From Branchiostoma floridae (Eukaryota > Chordata > Leptocardii > Amphioxiformes > Branchiostomatidae): a DNA stretch of 64,000 nt. A model generated the notes under the pieces. It had not been told where the DNA came from. It ran no database searches and saw only the letters and a program-made list of their open reading frames with translations. Within the stretch, counting starts at the first letter, position 1, and each line of letters starts with the position of its first letter. Positions 1 through 64,000 of this stretch are shown here, in pieces. The translations under genes were made by a program, and so were the position numbers. Location of the stretch: positions 2,508,591-2,572,590 of the forward strand of contig NC_049983.1 in NCBI RefSeq assembly GCF_000003815.2, given 5' to 3'.

Positions 1-223
1 CCCCAAACACCAACACTCTCATTTATCAATAGTCAAAACGCAACAGTTTTCAGACAACTGACACTGTTACAAGACGACAAGACGATGTCGAACTGGTAAA
101 TTTACGTCCGAAGTTGCGGCACCTTCCGTTATGGGTAATCAAAATGGCGGCCCCCGATGCGTTCGGATGGCCGCTGAAAACCGTAATTAAGTCGCGCTGA
201 ACATCGATTAAGGACAAAGACAG
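1..223 (+). other. possible 5' exon ending in a strong splice donor
   Basis: A near-ideal donor (CAG|GTAAGT) lies at 224. Upstream an ATG in good context (AAAATGGCGGCC, ATG at 144) opens only a 17-18 codon frame that stops before the donor. If transcribed, this would be a 5' non-coding exon with a short upstream frame. No downstream partner exon was found, so this rests on one splice site only. Confidence 0.22.
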
Positions 224-542
224 GTAAGTCGGTTGCCAACAATCGGCACTTTATTTATTCTTCTTTCCATCAATGTGTTGATGGATTAGTACGGTGACAA
301 TGTAAAGGAGAAAATCTTAACAATGTGGCGACTGCCCGCCCTCCCATGTCCGACTCTAGATGATAAAATCGGGCCGGTTACTTCACGACGTCGTCGTTGC
401 AACACATAAACTTAGTTACCTCAAAATTGCACATTTTAATATTGTATATCGACTTGGTACTTAGATGCAATCACAGGTCCTTACATATGTGGACTAAAAT
501 TTTATTGGCAGGGGAGTGTTGAAAAGTGACGAATTAATATGA

Positions 543-1618
543 TGACGAATTAATATGAAGTGCCGTTATCTTCAATTTATCTTTGTGTGTGTTTGTGTTT
601 ATGTGTGTGGTGCATGTGTGTGCGTGTATGCGTGTGTGTGTGTGTGTAAAAAGCATACTATGAGAAGCCATGGATGAACCTTTTGATATTTCGTAGAAGT
701 TTAGAGCTACACTTACATGAGCATATCATGTAGGTTGTTACTTTGAAAGGCGTACATAGAATGTTACCTTCAACGTTAAAACGTTAAGGAAAAAGTTTAC
801 CAAAATGTTTCTTATGCACTGGGCAGAAAAATGTTTGCATTAAATTCCTTGCAGGATGTAGGGCCACAGGGCCCTTTCCTTACGCCAACTTAACCACTAT
901 TCATGAGTTTGTACCCTTTCGTGGCACATGGATTGAGTCTAACATAATTTTTTTTTAGTCTTTTAATACACCTGGCAGGACAAAGGCATTTTCAACATCT
1001 TTAAGTTCAACTCATGTAACAAAGTTGACGGGCGTTTCAATGATATGGTACGAATCTAATGGTACTTGTCGGCAAAATTGTAACATTCACCCACGTAACA
1101 TTTTGGATTAGCTGTTTCATGATCAGTGACCCATTTCCAATAAATTGGGACATACTACCCGTAATCAACAAGTCCAATTGATGAGAAAATGTTTTTTTTT
1201 CTACGCAAAGTAGGAAAGGCTTTTGCTCACTCCCTAATGTACTAATGTTGTTCCCCTAAGAAAGGAACCGACATGAAATAAAACTCCGGGCCCCTTCTCA
1301 TGCAGCCTTGGGGCAATGCTACCCTGTAACAAAAGGACCCTTAGACAAGTGCCTTCTTTCATCACGTAAAATTCTTCGCCATGCCTAATTACGGCCGATC
1401 GCCACCATGGGAAGCGAGTGTTCTTTTATCGGTGTTTTCAATGCCAGTCTGTGCTGTGACTGATATATCCGTGTTAGAACGTCTTTCTATATATCTAAAT
1501 ATTTACGTATCTAATGTATTTATCTGCAGTTTATCTTTGTGTGAGTGTATTTGTGTGCGTTTGTCTGTGTCTGTCTGTGTGTTTGTATTTATGTGTATGG
1601 TGCATGTGTATGTGTGTT

Positions 1619-1691
<73 letters not shown>

Positions 1692-2150
1692 GTGCGTGCG
1701 TGAACAGCATAACATGAGAATCCTTGGATGGACCCAGACGCTATTTGGTAGGTGCTTAGAGTTATACGTACATGGGCCTATAATGTAGGTGACACTTTGA
1801 CAGGCATACATAGCATGTTACCTTCAACGTTACAACGGTAAGGAAAAAGAAAGCCATTTTTTCTATGCACTGACAGAAAAATGTTATTTCATTGCAGGAT
1901 TGACACATTTCCAATGGATTGACAGTAACAATCGTTTAGTCTTTTGATAAAAAGAAGCAAACAAAGGCGTTTTCAACATCTTTCACTATCTGCACATGTT
2001 GCAAAGTTAACAGTGTTTCAAAGATATGGTATTTAATTGTACAAATACTTGTCGGTCAAATTGTAACATTCTACCCAAACATCATTTTTGATCAGCTGTT
2101 TCATGATCAGTGACCATTTCCAATGAATCCGTACATACTGCCTAGGATCT
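543..2150. repeat. direct duplication of a ~620-bp segment, period ~980 bp
   Basis: Segment 543-1165 is repeated at about 1515-2150. Both copies have a TG-rich microsatellite head, then matching blocks such as ATGTTACCTTCAACGTTA and TAGCTGTTTCATGATCAGTG in the same order. The second copy has a much longer (TG)n run. No open coding frame is shared by both copies, so this is probably an old transposon pair or segmental duplication. Confidence 0.7.
1617..1700. repeat. (TG)n microsatellite
   Basis: Long dinucleotide TG/CA run with a few TTTG and CG interruptions. Open frames over it on both strands are low-complexity artefacts. Confidence 0.95.
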
Positions 2151-4900
2151 GAGCCGACCGAGTAACAATACAGGTGATAAACCTTAGGTTGGCTGGCTGT
2201 AATGAATCTTTGTTGAGACATGACAAAAGTACAGTGACTTTCGTATGGTCGACATGTATAACAAACTACTTACAGTACAACTAAACACACATATATGGAT
2301 ATCTATAGGTATGAATAAATCAACATATAGGGTCTAGCTTTTCATTTACACTATTGGATCTATGGTATATAACGTTACATTCATGGATATATTTGCCTTT
2401 TTGTACACATTGTGGATTATCGCCTCCCAGAATGTATTTGAGTTTATCTATGGAACAGAGAGGAGCAAATTCTTTAGAGCAAGCGGAAAGTAATGTGAAT
2501 TGTCTAACCAAATCTATCAGTCACAGGGTGATGACCCCCAGTCACAGGGGTTAATGACCCCCAGGTGGCAGAGCTGCCCTGTAGAGTTGTGCTATGTATA
2601 ATGGTGGTGAAATTTGACAGAAACAAGTGAATAAAGCCAAAAGATGGTCTCCTAAGTACATGGAGACATTGTTCCCTGCTCTTAAACTCGTACATCCCCT
2701 TGTGTGACAAGAGTACAAACACAGATAGATAGATAGATAGATGGTTTATTGCGCAACAATATTCACCTTGATTTGATCATAGAGTAATAACAGACTGTAC
2801 ATATTCCTTAAGGTTCCACCAGTAATTACACAAATGTACTACATGTAGTTGTCTTTCCTGACTGTTCCACTGCCCATGTACTGCATGTGAAGTTACCCAT
2901 GTAATTCGTCCAGACTCACCAGTATATGTTATCCCTCCATGTGCAATATTACTCGACTGTACAAACTCTAGTCTTAGTGTTTGACAAATGTACTGTTGTT
3001 GTTGTTGTTGTTTTTAATTAAAAAAAAATATTCACCTTGTCTTGAACCCCTGCGGTAATAAGGGGACCCCCTCCCCTTTTAGTTTAAGCTTACTCCTGGA
3101 ATATCAAAATTAAGTCCTCTTGACACTGTCTCTGGTCCGCAGTCTGATAGGAGGGAGGATTAAAAACCAAGAACGTTGGTCCAACATGGGGTAAATCAAG
3201 AATAAACGACAGCTAACTGAAGCCTATCTCTTGCTTAGGTTAATGATTGTAAAAAGTCCATCAACTGAACAAAAATGCCCTAACCCATCCCTATGTAAAA
3301 TTGTGAGTATCAACTCAGAACATGCCCGAGGAATATCATAAATGACCCCAAAGAACCCACCCACGCGCATCCGCCGCCATTTTTATGTTGAACATAGCAT
3401 CGTATGGCAGTCAAAATCGGATGCAAATCGGCCGACTCCGTCACAAAATCACGCTACATGTTAATCATGAAAACATATGGGACCTCAAACTTTAAAATAA
3501 CGCGGTCTTTATGGGCAGCTGGGATTTGATGCTGTGTTGTCCCAATTTTGGCGGCCGCGGTTGCCTTGGCTTGGTGATCGTCTCAGGCACTTAATGTTTA
3601 CGTCAACTGGGAAAATTTTCGGTACCGAGGAAAATCGTGTCAATACTATCAGATAAGTGTTTTTCTAACATATCGTTGTACACAGAGTTTGGAGGATTAT
3701 ACCCAGCACAGATTACTAGAATCATGTTATGATGAGTCATTCTGTCAGTGACTGAACACTGTTCTGGTAAGCAGTCTCTAATCTCAGATACCACCGGGGA
3801 TGTTCCATCCCATATGAACACCCAGTGTAGTAGCTAGCAGCAAATAATGGTAGGACAAGCTCCTTCTACAATCGTTCTAGACTTTTAGTTATTTGAGATG
3901 GATACACACCTAAAAGGACAGGTGATGATGTTGAATACATCTGTTGCTTGTGATATCATGTTTTATCGCCTCGATTGTTGTTTTGTAAGGTTTATGATGT
4001 CAGAATTTGAAAATGTAGGGTTTTTCCCCCATGCTCTGTGCTAATCTGATTGGTTAATTTCATGTGCATCGCTCTTTCTGATCGGTCAGGTGTTGAAAGT
4101 TTTAACACCTGACTAGCCGGAATTCTATGTGTTATGGCATCATAACCAATGCAAAATGGGGTATTTTGATTGGTTCACGTCGCCTGGCTGAATGATAATA
4201 CCATGCAATCTACACGGGTGTAATAATCAACTGTCAATGACTACTCCGTCACCCGAGAATACAAAAAAAAAATCTTTGTACATTACTAGAGAGATATGGC
4301 CTAGCGTACAGGTGTTATATCTATAATCTTGACGACAACAGCGTTCGAACTATTCTATCATCAAGCAAATTGATCGTCACCTAAGTACCTTGTATTAATT
4401 CATCACCAGGCATACAAATTGACATATGTTGAGCAACCCAAAGTAGACCGTACAGCAGTGGCCTCTTGCGATATTACTCCAAAGTGCAGCGTCTTACCTT
4501 CCTTTGGGTGATTTAATACAGTTGCGCGGTGGCATTTGTCACGGACCGTGTGCTCGCCAATTACTAAGGCAAACCCCATTTCAAGTTTTAACTGTCTAGC
4601 AAAAAGTTACTTAGCTGCATATATCTACTAGAAATCAGATCACGGCGTCATTACGCTTTTGGACACTTCGTTTCCTATCGTTAACTTATGGATGTGCTGA
4701 GGAATACAACGAAGACCACACAGTTGCGCCCTCCAGCGATATGTTTGTAAAGTGCAACGATAGTACGTTTTGCATGCACTTTGCATATAGATGGCTAGGG
4801 GATGCTGCTACATGGTCTGAAAAATTATTGAAAGAAAATAAGGCAAGGATGTCCTTTTCTTATGTACTCTGTGACTAGGGGGTAACCTCCAGCGACAAAG
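2150..4900. other. intergenic, no gene seen
   Basis: No supported exon or recognisable transposon. It holds a (GATA)n run near 2723-2743, a short (GTT)n run near 2993-3012, and otherwise unique AT-rich sequence. Confidence 0.5.
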
Positions 4901-5299
4901 TCTTGTGAACGGTTTAGCGTTGAGTGTTCGCATCTCTATCTCTATGTTCCGTTTGCCACAATCGTATGTGGTTTGGCATGTCGTCTGTAATCCGTTGCGA
5001 AATGACGTACGTTCTTTTTTTCGCGGTAGCTGTTTTTATTATGGTTGTGATAATTTCAGTTTTCACCCCTACGCCGTCCGGTTTAGTGGTTCAGGTCTTC
5101 GTTATGATCGTGCCTTAAGCCTTGTGGTAATTGGATATCGTCAAGCAGATGTTGTCTTCGTCGGCGTATTTGGACAGCGTTGTCATCTCGTACTTGGGTT
5201 GATTTGCGCTCTTCGCGATCTATGTATGCACTGTGTGCATTGATGGCGCTTTCTCATTACTATATGGGTGGTATGGCCATGCTTTTAGTTTCTGACTGG

Positions 5300-6190
5300 T
5301 ATGAACGTGTGTGTTCATTCGACATCTGTTGTAGGGTTTTGTGACAGCAACACCGAAAGTAAGAGGGAATTACCAGGGAGAAAAAGGGTATGTTCATGGA
5401 GCGGGGGGGGGGGTATATTTTGCACCAGAGATCGAAGTGGAATTTTCATGAAAAGAAATTATATTTCTGCCATATACACAGAAATAGGCCATTGTCGGTG
5501 TGAAATTCAAACTGTAGCTAATAATTTGTATTGTTTATATTTTTGGGACTCGGAGGATCGTGTGCGTTGTATACGACATAGGTTGAGTATGATTTTTTTT
5601 TTCTATTTTGCTTTTGCACAGACGGGGACAATGCACTCAAGTTTTGTAACTTATATTAACAGTGCCACATACACGGTACAGACAGAAGGTAAAGGTAGTC
5701 CTTTTACCTCCCCGACCGAAGTCAGGTACCCATTTTTACACCTGGGTGAAGTGAGGAAGGTCGTGTAAAGTGCCTTACCCAAGTGCACAACGTTGGGGCG
5801 GGGCAAGGTGGGGATCGATCTCAAAACCTCTAGGTTCCGAGCTGAACGCTCTACCAGTTACGCCACGCCCGACGCCACCGAGTTTGATTTGGTTGGCTTG
5901 TGATCACTACTGGTCTGGCTCTACCGAAGGTAGCAGGGACGGAGTGGGTATTTTTAATTTAAGAATGTGGATAATGTCTTTGCCATACACACAGAGACTC
6001 GCTAGTTCAGCTGTTGTGGTGATTTGTGATCGCTACTTGGCTGGCTCACCGAAAGTAAGGCGTTATGATCAGGTACAGAAACAGACTGTTATGAAGGGGG
6101 GGGGGGGTATGTTTGAAGCATACACACAGATTCGTCTGTCTGTTCGGTTTGTGCTCGTCCTGTTGTCAGCTGTTCACCTTGCTCGGAATA
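5300..6190. repeat. diverged tandem repeat region with G-runs, interrupted by a SINE
   Basis: Blocks near 5330-5500, 5880-6000 and 6010-6180 share the order: GTTGT(A/G)G, TGTGA(C/T), (A/C)CCGAAAGTAAG, a poly-G run, then CATACACACAGA. Open frames across it differ between units and show no coding conservation. Confidence 0.45.
5621..5879 (-). mobile_element. tRNA-derived SINE (copy 1)
   Basis: Read on the minus strand it starts with a tRNA-like head (GGCGTAACTGGTAGAGCG resembles an A box, GATCGATCCC a degenerate B box). A conserved body follows (GGCACTTTACACGACCTTCCTCACTTCACCCAGG) and a tail with CTGTCTGTAC and a CACTTGAG-type motif. The same arrangement occurs at 52591-52840, 59252-59526 and, truncated, at 56311-56440. 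RNA polymerase III transcription and LINE-dependent mobilisation are inferred from the general biology of SINEs. Confidence 0.8.
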
Positions 6191-6309
6191 TGTCAACAGC
6201 TGTGGACCATCTGTGGTTCATGGTATGGCTGATAACTTCGCTCTACTTTGATTACGGTAAGCTAAGGTTTTACAAGACTTGTAAAACAGCACATACTATT
6301 GAAAAATAA

Positions 6310-6687
6310 TTAGAACTAGATAATTTTGATCAACGCTCGGCAATCAGCAAAATTAGAATTAGTGCCCACCCCCTTGAAATTGAGAGAGGGCGGTACAAGA
6401 AGCTACCTGTATGTAAAATAACGTGCAAACAGTGCACGTCAAACATGGTGGAAGACGAAACACATTTTATGTCAAACTGCTCTTTCTATGATCACGAAAG
6501 AAAAGAGCTGTTTGAAGAGGCCACCAAATTCCATCCAAACTTCTTGATATTCACCGACAAAAAGAAAATAATTCTCCTTCTAACTTCACAAAGCCCACAA
6601 ATAATAGAAAAGGTGGGATCTTTCGTCTTCCACTGTCTTCGAAAAAGAGTCGGACCCAATAACCCAGTTAGCTTTTTCTACTTTTAG
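6310..6687 (+). pseudogene. 3' fragment of a non-LTR retrotransposon ORF2
   Basis: The frame reads through a C-terminal LINE segment: HPLEIERGRY, then a Cys-rich stretch with two C-x2-C pairs (CKITCKQC), then VEDETHF, ending in a stop at 6687. This EIERGRY...VEDExHF...C pattern is typical of the region after the reverse transcriptase domain in several LINE clades. The reverse transcriptase itself is absent, so this is a 5'-truncated copy. Clade not assigned. Confidence 0.7.
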
Positions 6688-7042
6688 AAATAGAGTAGAC
6701 ACCTTTGATATTGTCTTTTACTTTGTCCGAATCTCTCATGTTACCTGCAATTAGCCCACGGGCATATGAATCTTCAATAAACTTTTCCATTATCATAGTC
6801 ATCACCTATTTATGGTAATTTTATATAACTGCGGCTCAATGGCACTTTACTTTAAAATAAAACATGGTTGGTATTTTAATTACGATAATACTGTCTTTAT
6901 GTATATTTGTACGTTCAGCACCTTGTTTGTTTTTGGATTGTCAGGTTTGTTTTTTTGGTTACATTGCTAGCTGAATTGTCATGATAACCTAAAAAAAGTA
7001 CGGTGTTGTCAAGCAGCCATTTCCCAACAATCCCTGATCTGA

Positions 7043-7279
7043 TAACATCGACTATCATAATTCCAGCAAGTGCCATTATGGGATAATACCGCCACTTCAA
7101 AAAAACGTTAGTATAGAGGTCTTCCCAAGATTGTCTTCAACACCGAATGTTAAATATCTTCAATGTAATACAATTCAGATATTTGAGTGTTGAAGACAAT
7201 CTTGAGAAGGCCTCTGTAACAACGTTTTTTGAGGTGGCGGTATAATGGCACCTGGTGGAATTATGCGAATGTATGTTAA
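7043..7279 (+). mobile_element. MITE with long terminal inverted repeats (copy 1)
   Basis: The two halves are near-perfect inverted repeats. The left arm (ATAATTCCAGCAAGTGCCAT... ACCGCCAC...AACGTT...AGATTGTCTTCAACAC) is mirrored by the right arm (GTGTTGAAGACAATCTT...AACGTT...GGTGGCGGT...GGTGGAATTAT). There is no internal coding. A related copy lies at 10624-10853 in the opposite orientation, judged from the different outermost ~20 bases (GACTATC end versus CATTCGC end). Confidence 0.8.
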
Positions 7280-7665
7280 TCCCTTGCTATAAAGCATTCC
7301 TGTGAGAAGGCCTCTTTTGTCTTGCGCTAATATATGCGTGCCTAAAGCCAATTATTGGCCATCTTCCTGTATGCCATCCCGTACGGGGCGGTATAACCCC
7401 AACGGTGCTATAATACACCGTATGACTATGACTGACTGGTCATCTTCTTTACTGTGCCGCAGGGAAAAAAATTAAGACATGAAAGACTGGTTCTAATGGT
7501 TCACTCATGTTGGTTGCAAAATGACACACCACATACGCAGAACCGAAAACACAAAGACCTTAAGTCGCCAGATCCGTAGTTACGGTATGCAGTAGACCAG
7601 AGACCTCCCGACAACACGGACGTTCTGAGTTTGCTGTAAAGCACTTGTTGAATCGAATCGGAAAC

Positions 7666-9931
7666 ATGAAGACTGCAGCCGTGTTGGTGTGCCTGGCACT
7701 TCTTTTGGCCATCGCATACTCCGCTCCCGTGGACAGTAAGTACAGCGTACTTTACTTTTCTTGACTCACCCAGTTATACCCCCCTCACATGTAGCGAAAA
7801 TGTCTTCGTTTTTCTTTTCCTTTTATCACTTTCTCCCCCACCTTTATTTACCTTCCTCCTTCTCCTTTTCTTCTTCCCCTCTTTTTTATCTTCCCCCTTC
7901 CCTTTTTCCTCTTTATTCCTCCCCACTATTTCCTTTTTCTCCCNNNNNNNNNNNNNNNNNNNNNNNNNNNNNNNNNNNNNNNNNNNNNNNNNNNNNNNNN
8001 NNNNNNNNNNNNNNNNNNNNNNNNNNNNNNNNNNNNNNNNNNNTCGTCCGATCGATTTTCGCCTAATGAGAGGGGGTACGACAAGTACGAACTCAGTTTA
8101 TCATAAGTGACGCCCTGTTTTTTTTTTATAGTAGTACATGTAATTCTAAAACTTGGGGATAAGGACATTCTCAATAGAAATGTCTACCGAGACTAGGTAT
8201 GAACAACGGTAAAATTGGCTTTGAAAACTTTTGTAGCTTTCATCACATAGCCGCTGCTTTCCATTACAGATCCCGGAGTCCAGAAAAGGTCGATCGAGAA
8301 AGCAGCCAAGGCTCATCCCCACGGTTAGTTGCCATTACAAAACGTACATCTGAATTGTCGATATAACCATTGTTGTCTACCGTCTAACCCAGTTCAGTAT
8401 AACCCAGTGACTCAGTCACTTTTCTCGTAATGCACATCGCTTCTTCTTCTTTCGGTCTGACTGCCGCCTTCATCTTGTTGAGGATTCTGCAGCCTTACTT
8501 ATACGGAGAAGTCTACTGCGCAAACCGAGGGGGATTAGATTTTTGATTTCAAATTTCAAAGCTGACAGGGATGGCGATAATGCAGCCTCTGCCGGGAGAT
8601 TGTTCCAATCTTTGATTGTACGTGGGAAAAAGGTATTATCTCTGTATTGTGTTCGACTTGCGGAGACCTTGTAGGCCGCGGGTTGGGTCAAGCGGGAACT
8701 TCTAGCTTGTGATGCGGGAGTGGGACTTGTCTTGCAATTTATAGCTAGCTCACCCGTGTGGAACTTAAAAAAGGTGACGAGTCTGGCCTTCCTTCTCCTC
8801 TCTTGGAGCGATGGCCACTCGAGTCGTGGAGCATTTCGCTAACACTGGAGGTTTGTCGGTACCTGCCTGACACACAACGGGCGGCTCTCCGCTGAACTGA
8901 TTCGAGCTTCATTATGTCTTTCGCCGTACAGGGGTCCCAACCGGGACTGGCGAATTCCAATTATGGTCTAACTAGTGTGATATTGTGTGAAGTCCAGTCA
9001 AACCTGGCTGGCCTACCAATTGACATACTAGTAACCAACTTTCCTACCATTTTCAGTCATAGGCCACACTTTAATAGTCCCGTCCAATTTCACATTATAA
9101 TTCAGACGTTGTCTACCGCGACCACTCCCAGCCACCATCAGTCCCCTGACGAGTTGTAGACAATAGGTTTGATTGTAGTACCGACTCTGCTTTGCATTAA
9201 CGATCAAAGACAAATCGGTTTTGATCCTACGAATAAAAACAGCATTGAAAGAGACTTTCAAACATTGTTGTTGTTGTGTTTTGTTTTGTTTCTCGACAGC
9301 GGCCGGGGAGAAGGCCCTGCATGAGCTGGAGTCCCTTGAAAAGAGAGTGAAGGCAAACCACCAGCTGGTCAATGGTAAGTCGACGAACACATCGTCTTGT
9401 CAATCTGGAGTCACAGAGCGGCTTGCTTGGTCTTTCAGCTTGGCAGTACTCAACCTCTTTCACACGTCACATTACTTGTCTAATTCATGGTATCAATTGC
9501 TATATTTTCTTGTGAGCCTAAATATCAGATCTGGTCAAAGTTTGTGAACGAGGAAGCATGCTTTATCAATGTGATATGTTGACGTTATTTTGTTACTCTA
9601 TAATACAGATCCTGGGTTTCGTGAGCAGGCTAAAAAGGCTCTAGGTCTGGTCAAAAAAAGAGCCAGCAACATGGATGCTTCACAGAGAAAGAAAGGTTCG
9701 TCCTGCACAATCATATTTGTAGACAATGAGTCAGGTCTTACTCGGGGCCTTCAGTAGGTCTTTCTCCTTTCAAGAACAAGACACCATAACTTGTGACGCA
9801 CCTGGGCCAAATATGATAATTCTTAAAATCAAATCTAACCCCTTAAATTGTCGCTTATCCGCGTCTTGGGCTTCATTTTCCACCGTATCTGACACTCCTT
9901 CCGCGACTTTTTGCTTTACATAGACAGATAG
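7666..9931 (+). CDS. small secreted prohormone-like peptide precursor, 5 exons
   Basis: Model: exons 7666-7735, 8270-8323, 9300-9374, 9609-9695 and 9924-9931. The first three donors are GTAAGT, GTTAGT and GTAAGT, each acceptor ends in CAG or TAG, and every junction is phase 1. The product is 97 residues. Residues 1-20 are a clear signal peptide (MKTAAVLVCLALLLAIAYSA). The rest is charged and helix-prone, with candidate dibasic sites QKR|S, EKR|V and KKR|A, as in peptide-hormone precursors. The fourth donor (GTTCGT) is weak. If it is not used, exon 4 runs on to a stop at 9757, giving 115 residues with a different tail. I do not recognise a family. It could be a neuropeptide precursor or an antimicrobial-type peptide. 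The MITE pair flanks it, a gap lies in intron 1, and an antisense LINE remnant sits in intron 2. Confidence 0.7.
7944..8043. other. assembly gap (100 N)
   Basis: A run of exactly 100 N, probably a gap of unknown size, within intron 1 of the small secreted peptide gene. It follows a pyrimidine-rich tract. Confidence 0.95.
8470..8963 (-). pseudogene. 3' end of a CR1-like LINE reverse transcriptase ORF, antisense in an intron
   Basis: On the minus strand one frame gives PGWDPCTAKDIMKLESVQRRAARCV, the conserved post-RT segment of CR1/jockey-type ORF2. After a frameshift the second frame carries the C-terminal signature FFPRTIKDWNNLP, ending at 8470. It is a 5'-truncated, frameshifted copy lying antisense in intron 2 of the small secreted peptide gene. 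Confidence 0.75.
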
Positions 9932-9952
9932 TTGGACAAACGCGCTTTTAGC

Positions 9953-10259
9953 TAAGGGCACAACCGATACGTGCTGTCTACGTGCCATAACGTGTGCAGT
10001 CTTTTGGGAACCGTAAGTGGTCCCGTACGAACTCGGAGGGAATCCGAAGGAGTTTGGAGCACGCAGACACGCCGTAAAACTTTACGTGCAGGCAAAACTT
10101 TGTGTGCCATCGGGCTGCGGATTCGCCTCCACCGCGTACGTGCCAATACGGGCGACGCGCCTGCCCTGTACAGCCTGAACGTTTACAGAAATACTTGGCG
10201 GACGTGGCCTCCCAAAAAAACGTACGGACAAATTGCACGTACGGCGGGTTGTGCCCTTA
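9953..10259 (+). mobile_element. MITE with TAAGGGCACAACC terminal inverted repeats
   Basis: The left end TAAGGGCACAACCGATACGT is mirrored at the right by ACGTACGGCGGGTTGTGCCC TTA (10237-10259). The interior is GC-richer than the surroundings and rich in CGTACG-like words. Overlapping open frames on both strands are short and mutually inconsistent, so it is non-coding. It begins about 20 bp after the proposed stop of the small secreted peptide gene. Confidence 0.6.
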
Positions 10260-10623
10260 ACTTTACTGGGGCCCTCTGGGACCCAGTTCTTTGGTAGTAC
10301 CCTGCGGGCAGCAGGCTTTCCCCAGGGCATGGATACTATCTGAGAGTGTAGTGGTTCAACCTGTACATGTTTTTTAAGTATTGCCTTATCTTCTTATTCT
10401 AAGATCATTGTGGAGAGTCGAGATTCAGATCTAGAGATCACATATAATTAAAGACAACAAAATTACAAAGTTTTACTACGGTGTAGGGATTTTCTAATGA
10501 TCTTCTCTCACGAACGCCATGTACGCAATGGAGTTGTTCATGCACCGTGCGAGTGATTGAGTCAGTACGGTTTCATTGTTCGGCATGAATGCATTCCGTA
10601 GCATTCTTCAACCAGATAGAAGG

Positions 10624-10853
10624 TAACATACATTCGCAAAATTCCACCAGGTGCCATTATATATACCGCCACCTCCAAAAACGTTGTTATAGAGGTCTTC
10701 TTAAGATTGTATTCAACACGTAAATATTTAAATTGTATTAAATTTATTGTATTTAACATTTTGTGTTCAAGACAATCTTGGAAAGACCTCTATACCATCA
10801 TTTTTTGAGGACGCGGTATTATGGCACCTGGTGGAATTATGATAGTCGATGTT
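10624..10853 (-). mobile_element. MITE with long terminal inverted repeats (copy 2, inverted)
   Basis: Same inverted-repeat family as 7043-7279, sharing ATTCCACCAGGTGCCATTAT, ACCGCCACCTC, AACGTT, AGAGGTCTTC and ACAATCTTGG arms. The asymmetric outer ends are swapped relative to copy 1, so the two copies face opposite ways and bracket the small secreted peptide gene. Confidence 0.78.
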
Positions 10854-11330
10854 AGAAGGAAACCACAAAGACAAACACGATCATTTGGAGTCTCTTCAGA
10901 CCAGCCGCACGCGTTGTTTGGAAAGTCCGCGACATTTGTCCTATTCCAGTGTTCCACTCGATTCGTACAGTAAAATGGAAATGGAAAGCAAAAACGTCTA
11001 AAGAAACAGCTCTGGCTGCCGCATTGGTTGGACTACTAATTTTGTTGGAAAAGTAGGATCATCTGGTAGAATCATATGCATCACAGATCTGAGACTGGTT
11101 ACGTGCAAACAAATTCTCCAATAGATATTGGCTAACAATATACATACAGTATCGCCTACGTTTATATTCCGGTCCGACGCGTTTTACACGCGATTTAATC
11201 TCCATTAAAAGTCGTGCAAATTGCGATTAAAAGTCGTGCAAATCTCGATTAAATCGCGATTGAATCTCGTGCACTAATGAGCTGTAAACGCGTGTAGCTA
11301 TCTAATAAAAAATCTCGTGTCGTCGGTAAA

Positions 11331-12093
11331 NNNNNNNNNNNNNNNNNNNNNNNNNNNNNNNNNNNNNNNNNNNNNNNNNNNNNNNNNNNNNNNNNNNNNN
11401 NNNNNNNNNNNNNNNNNNNNNNNNNNNNNNNNNNNNNNNNNNNNNNNNNNNNNNNNNNNNNNNNNNNNNNNNNNNNNNNNNNNNNNNNNNNNNNNNNNNN
11501 NNNNNNNNNNNNNNNNNNNNNNNNNNNNNNNNNNNNNNNNNNNNNNNNNNNNNNNNNNNNNNNNNNNNNNNNNNNNNNNNNNNNNNNNNNNNNNNNNNNN
11601 NNNNNNNNNNNNNNNNNNNNNNNNNNNNNNNNNNNNNNNNNNNNNNNNNNNNNNNNNNNNNNNNNNNNNNNNNNNNNNNNNNNNNNNNNNNNNNNNNNNN
11701 NNNNNNNNNNNNNNNNNNNNNNNNNNNNNNNNNNNNNNNNNNNNNNNNNNNNNNNNNNNNNNNNNNNNNNNNNNNNNNNNNNNNNNNNNNNNNNNNNNNN
11801 NNNNNNNNNNNNNNNNNNNNNNNNNNNNNNNNNNNNNNNNNNNNNNNNNNNNNNNNNNNNNNNNNNNNNNNNNNNNNNNNNNNNNNNNNNNNNNNNNNNN
11901 NNNNNNNNNNNNNNNNNNNNNNNNNNNNNNNNNNNNNNNNNNNNNNNNNNNNNNNNNNNNNNNNNNNNNNNNNNNNNNNNNNNNNNNNNNNNNNNNNNNN
12001 NNNNNNNNNNNNNNNNNNNNNNNNNNNNNNNNNNNNNNNNNNNNNNNNNNNNNNNNNNNNNNNNNNNNNNNNNNNNNNNNNNNNNNNNNNNNN
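11331..12093. other. assembly gap (763 N)
   Basis: N run. Open frames reported across it are artefacts. The 150 bases before it carry short direct repeats of ATTAAAAGTCGTGCAAAT. Confidence 0.97.
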
Positions 12094-12481
12094 TTATAAC
12101 ACATGTTATAAAAACTACCAACTAAGACCACGACGCACTAGGGAACTCTATTGACATTTTTTTTCTGTCTATTCGGATAAAATGTAACTATGCAGTAGAT
12201 AAGACATGCATGCCAAAACTAATACATGTATGCAATTTCATGTGTACATTGTCGAATGGCAGAGATTTCTTGATACCGATCTTGAAAGACTAAGGCCATT
12301 TTTGTGGAAGATAGACCGCAATAACATTATCTTTTATAGCCCTGGATGTATACGTGAGGATGGCATAAATAAAGGGGGAGGGGGGGCTGCCGATGAAAAT
12401 AAGAAAATAAAGAAAATCAATGGACTCTAAGCCTTCTCACATTAGTCAGGACGCATGTGCGGCGACAGGAATTCTAGGTAA

Positions 12482-14060
12482 TATGTCAAAGCACTTACAC
12501 TACGAATTGAACGTTTACTCCCTTTCCTAATACACGAAGAAAAAACAGGATTTGTTAAACAGAGATATATAGGGACAAACATCAGGCGTATTTATGACAC
12601 AATAGATTATTACGATAAAAAGAAGGAAGCGGGATTGTTGATGTTTCTGGACTTCAAAAAAGCTTATGATAGTATCGAACACTCCTTCATACTAAAAGTA
12701 CTAGAAACTGTAAACTTTGGACACAATATGATCAAATGGGTTAAATTGCTATACACTGATATAACAAGCTGTGTGCTTAATAATGGCTATATATCTCCAT
12801 GGTTTAGTGTTCATAGAGTTGTAAGGCAGGGGGATCCACTGTCATCTAGCTTGTTTATGATCTGTATTGAAATGTTAGCTTCAGCAGTTAGAGCAGATAT
12901 AAACATAAAAGGTTTACAAGTGTATGGAAGAATACAAAAACTTTCAATGTACGCAGACGACATGACATCACTACTACTAGATATACCATCTGCACTGAAC
13001 CTGTTAGAAACGGTGAACCTCTTTAAGGATTGTAGTGGTCTTGATCTAAATTATGGAAAAACTGAAGCTATGTGGATAGGCTCAAACAAAGGTAGACAAG
13101 ATAAGCCACTCCCTATCCGTTGGCCTGACGGTTCCATTAAAGCACTGGGCGCGCACTTTGACCATGACAAACATAGATCTTATAAAGAAGACCTTGATAA
13201 GAATTATACAAAAATGGTACAAGCGTGCAGCATATGGAAACAACGAAACTTGACCTTGATTGGTCGGATATTGATTGTGAAAACCATCGGCATCTCTAAG
13301 TTGATCTATATTTGTTCAGTCATGCATGTCCCTCCCCAATTTGTGAAACAAGTAAACGAATACATATTCAAGTATATCTGGCGAGAGAAACCTCCAAAAG
13401 TAAAAATGAAAACTCTGATTGGCAAAAAATGTCAAGGTGGACTTAAAATGATCGATTTTAATGTAATGAACAAGGCCTTAAAAGCCAAATGGATTAAAAG
13501 ATTTGTCATGGACCCATCAAAAGAAAAAAAGCACTGTTTGCAAGATGGGGAGGCTTCTTGTTGTTCCGATGCAATTACGCTACTTCTCAGTTAAATCTTA
13601 ACGACATGCCCCCATTTTACAAAGATGTTTTAGTTGCATGGGAAGAAGTGATGGAATATGAACCCAAAACACACAAATATGTTCGCAAGTTTTGTGGAAT
13701 AATAGATTTATTTTAGTAAAGAATGCACCAATATATTACAATTATCTATCTGAACGATTTGTTGTACGAGGATGGATCTTTTCTTACAAACAAAGACCTA
13801 CACAATTTATATGGTTTTGACCATGGATTCAAGACAAATAATGATTTTCAATTCTATAAAAGCGGCAATACCAAAAAATTGGAAAGATAATATTAAAAAG
13901 AATGGGAAAAAGTGCACCTCTAAAAATATCATTGAATACACGGAGAGAATCCATCCCCTCACAACAACATGTAAACAGAAAAATAAAATCGAATTTAAGG
14001 CTGCCAGGTATAATAGCTTTCCTCTATCGGCCTGGAAGTGCCTTCCAATTTATATATAGT
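12482..14060 (+). pseudogene. L1/Tx1-type LINE reverse transcriptase fragment
   Basis: The frame opens at 12482 (TGFVKQRYIGTNIR, an RT motif 1 region) and continues to a stop at 13594. It contains motif A FLDFKKAYDS, the QGDPLSSSLF block (motif B), and the catalytic YADD box (MYADDM). Later blocks LIGRILIVKT and YIWREKPPK match the L1/Tx1-style thumb region. The RT core is continuous but nothing upstream (endonuclease) remains. After 13594 the frame breaks repeatedly (DMPPFYKDVLVAWEE, then YNYLSERFVVRGW in another frame), so the copy is dead. It ends close to a (GAT)-rich tract and a gap. Confidence 0.85.
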
Positions 14061-14123
14061 GCCTTCCAATTTAGCATATATCTAATTTGTATATTGTATG
14101 ATTATCATTATGATGATGATTAT

Positions 14124-14524
14124 NNNNNNNNNNNNNNNNNNNNNNNNNNNNNNNNNNNNNNNNNNNNNNNNNNNNNNNNNNNNNNNNNNNNNNNNNNNNN
14201 NNNNNNNNNNNNNNNNNNNNNNNNNNNNNNNNNNNNNNNNNNNNNNNNNNNNNNNNNNNNNNNNNNNNNNNNNNNNNNNNNNNNNNNNNNNNNNNNNNNN
14301 NNNNNNNNNNNNNNNNNNNNNNNNNNNNNNNNNNNNNNNNNNNNNNNNNNNNNNNNNNNNNNNNNNNNNNNNNNNNNNNNNNNNNNNNNNNNNNNNNNNN
14401 NNNNNNNNNNNNNNNNNNNNNNNNNNNNNNNNNNNNNNNNNNNNNNNNNNNNNNNNNNNNNNNNNNNNNNNNNNNNNNNNNNNNNNNNNNNNNNNNNNNN
14501 NNNNNNNNNNNNNNNNNNNNNNNN
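14124..14524. other. assembly gap (401 N)
   Basis: N run; coding frames across it are artefacts. Confidence 0.97.
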
Positions 14525-14689
14525 CTAACGGAGCCCGACCGGGCTTTTTTTTATCAAAACGAAAAATAGAAATGAATACGTAAATAATATACACATGTTG
14601 GGTTCAGTGTCCACATGTCTTTTATATCATACTTATCGTTCCCGAAAGCTGTCTGGTCGGGTCCCGGTTTGTAAATGTGACGTAGGCCT
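14525..14689. mobile_element. MITE fragment, CCTACGTCACATTT-type ends
   Basis: The right end reads GGTCGGGTCCCGGTTTGTAAATGTGACGTAGGCC and the left remnant GGAGCCCGACCGGGC is its partial inverted complement; the outer left arm is lost in the gap. A fuller related copy is at 51318-51522. Confidence 0.5.
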
Positions 14690-14699
14690 AAGTCTGAAA

Positions 14700-15480
14700 C
14701 ATCATGATTGAGACCAGCGCAACAGATCACTAGGAGTGTCTGATCAATAATTTCTAACTCGTGTTAGATAAAATTTGGAAAAGACAGTTTGGCAGAGAGC
14801 GCTTTCTATGTGCAGTAGATGGAAACATGAACTATTAACTTATTCTTACCTGACAACAGACAAAGACACGAGAGAGAAGATTGACATACCAGCGATGAAA
14901 CTCCTCCAGTGCAATCTTATTGTCTGTGTCATGATTAATGCATATGTTATGATGATTTGTACGATGTAAGAGGATGGTAAACTGTTTTTCTAGACGTATC
15001 AATGCACCTTTCACAGTAACATGTAGAAAGCACCATTAATATGTAATATAAATACTATTATGAAAATAACAAGAACGCTAAGGTATGGGTTCGTGAAAGT
15101 TTAATTGCTCTGTCCTTGTTAGCTGTGAATAGCTTATACTGTTTTTCAGTAGAAAGAATCCAACTATTTTGTTTAGTTTGATGGCATCGTCCATGTTATT
15201 TTCTAGTAAGTTGCACTTTTTCATTTTGAAGGAATCAAACTAAATGGCATTGCCCGTGTTATTTTCTGAAGAGGTGTTACTGTTTTCCAGATTACAGAGA
15301 GAATCAAACTGTTATATTTTATGACAATGTCCGCGCTATTTTCTGTTTGTTTACTTACATTACTCTGTGCTTGTTCTTCATATCTGTTATGTTTTCCGGC
15401 AGAAATTATGAATAAACTATTTGTTTGCTTTCAGTGCAATGTGTCGTTGTGTCTTTTCCCTAGGCAATGAGCGTGAGTGT
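14700..15480. repeat. intergenic with ~90-bp diverged tandem repeats
   Basis: Between about 15120 and 15390 three units share GAATC(C/A)AACT..., a T(G/T)ATGGCA or TGACAATG block, and GTTATTTTCTG. No coding signal seen. Confidence 0.4.
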
Positions 15481-15490
15481 CAGTGACACA

Positions 15491-15836
15491 GAATAAAGAG
15501 ACTCTTTTTACACAAACAAAGCTTTATTTACACCGACCTTTCGGTGAACGTCTGTCACATTCCTTAGGTCAATTCTGATTAATGCAACAGCCCTCTGCAA
15601 TTAGCCTGGTATCCAGCCGTATTATAGCTTCCGAGTCTCTTCTGACCTCTTCGCAAATACTATTTGCGAAGAGGTCAAAAGAGACTCGGGAGCTATAATA
15701 CGGCTGTATACCAGGCTACTTTGTAATAGCCTCGGCCTGTTGCATTCATCAGAATTGACCTAAGGAATGTGACAGACGTTCACCGAAAGGTCGGTGTAAA
15801 TAAAGCTTTGTTTGTGTAAAAAGCGGCTCTTTATTT
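15491..15836. mobile_element. 346-bp near-perfect palindrome (foldback MITE)
   Basis: Two ~170-bp arms meet at about 15661 (CTTCGCAAATA|CTATTTGCGAAG). Arm blocks TTTACACAAACAAAGCTTTA, ACCTTTCGGTGAACGTCTGT, GACCTCTTCGCAAATA and AGCTATAATACGGCTGTAT recur inverted with few mismatches and one small indel (near 15590/15725). AATAAAG sits at both ends. No coding potential. Confidence 0.85.
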
Positions 15837-16030
15837 AGTGGCATACCAACCTGGTGAAACTATGCACGAATGTCAGTGAAACTTCTTTCAATCAGTCGAC
15901 CGGTGATGCATAAAAAAGATAACACTGTGAAAAAAGTGTGACACTTTTATTAATATGACTTCATACACGTCATCATTGAAAATGTAAAAATGGCATTTTT
16001 TGGAGTCAAACATAAATCGGATTTTCTGTG

Positions 16031-16488
16031 NNNNNNNNNNNNNNNNNNNNNNNNNNNNNNNNNNNNNNNNNNNNNNNNNNNNNNNNNNNNNNNNNNNNNN
16101 NNNNNNNNNNNNNNNNNNNNNNNNNNNNNNNNNNNNNNNNNNNNNNNNNNNNNNNNNNNNNNNNNNNNNNNNNNNNNNNNNNNNNNNNNNNNNNNNNNNN
16201 NNNNNNNNNNNNNNNNNNNNNNNNNNNNNNNNNNNNNNNNNNNNNNNNNNNNNNNNNNNNNNNNNNNNNNNNNNNNNNNNNNNNNNNNNNNNNNNNNNNN
16301 NNNNNNNNNNNNNNNNNNNNNNNNNNNNNNNNNNNNNNNNNNNNNNNNNNNNNNNNNNNNNNNNNNNNNNNNNNNNNNNNNNNNNNNNNNNNNNNNNNNN
16401 NNNNNNNNNNNNNNNNNNNNNNNNNNNNNNNNNNNNNNNNNNNNNNNNNNNNNNNNNNNNNNNNNNNNNNNNNNNNNNNNNNNNNNNN
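16031..16488. other. assembly gap (458 N)
   Basis: N run; coding frames across it are artefacts. Confidence 0.97.
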
Positions 16489-17089
16489 GCATAAACGACC
16501 TCACACAGCCTCCAAGATCAGGGATAGTACCGATCTGACATGATCGGGCAAAGGGCCTGAGTAGCAGGTTTTACCTGCCGAACAATCATTCTGTGAACTG
16601 AATTGTTCCATTTTGGCTATTATTTGAATTCTTCATGTCTTCTCAGGCGACAGCCAATTTTTATGGGGTGAAATCCCACCCGTGGCTATGATAATCTCCC
16701 AAGACATTAACCAATATGAATGATGTGGTGAATCTTTCTTTAAAACATTACTGGGGTTGTGGAAAAACGAAGGAACCAGTGACATTGTCTATAATTTGAT
16801 CCATGTCAAGTCCGAAAGGCAGGCAGCAGCTTTTTTTTTTTACAATTCAGAGAGAACGAGCCTAAATATGTGGCTCTCCCGTGTCTGAGAGCCACACTTA
16901 GAGCACGTTAAGGAACCCACCACACGTTTCAAAAACAGTAGCCCTGAGTCCTTCCTGGTGTTAGTGGATCAAACCTTACAATCTGGTCTCCTTGTTGATA
17001 TCATCAAAAGGTGTTATTCACCTGTTATTTTCAATCCGTCCAGAAAATGTGGCAAATCTTAATGAATAAAAGGGGCAAGTCAACGTACC

Positions 17090-17600
17090 TTGCTGTGCTA
17101 GGTTGCAGCAAAGAGAGTTCTCCTTACCTACCCAGGCAGCAGGCTTGCACTGCAGGAGCAACTGAGGGGACTGGTCTGTTTGGTGCCATTGTCACCAGGT
17201 GTGTTGCAATGACCCTTGGTACGGCGCTCATCGCATACCTGCAAACTACGTTCCACTATGTATTCAAAACAAACCCTGTTATGTTTGAATGATGCCAGAC
17301 CCCGGGAAATGCGTACTATCAGAATCCTTTATAACATTGTAATCAATACCCGATCTACGCTGAGCCAATGTCACCAGGTGTGGCGCTTAATGACAATACC
17401 CTTCACATAGCGAACCACGTTCCACTATGGTGAGCATTATTGATGTCCAAAACCATGTCCAGTTGCTCGAGTAACTGCTTTTTGTACCTGGGCGTCTAAC
17501 CTTTATCGACGCACGTGCCTTGATATCCCCAGGCAGCAGACTTGCACTGCAAGCGGAACCAATGCTCAGGTGTCAGTAACAATGCTGAAGAAGTCAGTAA
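17090..17600. repeat. imperfect direct repeat, period ~420 bp
   Basis: CCCAGGCAGCAGGCTTGCACTGCA near 17140 recurs as CCCAGGCAGCAGACTTGCACTGCA near 17530. ACGTTCCACTATG with upstream TGTCACCAGGTGTG also recurs. The short open frame at 17011-17292 lies on one unit only and is not supported as a gene. Confidence 0.4.
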
Positions 17601-17608
17601 CAATGCTT

Positions 17609-18000
17609 AGAGCACAGCCATCTGTCCTCAGCCAATCAGGGGTGAAGATTTTGTTGCTTTGAAATCCACATAGTATGGTCACAAGTTAGTTAGAGCACCT
17701 CTGTCCATTGAGGTAGAGGTGCTCTAACTAACTTGGCATGCTGTTTCAGCCAACCAAGAGCGAGACTTCCCCTCCTCTCAGGGGACAGATGTGCTCTAAC
17801 CAACACAATAAATCAGATTATACTCAAGGCCCCCACTTTCAAGATGACATTTCAATGGAGGGTCATCTTGCCTAGATTACCAGGCATACAATAAGACCAC
17901 ACAAAAATCATACAGGAATATAATCTTGTATTCACAACAACAAGCAGTACAGTAAAACTACATGGACCACAGTTATAGCATTCTAACTCACTTTTGAAAG
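17609..18000 (+). repeat. dispersed repeat with a conserved hairpin (copy 1)
   Basis: About 390 bp shared with 39140-39450 (CCTCAGCCAATCAGGGGTGAAGATTTTG... through ...AGTTATAGCATTCTAACTCAC). It contains an 18-bp-stem hairpin at 17685-17732 whose stem is preserved in the other copy while the loop differs. Non-autonomous element of unknown class. Confidence 0.65.
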
Positions 18001-18469
18001 ACTACCAAGAAAAGCACAATTTTAATTAATGAAACTACAACCAAGAAGCTTTTAAAACTTGACAGGCTTTTAAGTCACTTTTTAACTAGAAAAGTAAAAA
18101 CAAAGGCACTTACAGTTGTAACAGTTGATGAACAAAAACCTGTATCTATACTACTCCAACGTACTCCAAAAACTGGTCACCAAACATTCCCAGAGTGAAA
18201 TCCTCTATGAGTCTGACAGTACAAAAATCCCGCTAAAAAAAGCCAGAGTTAAACTTGATTGGATAAAATATTCACATGGTACCCATCCACCAGGGACTTC
18301 TCTAGACAACCTGTCTAGTTTGTGTCTCAGGAGAATTTCTGCTCTCCACTGACTGAACCCCAAACGTAAAACCACATGTGGGCTGGAGAAAAAAACACAC
18401 CAAAAGATTCCCAAGAATATGATTTTCAACTATTTCAAAAACTAAATCTTTGTCAATATTTATAATTAG

Positions 18470-18660
18470 CTTCGGACAGATGACTGTGCTCTAAGTCAGT
18501 TCAAGCATGGGCAGATTGCTCGTCTATGTGGATATAGTATAGCCCTGCCCTCTGAAGGAGTTTGTTTGCATCCCGCCCATGCTTGAACTATTACATCACA
18601 CACCTGTAAACCACATTCCACTAAGGGGTCCAAACAAACTCTTTACTGAGAAAGGTGTTT
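18470..18660. repeat. inverted repeat, GTTCAAGCATGGGC arms
   Basis: AGTTCAAGCATGGGC near 18499-18513 is mirrored by GCCCATGCTTGAACT near 18576-18590, with further weaker inverted similarity outside. Probable small MITE. Confidence 0.4.
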
Positions 18661-19435
18661 GTGTTGGGCAGCAACCCGTTAGAATTACTTACACAATTGT
18701 AATGACCACAGTTACAGTTTTACACGATGAGCTACTAACAATGTACATGGATAAAAACATAGGTGTTAAACATTTTAGCGAGTGATTCATCACAATTGTA
18801 ACTATATCGTGAATAACTCATTAAAAGGCATACGGCTACAGAAATCCATTGTCAAATTACAACGTATTTATTAATAATTTATGGCTTTATACATAGGCAG
18901 CATTGGCATAGAGAGCGTACCTACTATATATTTGTATTATTTAACATGATTCATTTGTCGTTGTGCTCAGGAATATTTTAGGTTAATACAACTGTTGACA
19001 GGTGGCGCTAGGTGGCGCTTTCAGCAGTAGCAGTGTTTATGAGTCGGTCTGTAATAGTTCTCAATAAAAGCTTATTTCTCGTCATTTGCGTGCCCATCCG
19101 ATCTAAATCCACGTGCAGTGTGTTAGCAGGACAGTATCGCTACACTTTGAAGACGAGACTTTAACGTTTTGTGTTGTGTACAACGATTTCTGGATCTTAT
19201 AAGTTGCCAGCGTCGGCTGAGTGGGGAGGGTGCCGAACAAAGGAATCCTACACGACAGCACTCCAGACGTCCTACGATCGTAGAGAGGAGTTCTAAATGC
19301 CCAGAGAAGCATCCATCAAAGGAGCTGATTTCTAAGTCTACGGGGATAACCGCACGATCTGACCGGTGAGTCTTCTGTGAAGAAATTGGCTAAAAGCACA
19401 GTGTTGGGCTGTAGTAAGCCTTTGTTTACATTTTC

Positions 19436-20971
19436 ATGATGTCCGAAGTGAATATATCCGTACCAGATCCGCTTGCGGACAAGCTGGCCGACACGAATCT
19501 GTGGATTAAATGCTACATGAAATCAGGATTCAGGGCAAGGGAAGAAGACGTTGCCTTGTCCCTAGTAGAAAGTACGCAACATCATGGAGCCGATGGTGTG
19601 AGACCGTCAGACATATTGGGTGTTCAAGTTATTCCCCCAATGATCATCATAAACTTGTCAAACCCCAAAGTAAAAGCCGCAGCTCTTAAACAGGCTCATA
19701 TTCAGTTACATGGCAAGGATCTGACTTTGCTCGACTTCGTGACCACACCCCTGACCAAACCTCGCTTAACCAGGATATCAATACACGGGGTGTATCACTC
19801 GGTACCTGACGTCGTTGTAGCTGATTGGGTTGACAAGTTTTCCATACGTGCCACACCAATCGAGAGACATCTAGTCAAAAACGCTACTGACATGTTCAAG
19901 CACCTTAGAACGGGGCACAGGTTCTGTTATGTGGAAAAGTTCACTGAGCGTCCGCCCCCGAGGTTCACCACCATAAGTGTGCCGCATCCACTGAACCCTT
20001 CTGAATGTACTGACATTGATCTTGAAGTATTTTGTGGTCAAGGGCAGATCGTTAACTGTCGACGTTGCAAAGCTCTCGACCACAAGGCTTACGAATGCCC
20101 TAACATCACGTGCTTCTCATGCGGTATGACTGGGCACACCAAGGCAAATTGCGCCTCCATTACTGAAACCGAGCGACATCCAACTCGGCGCTATGAAAGA
20201 AGGTCTGCTGACCGAGATGATTCTGTTGGGTTTAGTCCCCAAACCCAAGACTCGGTAGACATGATCAACCGAGCCTTTAACAAGTATGTGAGACCAGCCG
20301 TAGTACCTACGTCTAACAGATTCCAGTCACTCGCTAGACTAGAGGACGAATCTGACCTCGCCATTGCAGGAGCTATACGGGACATTCGTGTTCAACACAC
20401 AGATCAGCGTCCGTCAGCGGTTGCTGATGCTGACAGGCGCCACCTCTCTAATCACAGGAATAAGCGGCGGTCTAGGGCCTCCAGACTCATGTCGGCTGAG
20501 GAACCACATCTCAACAGCGACGTCACAGCACCAAGCTACCGCCCCCCAAACGATCGCTACAACCTGAGGAACAGGAAACGCTCGCTTCCCTCACCTGAGC
20601 AACGCATACATCCGGCAACTAAAAAACAGAACGCAGAACGATTTCAGGTCGCTGTAGGCCCTATTCCATCATCCAGTCAAGGAATCCCGAAACCTGCTCG
20701 TGAACTACACACCAAAACCGTTTCCCACATAACCACCCCTCCACTCACCACCGATGTTCCACCTTTGGACCTCCGGACTACGTGTGAGGAATCCCTGTCG
20801 GCCATGCCCGCGNNNNNNNNNNNNNNNNNNNNNNNNNNNNNNNNNNNNNNNNNNNNNNNNNNNNNNNNNNNNNNNNNNNNNNNNNNNNNNNNNNNNNNNN
20901 NNNNNNNNNNNNTTCCTGTGATACTGTCCGCGTCTGCGCCACGAACACTCACTCAAACTCCAGAGCGTTAG
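19436..20971 (+). CDS. LINE ORF1, gag-like protein with two CCHC zinc knuckles
   Basis: ORF of 511 codons starting with tandem ATGs. Two zinc knuckles of the C-x2-C-x4-H-x4-C form lie in tandem near residues 213-244 (CRRCKALDHKAYEC and CFSCGMTGHTKANC). The N-terminal half has an RNA-binding-like fold pattern, and the C-terminal half is basic, Pro/Ser-rich and probably disordered. Known ORF1 proteins of this layout coat the element RNA. The 100-N gap at 20813-20912 falls inside, so the length and the C-terminal frame depend on the gap being close to 100 bases. The stop precedes the ORF2 open frame by 11 bases. Confidence 0.85.
   Translation: MMSEVNISVPDPLADKLADTNLWIKCYMKSGFRAREEDVALSLVESTQHHGADGVRPSDILGVQVIPPMIIINLSNPKVKAAALKQAHIQLHGKDLTLLDFVTTPLTKPRLTRISIHGVYHSVPDVVVADWVDKFSIRATPIERHLVKNATDMFKHLRTGHRFCYVEKFTERPPPRFTTISVPHPLNPSECTDIDLEVFCGQGQIVNCRRCKALDHKAYECPNITCFSCGMTGHTKANCASITETERHPTRRYERRSADRDDSVGFSPQTQDSVDMINRAFNKYVRPAVVPTSNRFQSLARLEDESDLAIAGAIRDIRVQHTDQRPSAVADADRRHLSNHRNKRRSRASRLMSAEEPHLNSDVTAPSYRPPNDRYNLRNRKRSLPSPEQRIHPATKKQNAERFQVAVGPIPSSSQGIPKPARELHTKTVSHITTPPLTTDVPPLDLRTTCEESLSAMPAXXXXXXXXXXXXXXXXXXXXXXXXXXXXXXXXXXPVILSASAPRTLTQTPER
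20813..20912. other. assembly gap (100 N)
   Basis: A run of exactly 100 N inside LINE ORF1, likely of unknown true size. Confidence 0.95.
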
Positions 20972-20982
20972 TGGGCGAATAG

Positions 20983-23890
20983 CAACGAGCTAAGACTCTC
21001 TCAACTGACATTTCATGTCTTAATGTACTATATCTAAACGCCGGCAGTGTCAAGTCAGTTAGAAAGAAATACAACAAACTCGCTCGCTTTCAAAATCTTG
21101 TTGCTACTGTCCAGCCTGACATCATATCTGTGACTGAAACCTGGCTAACCCCGTGTGTTGCCGACCAGGAGCTTCTGCCCCAGGACTACACCGTTCATCG
21201 GAAAGACAGAAGTGTGACCAAGCCTGGAATGACAGGTGGTGGTGTAATGTTGGCTGTTAAATCTAATATTCTCTCTCAGAAAAGAGAGGACCTTGAGCCC
21301 ATGGACGAGGTTCTTATTTGTGACATTCATCCCACAAATCATCAAAAAATTGTACTCATTGTGTATTACAGGCCACCGAGTGGTGACTTGTCTGTCTTTA
21401 ATGCTAATCTGAGCTCTATTCTTAGCTGTGTCTCCAAGGAGTACAGCCAGGTAGTACTGATGGGTGATCTTAACTGCCCAAACATAGATTGGTCTAAAGG
21501 AGGAAGCCACTCGGAACATGAGGGTCGCCTATGTGATTTACTAAATGACTACGCTCTTACTCAGATAAATAATGTCATCTCCAACAGTCATGGTCATTTG
21601 CTAGATGTAGTGTTGACTAACATACCTGACAAATGTTTAGAAATCGAACAGGTGACATCAGAGTATCCTACTGACCATGCTATATTACAGTTTGGTTTGA
21701 TCGTCAATAGGAAGATCAAAAGGCATGAAGATAAACGATATGTTTATAATTATAAAAGAGGTAACTTTAATAGGTTAAGGTTAGATCTAGAAAGAAAACT
21801 ACACAATATCAACAATGATGTTAATCTTGACAATATCTGGGAGAGGTGGATTTTCGAAGTTACCGAATCTGTTGAGCTTTGTGTTCCCAAAATGTGTGTT
21901 AAACGATCATCTTCATTACCTTGGTTCGACGGTGAAGTCAGACATGCGCGCAACAAAAATAAGACGGCATGGCGATTAGCCAAACGAACTAACAGTCCTT
22001 CACATTGGAGCAAGTTTAGAAAACTCAGAAACGACCTTCAAAGACTCATTAAGACAAAGTACAACTCGTTTCTGAACAATCTTGGCTCGCTAGTACAGAC
22101 GAACCCGAAAAGGTTCTGGTCTTTTTTTAGATCTAAAACCAAATCCAAATGCCTTCCGGCCGTCTTGAATTCAGCTAGCGCCGTAGCAAGCTCCGCTATA
22201 GAGAAGGCTGACATGTTTAACGATTACTTTCATTCAGTCTTCACTTTATCTAATGATACCCTTTGTCTGCCTGAAATCGCTGTTTTCGAACATCCATGTC
22301 TAGGAAATATTGTATTTTCAATTGAAGAAGTCCAAAATGTACTGTCTAGACTCGATTGCTCAAAGGCTATTGGTCCAGATGGACTTTCTCCTACCTTATT
22401 TCGAGAGTGCGCACATGTGATCGCTCCTCACCTGACTGCATTGTTTAACAGAAGTTTGAACCAAGGCTGGGTTCCTGCGCAGTGGAAGGATGCAAATATT
22501 TGTCCTGTCTTTAAAAAAGGCCGGAAAGATTTAGTAGAAAATTACCGCCCAATTTCTCTTCTCAGTATTGTTGGAAAGATAATGGAAAGGTGTTTGTTTA
22601 ATCGTATCTTTCCTCATTTAAAGCACTTGATCTATCCGTTACAACACGGTTTCATCAAGGGCAGATCATCATCGACACAGCTCCTTGAAATTTACCATGA
22701 AATTGGCGGGATTTTAGATCGAGGTGGCCAAGTAGACATTATATATTTGGATTTTTCCAAGGCATTTGACTGCGTTTCTCACCAGCTGTTAGTCCATAAG
22801 CTCAAAATGCATGGTATTCATTCTAATTTACTTTCCTGGTTCCATAGTTATCTTTCATGTAGGAGGCAACGTGTAATGGTCGAGGGTATGTGTTCGGATT
22901 GGCTCCCAGTAGTATCGGGAGTGCCCCAAGGGTCAATTTTAGGTCCCCTCCTTTTCTTATTATATATCAACGATCTTCCATCCGTAGTAAGCAACAAAAT
23001 GGGCCTTTACGCTGACGACTCCAAATGCTACAAACATGTATCTACTGTTTTAGATTGTGTATCACTCCAGAGAGATATTGATTGCATGTACGATTGGAGT
23101 AATACTTGGCAAATGAATTTTAATCCTGACAAATGTAAAATTCTCAGGATAAGCAGATCTAGAAATCCTATTACTTTTACGTACAAAATGAATGACACGG
23201 TCCTCGAGTCTGTTCCTGAATTTACCGACTTAGGGGTATTAGCTACGTGGAATTTAACTTTCGATTCTCATGTACATAATATCACTTCGAGAGCAAATTC
23301 AGCTCTCGGCTTTTTAAAAAGATCTGTAGGTTTCAATGCCCCTGTAAATGTAAAAAAAAATGCTATATCTCACTTTAGTCAGAAGCAGACTTGAGTAATG
23401 CTCTGTCGTTTGGTCACCCTATACCCACAACCTCATTTCCTCAGTCGAAAAAGTTCAAAGACGTGCCTCCAAGTATATTCTTAATGATTACACAGCAGAC
23501 TACAAGACGAGATTAATACATTGTTCACTATTACCTCTGTCCTACCGACGAGAAATACTTGATCTATGTTTTTTATATAAGTGCTTACTAGGACTTTATG
23601 ATATTAATATTGACAACTTTCTAAATCTCCCACATCCCCTTTTAAGAGCACATTCACAAGCTAAACTTATCCCTGGTAAATGTCACACTACAAACTTTCA
23701 GTACTCCTATTTTAACAGAATCGTCTACATATGGAACTCCTTACCACCTGAAATTAGAAAACTTCGGCTAAATCCAACATTCTCAACAAATCGTTTTAAG
23801 CAGTCCGTTATTGATCATTACTTCTCTCTTTTGGCCACACATTTTGATGTCCATCTAATAAGCACTTGGACCCATTGTTCCAAGTGCTGA
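20983..23890 (+). pseudogene. LINE ORF2: APE endonuclease plus reverse transcriptase, two lesions
   Basis: The open frame starts after a TAG at 20980-20982 and has no early ATG, so the ORF is probably reached by reinitiation or readthrough from ORF1. Endonuclease motifs run from VLYLNAGSVKSV through TETWLT, MGDLNCPNIDW and YPTDHA. RT motifs include GPDGLSP, YRPISLLS, DFSKAFDCVSH, SGVPQGSILGPLLFLLYIND and the catalytic YADD. The frame ends early at 23394 because of a shift, probably in the A9 run at 23352-23360. In the restored frame a TAA at 23396-23398 replaces an expected Tyr codon, after which the C-terminal domain stays open to 23890. With only these two late lesions the copy looks young. 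Confidence 0.88.
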
Positions 23891-24197
23891 TTGGATGCAC
23901 GTCTAAATGTGTGGTCAACCTATAGTTACATCATTCTCATTTGTTTGTTAACCTTAGTTTATCTGATCCCTTTTATTGTTGTTTCGTTTGGGTATTGTTT
24001 CGTATCTTGCCGTTTTTTGTTAGAATACCTCTATGTAAAGTTCTTTGTTTTTATTTGCCCTTTCTCTATTGTTCATTGTTATGATTTTAACTGTTGCTGG
24101 AGGTGTGGGTCATGTAAAGGTATATCCTGTTACCCACACCTTGCAGAACTTTTTCTGTAAAGTTTAATAAATAAATAAATAAATGAATAAATAAATA

Positions 24198-24441
24198 GAC
24201 AGTATGCCTGGGTCGCGAAAACATTTTGCTCTAGAAAGGAAATATGGTATAATTCACTAATATCGCCCTAGTTCAGAATGTCAGTGTTATATGCACAACG
24301 GTGTAGAGGGATTTGACTTACAGTTGTTCTATTATATATATATAATGATGGATGTTACATGAGGTATAGAGCAAACATTCAAATTCTATGGTTAAGTACC
24401 TGATCACAATAAATAACTTGATGAGAAATATGTTGTCAACT
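24198..24441. other. intergenic spacer
   Basis: AT-rich sequence between the LINE tail and the poly-A signal of the convergent nucleotidyltransferase-TPR gene. Nothing else seen. Confidence 0.4.
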
Positions 24442-24447
24442 TTTATT
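24442..24447 (-). promoter_or_regulatory. candidate poly-A signal of the nucleotidyltransferase-TPR gene
   Basis: AATAAA on the minus strand, 75 bp past the stop codon at 24523. A second AATAAA-like word overlaps just downstream. Confidence 0.5.
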
Positions 24448-24522
24448 TCATCACCACAATTGAAGAAAACATTCTTTATCACAACCCATTTTCTCAATTT
24501 AGTCTAGATCCATAAAGACCCT

Positions 24523-27500
24523 CTAAATATCAAAAGCCCTCAGCATATCTTGTAATTGCTGCTTATACTTCGTCGCTCTCTCATGATCACCTATTTTGGT
24601 GCATGCTAATTGCAAGTGGTAAAGTGTCTTAGCAAACCCTGGATGTGCCGTGTTGTCTCCATAAATTGTTTTCCTCATCGTTAATGACTGTTCGCAGTAA
24701 CTGATGGCTTTCTTGTAATCACCAAGATCACACCAAGATGATCCAAGATTGTTTAGTGATGATAAAATATCCGGATGTGCCGTGTTGTTTCCATAAATAG
24801 TTTTTCCCATAGTCAATGACTGTTCGTAGTAACATATAGCTTTCCTGGGATCACCGAGATCACTCCAAGACGATCCAAGGCTGTTTAGTGACCTGACGAT
24901 GCTCGGATGTGCCGTATTGTCTCCATAGATAGTTTTCCTCATTGTTAATGACTGTTCGTAGTGACCAATAGCTTTCCTGTGATCCCCGAGTTCACTCCAA
25001 GACAACCCCAGGTTATAAAGTGACGTGGCAATGTCCGGATGTGTCATGTCTCCATAGATAGATTTCATCATCGATAACGACTGTTCGTAGTAGCCTATAG
25101 CTTTCATTTGATCACCAAGTTGAGTCCAAGACGATCCAAGGTTGTTTAGTGAGGCGGCAATGTCCGGATGTGCATTGTTGTCTCCATAGATCGATGTTTT
25201 TATGGTTAATGATTGTTCGTAGTAGCTAATAGCTTTCTTGTGATCGCCGATTTCACTCCAATAAGAGCCAAGGTTGTTTAGTGAGGAAGCAATGTCCGGA
25301 TGTCTATTACTGTCTCCGTAGATCGCTTCCCTCATAGTTAATGACTGTTCGTAGTAGCTGAGAGCTTTTGTGTGATCTCCGAGTTCTCTCCAAGAAGTTC
25401 CAAGATTATCTAGTGATTCGGCAATGTCTGGATGATCCGTGTTTTCTCCATAGATAGTTTTCTGCATCGTTAACGCCTGCTCGTAATAGGTGATAGATTT
25501 TTCTTGATCCCCGAGTTCACTCCAAGACGACCCAACGTTTTGAAGTGATGAGGCAATGTCCGGATGTGCCTTGTTTTCTCCATAGATAGCTTTTTGCATC
25601 TTTAACGCCTGTTCGTAGTAGTTGATTGCTTTCTTGTCATCACCAAGATTACTCCAAGATGTTCCAATGTTGTTTAGTGACGCAGCAATTTCCGGATGTG
25701 CTGTGTTGTCCCCGTAGATAGTTTTCTGCATCGTTAGTGACTGCATTTGGTAGTTAAGAGCTTTCTTGTCATCACCGAGATCACTCCAAGACGTTGCGAT
25801 GCTGTTTAGTGATGCGGCAATGTCTGGGTGAGCCGTGTTGTCTCCATAGATAATTCTTCTCATCGACAGTGACTGTTCTTTGCAGCTTATAGCTTTCTTG
25901 TAATCACCGAGGTCACCCCAAGACGACCCAAGGTTGTTTAATGATGTGGCAATGTCCGGATGTGCTGTGTTTTCTCCATAGACAGTTTTTCTCATCGATA
26001 ATGACTCTTCCTTGTAGCTTATAGCTTTCTTGTGATCACCAAGGTCACTCCAAGATGATCCAAGGTTGTTTAATGATGCGGCAATGTCCCGATGTGCCGT
26101 ATTGTCTCCATATACTGTTTTCTGCATTGTTAATGACTGTTCGTAATAGCTGATTGCCTTTCGTTGATCTCCAAGTTCATTCCAAGAATGCCCAAGGTTG
26201 TGAAGTGACTTGGCAATGTCCTGATGAGCCGTGTTCTCTCCATGGATAGTAGTTTCCATTCTTAATGCCTGTTCGTGGTAGTCGATAGCTTTCCTGTTAT
26301 CACCAAGATGACCCCAAGCCGATCCAATGTTGTTTAATGAGGCAGCAGTCCCAGGATGTGCCATGTTGACTCCATTAATAGTTTCCCTTAACTTTAATGC
26401 CTGTATGTGGTAGCTGAGAGCTTTCTTGTGATCACCGAGGTCACTCCAAGACGTACCAATGTTGTTTAGTGTCTTTGCTATTACAGGATGTGCCGTGTTG
26501 TCTCCATAGATGATTTTCGTCATATTTAATGCTTGTTCGTAGTAGCTAATAGCTTTCTTCTGATCACTGAGTTTACTCCAAGACGCTCCCAGGTTGTAAA
26601 GTGACTTAGCAATGTCTGGATGTGCCGTGTTGCTTCCATACATAGCTTTTTGTATCGTTAGTAACTGTTTGTAGTAGCTGAGAGCTTTCTTGTGATAACC
26701 AAGTTCACTCCAAGCTGCAACAAGGTTGTTTAACGTCTGGACAACTTCTGGATCCGCCATGTTGTCTCCATATATAGTTTTCTGCATCGTTAATGATTGT
26801 TCGTAGCAGCTAAGAGCTTTCTCTTGATCCCCGAGTTCACTCCAAGACGATCCAAGGTTGTCCAGTGACGCGACAATGCCTGGGTGTGCTGTGTTATCTC
26901 CATAGAGGGTTTTCTGCATAGCTAATGACTGTTCGTAGTAGCTGATAGCTTTCTTGTCATCGCTGAGTTCACCCCAAAACCATCCCAGATTGTGAAGTGA
27001 CTTGGCGATATCAGGATGTGGCGTGTTTTCTCCATATATACTTTTACGTACGCTAAGTGACTCTTCAAAGAGCCTAACTCCTGTTTTACTATCGTCAAAG
27101 AAGACCCAGAGGGTTCCCAATTCGTCAATTATATCTGAACGTTTGATCATATTGCCACCGGCATCTGTTAATGCCGATTCCAGATGGTGCTTGGCTCTAT
27201 TGTACAGAAATAGGTTTGTAGCTATTCGACCTCTACATTCATGGGATGTATCTAAGATTGGCGTTGTCATTTCATTTTTCGCTTGGCTCTGCACAATGCC
27301 TGGTATATATTTCTTCAAAGGGATAGCCCTGCAGTAGTATCTAAACAGAACTTGGACGTCCGGAATGTGGAATACTGCACTCAGGGTAGTTTCAGATACC
27401 TCTTGCGGTTTTGACTGGTATTTCATTTGAGTTAGAGGCGACATAATGTCTTGTTGCCCACCGTTGTTTAAATATGCTCTTAACCGGAGCTCTGCCGAGA

Positions 27501-28742
27501 TGCTGGTTAGTACTGTAAGGTGGATGGCATTTTCTTCATTTATCATGTCCGTTTTCTTTAACTCATCTATCACACTCCATGTGCTAGCGAGGGTGATCTG
27601 ACGGCACAAAGCTAGTGCTTCAATGGCTAAGCCTGGAAAACGATATATGTCTTTCTTGACATTCAGCAACTGCCCGGTTGGCTCGATGCTTGGAAGCTGC
27701 TCCCTGATCTCCCTCAAGATTTGTACAGCAGACAAACGGGACAGAGAACGCGAGAGTAGATCACTCGTGGTGATTCTTTTGAGTTTTTCCATATACTCGG
27801 TCACGAGGGCATCTTCTCCTGTTAGGAGAACAACCCGTCTGAGGATGTCGGACAGGTGATACCCTTCTGCCACAGAAACGTCTTGCCGCTGAAACTCTGC
27901 CATTTTGGCAGGTGTCTGGATAAGGCTAACGGGAGGCTTGGTCTTGGTCTGGTCTCTTCCAAATGGAGTCTTACTAGCCCATGGCATGAAGCCGTCAAAG
28001 GCAAATCCACGTGGTGTAACGGAGTCAAAGAACCAGTCTGTCTCTGGAAAATGGTTAAGTGACGGGATGGCCATGGCAGGGAGGATTGTCTCTCCGAGGT
28101 TGATGACTTTCAGGTGAAGGTAGTGTGTAAGGTTTATGAAGTATTGCCGCGTGTCTTCATTGTCCTTACCGTCTTCAATCAAAATTGCGAACTCCAAATC
28201 AGAGTAGGGTGTAACCAGTTCTGTTGCCTGTGAGCCTAACCCGATGTAGGCGTACTTACACGGAGGAGGACCAAGTGTGAAGATACATTCATCAACAAGT
28301 TCCTTGATAAACATCTGTCTATCCTTGGCGATGTTCTTGAATAAAGCCTTGACTGCTTCAGCTCTCTCAGACTCGACTGTTATCATGACTGGGTCTTCTT
28401 CGCCATATTTGTACGGATTATGTTGTTGGTTAATGGTGTCTAGTTGTGACTTAGCACGCGTACGCATTTCTTGAAGTCGCTTCTTCTGACGTATGGCCGA
28501 ATCAGAAGGAACAGGTTTTGTTTCCACATTTGCCGTGTAATTGAGAAACAATTGCTCTATTTCCTGCAGTCTTTTTGTTACACTTTGTTTATTTTCGTCT
28601 GTTCTAGCCATTCCTGCGTTAAATAGAGCTGCTGCCTGTGTAAATTTTCTACCTTCTTTTGACTTCTTGCCACGCTTGATGTAGACGTCACCCAGTCTGT
28701 ACAGACAGTCAGCCTCTTTACATCGATCGGGTTTGTTAGGAT
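24523..28742 (-). CDS. nucleotidyltransferase-TPR protein, exon 3 (main exon)
   Basis: The acceptor CACACAG precedes 28742 and the exon is entered in phase 1 (GAT CCT AAC). The frame also runs slightly further upstream, but only from a TTG, so no true start is there. It encodes about residues 265-1670. First comes a helical module ending near 313 (LGDVYIKRG). A nucleotidyltransferase domain follows at roughly 380-560, with GLGS at about 432-435 and TPYSDLEF at about 442-449, the G-S-x(n)-D-x-E signature of GlnD/DUF294-type enzymes. Both motif carboxylates (D and E) are present, so activity is possible. A helical linker follows. From about 833 to 1663 there are 18 full 44-residue kinesin-light-chain-like TPRs (consensus YGDNTAHPDIAASLNNLG) plus a degenerate last one. 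The protein appears cytosolic: no signal peptide or membrane segment. The substrate is unknown. Confidence 0.9.
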
Positions 28743-30959
28743 CTGTGTGCGTATCAAACAAATATCGTTTTATTACGTAGACTTTCTTCTATCAATGATA
28801 CAGTGGAAGCCGCTTAATTGCACACCCAATAGAGTTAATTCCAGTTGTGGCGGCCATGTTGGATTTCCGGGGTCATCCGGGGTCATGGCACCAGAACGAG
28901 ACTGCAGGTGGTACAAGCTGGGCATTCTACTATATAGGCTGTATTGCAGACATAAGTATGCCATCTTCGGGAGTGCATTTCACCCCTCTAAGGTTAACAA
29001 CTTGACAATATATGCCTGTTATCTATAGAAAATATTGTTTGGGACATTTGAATTTGATTTTGGTGATATTTTTTATTAATTTTTCACTTTTTTTGACGGC
29101 TGACCTGAGAACAATTAGTGTCAGTGTTTATATCATCCATGAGTGCTTTGTATTGGTAACTGTGATAAAAAAACTGATATAGTAGGTTTACTATTGGGAT
29201 TAAACCCTACAAATACGCAAAATATGGGAATGACATCTTTGCGGGTAGAAATTTAAAAGACATTTGGCAGTTGTTCTGATGATTTATTGATGCCAAGATC
29301 CATTCTGCAAACTACGCTCTATGGGAAAGTCATGCCGGGTGTGCTCCTTTACTTTCTTCCCAATTCATAACATAACCCTACACAAAAAGTCCACATGTTG
29401 GGTCCATAAAATTGTGGGATGAAATGTAGCAGATTTTTTTCTGTTGGGGATTTTTCAATACCAACGTGGAGAAAAACGTAAATTTCTGTCACATTTCCAC
29501 CCAAACTGATCTGAAACTGGCATGAAGCCTGGTTTTTAGAGTAATGTGAGGGTCAACTCTAGCCTGAGTATCATCCTAGTTGGTTACAGAGGCTCTCATA
29601 CTCACCCCTCTGGTTTGTGAGGGGTCAGTATGGGAGCCCCAATAAGCTACCTAGGATGACACTCAGGCTACAATCCCTCCTCCGCTGGCAGTTATAATCA
29701 AAGTTATGTTTTGTTTTCTACCTTGGCATTGAAAAATTGCAAAAACATCAGTAAAAAAGGCCGACATTTGCTTAAGAGCAAATACAGCATATTTCAGCCA
29801 TACCCCTTCCCACGCAACATTGGACTGTTCCAAATCACCCCTGCGCAAAAATGGAACATCCTCTTAACAGTACATTATCCCCCAAAGTTGACTGGTATTG
29901 TGAATTGACTCCAGGTAAAAACAGAGCTTGCTTCTATTTTTCAGAAAATGACAATAATCACACCTTCAATTCAGAAAATTTTCATCATGACTGAAAATTG
30001 TTGAATGACTTCATGTAATGTCATTAACAATTTTCAGTACGATAACTAGGTGTAAGTTTAAAAAAGTATAAGCTCCTTGTGATGTGGGTACATTTATTAT
30101 TGCAATGAACTTTTTTTATTCAAGTAGGGCATACGATTTAATAATTATCAAGCAGGTGCAGGTACTGTAGGAGCGTTTGTTTTCTTCAAGCTGTAAAACT
30201 GTTAAACTGTTTTACTTTGTATGCAATCAACCATCGAGCCTATTCTTATTTTAGTTTAACAACTTCCTGCCAGACCCGGAAGATACGATTGAACCTTGTT
30301 CGAGGATTTATTTTCGTCTGTCTGGTCAGTCTGTTCATACCCTGGCGCTGAGAGTGTTTTATTGGGCTGAAACTCTGGCAGTTTAAAGTTACTTACAATT
30401 TAAATGTTCAAAGTTTATGCCAAACAACAACAGCACTAGGAAATGTGGCCACTATAGACAGGTGGTCACTATAGAGAAAATGCTGATCTATTGACTAGGA
30501 GCCATACGTTACACATGATTTCAGTACACTGATCATTAATCATATAAACATTGCACAGGTAAGCCAATTGTTTAGATGTACAATTAAGTTCAAATAATTC
30601 TGAAGAGAAATATTGATGAGAAAATAATCATTCTCGCCACTGTCTAACTTATAATTACGTATCAAAACTAAACCGCAGATTTTCTAACTAACGCACCTTT
30701 CGCCGACTTCATCATAGGACCGCCGGCTATCAATCAAACACGGCTGTTGATTAGACTTAGAGTTTCAAACAGTCATGTGCTGTGTGCCAGTTGACAGCGA
30801 ACTTCATGCTACGTGATGTTTTACATTGCTTGGACCTTCTTTCCTACAGCGGTGCTTCTACAAAATATTTAGACTGTAACACTGAGTTTTATAGAATAGA
30901 ATTTGACGCAGAACAGCGTTTTTTGCTGGGTATTTTTTTTTAAACATGTCCGTGGGAAT

Positions 30960-32340
30960 ATCAGCGAGGCGGCGACGTAGGGATATCAGACCGTCAACAA
31001 AAGTCGCACGGCGGCTAACGGCGCAGCGAAGATACTAGCGCTAGCCTATAAATAAGCGCTTCAACTAAGGATGGCAACCCGTACAATATTTTTGTATACT
31101 GTTGAGCTAAGTAAAGTTTGTTGTTTATGAGGTTTTAGTTGTCTTTGAAGCTTTGACCCGAAATATTTTAAAGTCAAACTGCTGAAGAGAAGTAAGTGAC
31201 TGCTACGATTATCGTAGATATGGCCCTAAAAAAACTGATAAAAGAAGCCTTCTCAATAGCCTAAAATGCAAGAGCTTCCGGGGGGGCTTCGCCCACCTGG
31301 GTCCCCCCCCACAGTGGCCCTGCCCCTGGACCCCGCCAGGGACATTCGGCGGCCCCCGGACCCCTGTCCGACGCTTTGAAAAAATCCTGGCGAGAAGTCT
31401 GTACGGCCTGAGTCTTCAAGTTAACGTATTGTGTGGTCCCGCTTATGAATATTAATTAGCCTTCGCTTTCCTCTTCGCTGATTGGCTGAACCATTAATTG
31501 AATTAACTCTTCCTGCCGGCTAGACGCAGGTGCAGATGTCGGCTCTGTGGGGTGAACGTCCGAAAGGTCACGGCATGGAGAACGAAAAAAAACCAATTTC
31601 CCCTAAAAAAAGTGCTGTAATTAAGCCTTTTACAGTACTTTATGCCAAAAATTTTACTTGGATCATTTTACCAACTATATTATGCCTATCTATACCAAAT
31701 GTTACTCATACCAGGGTACAGGGGTGCAAAATATACCGTTATAAGACCGTCAACAACAGTCGCACGGAGCTAACAGCGCAGCGAAAATACCATCGCTAGC
31801 GTTTCAACCTCGGATAACAAGTTATAAGTACTGTTGAACTCAGTAACGTTAAAGTTTGTTTTTAGTTGCCTTTGACGGTTTGACCTGAAACAGTGTTACG
31901 CTAAACTCCTGAAGAGAAGTTAAGTGACTGCTGCGATTATCATAGATATGCCCCTAAGAACTGATACAATATAAAGCCTTCTGAATAGTCTAAAATGCGA
32001 GAGCCTTAGGCGGGCTTTGGCGGGAACACTGCTATATACGGGATCATGAGGCCCCGCTTATGAATATTAATTAGCCTTTGGCCTCCTCTTCGCTGATTGG
32101 CTAGGTCTTTGATTCAATTAACTCTCCGGCTGACGCGCACAGGTGTGGCTCTGTGCGGGGTCACGGAAGGTCACGTCAGGAGGCCAAAAGAAAACAAATT
32201 TCCCCTCAGAAAAGTGCCAAAATTAATCATTTTAAAGTTGTTTATGTCAAAAATTTTACTTGAATCTTGTTACCAAGTATCTAATGCCTATCTATACCAA
32301 ATTTGAAGTCATTTAATTGTAATACCAGGGTACAGGAGCC
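30960..32340 (+). repeat. imperfect direct duplication, period ~740 bp
   Basis: Blocks AGACCGTCAACAA(A/C)AGTCGCACGG, CTGAAGAGAAGT(T)AAGTGACTGCT, GCTTATGAATATTAATTAGC and TATGCC(A/T)A... followed by CTATCTATACCAAAT occur in the same order in 30980-31720 and 31738-32335. It lies inside the pogo-like composite. Confidence 0.65.
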
Positions 32341-32840
32341 AAAAGTGTCCTTTTTTGGTCAAAAATTGGCCAAAAATCGCAAAAATAAGCATTTTGTTGC
32401 ACTGTACACCAAAAGTGTTATTGAATTTATATGAAGGGATTATCAAGGCACATCTGTGTCAAATTTCAGCTCATTCGGTTGCAATACCAAGGTACAGGAG
32501 CCAAAAGTGTCCTTTTTTGGTCAAAAATTGGTCAAAAAATCGCAAAAATAAGCATTTTGTTGTACTGTACACCAAAAGTGTTCTTAAATTTATATGGGGG
32601 CATTATCAAGGCACATCTCTGTCAAATTTCAGCTCATTTGGTTGTAATACCAGGGTACAGGGGCCAAAAGTGTCCTTTTTTGGTCAAAAATTGGTCAAAA
32701 AATCGCAAAAATAAGTATTTTGTTGTACTGTACACCAAAACTGATATTGAATCTATATGGGGGACTTATCAAGGCACATCAGTGCCAAATTTCAGCTCAT
32801 TCGGTTATAATACCAGGGTACAGGGGGCCCAAATATACAG
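32321..32840 (+). repeat. 163-bp tandem repeat, ~3.2 copies
   Basis: Unit start AATACCAGGGTACAGG recurs at 32321, 32483, 32646 and 32809 (spacings 162, 163, 163). Units share GTGTCCTTTTTTGGTCAAAA and CAAATTTCAGCTCATTCGGT. Overlapping open frames are period artefacts. Confidence 0.85.
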
Positions 32841-34505
32841 TTTTGGTCTTAAGATGACCAAAAAACCTTAATAAAATCATTTAAGAGACAGATATGGAAA
32901 AAATGAAAAAAACACCCGAGGGTATTGGCCCACTCTACCCTTGTGCCAAATTTCAAGTCATTCGGTTGAGGAACAACGGAGATACCGTGTTCTGAAGATT
33001 TGACAGGAGAAAGAAAGAAAGAAAGAAACATTACGAATACAATATATTTCACCATACCTATGGTATGGCTGAAATATAACAATCTGCTACATTTCATCCC
33101 ACAATGTTATGCAACATGTGAAATTTTTGTTACGGGGTATGTTGTTTAAACTAAAATAAAACAATAAAAACAGTCAGATAAATTGGGAAACAAGTAGAGG
33201 AGCACACCCGGTACATGCACCGCCTTCCCCATTGAGTGCCGCAGGATTTTCCCATATAGAGTGTAGTTTGCAGAACGGTTGTTGGCATCGAGAAATCATC
33301 AGACGAACAGCCAAATGTCTTCTAAATTTCTACCCAAAGTCTGTCAGTCCGATATTTCCATGTTTTTGTAGGGTTTAATCACAGTTACCGATACACTGCG
33401 CGCATGGAGGATATAAACACTGACATGAATTGTTGTCAGGTCACCCGTCAAAAAATGTGAAAAATTAATAAAAAATATCACCAAAATCAAATTCAAATTT
33501 CCCAAACAATATTTTCTATAGATAACAGGCATATATTGTCAAGTTGTTAACCTTAGAGGGGTGAAATGCACTCCCGAAGATGGCATACTTATGTCTGCAA
33601 TACAGCCTATATAGTAGAATGCCCAGCTGGCACCACCTGCAGTCTCGTTCTGGTGCCATGACCCCGGATGACCCCAGAAATCCAACATGGCCGCCACAAC
33701 TGGAATTAACTCTATTTGCCAGCGAAGTTTGTGCAATTTACGGCGTGTGCGATAATGCGGAGTTGGTCATTTGGACTGCATCACCACGGGCGGAGGGGCC
33801 GAGAGGTGGTATGGGAGGTAGTACAACGCACAGTTTATTTAGTGTTATAGTAGTGCTGTACCTGCTGTGCTCCAGACGTCATATACATGTCTTCACGAAA
33901 CATCGTACTGCAATGCACTTGAAATCGAAACTAAGTTACTGTATAAGTTATGTAGCTTCATGATCACGAAACTAAAGCACTGCAGCGCCGAAGGCGAGTG
34001 TTATGTCCGTCTGTAGGCCCCGAGTCGCTGTGTTGTTTCCGACTGGCTGCCAAGAACATAAAGCAGTCAGTATTTCCCCGCGACCCTAATTACGTAATTA
34101 GACATTTTTATTATTGAGTATGTCTTAGCAAGTTGTCTGCCAAATCGTAATGCCGGCTTTGACAACCTCTTGCGGGCGGGCGTCTCTTCAAGGTGCCAAC
34201 CCCACAATATCGCCTTCTTTTGATCCTAATATTTCATACATGTTGTCAGTATAGCGACTTCACAAAGGCCGTTATCGGCTTATTTGTACCGTGTCTGACG
34301 ATTTTTAGCATGCATTTTCAGTCAATTTGCCGACGATATTTGACAAATTTTCGTGCAATTATCCGGCGTTGGTGATTTTTTGCCGTGCAGATAAGCGAAG
34401 TCACTAACAATGGAGTGAATGGGAGACGGTTTGGGATTTGGGGATTCCGTGCAATTACCCGAAGTGTGCGTTTATCCGAAGTGCAATTAACTGGCTTCCA
34501 CTGTA

Positions 34506-35453
34506 ATATGGTGTAAATCGGATTCCTTGGGCTTATTCAGGAAAAAAAAATTATCATTAAAGAAACTTTTGATGTAACTTAAATAAATATTTAATGGGTA
34601 TGGTAACATGTTCTTAACCACAATGTCAGTTAGCCGACGTCATTTTGCAGCAAGGCAAGTTGCTTCACAACAAGGCATAAGAAGTTTCGCAAGAAAGCAT
34701 AAGTCATTTCGCCATATTTGAATTTTATCATTCTAGATGTCGTAATAGCACTAGGAATCGTATTTCTAACATCACATATGCATTCAATGATGTACGCCAA
34801 TCAAACTATTACATGTTTTCTAGCTAATTTTCTAGTCACAATAACCTGATCCAGTCTATCGTAGCTTGGACACACTCGGGCCAGGATAGATAAAGATCTC
34901 TGCCGTCGAAGTTATCTTTCGCGTACGGTAAAATGTTTACGCAGTGCGGTTTTTAACGGCAGAAGTTTCATCCCGTCCGAGCCTGTCTATGTACAAGCCA
35001 CGATAGACCGTAATCAGCATTTTTATAATCCCGAAAACAGAAATCTCGGAAAAACCGTTGCGGTCATTTTGAGCCGTCAATGAATTAAGTTGGACTCTTT
35101 GTCCAGATTTTAAACGATGTTTGCACGCATGTCATGCCGCACGGATAGCGGGAGGGTGTAATTGATACCGGTGTAAACAACACTTATAGTATTCAAGGTC
35201 ATCAACAAAAACGCCAGTAGCTTCGTTACATATTACATGCCCCAACAAAGTGTCAGCATAGATGTACTATCCAGAAAATTATTTATAATGGTAAAAAAAT
35301 ACTATAATTTCGCCTGATTCAAGGTAGTTAGGGGGAAAAGGCCAGAAGGCACTGTTTTACCTGCAATGACCGCAGATGACCGCAGATAGAACATCGTTGA
35401 ACAAGGTTCAAATTCGGCTAGACATGTAGTCTGGTGGCAGAGACAGATAAGCG
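34506..35453. other. intronic sequence, nothing recognised
   Basis: Unique AT-rich sequence between the two large elements of intron 2. No exon, repeat or element is seen. Confidence 0.4.
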
Positions 35454-36076
35454 TGCAATGCGGTCCATACAATGTTTTTTTGCTGTTTCTATACCTCTGA
35501 GGTGTGCTCTATCAGAATCTGGAGTATGCCACTCTGTCATCCTTGGGGAATCCGCACAATATGCAAATTAAGGCGGCCATTAAGGAAATTCTTGTGTTCG
35601 TCAATATCTCGGTAACCACACATAGTATCAAATTGATTTTGGTGTCTAGCCCCATGTTTTGAGGGGTAAAGAATCAGATTAAGCCATTTTAGTAATGTTC
35701 ACACCACTATTTTGGCTAAATATGCATATAATATGCAAATTAGGACGGCTATTACGGGAAATCTTGCTTTCGTCAATATCTCGGTAACCACGCATGGTAT
35801 CAAATTGATTTTTGTGTCTATCCCCATGTTTTGAGGGGTAAAGAATCAGATTAAGCCATTTTAGTAATGTTCACACCACTATTTTGGCTAAATATGCATA
35901 TAATATGCAAATTAGGACGGCTATTACGGGAAATCTTGCTTTCGTCAATATCTCGGTAACCACACATGGTATCAAATTCACATTGGTGTCTAGTCCATGT
36001 TTTCTAGGGGCTAAAGAATCTGATGAAGCCATTTTCGCATTTAAGGAGGTAGACTAAGCCATGTCAGTATTCAGAT

Positions 36077-36500
36077 NNNNNNNNNNNNNNNNNNNNNNNN
36101 NNNNNNNNNNNNNNNNNNNNNNNNNNNNNNNNNNNNNNNNNNNNNNNNNNNNNNNNNNNNNNNNNNNNNNNNNNNNNNNNNNNNNNNNNNNNNNNNNNNN
36201 NNNNNNNNNNNNNNNNNNNNNNNNNNNNNNNNNNNNNNNNNNNNNNNNNNNNNNNNNNNNNNNNNNNNNNNNNNNNNNNNNNNNNNNNNNNNNNNNNNNN
36301 NNNNNNNNNNNNNNNNNNNNNNNNNNNNNNNNNNNNNNNNNNNNNNNNNNNNNNNNNNNNNNNNNNNNNNNNNNNNNNNNNNNNNNNNNNNNNNNNNNNN
36401 NNNNNNNNNNNNNNNNNNNNNNNNNNNNNNNNNNNNNNNNNNNNNNNNNNNNNNNNNNNNNNNNNNNNNNNNNNNNNNNNNNNNNNNNNNNNNNNNNNNN
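36077..36500. other. assembly gap (424 N)
   Basis: N run inside the foldback element, next to the minisatellite that probably caused it. Confidence 0.97.
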
Positions 36501-37160
36501 TCCCTGAAGTGTTGTACTCCCAGTATTGGCCGCACCCCCAGTAGTGTTCGTACCCCCAGTATTGGCCGCATCCCCAGTAGTGTCCATACCCCCAGTATTG
36601 GTCGCATCCCCAGTATAGTGTCCGTACCCCCAGTATTGGCCGCATCCCCAGTAGTGTCCGTACCCCCAGTATTGGTCGCATCCCCAGTATAGTGTCCGTA
36701 CCCCCAGTATTGGTCGCATCCCCAGTATAGTGTCCGTACCCCCAGTATTGGCCGCATCCCCAGTAGTGTCCGTACCCCCAGTATTGGCCGCATCCCCAGT
36801 AGTGTCCGTACCCCCAGTATTGGTCGCATCCCCAGTAGTGTCCGTACCCCAGTATTGGCCGCATCCCCAGTAGTGTTGGTACCCCCAGGATTGGCCGTAC
36901 CACCTGTAGTGTCCGTACCCCCAGTAGTGTCTGTACCCCCAGTAGTGTCCGTACCCCCAGTAGTGTCCGTACCCCCATTTGTGTCCGATACCCCCAGTAG
37001 TGTCCAATACCCCCAGTAGTGTCCGTACCACCTGTAGTGTCCGTACCCCCAGTAGTGTCCGTACCCCCAGTAGTGTCCGTACCCCCAGTAGTGTCTGTGT
37101 CCCCATTTGTGTCCATTACCCCCAGTAGTGCCCGTACCACCTGTAGTGTCTGTATCCCAG
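36501..37160. repeat. 18/36-bp GC-rich minisatellite
   Basis: Basic unit CCCCCAGTAGTGTCCGTA (18 bp). In 36520-36870 it alternates with a variant CCCCAGTATTGGCCGCAT to form a 36-bp higher-order unit. Because 18 and 36 are multiples of three, all minus frames stay open and spell Thr/Gly/Tyr-rich repeats. These are not a gene. Confidence 0.92.
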
Positions 37161-39001
37161 CGGTGTCCATACAGTGAGTTGGGCCATCGGGCCAAATTGA
37201 TTTTTTTCAGGTCCACTTTGGACCGGTCCAAGAAGAAAACCCGTTTTTGTACAGGTACACTATGCACCCCTAGCCCTACCAAGTAGTGCCCGGGCTGTAA
37301 CATATAGTAGTGTCAGCACCACCTGTTATCGTCAGTTTTCACTGTAGTGTCCGTACCCCTGGTAGTGCCTGTACCTCCTGAAATGTCCATTCATCCTGTC
37401 AAGCAGAGACCATACCCGATGTAGACGTATGTATCACCAGTAGTGCCCATAACCCCAGAAGTGTTTATACCCCGGGGCCCTCTGTTTTCAGTTACCCCTG
37501 GGCCAGTAGTGTCCGTTCCCTCAGTCTGTACCCCAGTAGTGTGGTTGTCCTACGGATACACCGGCACCTTGACAGCAATGTGTGGATGCTATACAGCTCG
37601 CTTGCCATGTACATTTTTGTGGATATCACAGAGAATCACTGACTGCCAGAATGGGCACACCTGACAGGTTGATGTCTGTTACAATGTTTGTGAAAGTTAC
37701 TTGTTGGAGGACTGAGTCAAACCAGAAATGGCAACATATATAAGCATAATTAAAGTGGATGCACCCACTCTGATAGACACTGAAGCTGAACATTTTCAAC
37801 AAATATGTGTGATCAATACTGACAGCATTGTTTGATTCTTTGCACCTCAAAACATGGGGATGGACGCCAAATTTATTTTGATACCATGTTTGGTTACTGA
37901 GATAATAAGTAAAACAAGATTTTCCGTAATGACCGCCTTATTTACATATTATAAGCCTATTCACCACAAAATATTGAAGTAATCATTACTGAAATGGCTT
38001 AATCTGATTCTTTACCCCTCAAAACATGGGGATGGACACCAAAATCAATTTGATACAATGAGTGGTTACTGAGATATTAACGAAAACAAGATTTTCCGTA
38101 ATAACCGCCTTAATTTGCATATTATATGCTATTCAGCACAAAATATTGGTGTAATTATTACTGAAATGGCTTAATCTGATTCTTTACCCCTCAAAACATG
38201 GGGCTAGACACCAAAATCAATTTGATACCATGCGTGGTTACCGAGATATCGACAAAAGCAAGATTTTCCGTAATAACCGCCTTCATTTGCATATTATATG
38301 CACATGTAGCCAAAATAGTGGTGTGATCATTACTAAAATGGCTAAATATGATTCTTTACCCTTCAAAACATGCGGATAGACACCAAAATCAATTTGATAC
38401 CATGTGTGGTTACTGAGATATTGAGAAAAGTAAGATTTTCCGTAATAACCGCCTTAATTTGCATATTGTATGCATATTTAGCCAAAATAGTGGTGTGATC
38501 ATAACTAAAATGGCTTAATCTGATTCTTTACCCCTCAAAACATGGGGCTAGACACCAAAATCAATTTGATACTATGTGTGGTTACCGAGATATTGACGAA
38601 AACAAGAATTCCCTTAATGGCCGCCTTAATTTGCATATTGTGCGGATTCCCCAAGGATGACAGAGTGGCATACTGCAGATTCTGATAGAGCACACCTCAG
38701 AGGTATAGAAACAGCAAAAAAACATTGTATGGACCGCATTGCAAGGTTACCCCAAAATCTGGGGTTTGGCAACCGGACTAATGGGGGTTTTGAGCCCGAA
38801 TTTGACCACCGTGATGAATAAGGGATTACTAAGATTGCATTGTCCAGATTACACTACATGGTGGCGGCGGCATTTTTTTTTTCTACTCGCGCCGATTTTG
38901 ACGGAGGTGTTCAAAATAGAATGGGTTTGGCGGGGGTGCTAATGGTGTTCGGTTCATTCAGCAGGAAGCTTGTTAAGAAATGTGAAAATTGAATGAGGTA
39001 C

Positions 39002-39092
39002 CATGAATCAGTCTGAGAGCAGACGCAAAGTTCTGTTCTGCCTCGTCCAGCTTCCCATCTGCCAGTGCGCGGTCTCCTGTACTCAGGTACTC
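39002..39092 (-). CDS. nucleotidyltransferase-TPR protein, exon 2 (short exon)
   Basis: 91 bases encoding EYLSTGDRALADGKLDEAEQ and ten further residues ending in RLIH, a canonical TPR helix pair. The donor CATG|GTACCT leaves one base, and joining to 28742 gives a GAT codon and an uninterrupted frame. The exon start at 39092 uses a GAG acceptor that keeps phase 0 with exon 1. A better-looking CAG acceptor at 39103-39105 would start the exon at 39102 in phase 2 and would require one more unseen exon. The peptide matches the TPR nature of exon 3 and both neighbouring phases fit, so assignment to this gene is strong. Confidence 0.75.
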
Positions 39093-39139
39093 CTCGTAAG
39101 ATCTGAAGAACGAGGATGTTACATGTCTCTATAAGATAT

Positions 39140-39450
39140 TAGAGCACATATTTCTGTCCTCAGCCAATCAGGGGTGAAGATTTTGTTGCTTTGAAATCCA
39201 CATAGTATGGTCAGAAGTTAGTTAGAGCACCTCTGTCCCGTGAGGCAGAGGTGCTCTAACTAACTAAAATCAAATTATACTGAGGGCGCCCACTTTCAAC
39301 ATGACATTTCAATGGAGGGTCGTTTTATCTAGATTAGCAGGAATACATGAGACCACACAAAAATCATACAGGAAAATTTTGTATCCAAAACAACAAGCAG
39401 TACAGTAAAACTACATGGACAGTTATAGCATTCTAACTCACTGTTGAAAG
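39140..39450 (+). repeat. dispersed repeat with a conserved hairpin (copy 2)
   Basis: Homologous to 17609-18000, with the same 18-bp-stem hairpin (39217-39264) and loop changes only. Confidence 0.65.
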
Positions 39451-39469
39451 TCTACATATCAGAGAGGAT

Positions 39470-41230
39470 GAAACTATGGGCTTTCTCCTAACTGTAATAA
39501 ACACATTTTCAGTCAATTTTTTTAATGTTTTCTATCACTAGAGCATTTATTCCGTATTTTTAAATCAACAGATCTTAACAAATGGGTGCCGGGCTTAATT
39601 ACTATAAAGAGACCCCATATGTATCAGAGAGACCATGATCACATGAGCCGGAAGCTATAGGCTTTCTCCTTACTGGAAAAACAAAACAATTTTCAGCCAA
39701 TTTCATAATGTGTTCTTAGACTATCACTAGACGAACCATTATTTGATTCCCAATCATTAGTTCTTAACAGCTTAAGTTAATTCCTCAAAAGAGCCCCCTT
39801 TAAATATTAGAGAGACTACGGTCACGAGGGGTCTTTTTAGATGAATTAAGCTTATTTGTTAAAAAATGATGATTAAGAATGATAGAAAACATGCTCTAGT
39901 GATAGAAAATATCTAAACTTTCATTGAAAATTTACTTCTCACAGTTAGAAAAACGCCCATAGTTTCAACCTCTTGTGACCCTAGTCTCTCTGACCCCTAA
40001 GATGAGGGGCCTCTTTTAGGTAATTAAGTGAATGTGTTAAGAACAGATGATTAAGAATCACAGAATGGTTGCTCTGGTGATAGAAAACATTATAAAAATT
40101 TACTGAATATTTGATTTCTCTAGAGAAGAAAGCCTTTACTTTCAGCCTGTCGTGACCGTAGACTCTTTGAACCTTCGCCTATGGCACGCTCGTACCCAGC
40201 GCCGCGAAGAAGCCCCCATGCGGCCAAAAAGTGAATTGCATAAAAGACTCGCACACGCATATTCAGTGGAACAAGACAATTTTTGCATTTTGCGACTTGC
40301 AGTCGCAAAATGCCTTCTATCCATAGTAGTCGCCGTTGTGATTGGGTGATGGAGTGATGTTGAGATGAACGGACCTGTTCAATCCATGCCAAACATTTCT
40401 ATACCTGTTAAAACAGGCATTTCTTCAACATGTTCGCACTGGCGCAGTGGTTAAAGTTTACGCATTCTAAACCAATGCACCCGGTTCGAATCCGGGGAGG
40501 TAGATTTTTTTTTTCTTTTTTACACCATTAAAATACTAATTTTTACATCCATTTGGCCACACCAATTTATTTCTTTGGTTAACGAATTCGCCACTTCGTT
40601 TTTTTGCCGAATAGAAATAAAAATCAAAAAATAAAAACTTAAAAATGCCCCGCAACAGAGCTCACTCAAAAACAGGCAGTGTAGTGAAATTTGCTGCAGT
40701 TCACGCAAATTTTAACAGGTGGCGTCTAGATCTAGATTCAGGCACATATGTGAATCTCTCCATGCGCCAATATCAGGTTTAGTTACTCTGTTCTATTTAT
40801 ATGACATTCTAATAACTAGAAAAAAACGTTCACACACGCAAACATTGGCAAAATGCCAGCTTTTTTAAAAGCACTTGTTTACGACACTGTGAAGGAGCGT
40901 GTGCCTATGGGCTCTCATTACAGTAATTCAGCCTAGTCGTTAAAGAATAATGATAGATTATCACAGATTGGGTGCTCTAGTGGTAGGAAACATTTACATA
41001 ACATTATAAAAATTGACTTAAAATTTTGTTATTAAGCAGTTAGGAGAAAGCACATAGTTTCGGCCTCTCGTGACCGTAGACTCTCTGATACCTATGGGGT
41101 CTCTTTAGAGCAATTAAGCTCATTTGTTGAAAAACGGTGATTGAGAATCACAGAATTGGCACTGTAGTGATAAGAAACATTAAAAAATTGATTGGAAATT
41201 TTTACCAGTTAGGAAAAGCCCCCCACACGT
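39470..41230. repeat. inverted and direct ~180-bp units
   Basis: 39470-39830 carries the unit in one orientation (GGCTTTCTCCTTACTGG, TGTTTTCTATCACTAGAGCA). 39830-40140 and 40960-41220 carry it in the other (AGAAAGCAC, TCTCGTGACCGTAGACTCTC, GTGATAGAAAACAT). Non-coding. Confidence 0.55.
40431..40504 (+). repeat. tRNA-like sequence (pseudo-tRNA or SINE head)
   Basis: The A box TGGCGCAGTGGTTA and B box GGTTCGAATCC match Pol III consensus. An anticodon arm GCATT-CTAAACC-AATGC and a perfect T arm CCCGG-TTCGAAT-CCGGG can form. The 5' and 3' ends do not pair into a 7-bp acceptor stem and the base after the anticodon (AAA) is a C, so a functional tRNA is unlikely. A T-run follows at 40506. Confidence 0.55.
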
Positions 41231-42007
41231 ATAATGGTACAGTCGCGCCTGTCGTGCCCGGGAACGAGGGCCAGGCCTGTGGTGACCATATCGCTGGCTC
41301 CTGGAGCGCTCCTTACCCAGATGCAATTTTCATGGAGATAAATATATAGCAATAACTTTCATTTTTTTGGAGATAATAAAGTGGATACAAAATAGACATC
41401 TACATACTCTAGAACTGTCGAAATTAAGCTAAATCCGAATCCATTCTTGTCCAGGATTCATGCACACACTAGATCCCGTATATTATACGTAGTGCTACTG
41501 ACAAAGCAAACATTACTATTCAGGTGCTTACATGTCAGGACGTTGACCTTTGGAGTCACCGATGACGACAGTGCTGTGTGAGGTCATCGGAAAGTCCCGT
41601 AGCGAGTGATCCTGTCGTTGACTTACTCTGTGCTTTGGACTCTTTATTAGTGACAAGCAAAAGGAAAAACATAAATGTCTATTTTGTTAGCAAACCACAT
41701 GGCAAGAGGATTAACGGTTTCATTCGACATATATTTAAGTCAGTTTAAAATTATTTTGGGGTGTACGTTGGGTTTATTTTATTCATAAAAGCATAAAAAA
41801 ATTCGCTTCTGAATAATTGACTTAAGACAACATTGATTTGATATCTATAGCAATGTCCATAGGTCATTAAGCAATTGGTCACACTGTAAGTATTACTTAC
41901 TATTATAACAAATATATTAGGTTTCTTATTTTGAACAGCTGAACGCGTTACATTCACACTTTTTTGCTTCATCACATACATATCCAGCATAAAATGGAAA
42001 TGCTTAC

Positions 42008-42709
42008 CTTATCTCCATCCGCCTTCCTTTCTTGTCTCATCCTGGCAGTATACAGTAGGCGGTGAATGAGTGAGGCTCTTCCCTGACTCCCTTCACACCG
42101 CACCAGTGCAGTGTTGTACAGAGCAGTGGCCTTAGTCAAGCATGTCGTGTCTTTAGTTTCTATTCCTCTTTTCAGGTACACGTCACCGAGACTCTTGATC
42201 GCTTCCGCCTCTAGCACATTGTCATCGTTTACGACCCCTTCTACCACTAACTTGGTATATTCAATCAGTAAAGACTCCTTGTTGCCATCAACAGTCAATC
42301 TTTGTTCTAGGTGTAGGAACACCTCTGCTACTTTAGCAAGCGAAGACATTCTTTTGGCGTTAGTAAGGGGCTCGTAACTACTTGACGCGGTTGATCGCTT
42401 CCCTAGCCGTAATTTTTCTGCATAGTGGTAACGATGTTCTAGACTGTCTCCAACATCTGCGTCATTATACCGGAGCAGTGCGGTCCTGTACAACACCATG
42501 GCTCTGTCAAACCTCTCTGGATTCTTGTCGAGTTGCCCCTTTTCCAAGTTCACGTCACCCAGACTTTTAAGCACCTCCACTTCTGCATATCTATCCATGT
42601 TTTCCGTGGCGTCCAGCAGTGCACGGAGGTAGTCTGTCTCCGTACGCGCCAGTCCGAGTCTCTTTCTCTTGGCGTCCACCGCACGAAGTTTCTCACAGAC
42701 CCTCAACAT
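42008..42709 (-). CDS. nucleotidyltransferase-TPR protein, exon 1
   Basis: Begins at the first in-frame ATG (42709); the frame is open upstream only through non-ATG codons. It encodes 234 residues and ends at AAG|GTAAGC (phase 0). It contains two copies of a helical module, LKSLGDVNLEKG...ALLR at about 47-80 and IKSLGDVYLKRG...ALVR at about 171-204. The third copy of this module opens exon 3 (LYRLGDVYIKRG). This shared, distinctive module is the main reason for joining exons 9.9 and 13 kb apart. It could instead belong to a truncated paralogue, but splice phases allow one protein of about 1670 residues. The upstream region has no obvious TATA box. Confidence 0.75.
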
Positions 42710-42714
42710 TCTGG

Positions 42715-45340
42715 GTACCGGATGATGCAACAGTACGTATGTAAGACAGCTTTCACCTTGGTAAAAGTAGGCAGCACTCTGACGGCGCCGACTTAAGATA
42801 GGATAGCATAGCAAGCAATATGGCGGACAGTCAACTACTAAAAGTACACAGCAAACTGGTACCGCTGTATAAACTGGTACGACACACTGGACTTTGAACT
42901 CTTTATCGCAAGGTTTGTATTTGTTCTCCCTGACTATTCTCGCCTGCGCAGTTGAGCGTGGGCTGCCTACGCTGTGATTTGCATCTCCTAATAAACAATT
43001 TTATGACTAACCAACTTTACCAAGAAAAAGGAGAAATCCACCCCTCCGTTGACATTACGTAATGCATGTTGCAATTATAAAAAATAGGGGGGTTGGTTAT
43101 TTGAAAATTACAGTATAAATCTGATTCAAAAAGTACTGAAACATCATAAATGTTCTAACCATTTAAAAGATTCTTCAAGGCAATTTTATCGATATAATTG
43201 TAAGTTTGGTGCATTGTTTGTTAAATAGTAGTAGTCAAAAGCCATTTGCGCACGTTATCCTTACTAAAACTTTAAAAGGTTCTATATGCTCTCTTTTGAA
43301 ACATTGTATTATATATCAAACTGTAGGATATCATCATATCCGTAAGAACATTTAAGTCTATATTTGTCAAATACGTGTATCACGTGTTTATATATGTCAA
43401 CCAGGCTTGTAAGACATAACGACTTTTTGTTGCGGCATGAGGATTATACAAAGCTGTTTTGTGAGGTACCCCTTGGGGAATGTATACGTACTGTTATGAA
43501 ACAATAAATATATCTACACAACGTTATGTAGATATTGTGTCTTTATTTTATCAATGGTGTCCCTCTCCTTATCTTTAACCCTATGCAGACCGGGATTCCT
43601 TGGTCAAATAGAAACGAAAGGGAGGGAGGGGGGCTTTTTAGGCCCGCGTTTATAACTGCTGTAGCACCTTAACGACTTATCGTTTTTCCACCAGGCAGTG
43701 GTGCATAAAAAATATAGAATCATTACCTTCGCCAAGAAGGTTAAACATTCGATTATGGCTAGAAGTATTGTCTCTATATGTAGGTCAACAGTATATAACT
43801 CGAGAAACTAAGTATGGACTTTTATGATATTTGGTGTTTGAGTAGCGGTTGCGGAAGGGAAGGTCAAGTACGAACATGTTTGTCGTAGCACTTTCAATCA
43901 ACACTGCACCGGACCGAGTGTGTGTTTCCGTTTGTTTGCGGACAGCAAAACTATAGACGTTTCAGGTGGTCTTGCATGATATTAAGTGGATAGGTAGGGG
44001 TAGGGAAAAGAAAGGTCAAGCTCGATAATGGGCCTTTTAGCGGCGATTTACGATATTGCATTGGAGGTCCAAAGTTGGAGGTAACTTGTTTCTTATGTGG
44101 CAGGTTCATGATTTTTGGGTAGTGGATACGTATTTGGGCAGGGAGTAAGTTGTGTAAGTTTGGTCCCATCTATTGGCTTGTTTTGAACTGCAACGGGTGC
44201 TTTTATTTTTGGAAGGGAATAACTTAAGCATGAGTTCATTCATTTGCATTGTTTTGGGCTGAAAGGTACTTTGGATTATAATTTACATGGAGAGATGCAT
44301 TCCAGTTGTTAATTAACAGAAATAAACAGAGTTTTCCTTTTTTTCTGTTAAACCATCTCATTTTAACCTATATCTAAGGACACATCTGTTTCTCACATGT
44401 TTTAAACCCCGGGGCTAGCTACTAACAGCTATAATTAGCCCAGCCGGTCTATGCTTCAAGACTGCCGGGGCCAGTTCCCTTAGCTACTCTCCTGTGGGGC
44501 CTTGTGAATCTGATTACATCATTCATTGGATCATCCCATTTTCTGCACCGAATGGTGAATTGTATATAAACAGAAACATTATTTGAACTGCAAAAGAACT
44601 CGAGAAGCTGAGTATGGATTTACATGATGGTTGGCGTAGCAATTGTCGTCAGAACGGTAGCGGGCCGAGAGTGTGCGTCCGTTTGTTTGTTTGTTTGTCT
44701 GTTTGTTTGTTTGTTTGTTTGTTTGTAGAAGGCATAACTCGAGAAGCCTTAAATGAATCCTGATTATTTTTAGTAGGTGGGTAGGGGTATGGAAAACTAA
44801 GGCCAAGTTCGATAATTGGCCTCTTAGCGGCTTCCGAAGGTACTGCAGTAAAACTTGAATTTTTGACATCTCGTGTTCTTAACATGCTGTGGTCGTGATT
44901 TTTGAGTGATAGGTAGCCCTTGGAGCAAAGAGTAATTGCTGTGAGCCCCAAGCGGCTTTGTTTGAGAACTGTAGGAACAGTTCCTTTTAAAATTTATACG
45001 AGACGAGAAGACGAGAATAATTTGAGAACGTGTTGACAGATCGTCGTGATTTTTGGTATGTAGATAACCTAAGTGACGACGTACATGTGATGCCAAATAT
45101 GGAAACCAATAGCTAATTTGCCAAATTAATGAGGAAAGTTTTCCAATCTATGCATTTAATGTTTGCCATAGATTCCAGTTTGTAAATCCACTTTCAAACT
45201 TGCCACATATGTATCTGAGAAAGAGAAATGTCTATACATATCAATTATGCAAACAACGACCACATTTACAATACTAATGAGAAAACATGAAGGTGTTGAC
45301 GGATCATCATTACTTTTGATAGCGTAAGTGGTGCCATGCA
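42715..45340. other. intergenic, old diverged repeats
   Basis: No gene seen. Blocks near 43790, 43960, 44600, 44740 and 45010 share CTCGAGAA, TGATTTTTGG/TGATATTTGG, GTAGGGGTA, GGAAA and AATTGGCCTCTTAGCGGC-like words, consistent with degenerate copies of one element. (TTTG)n lies at 44681-44726. Confidence 0.45.
44681..44726. repeat. (GTTT)n microsatellite
   Basis: Eleven or so GTTT units with one GTCT interruption. Confidence 0.95.
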
Positions 45341-45353
45341 TAAAATTACTTAT

Positions 45354-45485
45354 AATGCAAAGAAACAATCTGCATGAATAATGAGGAAAGTTTATAAATC
45401 CACTGCAGTTACTATCATGCACTGCAGTGGATCTTTAAACTTTCCTCATTATTTATGCAGATTAGCTGTTTCTTTGCATTATTAG
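45354..45485. repeat. ~60-bp-arm palindrome
   Basis: ATGCAAAGAAACAATCTGCAT...GAGGAAAGTTTATAAATCCACTGCAG is mirrored by CTGCAGTGGATCTTTAAACTTTCCTCATT...GTTTCTTTGCATTA, centred near 45415. A further matching pair (ACAATACTAATGAG near 45269; CATTATTAGTATTGTG near 45477) suggests larger arms with an insertion on the left. Confidence 0.7.
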
Positions 45486-46148
45486 TATTGTGAACAAGTG
45501 TAGTAAAAGTGATACTAGTGTAGTTCACTGGTATCACTTGCCAGGCTGGCAACTACATTCATGGCTTCCATATTGATTGCACTGTTACAGTTATCCAACA
45601 AGTTTCACTTCTGCAGCTATAGTCATGGCTACCTCCCTAATGTCACTTCTACAAGTATGATTCTTAGGTTACAACACAACATGTTTGCCTATTTGGGTCT
45701 ATCTGGCCGTCCCCGAGGAGGAAAAAATCAGACGAAAATTGATGAAGGCGCTGATGTCATCCATGAAATTTACTTGCTGTGGCCTTACCCAGATGCGTTA
45801 TTTTGTGACCTAAACATCAGAGGTCAGGACAGCTCGCGTTGACAGACTATAGATATTGCGCACCAAGAATTATACCATGTATTACTTGAGACTGCACAAA
45901 CTGGACTCAATGATTGTCTTAACTTTGAAAACAATTTTTTTTTCTATCCCATCTTTCCAGTGTCAAAGAAGCACAACGCTACTTTTTAGTCTTAATATAA
46001 AGTTATTTATAAGCTTCGGACTTTAAGTGCAGTATTATGCTATTATCGTATATGTTTCAAAAGTATAATCATGTTAACAAATTAAGTTATGTGTCAAGGA
46101 AAGACTGTGGTGCGTTTGACAGTATATACAGGCCAAAAGAACAGCTTA

Positions 46149-46210
46149 GTCTCCTCCAAATCGTCACAGCACAATAAAAACACAAATACGACACAAACAC
46201 AGATTGCCAT
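46149..46210 (-). pseudogene. paralogous signal-peptide exon with broken donor (copy A)
   Basis: Minus-strand ATG at 46210 opens MAICVCVVFVFLLCCDDLEE, a plausible signal peptide. It aligns codon for codon with copy B. Where B has a GTAAGC donor, A has CTAAGC (the G-to-C change is at 46149), so the splice donor is destroyed and the frame would read on. Function lost or different; no partner exons found. Confidence 0.45.
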
Positions 46211-48403
46211 TATGAATAAAGACACATGACTGCACCAACGGGTCGTAAGTGCCAGATAAACTGTGTCGCCACCCGTCTCTGTTCAAAGTTGAATGATAAG
46301 CTCGACTGTACACAGCTGAATTCAATTTTCTTGCATAGTAAAAATCTCGCTCCAAATCCATGTTGTTGACTTTTTCTAGCAAAACGCAGTGTATTTGAGA
46401 TTATTTTACGTAATGGCCCGTTGCTGTAGTCACGTGTCTCATACATCGCGTCCCGGAAGTACCAATAGACAGGTACATTGAGTCAGCCAAAAAATTGAAA
46501 AGTCCCAATTTCTGTGTTAGCCATGTAAGGTTTAGTCTTCATTCATTCTGCCACCTATCATATCAGCACTGCTCAGATAAACTTTCGTGCTATGACTCTT
46601 CATAACTTCGGCAAAACAACAGGTGGAAAATCCACGTTTCTACTTTTATTTTTTGACAAAGCCAATCGTTAAATGTATCGTTACATGTTTACATTTTGTG
46701 CGAAAAGCAAGTCTATGTTTTGTATCTAGCCGCTACGTGCGTCGGGAGGATTGCGTTCTCATGTTGCTAATCCCCGATGATTTCGTGGTTTCTCCCGTTT
46801 CAAGTTTGTCTTGTTACGATCTCACCTAGACTCTGCTTTGAAACAAGTATGCTCATTTTATTATGAGCTGTGTACCGAATGTTTTGTTTGGCTTACTGAG
46901 AAACAAAATCCAATTACAGAACTGAATTTAGTCTTGTAATCTTAAACGTCAACTTCAGCCCTTCAGACGACCTCAAATTTAGCCACAAATACTGTGACGC
47001 CTTGCGGGCAAAACTAATTATCCCCTTGCTATTGAAATTTGGCACTTGAATGGAAAAGGTATGCAAACTGTATAAAGATTAACAACAGGTATGTCTGGCA
47101 TTGATTCCGTCGTTTTTAATTACAGGTCAACAGCAAGTAAATTTTATGGATAACATGCTATGCAGACTCCAAATTTGATACGAGAATACGGGTAAAAGAC
47201 GAAACATGCCTGAATTTTCAAACTAGACACCTTAGGTTAAGCGTTGTAACAACAATTGAAGTGACAGAACATGGTACCAATGTAAGCCAGAAATTCCTGC
47301 AAACAAGTAAAACTTGTGTGGTGGAGGACTATTATCACCTACATTGTTAAAAACTACACTCAATGCTAGCTATCACATAGGGGGCACTTCTACAACTACA
47401 TTCATGGTTAAAAAAGCACTAACTAGTGCCACTTCTACAAGTATAATCAAGGCTACCACACAACATATATTTCCCACTTTGGTATTTCCTCCTTAATTTT
47501 TGCCATCTTCTGACGGGATTTTTTACCCAAATACGTCGAAACTTGATCATGAAATTTTATCCATAAAGTTTACTGCCTGTGGCCTTGAACTAATTTTCTT
47601 GAATTCTTTTCATAGCGGCCGAAGTTTGTTTTAATTGTTGGAGGTCAGAGATTAAAGATGCGACATCTTGACAGACGTTATATCTGTAGATATCAGTAGG
47701 GCCGACGTCAAAGTTGCGTTGCGCAGTAGAGGGCAAAAAATGGAAATTGGGTGCCACTTAAAATCCTTGAAAGTCCTTCTTTACCATGAAATTCTTTGCC
47801 CAATCTGTAGACTTTTTTTTAGTTATAAGGGACAGGTAGGGTAAACGCTTTCCTGTTCTGGTTTTAGACAGGTTTTAGTTTTAGGGTGCTACGGGTTGAA
47901 TCAGGAGAGAACTGAGGTCAAATGTGAGGTTTCTTTCATAGAGCGAGCTTTTCTCGTAAACTGAACAACCCCCTGAATGTAAGTTAATCTGTGACGGTAG
48001 TTAACATAATGATACAGTTTTTAAGACTTTATATGGGTTAGTATTTTTTTTAGCCTTCATTCAGTGTATTATAACAATCTTTCCTATGGCCAGCCGTAAC
48101 ACAGATCTGCCCTGTAGATATTGCACACCAGAAGTTGAGTCAAGGGTGACATGAAACTGCACGAAATCGACTCAATTTTCATTGCAAACATAAACATCAT
48201 TTTATTTTGTTAAAATCCATCCCCTATTGTACAGCAACACAGCACCTGTTGTTCGTCCTAACTAAGAGTGTCTGTAAAGCGCACAGGACTGAAATAAGGT
48301 GCGCCATTATGGAGCAGATTTCAAGAGTAAAAACTTGTAAACAAACTGAACCACGTGTTAAGACAGAACTGATAAGAGTAAAGCTTAGTTACCAGCAGCT
48401 TAC

Positions 48404-48467
48404 TTTCCGCCAAAGCTTGACAGCATAATAAATACACAATCATCACGCAAACGCGAATCGTCATCAT
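48404..48467 (-). CDS. candidate first coding exon, signal peptide (copy B)
   Basis: Tandem ATGs at 48467 and 48464 begin MMTIRVCVMIVYLLCCQALA followed by E, a good signal peptide with an Ala-x-Ala-like end. The donor A|GTAAGC is in phase 1, the usual phase after signal peptide exons. No downstream exon was recognised between here and 43 kb, so the mature product is unknown. Two degraded relatives (46149-46210, and within 54235-54605) share both the coding part and about 300 bp of upstream sequence. Confidence 0.45.
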
Positions 48468-48559
48468 GAATGAAGATACGTTCTGTCATTTGGATGTGTC
48501 CCGATTGCCGGTAAGTGTTGGTCATGTAAACCTTAGACTGTCATTTATCAATGCAACTA

Positions 48560-49439
48560 CGAGGGCGGTTCAAAAAGTAATGCCACTGGTTTTATAACAA
48601 ACTCATGTTTTCATCGAATGAGTTGAAATTTGGCACAAATGTACAAGGCTATATCCTCTTGAGATTGAGATATCTCAATTTGTGGTTCAGATTTTTATGA
48701 GCAACTGAGATGATTTTAAGATGACCAAACCCTTAAAAGCTTGTCAGGAGATCAGTTTCTCTAGATCTTACCATTTTAAGACTATTGTAGAAAATTGAAA
48801 TTTCACCTGTATATTAACAAATGTATCTATAGATTACATGCCAAGTTTCATGTTTGAACTTTCAATGGTTCATCTTTTACAGCCACTTGAATGGAGCGAG
48901 TTGCTATATTACAGACAGTTTGATTAATAGCCAAATACGTGATTTGTTGAATAATGGTTTTTGTAGACTGCTTTTCCATTAGCCAAAAGATGTGAAACTT
49001 AGCACAATTATTAACTGTTTCAAAATCAAGAAGTGTCTTAAGTTTGATTTTTCTCAGTTAATAAAAAAGTCGGTTATGGACACTTTAAGCAGCTCACCCC
49101 TAATCCACCGCTAATTACGACCCTGACGACCTCACTTCACACCAGGAACAAAAAAATCATAAATGATTGTATTTACAAAATTAAAATAGGCATGTGGCTT
49201 ACCGAGAAGTGCAACTTGATACATGTGCAATTTCAGTTTCTTACAATAGCTACAAGTGATTTAGAGACATTGTCAATTGCACGTTAATTAACCCTCTAAT
49301 TTCTTCCGACGGGATAACAGGGGTGTGGTCATCTTAAACTCAACTCAGTCACTCATAAAGATTTTAAAAACAAATTGAAATATGTCAATCTCAAGAGGAT
49401 ATGTTCTTGTACCTTTGTGCCAAATTTGAACCGCCCTCG
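48560..49439. mobile_element. 880-bp mariner-type MITE with TA target site
   Basis: Ends CGAGGGCGGTTCAAA... and ...TTTGAACCGCCCTCG are inverted, flanked by TA (48558-48559; 49440-49441), as in the mariner/Tc1 group. Further inverted similarity extends inward (TTTGGCACAAATGTACAAG, ATATCCTCTTGAGATTGA versus TCAATCTCAAGAGGATATG, TTGTACCTTTGTGCCAAA). No transposase. Confidence 0.85.
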
Positions 49440-49672
49440 TAAGATAAACGTTTATGCTGTAAATCTTCAATGTTCTCCATTTTCATTTCTTGTCGTGTTT
49501 ATAATACATGTAAGTACTTGCAATTTTCTTCTGGGCAGGAATTTGCTAAAGCTTAATATTGTGTTCCCAAACTATATGCCTTTTTTCGGAGAAGTACCAA
49601 ACTTATGTGTAAAGAAATGATAATCACAAAATACTTTATATCGTTTCAATAATCCATCATGGCCGACACTGC

Positions 49673-52600
49673 TCACAGTAGCTCCGTGGGACATCCCAGG
49701 ACCTCCATCCTAACGGCTGGCCGCGAAATGTAGGTTCGGGGATGGAACTGGACATGCCGAGTGGTCAGAGGAGAGTCCAAGAAGTTGTAAACCGGCGAGC
49801 TCCGGTCATAGTTCCCTTGGAACACCTACAGTCACAGGGAGAGGAGCTGGGGTCATTTCAAACCGTGGAAAGGGGGTATTGAGACGAGGAATAGCGATGC
49901 ATAGGTAGGAAGTTTAAAAGAAGCCCTTGTGTTCGGATTTAAATGTGCATTGTGTGGCGTCCGTCTATCCCATATGTGGACCCGTCTTACAATATTATTT
50001 CAGCCTAACTCATCTGGAGTCGATCTAACCCATGTCTCGTCCGGCTAAGCCATATGCATGTAGCGTCCGTCTAACCCATGTCTCGTCCGTCTAACCCATG
50101 CAGCGTTTGTCTAGCCCATGAAGCGTCCGTCTAACCCATGTAGCGTCCGTCTAACCCATGTTTCGTCTGTCTAACCCATATGCATGTGGCGTCCGTCTAA
50201 CCCACGTGACGTCCGTCTAGCCCATGTCTCGTCCGTCTAACCCATGTTTCGTCGGTCTAACCCATGCATGCATGCAGCGTCCGTCTAACCCAGGTGACGG
50301 CCGTCTAATCGACGTATCGTCCATCTAAACCATATGGTGGGTTATTTGCTACGCGCTTTCACATCAAGATCTGTAAATGTTACCTTGTCGGAGCCGTCTG
50401 TGCCGGCGTACATGGCCCAGGTCTGCCCGTCCATGCTGAATGAGAGTCTGTAGCTCTTCGTCCACTGGCTGTATTCCGGGCGGCCCTGGGTGATGACGCC
50501 GTACACCAGAGTCTCCTGGCCCAAGTCTATCTGTAGTTACACAGGTGCAGCTTACGTCATAAAAATGGGAGATGACGCCATACATGAGAGTCTCCTGGCC
50601 CAGGTCTATATGTAGTTATATCAGTAACAACCTGCGTCATAAATGTGGGTGATGACGCCATATACCCGACTCTCTTAGCCTAAGTCTAACTGTAGTTACA
50701 CTGTTTTGTAAGGCTTATGTCCAAATGGGCACTTCACGGGCTGTTTTAGACACTTTGGGGCGTGACCGGCCGGGCACCAGGTTGAATTTAAGTCGGACTT
50801 ATTAAAATGAACCCGGACGCGGTAACACATAGACGCCCTGACCTACCCATGGGGAACACCCAGGGGTACCCTGCGGTATTCGGCATTCCACCGGGATGTG
50901 GCTTCGGAGCTGTGCTGGGACGAAGTCTTTTACACGGGGTACAGCATACTCATCAAAACTGCCCCTCTGTTTGAGTTTATAAGCACGTACAGACTTAAAG
51001 AGAGAGATCAACAGGACAGCCCTACCTTTAGCCACTCCACTTCCGCAGTTAGTGTTCTCGGTATCCAGCTCCTGGTAATACCGAACCTGGCGTTTGCAGG
51101 CACGAATCGGTGATCGTAGTAGGACGATGCGGTGAAGCTGCTGTCCGGAATATCGCCGGTTGACATGCCCATGCGCCTGGTCCGGCAGAAATCTGGGGAA
51201 AGGAATAAAACAAAATGCAATATCAACGTACTGGTATAGAATTCCGGAGGACGGAAAATGCCGTGAAGCTGCTATCCGGAATGCATTCTTGTCGGGGTTC
51301 CTATTTTGTCTCCTTAGGGCTACGTCACATTTCCTACCCGGGCCCAGCCGGGCTGCTTGCGGCAAAACTACACGTTTATGCCAAAAAAATATGCACAAGG
51401 CATATGCATGCTGTTTTTTTTTTTGGGTCCGATTTGTTGTTGTTGTTTACTTTTGGTCTTTTATATCTTACTTTCGTTCCCCAATACTGCCCGGACGGGC
51501 CCCTTTGTGGATGTGTAGCGTGATGTTACAAAGGGGGCAAAATAGAACGCCTTGAGGAAACGTCTAAAACGTGTCTAACACTAGTCGGAGCCGAATATCA
51601 GCCTGGAGAGTAAACCTTACCGACGACGGTGTCGTTCAGGCGGGAGGACAAATTTTCAATGGCGGCCAGGCAGGTCTCCATGACGGCGGCCGTCTCGTTT
51701 AGACTGGAGGAGAAATTTGCCATGACGGCGTCCTGGCGGGCCTCGATGGCAGCTTGTCGGGCGGCCGTGTGGTTCAGACGGGAGGACAAATTTTCCGCGG
51801 CGGCGTCCTGGCGAACTTCCATGGCAGCGGCGGTCTGGTCAAGACGGGAGTACAAATTTTGCACGGCAGCGCCCTGGAGAACTCCCATGGCAGCGGCCGT
51901 GTCGTTTAGGCGGGAGGACAAATTTTCTATGGCAGCGTCCTGACGGGCCTCCATGGCAGCAATCCGCTTTTCAAAGGCCTAAAGAACATGACAGGAGTAG
52001 GTTTTTAAACGTTAATGATTTAAAAAAAACAGTGATAATTCACGATCATTACATCCATTCATATTCATTTTTTGTTAATAAAAGCAGGATGCTCGTAGAA
52101 AACACGCCCGACTTCACTGACTTTGCACAAGTCGAGCGAGATTTGGAGGAAGGTCGCCAGAGTTTTGTGCGATACTCTTGCGGGGCCGTCTCAGGTTCAG
52201 CGAGCATCGTCAGGTTTGTGGAGGTAAAATCGGTCTTCAATCGTTGGATTGACGTCCGACTTTCAATCGAATGTCGACCGATACCTAGGCGAGTTACGGA
52301 CGATCCGTAGACGACTCGGTAATGAAGTAGGCAAACTCAGAGATCACCGGCGACTTGTCGCTTACGTTGAGAACATGTTTCGCTGCACCCCGACCATCGT
52401 ATGACCCCTGAAAATCTCCTGCGATCCCTAAAAATCGCAAGATGATCGAGAGAACACCGGACGTCGAAAATGTCATTCACAGCTCGCAGACACGTCGTCC
52501 TATCGATTTTCGCTACATGTGACAGGGGAAGTAGGAAAGGTGTGTTTGCCCTGACACAAGCTGCATGCACTTGGTTTGTTTAGATACAAGACGTGACGTG

Positions 52601-53785
52601 GCGTAACTGGTAGACTGCTCGGAACATCGAGGTCCCGGGTTCAATTCTTGACGCTGTGTCTTGGGAACGGCACTTTACACGAACTTCCTCACTTCACACA
52701 GAACCTGAGTTCAGTCGGGGAGGTAAAATACAACCTTTACCTTCTGTCTGTACTTTGTATGTGGTAATGTCAAAATAAGTTACAAACTTGAGTGCAGTGC
52801 CACATTGTCTTCGTTTGTTCCACGGCAAAAAAAAATAGAAAAAAAGGGAGCGAACTTACCTTCAACTCCGCCAGGTGACTAACTGAACTTCGTATCCTCT
52901 TGAACTCTGAATGCATCGCCTCAATCATGCCTGTTGTGAACAAGGAACGTTTTCTTTCAATCTGACAGTCATTTTTGTCATATAACTGTGTATATACTAC
53001 CTGTTTAGGTAAAAAAAGTTTAAGTTGCCCGTACATCTGTGTAGAAGCTTAGGGGTGGAGGTGGCTCCCATCTCAATTTCTGTAGCCCTTGGGCCACACA
53101 TTTGTACAAGCCACTAAAGCAGGGGGCTGGACCGCTGGTAGTGATGACTGGTGTTAAACGAAGCGTGAGAGTGCTAAACAGAGAAAGCAGCATGTACCAT
53201 TGTTAAAGATTTTGACGACCTCTCACGATCTACCGAATGCAACGCGAACACTCCACCTACTCGGCCATTGCCCCGGTTCCGAATTACTACCTTGCGAACT
53301 TATAAGTCAACAAGGCGTCAACAAAAACAACTAGTATCCACCAGGCCTTCCTATGAGGTACATATGGTAGAATTCGGCAAAATTGAGAATAATTGGACAA
53401 GAGCCCACACTAAGAATAACATTCCCCTTTCAAACCCACTTGTAGCAAAACCCCACTGGCAAATTATTCTCCTCATACCAGCCTGGTTAGTTTTGCAGCG
53501 ACGAAACGGCAACAAAATTAAAGCAAACAACGTGAAGTGCTGACTGGTTGCACTTTCAGACAGGGTTACGCCTCGGCGTAAGGACGGCTTACCGGCCATT
53601 TCCTGAAGCTGGGGGTTCTCCGAACTGATGTAGGGTGCAGACTGGTTAGCCTGGTCAGCCTGTGGGTATGGCCCATAAGGTACAGCCTGGACAGCAGCCT
53701 GGACAGCAGCCTGCGGGTCCGACCACTGCCTGGTGGACAGCAGCAGGACCAGCACCACTGCAGGGAACAGCGGGAACCGCGACAT
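49673..53785 (-). CDS. secreted coiled-coil / F5/8 type C (discoidin) domain protein, 6 exons
   Basis: Exons, in transcript order: 53785-53593, 52930-52860, 51978-51621, 51192-51026, 50530-50384 and 49825-49673. Phases agree at all five junctions (1, 0, 1, 0, 0) and the total is 362 residues. Residues 1-20 form a signal peptide (FPLFPAVVLVLLLS), followed by a Gln/Ala/Pro-rich stretch. Exons 2-3 give a coiled coil with a ~22-residue internal repeat (ENLSSRLNDTAA) rich in N-x-S/T sequons. Exons 4-6 give one F5/8C domain: MGMSTGDIPDSSFTASSYYD, EWLK|IDLGQETLVYGVITQG, then SDK|VFQGN and RMEVLGC. Cys in exon 4 and in the last LGC can form the usual disulfide. The family binds lipid or glycan surfaces; oligomerisation through the coil and an adhesion or recognition role are inferred. 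A SINE, a MITE and a minisatellite lie in its introns. Confidence 0.88.
49960..50335. repeat. ~19-bp minisatellite in intron 5
   Basis: Unit CGTCCGTCTAACCCATGTM with variable CATG-containing spacers, roughly 15 copies, lying between exons 5 and 6 of the F5/8C gene. Confidence 0.85.
50515..50700 (-). repeat. 80-bp triplication of an intron-exon boundary
   Basis: The exon 5 acceptor and first ~45 coding bases (TAACTACAG|ATAGACTTGGGCCAGGAGAC) recur upstream at about 50610 (acceptor AG changed to AT) and 50690 (AG kept, exon part decayed). Only the copy ending at 50530 continues into the full exon. Confidence 0.75.
51318..51522. mobile_element. MITE, CTACGTCACATTT-type ends, in intron 3
   Basis: Left CTACGTCACATTTCCTACCC GGGCCC is mirrored by GGGCCCCTTTGTGGATGTGTAGC on the right. 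It lies wholly within intron 3 of the F5/8C gene. Related to 14525-14689. Confidence 0.55.
52591..52840 (+). mobile_element. tRNA-derived SINE (copy 2), antisense in an intron
   Basis: Head GGCGTAACTGGTAGACTG, B-box-like GGGTTCAATTC, body GGCACTTTACACGAACTTCCTCACTTCACACAG, and an A-rich tail ending about 20 bp from the exon 2 splice donor of the F5/8C gene. Confidence 0.82.
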
Positions 53786-54234
53786 CCTGGCCCGACTGTG
53801 CTGCAGTATAGGGTCGGTATTGGACTGGTGCGGACTCAGGGTGGGGCCTATACACAGTACAGATGATTGGATTTGCTACTGCGTTGGTCATCAGCAAACA
53901 AAAGGTGAGTTTATTCCTCAAAAAGGTAGGAGAAATAGCGTTAGGCTATTGCGAGACATGTGGACATTGCCCTTGAATAACCCTATTGTTTGTTGTCTGC
54001 TGTACTGATGATTCTTTTGTCACGACCGGACAAAGGAATAGTCCATTTTTACATGATAGGGGCAAGGAATGTTCGACCTACAGAAAGAAAAGAATCAACA
54101 ATGTTTCCCTGTTTTTCTGCTGTTTTCGAGTTCTTTTCGATCGATAATGGTTGGTAGTTTCCGTTGTAATTTTTAAAAGTTGTTTAAGGTAGTTTTCGGT
54201 TGTTTTTGGTACTTAGTGAGACCCAGTAAAATGT

Positions 54235-54605
54235 CCACAGCGCAACAATTGCACAATTACCACACAAAAATCGTTATTATAAAACAAGACACGTGACAGC
54301 AGCAACGGGTCGTAAATGCCAGATAATCTGTGTCGCCCCTCGTCTCTCTACAAAGTCAGACGGTGAGCTTGAATGTATACAACTTCCTTCATAGCTTCCT
54401 TCACCCTTCTTGCAAAGACATCCAGCTCTATAGATCTAGGAATTTTTCTTTGCCCTGCGACATGGAGTGTCCTTGAGATTCTAAGTCTTATGCTGCAGCC
54501 ATATTTTCATAATGTCACGTCCTGGACGTAGTAGTGGACGGGTTAGATCGGTCCAAATTTCAGCGTTGGTCACGCAAAGTCTAGTCTTCATTCATATCGT
54601 CATTT
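54235..54605 (-). pseudogene. degraded paralogue of the signal-peptide exon and its upstream region (copy C)
   Basis: Shares GACACGTGAC..., GCAACGGGTCGTAA(A/G)TGCCAGATAA, and GTGTCGCC...CGTCTCT with 46150-46560, and TAGTCTTCATTCAT upstream. The exon part has ATG changed to ATA and a stop soon after. It lies about 450 bp upstream of the F5/8C gene. Confidence 0.5.
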
Positions 54606-55420
54606 AACAATTTTTTTTTATTATTATTTGCACGCTCCCATCTGTTTGGGGGTTTCCATAGCATGTTACCCAGATTACAAGAATCAGCCCTTCTAAACAA
54701 ATATCAGTAAGGAAATGCTCTTAGTCTTATTCGAGTTTTACTTCAAGGGTACCACTGTCCTCGTCTTACATGGATTGTTGCAAGGTTGAAATCACCACTT
54801 CCCCTCCAAATATAACAGCTTCTCTCGGTCTTTTCTTACATGGTAATCTGATTGAATTTGAACAAAAACCCAAATGAAAGATTCAATCTCAGAACTAATC
54901 TGGTTATCAAGGTCAAACAAGACCGTTAATCAGCACCAAGGTCACTCTACAGCAGGTTCTTTCAAAACACGTCAGCGTGACGTAAGTAACTACTTTAGGG
55001 ATATCTGTTCTGATAGTGAAAGAAAAAGAATGTTTTATGGTGCAATCTTATTTTCTCTGAAAGTATCTTTACTACGAACTTTGTAAAATATTTTTTGTCA
55101 CGCCTTGTTGAACGTCCACTGTTTGTATGCATTGATGAAATCATCATTTTACATTTGAGGTTAACTTGAGGAGAGAAATTCGTTGTATAATTAAAAAAGT
55201 CAATGCCAGACATACTTGTTGTCAATCTTGTTATATTTCCATATTTTGTTTTGTTTCTTTATTTTTATTAGTCTCTTCCAAGCTCAAAATTTCAATAGCA
55301 AGGAGAGAAGTGGTTTTGGCATCGAAGCGTCACAGTATCTCTGACCAAAGATGTGATCGTTTAAAGGCAGGGATGAATTTGACGTTTAAGATTACAGGAC
55401 TGAAGTTTAATATGTAACTT
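54606..55420. other. intergenic, nothing recognised
   Basis: AT-rich unique sequence. Short open frames only, with no splice or domain support. Confidence 0.4.
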
Positions 55421-55422
55421 TA

Positions 55423-55632
55423 GTTCACCTTTATCCGCGGGGTAACCTATATCCGTTGTGTTGCTCAACGGGGTATCCAGTATCCAGGGACAACAAGTCG
55501 ATGGACAGTAGTTTCAAATTGTGATATTCTCAAAATATTGCAGTTTGAAGTCACCATCTGAAGACTTGATACCCCTAGATACATTGTTCTTAGAAAGAAC
55601 GGATAAAGGTTACTCTACGGATAAAGATGAAC
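55423..55632. mobile_element. MITE, GTTCACCTTTATCCG ends (copy 1)
   Basis: Terminal inverted repeats of ~33 bp (GTTCACCTTTATCCGCGGGG; CTACGGATAAAGATGAAC) flanked by TA. An imperfect internal inverted repeat follows. No coding. Confidence 0.75.
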
Positions 55633-55794
55633 TAGCGTTAATTTGTGCCTCATAATAAGCCAAACAAAACGTAGATACTCCTTGTTTCAAGGGCACCCAA
55701 ATAGGGACAAGGTGAGATGGTGTTTTTTTACCAGACCTGTTTTAGAGTGATGAAAGATGAAAAATCATTCAGGGCTACCATTGACAATTAAGTA

Positions 55795-56025
55795 GTAGTT
55801 CATAGGTCAGGGTAGGCCGTGGTGACAAAGGTTTTTGTGTGTGTGTGTGTGTAAGATGACCTAGCAGGTCAAAGGGCAGAAAAGGCGGTGGTGACAAAAG
55901 GTTGTTTTTTGTGTGGGATGACCTAGCAGGTCATAGGTCAGAAAATGCCGTGGTGACGAAAGGGTTGTTTTTTTTAGATAACCTAGCAGGTTATAGGTCA
56001 GGACAAGCTGTTGGTGACTTTAATT
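55795..56025 (+). repeat. ~65-bp tandem repeat, 3-4 copies
   Basis: Unit: GACCTAGCAGGTCATAGGTCAG, then AAA(A/T)G(C/G)CGTGGTGAC(A/G)AAAGG, then TTG/TGT-rich filler. Confidence 0.8.
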
Positions 56026-56310
56026 TTTATGTATCAAAAGCGCCGCCCAGCAAAGTTTACAAAAAGCGCATTAGTCGAATTTCGTATGGTTAGAGCCAAA
56101 CAACGCAAAGCATTGTGATTAGAAATACTCGACGACGTGTATACATCTTGTTTGATATATGTCGCATACTAGTATGAATTCCCATACGTTCAAGTGCCAT
56201 GTCAAGCTATATATAAATACGCAGTATTAACTCATCAAGAAGTCGGAATATAATATTTCATACGGGACCTCCATGTCACGTCACATGCTTGGAACGGCCT
56301 TAACCAAAGC

Positions 56311-56440
56311 TAGGTACTCGTTTCTACCTGAGTGAAGTGAGGAAAGTCGTGTCAAATGTCTTTCCCAAGGCCACAAGATACCAACGGATTCGGACCCAGA
56401 ACTTCTTGGCTACGGGTCAAACACACTGGTGTAACTCCAC
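56311..56440 (-). mobile_element. tRNA-derived SINE (copy 4, truncated)
   Basis: Contains the body motif in antisense (CTGAGTGAAGTGAGGAAAGTCGTG) and a decayed tRNA-like head. Confidence 0.55.
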
Positions 56441-56487
56441 ACAACCCCAAGCAAGACAGCGAAAAGTCTGTACAACACCTAACGCTA

Positions 56488-56713
56488 GATCACCTTTATC
56501 TGCGGGGTAACCTATATCCGTTGTTTATAAGAGCAGGTATCGAGGGATATCAAGTAAACGGATGGTGTTTTCAAACTGCAGTTATTTTGAAAATATATCA
56601 AGTTGAAATCACCGTTCATCGACTTGATATCACTAAATACCCAGCTTTTTTTTTTAAAAATCGGTTATAGGTTACCCCCCCCCCCCCGGATTTATTTATT
56701 TATAAAGGTGAAC
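56488..56713. mobile_element. MITE, GATCACCTTTATCTG ends (copy 2)
   Basis: Same family as 55423-55632 (GGGGTAACCTATATCCGTTG; TATAAAGGTGAAC). Contains a long C run near 56676. Confidence 0.7.
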
Positions 56714-57118
56714 AAGAGAGGTCGGCCTTGAAAAGACGAGATGTCTGCAATCTTGAGTACTTGTAGTAAGCGTACAAAGCAGCTGCAAAATATGCTGTAT
56801 ATTGCTAGTAAGATATCGGAAAACGTATACTAACATCATAGAATGCCAATTCCAATTTTAAGGTCCAGAAAGAAGATATAAAATAACGAAAACGAAGTAT
56901 CTATTGTTCGGTAAGACCCTACCCTGCTTAGTCATTTGTTCAACCTTCCGGATCACTTAGATTTCATGATGAAGGCATTTTCTTGGCCTTGGCTTATATT
57001 CTTTTATATTGGCATGCTCGCTCGCATCATTTTATTTGTGGATTCCTACGATATAACATCCATATGATCAAATCAACATTGTCTTATATATAACAACATT
57101 AATTAAAAAATGTTCAGC

Positions 57119-58900
57119 TAAATACTTGCACATGTGCGAAAATTCTAACCGCACTCAAGCAAAAATTATCCGTACCAGTTTTTAAAATACTCACCCTCTG
57201 TGATTGTCTTGGGAAATCCCGTTTGAAATGCAAAGTAGGAAAGATAAGATAAGATAAACTGAAAACGATTTCGTACCAGTCCAGAACGAACGCTATCCAT
57301 CATTTTGAATGTGGTGTAGACAAGGGCTGTGTTAAATGGGGGTCCCGTGTTTGAAGAGCGCCACACCTAGAGCACGTTACAAAAACACCACGCTTATAGA
57401 AAAAGTTATGATCCTTCACGGTGTGAGTGGCTCGAACCCTACAGTCCTATGGCCACAAGAAAGCTTTATACATAGCTAAAAATGTGCACATCTGTATGTT
57501 AAATTCTGAGCGTTGTTGACCACAGAACGTAATAGTTTTTGAAATACACACCCCGTGCTATACTCTCGGGAAATTCTGTTTGAAATGCAAAGTAGGAAAG
57601 ATAAGACAAGATAAACTGAAAACTACTTCGTGCCAGTCCAGAAAGTTACCTAACATTTTGAATGTGATCTAGACAAAGGTTGCGTTAAATAGAGGTCCCG
57701 TGTTTGAGAAATGCTGCACCTCGAGAACGTGAAAAAAACAACACGAAATCGACACACGAGTCCCATGGCCGCAGCGGGGGCAATAACTGTCGTATTGAGG
57801 TCTCCTGAGTTAGCGCCGAATGACAGCCGCTCCAGACCCTTGCGATGTACATGTAGACCACTTGTTGTAAGCTGCTCGCAATTCAGCCACTGAATACGAA
57901 GAGAGAGTGTTCGGCCCACCCAATGAACTTTTTCTTATAATGCCGAAAATTGATATGCCCGTGGATGGTATCCATATACAAATCAATATAGCCTGATATA
58001 TAAGCTAAAATCTTGCGCGCGCATAAATTCTGACCGTACTCGACCACAGATTAAACAGTTTTTAAAATACACATATCCCGTGCGACACTCTTGGGAAATT
58101 CCGTTTGAAATGCCAAGATAAGTTAAGATATACAGTGTATGCAAATTATTTCGTCGCAGTCTAGAAAGTTACCTAACACTTTAACGAGGTCTCTTGCTTG
58201 AGGAGAGCCACACCTAAAGCACGTGAAAAAAAAAATCCAACAATTTTCGAAAAAAGTTACGGTCCTTTGTGATGTGAGAGACTCGAACCCTACAGTCCTA
58301 TGGCAACAAGAAAACCTTATATATAATCTAAAAACTTGTACACGTGCATAGATTCTGAGCGTACTCGACCACAGATTGTACGATAAGAGTTTTTTGTTTT
58401 AAATACACATCCCGTGAAACTCCTGGGAAATTCCGTTTGAAATGCAAAGTAAGAAAGATAATCAAGATAAGATAAACTGCAAATTATATTGTCGCAGTCT
58501 AGAAAGCTACCTGGCATTTGGAATAGTGTCTGGACAAGGGCGGATTGTGTAAAACATTTCGTAAGAAAGCATCACAGATGACACCATTAAAATGAAGAAC
58601 AGGTTCGCGGAAATGTGGATACGCACGCAGTAGTGCTCATGGAAGACAAGGAGATGAAGAATTACCGTCAAAGATGGTAGGAGTGCGAACATTCTGACCG
58701 TACTCGACCACAGTACGTAACAGTTTTTTTTTAATACACATCCAGTGTGATACTCTTGGGAATTTCCGTTTGAAATGCAAAGTAGGAAAGATAAGATAAG
58801 ATAAACTGCAAATTATTTCGTCGCAGTCTAGTACGTTACACAACACTTGAAATGTGGTCTAGATAGGGGCTGGTCCGCCTTGATTTTTTTCCTTGAGGGG
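57119..58900 (+). repeat. five tandem units with GATA-motif clusters
   Basis: Units of about 300-480 bp begin near 57119, 57480, 58000, 58330 and 58690. Each has TGACCGTACTCGACCACAG (or a variant), CTTGGGAAATTCCGTTTGAAATGC, then a GATAAGATAAGATAAACTG-like cluster (57243, 57600, 58117, 58457, 58790), then GTCTAGAAAGTTACCTAACA. Unit 4 also carries a partial copy of the first coding exon of the gene at 59098 (ATGAAGAATTACCGTCAAAG). The array lies directly upstream of that gene. Confidence 0.8.
57760..57895 (+). repeat. dispersed repeat inserted in unit 2
   Basis: GGGGGCAATAACTGTCGTATTGAG and TTAGCGCCGAATGACAGCCG match, inverted, the block at 62400-62520. Both keep an open frame with shared residues GAITVVLR and LAPN, but the context is repetitive. 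Confidence 0.55.
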
Positions 58901-58912
58901 AGGTGCTTTCGT

Positions 58913-58998
58913 AATATATTTCGTGATATATTTCGTAATATATTTCGTAATATATTTCGTAATGTATTTCGTAATATCTTTCGTAATATATTTCGTAA
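58913..58998. repeat. 12-bp tandem repeat
   Basis: About seven copies of CGTAATATATTT. Confidence 0.95.
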
Positions 58999-59097
58999 GA
59001 AAGCATCACGGAGAAGACCATAAAAAGACCAAGGAGGTTAGAACCTCCTTGCGCAGGTGATTGACACGCTCGCGTGCTGCTCGAGGAAGACAGAGAG

Positions 59098-61088
59098 ATG
59101 AAGACCTACCGTCAAAAGATGCCAGGAGAGAAACAACAGCATGTCTTGGAAACGCACCTGCTGGAGAATGAAAGACGAGTCGCCTGGAACTCCGACAGGT
59201 AAGGAGTCGTCGACAAGAATAAATACTCCAATGAATGTAGAATTTTAGTTTGTGGCGTCGTGTGTGGCGTAGCTGGTAGAGCGTTCGGCTTGGAATCTGA
59301 GTTCGATACCCGCCGTGCCCCCGAAGTTGTGCCCTTGGGAAAGGCACTTTACACGACCTTGCTCACTTCACCCAGGTATATAAATAGGTACCTGACTTCG
59401 GTCTCCGGTAAAAGGAAAGACTACCTTTACCTCCTGTCTGTACTGTGTATGTGGCACTGTTAAAATAAGTTACTAACTTGAGTGTAGGGCCACATTGTCC
59501 TCGTCTGTCCAAAACCAAATAAAAAAAGAAATTCAGCCAGACGAGACATTTCGATCGAGAGCCCCATTAAAATATTGCATTGCCTACAACAATTGTTTTC
59601 GCCTAATAATGAATTTACCAATCCTGCAGTGCCAGCGAAATGTTTGTATTCAATTAATCGTACAATAATTTTGATCTCAGATGGTGTAAACAGTCCTATC
59701 TTTCGTATATCGACTTGTCCACTCTTCGTATTCCATTATTCAGGCTGTATTTATTTGGGATCATTCTACCACAACACAAAAAGCTCTGGAGACGCATGTG
59801 TATAGAGAGTGCTATGATTTGATGTCTCTATGTTGGTCTATGTATCTTAGCATTGGCCATTGATATAGTTAGTGCTTGCACTTAAGAATAAAGGAAAGTA
59901 AATCTAGACTTTTCTAAACTGTTTTAAAATCTTTTTTTTTTTATTCCAAAGTTTGTGACACTCTTAACGTTACTTAAATATTTATCGTAACATTTCAGAT
60001 TGGAACAGAGCCGACTGTTGCCTCGTCTTGAGAACATAGACAAACGCATTCTGGACATAAACAACAAGGAGAATTCGAGACAACAGTTGCGACAGACGAC
60101 ACCATTACAAGGAGGACACACCCGGACGTCGTCGCCAAAGAAATTGAACGGAAAGGAGAAAAATGCAGGTGTAGCGAAAATGCAATTTTTGTCTTCGACT
60201 TGGCCGGGAGGTAATGTATACCCAGACGTGTGTCAATACTCGCACGGCGTTACCCAAAAGCAAGGATGTCTAAAACTCGACCCTGACACTAAACCGTTCA
60301 AGAGTCGAGCAACCTCTTTACCGGAGCATCCCTTCATACAACGGACATTGTACCATATTCCTGTGATATGTGAAGGGAACAGTGATGTAAAACCAACAAA
60401 GATCGCTTCACCTCACAAGTTCCCATCGAAAGCTAAAAAGAATCGCGATCACAAACGTCCTTTAAAATCCACCGACGAAGAAAACAACAAGGAACCGGTC
60501 AAACCCAGACTAGTCCGCCGCCCAAGGATGGACGCGAAAGTTCTCGCATCCCTCTTGAACGTGGACGAATCTTCCGTTGAAAAACAGGACCAGGTTTTCC
60601 AGAGAGCGAGACTAAAAGCTGATGCGGCTCTCAGAGTAAACGGAGACGACACTCAAGAAAATGCAGAAGAGAACGAACAGAAGAACAAGAAGACTTCGGC
60701 TAAGATCCAGCGTAGAGCGAGCGTAGCGTCCATGCGTCTGTCAAGTGACTTGTTAAAAGTCGGCTTCCCTGCTTTGAAGGCTGGAAAACAAACGAGGCCC
60801 AACACCAAACAGTTTCCGGCCAGCTCCAGTTCTATCTCTCGGGTCCGGAGAAGCTCCCTACCGTCTCTATCCACCACGAACCACGGTAAGTTTATGACGC
60901 CGGGTTCAACTGACACAAGAAGGGCAAGCATCGGGTCGACAAACTTTAGAACCTCGTCTTTGGACAAGCTCGAAAACGTGATCGAAGAAAACGAAGAAAA
61001 CTTGGAACGCGACGACACCATAAGCAACTTGATACAAAGTGTTCTGCCGTTATCACGAAGGAAGAAACAACTGTGGGGAGAACAGTAG
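59098..61088 (+). CDS. basic, Ser/Lys-rich protein of unknown function, 2 exons
   Basis: Exon 1 59098-59198 (MKTYRQKMPGEKQQ...WNSD) ends at CAG|GTAAGG in phase 2. Exon 2 59999-61088 follows a TTTCAG acceptor and starts with the single base that completes AGA (Arg), then LEQSRLLPRLENIDKRILDI. Total 396 residues. The first ~60 residues look like a charged helix or coiled coil. The rest is low in hydrophobics, rich in Lys, Arg, Ser and Asn, and probably disordered. Three R-R-x-S sites (near 270, 315 and 340) fit basophilic kinase consensus. No signal peptide or membrane segment is visible. The start is the first ATG after an in-frame stop, but upstream coding exons cannot be excluded. I do not recognise the family. 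A SINE lies in the intron. Confidence 0.75.
59252..59526 (+). mobile_element. tRNA-derived SINE (copy 3)
   Basis: Head TGGCGTAGCTGGTAGAGCG, B-box-like GAGTTCGATACC, body GGCACTTTACACGACCTTGCTCACTTCACCCAGG, CTGTCTGTACTGTGTATG, and an A-rich end. It is the least decayed of the four copies and lies in the intron of the 59098-61088 gene. Confidence 0.85.
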
Positions 61089-61189
61089 CGCCCAAGAAAG
61101 AATGTTGTGTTTACGTTTACACTCCTGAAAAAAAATATTAGGGTCGGTCGGAACAGGCATCCTTTGTTTTATCACAATAGATGAAGCCT

Positions 61190-61435
61190 AAGACATACAA
61201 TGTTAAAATAACATTCGCGTAACGGTTGAGTAACGGTTGTATAACGGTTGTGTAACGTTCCAGACAGTTCTCTTCAAGACACATAACAATTGTGCAACAG
61301 CCTAGTAACGGTTGTGGTGTAACGGTTGTGTAACGTTCTAGACACGTCTCTTCAAGAACACGTGACAATTGTGCAACAGTAGAGTACGGTTGTGGTGTAA
61401 CAGTTGTATAAAGTTGTGTAACATCCAAAACAAGC
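61190..61435 (+). repeat. tandem repeat in the 3' untranslated region
   Basis: About 2.5 units of ~85 bp built from TAACGGTTGTGTAACGTTC, a CTCTTCAAGA block and GACAATTGTGCAACAG, with a shorter AACGGTTGTGT sub-repeat. Confidence 0.8.
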
Positions 61436-61500
61436 TAATAGTCCTAGTAGACCCGATAGATAACGTTGTGCAGCGCCAGCATCGTAGCTATTGTGTAGCT

Positions 61501-61506
61501 AATAAA
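61501..61506 (+). promoter_or_regulatory. candidate poly-A signal of the 59098-61088 gene
   Basis: AATAAA 413 bp after the stop, following the tandem-repeat tract. Confidence 0.5.
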
Positions 61507-61509
61507 GCC

Positions 61510-62400
61510 GATATGCGACCTTTCTAATTGTTACAAATGTTACGGAAATAGATCAGGGCTGTTACGTAGAATCCCCGAGGACCAGCCGAAGATTAGGCTA
61601 TATTGATTTGATTATATGGATGACATCCTATGGGAACTGCAAAAATGATGCGAGCGTGTTAATAAAAAAAAGTTTGGCCACAACAACAAAAATAAATTTG
61701 CCTTCAGTATGAAACTTAAGTGGTCAGGGACAACAGAGTAAGGCATACCGAGCAATAGATTCTTAATTTTTGTTCTTTCACCGCTTCTTCTTTGCCTTTG
61801 GAATTTACTTTGCCATTCAATGACTGTAGCCATTTTCCGGTATATGTTTTTTTTCTAATTTTCGGCGTATATGTGCTCATTTTACAGTTGCTTTATATGG
61901 TTTACAGTATGATCATAAACTTTTTTTGGAACGGTTGAAGATTGATAAGGGAGCGGCTGTCATTCATATAATCAAATAAACATTGCCCTATTGAAGAAAA
62001 TAATAAAAGCCGTCAATGTATTCAAAATTTCAAATTTCTTCATGTCTGTGTATAATTATATCATTTAGGTCCGTCATATAATATATTTTCTGTTTTAGTT
62101 ATCTATAAACGTACTGCTCGAATAACTACTGATGGGGGTGAGGTGCAACTAATTGACTTCTTGCTTTCTTAGCCCTATGGCACTAAAATATATTGTTTAC
62201 GGACGTCGGAAGGAGGGAGAAAGTTGATCAATGGTAGCATTTGTTTTAGCTGTAGAGCAGCAAATACAGTATGGTAAATTGTTAATAGCAGTGTTCCGCA
62301 ATTTTTCCTGATCCTTTTTTCAATTCATTACCATTTCACTCATCTGTGGGTATACAGGACTCTTCTGCAACGTTATATTTATTGGACTGAAACGGCTTAA
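61510..62400. other. intergenic, nothing recognised
   Basis: AT-rich. Only short open frames without splice or domain support. Confidence 0.4.
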
Positions 62401-62520
62401 TTGTGAGGAGCTTACAATAGGCGAGGCTAAATTGCAAGGGCCTGTAACGGGTACTATTTGGCGCTAACTGGGGTAGTCTCAATACAACAGTAATTGCCCC
62501 AGGTGTAGCCATAGGACTGT
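62400..62520 (-). repeat. dispersed repeat, inverted copy of 57760-57895
   Basis: GGCGCTAACTGGGGTAGTCT and CAATACAACAGTAATTGCCCC match the other copy in reverse orientation. Confidence 0.55.
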
Positions 62521-62692
62521 AGCTTTTTAAGATTTCCTTTATGATATGATGCCTTGTAAGAAGTGGCAAGATCTAGTGTAGGATAAAGAATACCAAGCAT
62601 AATTGTAAGATGTCTGCTTTAACTAGTCTAGTAAGGATGAAGTGAATGAAGGTTAGACAACCAGGTAATAAGACACGACAAGTAACAGTTAC

Positions 62693-62886
62693 TCAAGCAG
62701 CTGGATATGATTTTGTTATATTCTTGCCTATGGGATGGTCACTCTTGTAGAAGTGACTTCTGATGCGTCCATCATCTTTGAAATTGAACAGGAGGCTTGG
62801 GTCGATGTCATGAAACCCTTGATGACCAGGAATCATGTCCCCTTTCTTGTGGCGGCGGAAAATTGTAACCTTCTTGATTGCAACAT
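62693..62886 (-). CDS. terminal exon of an unrecognised gene, partial
   Basis: After a GCTTGTCAG acceptor the exon enters in phase 1 and encodes 63 residues (VAIKKVTIFRRHKKGDMIPG, HDIDPSLLFNFKDDGRIRSH, ITKSYPAA) to a TGA. Composition and codon use look coding and the splice site is good. An internal ATG exists in another phase but is not needed. Preceding exons should lie at higher coordinates, beyond or near the window end; I found none up to 64000. Family not recognised. Confidence 0.5.
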
Positions 62887-62889
62887 CTG

Positions 62890-64000
62890 ACAAGCTTGTC
62901 TAAACCATTGTAACATGTAAAATAGGCGGCGTATAGATAGATATGTCCACGACAATATTAACCCTATCTAGAACTTTGGGTGCGGGTTAAAAGTGCCTGC
63001 ACCAACTGTGACCTCGTATAGCTCCCAAACGGCCTGTGCTAGAACAACCAAACTTTTCCTGAAATATTGTTGGCAACAATTCTATGAAAAAAATGAGTTT
63101 GTGATTTTTCTGACAGGCATATTTTACCAAATTTACTAGTTTCACTTTCAGTTTAGATTATGAGATGTAATGGTTTTATTGCTAGACCCCATTTTCTGGC
63201 GTCATATACACGTCATTGTCATCTTCATTGGCAACAAAAAATGGCAGACTCAGACACCAATAAAGTACCCTTCATAGTCAACATTTTGTTTAATACCTTT
63301 AAGTATAGCGGAAATTCCATATCTATACGGTTTAAGCCCAAAATATGACATTATGACGTCATGATTACGTAATATTACGTCATAACAATACCAACATTTT
63401 AGAAAATATATGACTCTACTAGTTTATCATTCCCTCAAAATTTGGTGATCGAAACCCAAGCCGTTTTGAAATTATGAAGAGGAAGTAATCCCCCCCCCCC
63501 CTCTGGCCACAGGAATCCCAAAAAAGCCCGGTCTAGATAGGCTTTACACATCAAAATCACCCTTCCAACACTAATCAACCATAGATGTGCGGTTGCCATC
63601 TCTACGTACTAGTATTCACGACAAGTCCGCAACAAGCTCAAAACATTCGACTACATCGATAGCACATCAAAATCGCATACAAAAACACCATGATCAGGCA
63701 CCATCCCAACATACAACACATACTAATGACGCATTGCATTGTTGTGCGACTGTCGTCCCTGTGTATTTCCTACACGTCTCCCACAACAAGCTCATATCAT
63801 TCCATGCTAGCTAACATAAAAACAGCGACACCCTCCCCATCATACACCACTCCCTTGGGACAAATGGCGGCGCCCTTGCACGCAAACAAAAACAATACAG
63901 GTATTGCTGTCGCAAACCTGTAATGACCTGTAATTACGGTTCGGTTGCAGGGTGCGGGTGCATGGGAGCTGTCTGATGTAATACCTAAGTGAGGTTATTG
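62890..64000. other. no gene recognised
   Basis: AT-rich sequence with a C-run near 63490. It may be intronic for the exon at 62693-62886. Open frames here are short and lack splice support. Confidence 0.4.

Follow-up and report, generated by a model that had tools for sequence, protein, structure and literature searches.

A DUF294-type nucleotidyltransferase–TPR gene of amphioxus belongs to a family of at least 150 copies with relatives in intracellular bacteria

What does a nucleotidyltransferase (NTase) joined to a long TPR array do in a chordate? The question arises from a 64,000-nucleotide stretch of Branchiostoma floridae DNA (contig NC_049983.1; hereafter the window), where a preliminary description made from the letters alone proposed a three-exon gene of about 1670 residues. 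Guided by comparison with paralogous loci in the same genome, we revised the gene model, compared its domains with solved structures, Pfam families and bacterial relatives, and weighed the functions that these comparisons suggest.

Gene model and family in the amphioxus genome

The exons proposed earlier belong together, but the gene has four of them rather than three, and a mini-exon had been missed:

42008..42709, minus strand: exon 1, 234 codons opening with the start ATG and including two TPR-like modules of the LGDVY type
41532..41641, minus strand: mini-exon, 110 bases, phase 0 to phase 2, encoding SPKHRVSQRQDHSLRDFPMTSHSTVVIGDSKGQRPD plus two bases
39002..39102, minus strand: exon 2, 101 bases encoding SYEEYLSTGDRALADGKLDEAEQNFASALRLIH, which by eye resembles a TPR hairpin
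24523..28742, minus strand: exon 3, one large exon that carries a third LGDVY module and then the NTase, the helical domain, the TPR array and the stop

The long minus-strand frame described as lacking an ATG is indeed exon 3, whose coding part begins directly after ...CACACAG at 28743 with no ATG at its head, and ends at 24523 with a stop soon after the last TPR. Exon 1 likewise stands as first described, with the 3′ boundary AAG|GTAAGC. The claim that the three exons joined in matching phases failed: exon 1 ends in phase 0 and exon 2 starts in phase 2, and an extra exon is therefore required. The mini-exon block, found in the window and in 10 paralogous introns, has no stops, is preceded by AG and is 98–113 bases long, always 2 modulo 3; it is followed by GTAAG in 10 of these 11 introns and by GTCAG in the other. 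The block was not detected in four of the 15 introns compared (L011, L020, L024 and L028). A start at 41632 was dropped in favour of 41641, where a same-phase AG is common to all 11 introns.

Exon 2 was correctly recognized as an exon, but its start had been placed at 39092; all 20 rows compared (window included) have the acceptor AG|N at 39102, a position adopted because the codons SYEE upstream of 39092 are conserved. The donor GT is at the expected position in 19 of these rows, the exception being L029, with a same-phase GT 6 bases downstream. A homologue of exon 2 was found in 19 of 21 paralogous loci, each time upstream of the NTase exon, and the two loci with no match, L009 and L011, contain masked stretches. 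Joined in this model built by comparison with paralogous loci, the four exons give an open frame of 1,710 residues, against about 1,670 in the earlier model. Judged by that comparison, exon 2 and the mini-exon appear to be real, and the four-exon gene is probably transcribed as modelled.

The supposed lone odd gene turned out to be one intact member of a very large family, with at least 150 NTase copies in the genome. Those listed are spread over 17 of the contigs C1–C19 and 7 others, and 148 of the 150 listed have no in-frame stop. Exon 1, used as a query against its own genome, gave 151 matches, and by eye most of the 150 listed align from residue 1. When all 150 listed exon-1 rows were used, 100 of the 150 NTase copies listed were preceded, at no more than 15 kb and in the same orientation, by a copy of exon 1, versus 1 pairing when the NTase strands were flipped; with only the stronger exon-1 rows, 29 of 33 were paired. 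Exon-1 copies also lie downstream on the same strand for 37 of the 150 listed, which tandem clusters would be expected to produce. On this genomic arrangement, exon 1 belongs to the same gene as exon 3.

That exons 1 and 3 are separate genes, or that most copies are pseudogenes or contaminants, could be argued from the 18-kb span, from the 50 of 150 listed NTases with no exon-1 match within 15 kb, and from a stop within the TPRs of at least one copy (L023). The splice sites, their phase, and the order and strand of the exons are nevertheless conserved, frames are intact, the copies have introns and lie on long contigs, and the NTase core has a median dN/dS of 0.18 with no value above 0.5 (181 usable of 210 pairs), all of which make this explanation very improbable.

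A conserved DUF294-type core

The product of the model carries the following features, the limits of the NTase, the helical domain and the TPR array being approximate:

28591..28713, minus strand: LGDVY module near the start of exon 3
27841..28359, minus strand: DUF294-type NTase domain, with a profile match to DrrA 6yx5
28192..28236, minus strand: catalytic motif GSx10DxE (Gly 28236–28234, Ser 28233–28231, Asp 28200–28198, Glu 28194–28192)
27994..27996, minus strand: candidate third acidic residue, the Asp of RGFAFDG
27361..27843, minus strand: helical domain after the NTase, DUF294_C-like, with the motif SISAELRLR
24560..27048, minus strand: TPR array with about 18 units, the majority 44 residues long, of the kinesin-light-chain type (TPR_10/TPR_12)

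The sharing of LGDVY modules between exons, noted at the outset, holds. Bacterial relatives have a similar module, about as far ahead of their NTase: the strict pattern occurs in 3 of 12 frames, 169 residues before SDLEF in two and 203 in one, compared with 163 in the window. The count of about 18 TPRs fused to an NTase in an animal was borne out by 18 TPR_10 stretches in exon 3.

The domain scored 25.4 bits against DUF294 (PF03445) when trimmed and 23.7 bits within the whole of exon 3, above the gathering score of 21, and all 21 members of alignment A1 matched this family at E ≤ 1 (best 9.4e-8). DUF294_C (PF10335) was matched by 17 of the 21 at E ≤ 1 (best 1.7e-4); the window's own copy was not listed, and L065, from the Chlamydiota, exceeded the gathering score (26.3 versus 22.5). 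As first described, the GS...SDLEF signature keeps both carboxylates, and a third Asp can now be added. GSx10DxE is kept in all 45 amphioxus copies read, as is the third Asp (44 by pattern, and L012, which reads ALD, by eye); these counts omit L009, the masked copy beside the window, from which no NTase motif was recovered. G169, S170, D181, E183 and D249 (exon 3 numbering) are invariant in a 13-row amphioxus–bacterial alignment.

The preliminary description had called the enzyme GlnD/DUF294-type, and of this the DUF294 part stands. In GlnD and GS adenylyltransferase a helical domain lies behind a pol-β-type NTase. The amphioxus protein shares that order with them, as set out in the cited part of PMC3710099, and differs in its TPR array; neither HD nor ACT was found among the 15 families for the domain set or the 25 of 33 Pfam families listed, and membership of GlnD proper was rejected on that ground.

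A profile search of solved structures matched DrrA 6yx5 at E 5.2e-6 in two colinear stretches, the second being the helical domain; the other matches at E ≤ 10 were a second DrrA chain, the MNT antitoxin 7ae2 (E 0.35) and HI0073. A single-sequence search of the same structures returned one chance-level match. The AMPylase domain of Legionella DrrA/SidM (6yx5, 3nku) and the amphioxus protein share the GS loop, the acidic pair and the helical domain that follows, all colinear. The SidM motif is given as G-x11-D-x-D in the consulted part of PMC12409994, whereas the window has GSx10DxE, with Glu replacing the second Asp; SidM_N scored 18.8 bits against a cut-off of 27, the TPRs are on the amphioxus side only, and no GEF or lipid-binding domain appeared among the 25 of 33 Pfam families listed. 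MNT–HEPN modules are prokaryotic two-gene toxin–antitoxin pairs that are not known to carry TPRs. They resemble the amphioxus protein in pairing a HEPN-clan helical domain and an NTase (PMC3710099, in the part cited), and the match to 7ae2 is weak.

Large families of signalling NTases exist. An enzyme that, once its TPRs sense a ligand, makes a small nucleotide second messenger as OAS and cGAS do, rather than acting on a protein, would suit both the pol-β-type NTase family and a sensor–effector layout. However, none of the four matches at E ≤ 10 in the structure profile search is an OAS, cGAS or CD-NTase chain, and the cGAS/OAS-like reading was rejected for want of profile support there. The window domain had no PADLOC match, which is weak evidence against a messenger; L037 had weak PDC-S09 matches. 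We consider a messenger-producing enzyme unlikely.

Relatives in intracellular bacteria

The best-matching bacterial proteins found are from Neochlamydia, with 30% identity over 1,410 alignable columns, starting six residues after the beginning of exon 3. By blastp, residues 309–1694 of the model (here the 1,707-residue version with the mini-exon start at 41632) aligned to 98–1425 of WP_052354594.1, encoded on pS13, with 30% identity and 575 bits. Neochlamydia pS13 was the one plasmid record with a match; phage records gave none, and five stretches of viral contigs fitted a pattern, none of them a relative. Relatives occur in 15 of 116 Chlamydiota genomes, in 6 of 131 genomes of the order of G002, and in further bacteria that are intracellular or uncultured. 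Their distribution in intracellular bacteria is patchy, and they are frequently multi-copy. Exon 1 had no clear relative in G083, G039 and G156, with one weak partial match.

The amphioxus rows were split in a first tree of 26 rows, with L041 among the bacteria and the long-branched L037 within amphioxus. With L065–L067 added and L018 and L020 omitted, the 12 amphioxus rows formed a single clade (support 98/99). A third tree, with L068 added and with L037, L040, L067, the second L035 frame and amphioxus L010, L017, L021 and L027 omitted, supported the amphioxus clade at 99/97 and amphioxus plus Chlamydiota at 100/100. The trees are unrooted and therefore do not give the direction of transfer.

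The arrangement had been called poorly described, yet its layout is already known in Chlamydiae as NEX2, the F-box/DUF294/TPR family of Neochlamydia (Domman et al. 2014, PMC4209131). According to the portion of that paper used here, NEX2 proteins are proposed secreted effectors of amoeba-dwelling bacteria, thought to target the host; the members tested in an assay had a working type III secretion signal, computational prediction of secretion was positive for two members only, and the family has expanded within its lineage and is under purifying selection (dN/dS 0.29), both of which also hold for the amphioxus family. The layout of WP_052354594.1, the one full-length Neochlamydia relative scanned, which has an F-box at its N-terminus, would place it in NEX2. 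Compared with this one protein, the amphioxus product is homologous along nearly all of exon 3, with a mid-protein DUF294 and multiple C-terminal TPRs, and in both the LGDxY module is followed by the DUF294 NTase, then the helical domain and last the TPRs. The N-termini differ: in place of the F-box amphioxus has exon 1, the mini-exon and exon 2, and exon 1 matched no Pfam family at E ≤ 1, F-box included. The two also differ in that secretion as effectors is proposed for the bacterial proteins and the amphioxus genes are the host's own. The amphioxus and Branchiostoma literature searched, mostly open-access and with preprints outside its scope, gave no recognised description of the NTase–TPR family.

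An adaptor domain such as this F-box, together with Glu at the second acid position, would suit a protein in which the NTase is kept for binding only and nucleotide binding switches the TPR array as a scaffold or regulator, with little or no transfer. Against this, neither the GS loop nor any of the three acids is lost in any copy read or in any row of the alignment, and we regard a binding-only role as fairly unlikely. An ordinary housekeeping family, acting in trafficking or on the cytoskeleton as kinesin light chain does and with no role in conflict, is suggested by the profile's TPR start, for which kinesin light chain is the best match among natural solved proteins. The copy number on many contigs and the patchy, often multi-copy relatives in intracellular bacteria argue against it, and we think it quite improbable.

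How the family arose can be proposed only tentatively. An ancestor may have taken an intronless DUF294–TPR gene from a chlamydia-like intracellular symbiont (or the sharing may have run in reverse), fused its own 5′ exons to it and, by amplification, reached a family of at least 150 genes; the near-constant core and varied TPR arrays would then form a germline repertoire of intracellular protein-nucleotidylating receptors, built on the enzyme layout that bacteria reputedly use on eukaryotic cells. We hold this scenario to be possible but doubtful.

A candidate protein modifier directed by its TPRs

We favour, with a probability of roughly 0.6, an AMPylase-like protein modifier directed by a variable TPR array. 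The product, probably intracellular, would combine a constant DUF294/DrrA-like NTase and helical domain with a TPR array of variable length. The array would bind a particular protein partner, either a microbial product or a host protein attacked by microbes; binding would bring the partner to the NTase, or release the NTase, which would then modify a side chain of a protein with a nucleotide, most likely AMP. From the comparisons above we infer an active enzyme that works inside the cell, an AMPylated protein as its product, target choice by the TPRs, and a setting of host–microbe conflict with a possible immune role.

The preliminary description had read the fusion as a sensor plus an effector, and this reading may be right; it is made more plausible because a near-invariant catalytic core adjoins a TPR array of variable length, and because the tested members of the bacterial relatives carry a secretion signal. 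Full 44-residue TPR units number 3–18 per copy (21 copies, one with masked stretches), and the NTase core is nearly unchanged between copies despite these widely differing numbers. The within/between comparison of the TPRs gave identities of 0.66 and 0.58, a modest gap that does not demonstrate selection for diversity.

Known animal protein AMPylases are few, on our own reading of part of a review (PMC12409994), which credits metazoans with one FIC protein and mentions SelO in addition. If the favoured reading is true, the NTase–TPR genes of this chordate, at least 150 in number and to all appearances intact, would amount to a large unexplored enzyme repertoire at the host–microbe boundary; through most of their length they are homologous to a family of proposed effectors in intracellular bacteria. 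Whether an effector-type enzyme has been turned into a receptor family in an animal, and which ligands the TPRs bind, thereby become questions open to test. Human FICD, an animal AMPylase joined to TPRs, suggests how the amphioxus protein might operate, but it has a FIC fold unrelated to pol-β-type NTases and, as described in the same part of the review, is a single gene. The TPR–CHAT families of corals have a caspase-like effector, CHAT, where amphioxus has an NTase, and CHAT was absent from the 25 of 33 Pfam families listed; as presented in the cited part of PMC12314368, they too are large lineage-specific expansions in marine invertebrates that join TPR arrays to one effector domain.

Gene structure and genomic extent of the family

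The long minus-strand open frame had been described as lacking an ATG start and as encoding a nucleotidyltransferase (NTase) with about 18 TPRs. Both statements held: its head at 28742 has no ATG and is preceded by a splice-acceptor-like CACACAG, Pfam matched DUF294 at 23.7 bits in the frame and 25.4 bits in the trimmed NTase domain (cut-off 21), and TPR_10 matched 18 stretches. The preliminary description also joined this frame to two upstream exons in matching phases, the second beginning at 39092, to give 1,670 residues, and here revision was needed. Because the exon 2 acceptor AG/N lies at 39102 or the equivalent place in 20 of 20 rows compared, the 39092 start is wrong, and with the corrected start exon 2 is in phase 2 and no longer matches the phase 0 of exon 1 (3′ end AAG/GTAAGC). 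Comparison of 15 introns revealed a conserved block in 11, undetected in those of copies L011, L020, L024 and L028, and this block contains the exon that was lacking. Each of the 11 exon sequences is free of stops and lies behind a phase-0 AG; the length varies from 98 to 113 bases yet always leaves a remainder of 2 on division by 3, and the 3′ boundary is GTAAG in ten and GTCAG in one. Spliced together, the four exons encode 1,710 residues in one uninterrupted frame:

42709-42008, minus strand: exon 1
41641-41532, minus strand: mini-exon, placed by comparison of 11 introns
39102-39002, minus strand: exon 2
28742-24523, minus strand: exon 3, with LGDVY module, DUF294-type NTase, helical domain and TPR array

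In 19 of 20 rows compared the exon 2 donor GT is exactly where expected, and copy L029 has a same-phase GT 6 bases further on. Exon 2 homologues were present in 19 of the 21 loci searched, 5′ of the NTase exon in all 19, and were not found in L009 and L011, both of which contain masked stretches.

The window spans bases 2,508,591-2,572,590 of contig C5. Searching the genome (513 Mb, 431 contigs) with exon 1 returned 151 matches, and since the alignments start at residue 1 in most of the 150 listed (by eye), the exon 1 ATG is supported. The NTase core alone gave at least 150 matches, the weakest listed having E 3.4e-64; 148 of the 150 listed are free of in-frame stops, and the listed copies occupy 17 of the contigs C1-C19 and 7 other contigs. 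When the 150 listed NTase matches were paired with the 150 listed exon 1 matches within 15 kb, exon 1 lay upstream on the same strand for 100 of 150 NTases (median distance 3.1 kb, match start to match start), as against 1 of 150 with the NTase strands flipped, supporting exon 1 and the NTase exon as parts of one gene. For 37 of the 150 listed NTases exon 1 was found downstream on the same strand, in tandem clusters. The finding is real and much larger than the single gene first described.

Contig C174 (461 kb) carries 12 of the 150 listed exon 1 copies, all on the same strand, and 2 of the 150 listed NTase matches, a difference that may arise because neither list is exhaustive. A further copy, L009 (G000:C5:2577589-2579643, plus strand), lies about 5 kb past the window's right end in the opposite orientation to the gene, with 79% identity to the query over residues 253-938; the NTase motif was not found at this locus, where 3,591 bases are masked.

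Active site, repeats and fold

Forty-five copies were read, comprising 21 long loci (the window's included), 20 short cores and 4 picked for divergence or frame length. All 45 retain GSx10DxE, in agreement with the claim that both carboxylates are kept, and the third Asp was recovered by regular expression in 44 and by eye in the other (L012). Around the active site the alignment of 21 amphioxus copies hardly varies, and NTase-core dN/dS has a median of 0.18 (181 usable of 210 pairs), with no value above 0.5. Genes carry 3 to 18 full 44-residue TPR units, and similarity is somewhat higher among units of one gene (0.66) than across genes (0.58). In copy L023 a stop codon interrupts the TPRs. 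The divergent L041 (G000:C1; 45% identity to the window's domain) retains the active site, and by eye its C terminus lacks the repeat pattern of other copies and shows no clear canonical TPRs.

At E≤1, Pfam matched DUF294 in 21, SidM_N in 19 and DUF294_C in 17 of 21 amphioxus members; in the window copy SidM_N fell below the cut-off and DUF294_C was not among the matches. A published survey places DUF294_C with HEPN-type domains and describes aminoglycoside-NTase relatives occasionally fused to TPRs (PMC3710099). In a search of all solved structures, a profile built from 24 domains of amphioxus and bacteria matched the Legionella AMPylase DrrA best (6yx5, E 5.2e-6), in two colinear stretches spanning the NTase and helical parts, and again in 3nku (E 0.0042); MNT antitoxin (E 0.35) and HI0073 (E 0.43) were weaker, and no further sequence appeared at E≤10. 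A review classes the SidM/DrrA domain among adenylyltransferases, gives its motif as G-x11-D-x-D and describes its fold as homologous to DNA polymerase beta (PMC12409994); the second acid is Glu in the amphioxus NTase, whereas SidM/DrrA has Asp there. Because of the DrrA profile matches and this account of SidM/DrrA, protein AMPylation is, despite this Glu, our best single guess for the candidate activity.

Bacterial relatives and origin

Scanning one genome per species (84,980 prokaryotic species) with two exact peptide patterns yielded 40 stretches, 12 of which, in 11 loci, are relatives (26-33% identity); they come from Amoebophilaceae, Cytophagales, Rickettsiaceae, other Alphaproteobacteria, Chlamydiae and one Gammaproteobacterium. 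With alignment A3 as query, matches at 1e-10 occurred in 15 of the 116 genomes sampled from Chlamydiota, to which G005 belongs, and in 6 of the 131 sampled from the order that includes G002; seven of these matching genomes each held at least 8 to 17 matches, some being two pieces of one gene. Among four bacterial proteins scanned for domains, L030 and L034 have strong TPRs after DUF294, L031 has sub-threshold TPRs only, and none were found in the fragment L037; L065, L066 and L067 show the NTase followed by TPR-like repeats (by eye; L065 also by Pfam). An LGDxY-type module precedes the NTase in 3 of 12 frames by strict pattern and in more by eye. L065 is the nearest in sequence to the window copy among bacterial copies compared (45% over 307 residues). 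Its genome, G083, is consistent with Neochlamydia sp. S13, since the best place on plasmid pS13 has coordinates identical to those obtained in the Chlamydiota sample. L031 and L034 are large NTase-TPR-type proteins in a 1.4 Mb assembly, whose label, Rickettsia typhi MAG, we presume may be mistaken.

Plasmid pS13 of Neochlamydia sp. S13 has 11 matching places, and its protein WP_052354594.1 (F-box, DUF294, TPRs) aligned to residues 309-1694 of the 1,707-residue amphioxus model used for BLAST (30% identity, 575 bits). The alignment begins at 309 and the first full exon 3 residue of that model is 303, which confines the shared part almost entirely to exon 3. For exon 1 there was no convincing relative in three such bacterial genomes, with one partial match at E 1.7e-5. 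Domman et al. 2014 describe NEX2 as a family of 50 Neochlamydia proteins with TPRs at the C terminus, most of which have DUF294 in mid-protein and the majority an F-box at the N terminus; tested members have a type III secretion signal functional in a heterologous assay, computational prediction of secretion is reported as positive for two members only, and dN/dS is 0.29 (PMC4209131). The DUF294-TPR architecture is common to NEX2 and the amphioxus family, for which we found no description in the open-access literature searched; the amphioxus genes are a new animal branch of an architecture already known. Comparable expansions built on other domains are reported for TPR-CHAT families of corals (PMC12314368) and for TRADD-N families (PMC8195603).

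When the longest branches are left out, the tree unites the amphioxus copies in a single clade (99/97) and separates amphioxus plus Chlamydiota from rickettsial plus Bacteroidota sequences (100/100); with long rows retained the amphioxus clade stands at 98/99, and an earlier tree, built on fewer bacterial rows, did not recover it. Because a single intronless exon contains the whole shared part and small exons precede it on the 5′ side, the gene models suggest that a bacterial gene entered the animal line. All NTase trees are unrooted, and transfer in the opposite direction, or through an intermediate host, is possible.

Predicted activity and other features of the window

The family combines intact catalytic residues, sequence constraint and a constant core with variable repeats, in an architecture common with proposed secreted bacterial proteins. 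We consider it somewhat probable (roughly 0.6) that the product is an active protein-modifying enzyme steered by its TPRs. The TPR array would bind a protein and so bring or unlock the NTase, which would then modify the bound protein, or a partner, with a nucleotide, probably AMP; a repertoire of this size suggests that many targets are recognized, most simply in intracellular defence, and the immune setting taken alone is the weaker proposal. For a chordate, a repertoire of such predicted enzymes is unexpected, and it lends itself to direct testing.

At 60000-61088 (plus strand), an open frame of 362 codons had no Pfam match at E≤0.01. Pfam identified a reverse transcriptase domain (RVT_1) in two further frames:

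12635-13594, plus strand: RVT_1 open frame, non-LTR retroelement-like
21130-23394, plus strand: RVT_1 and endonuclease domain open frame, non-LTR retroelement-like

About 1.1 kb separates the end of the second from that of the NTase-TPR gene, which is on the opposite strand.
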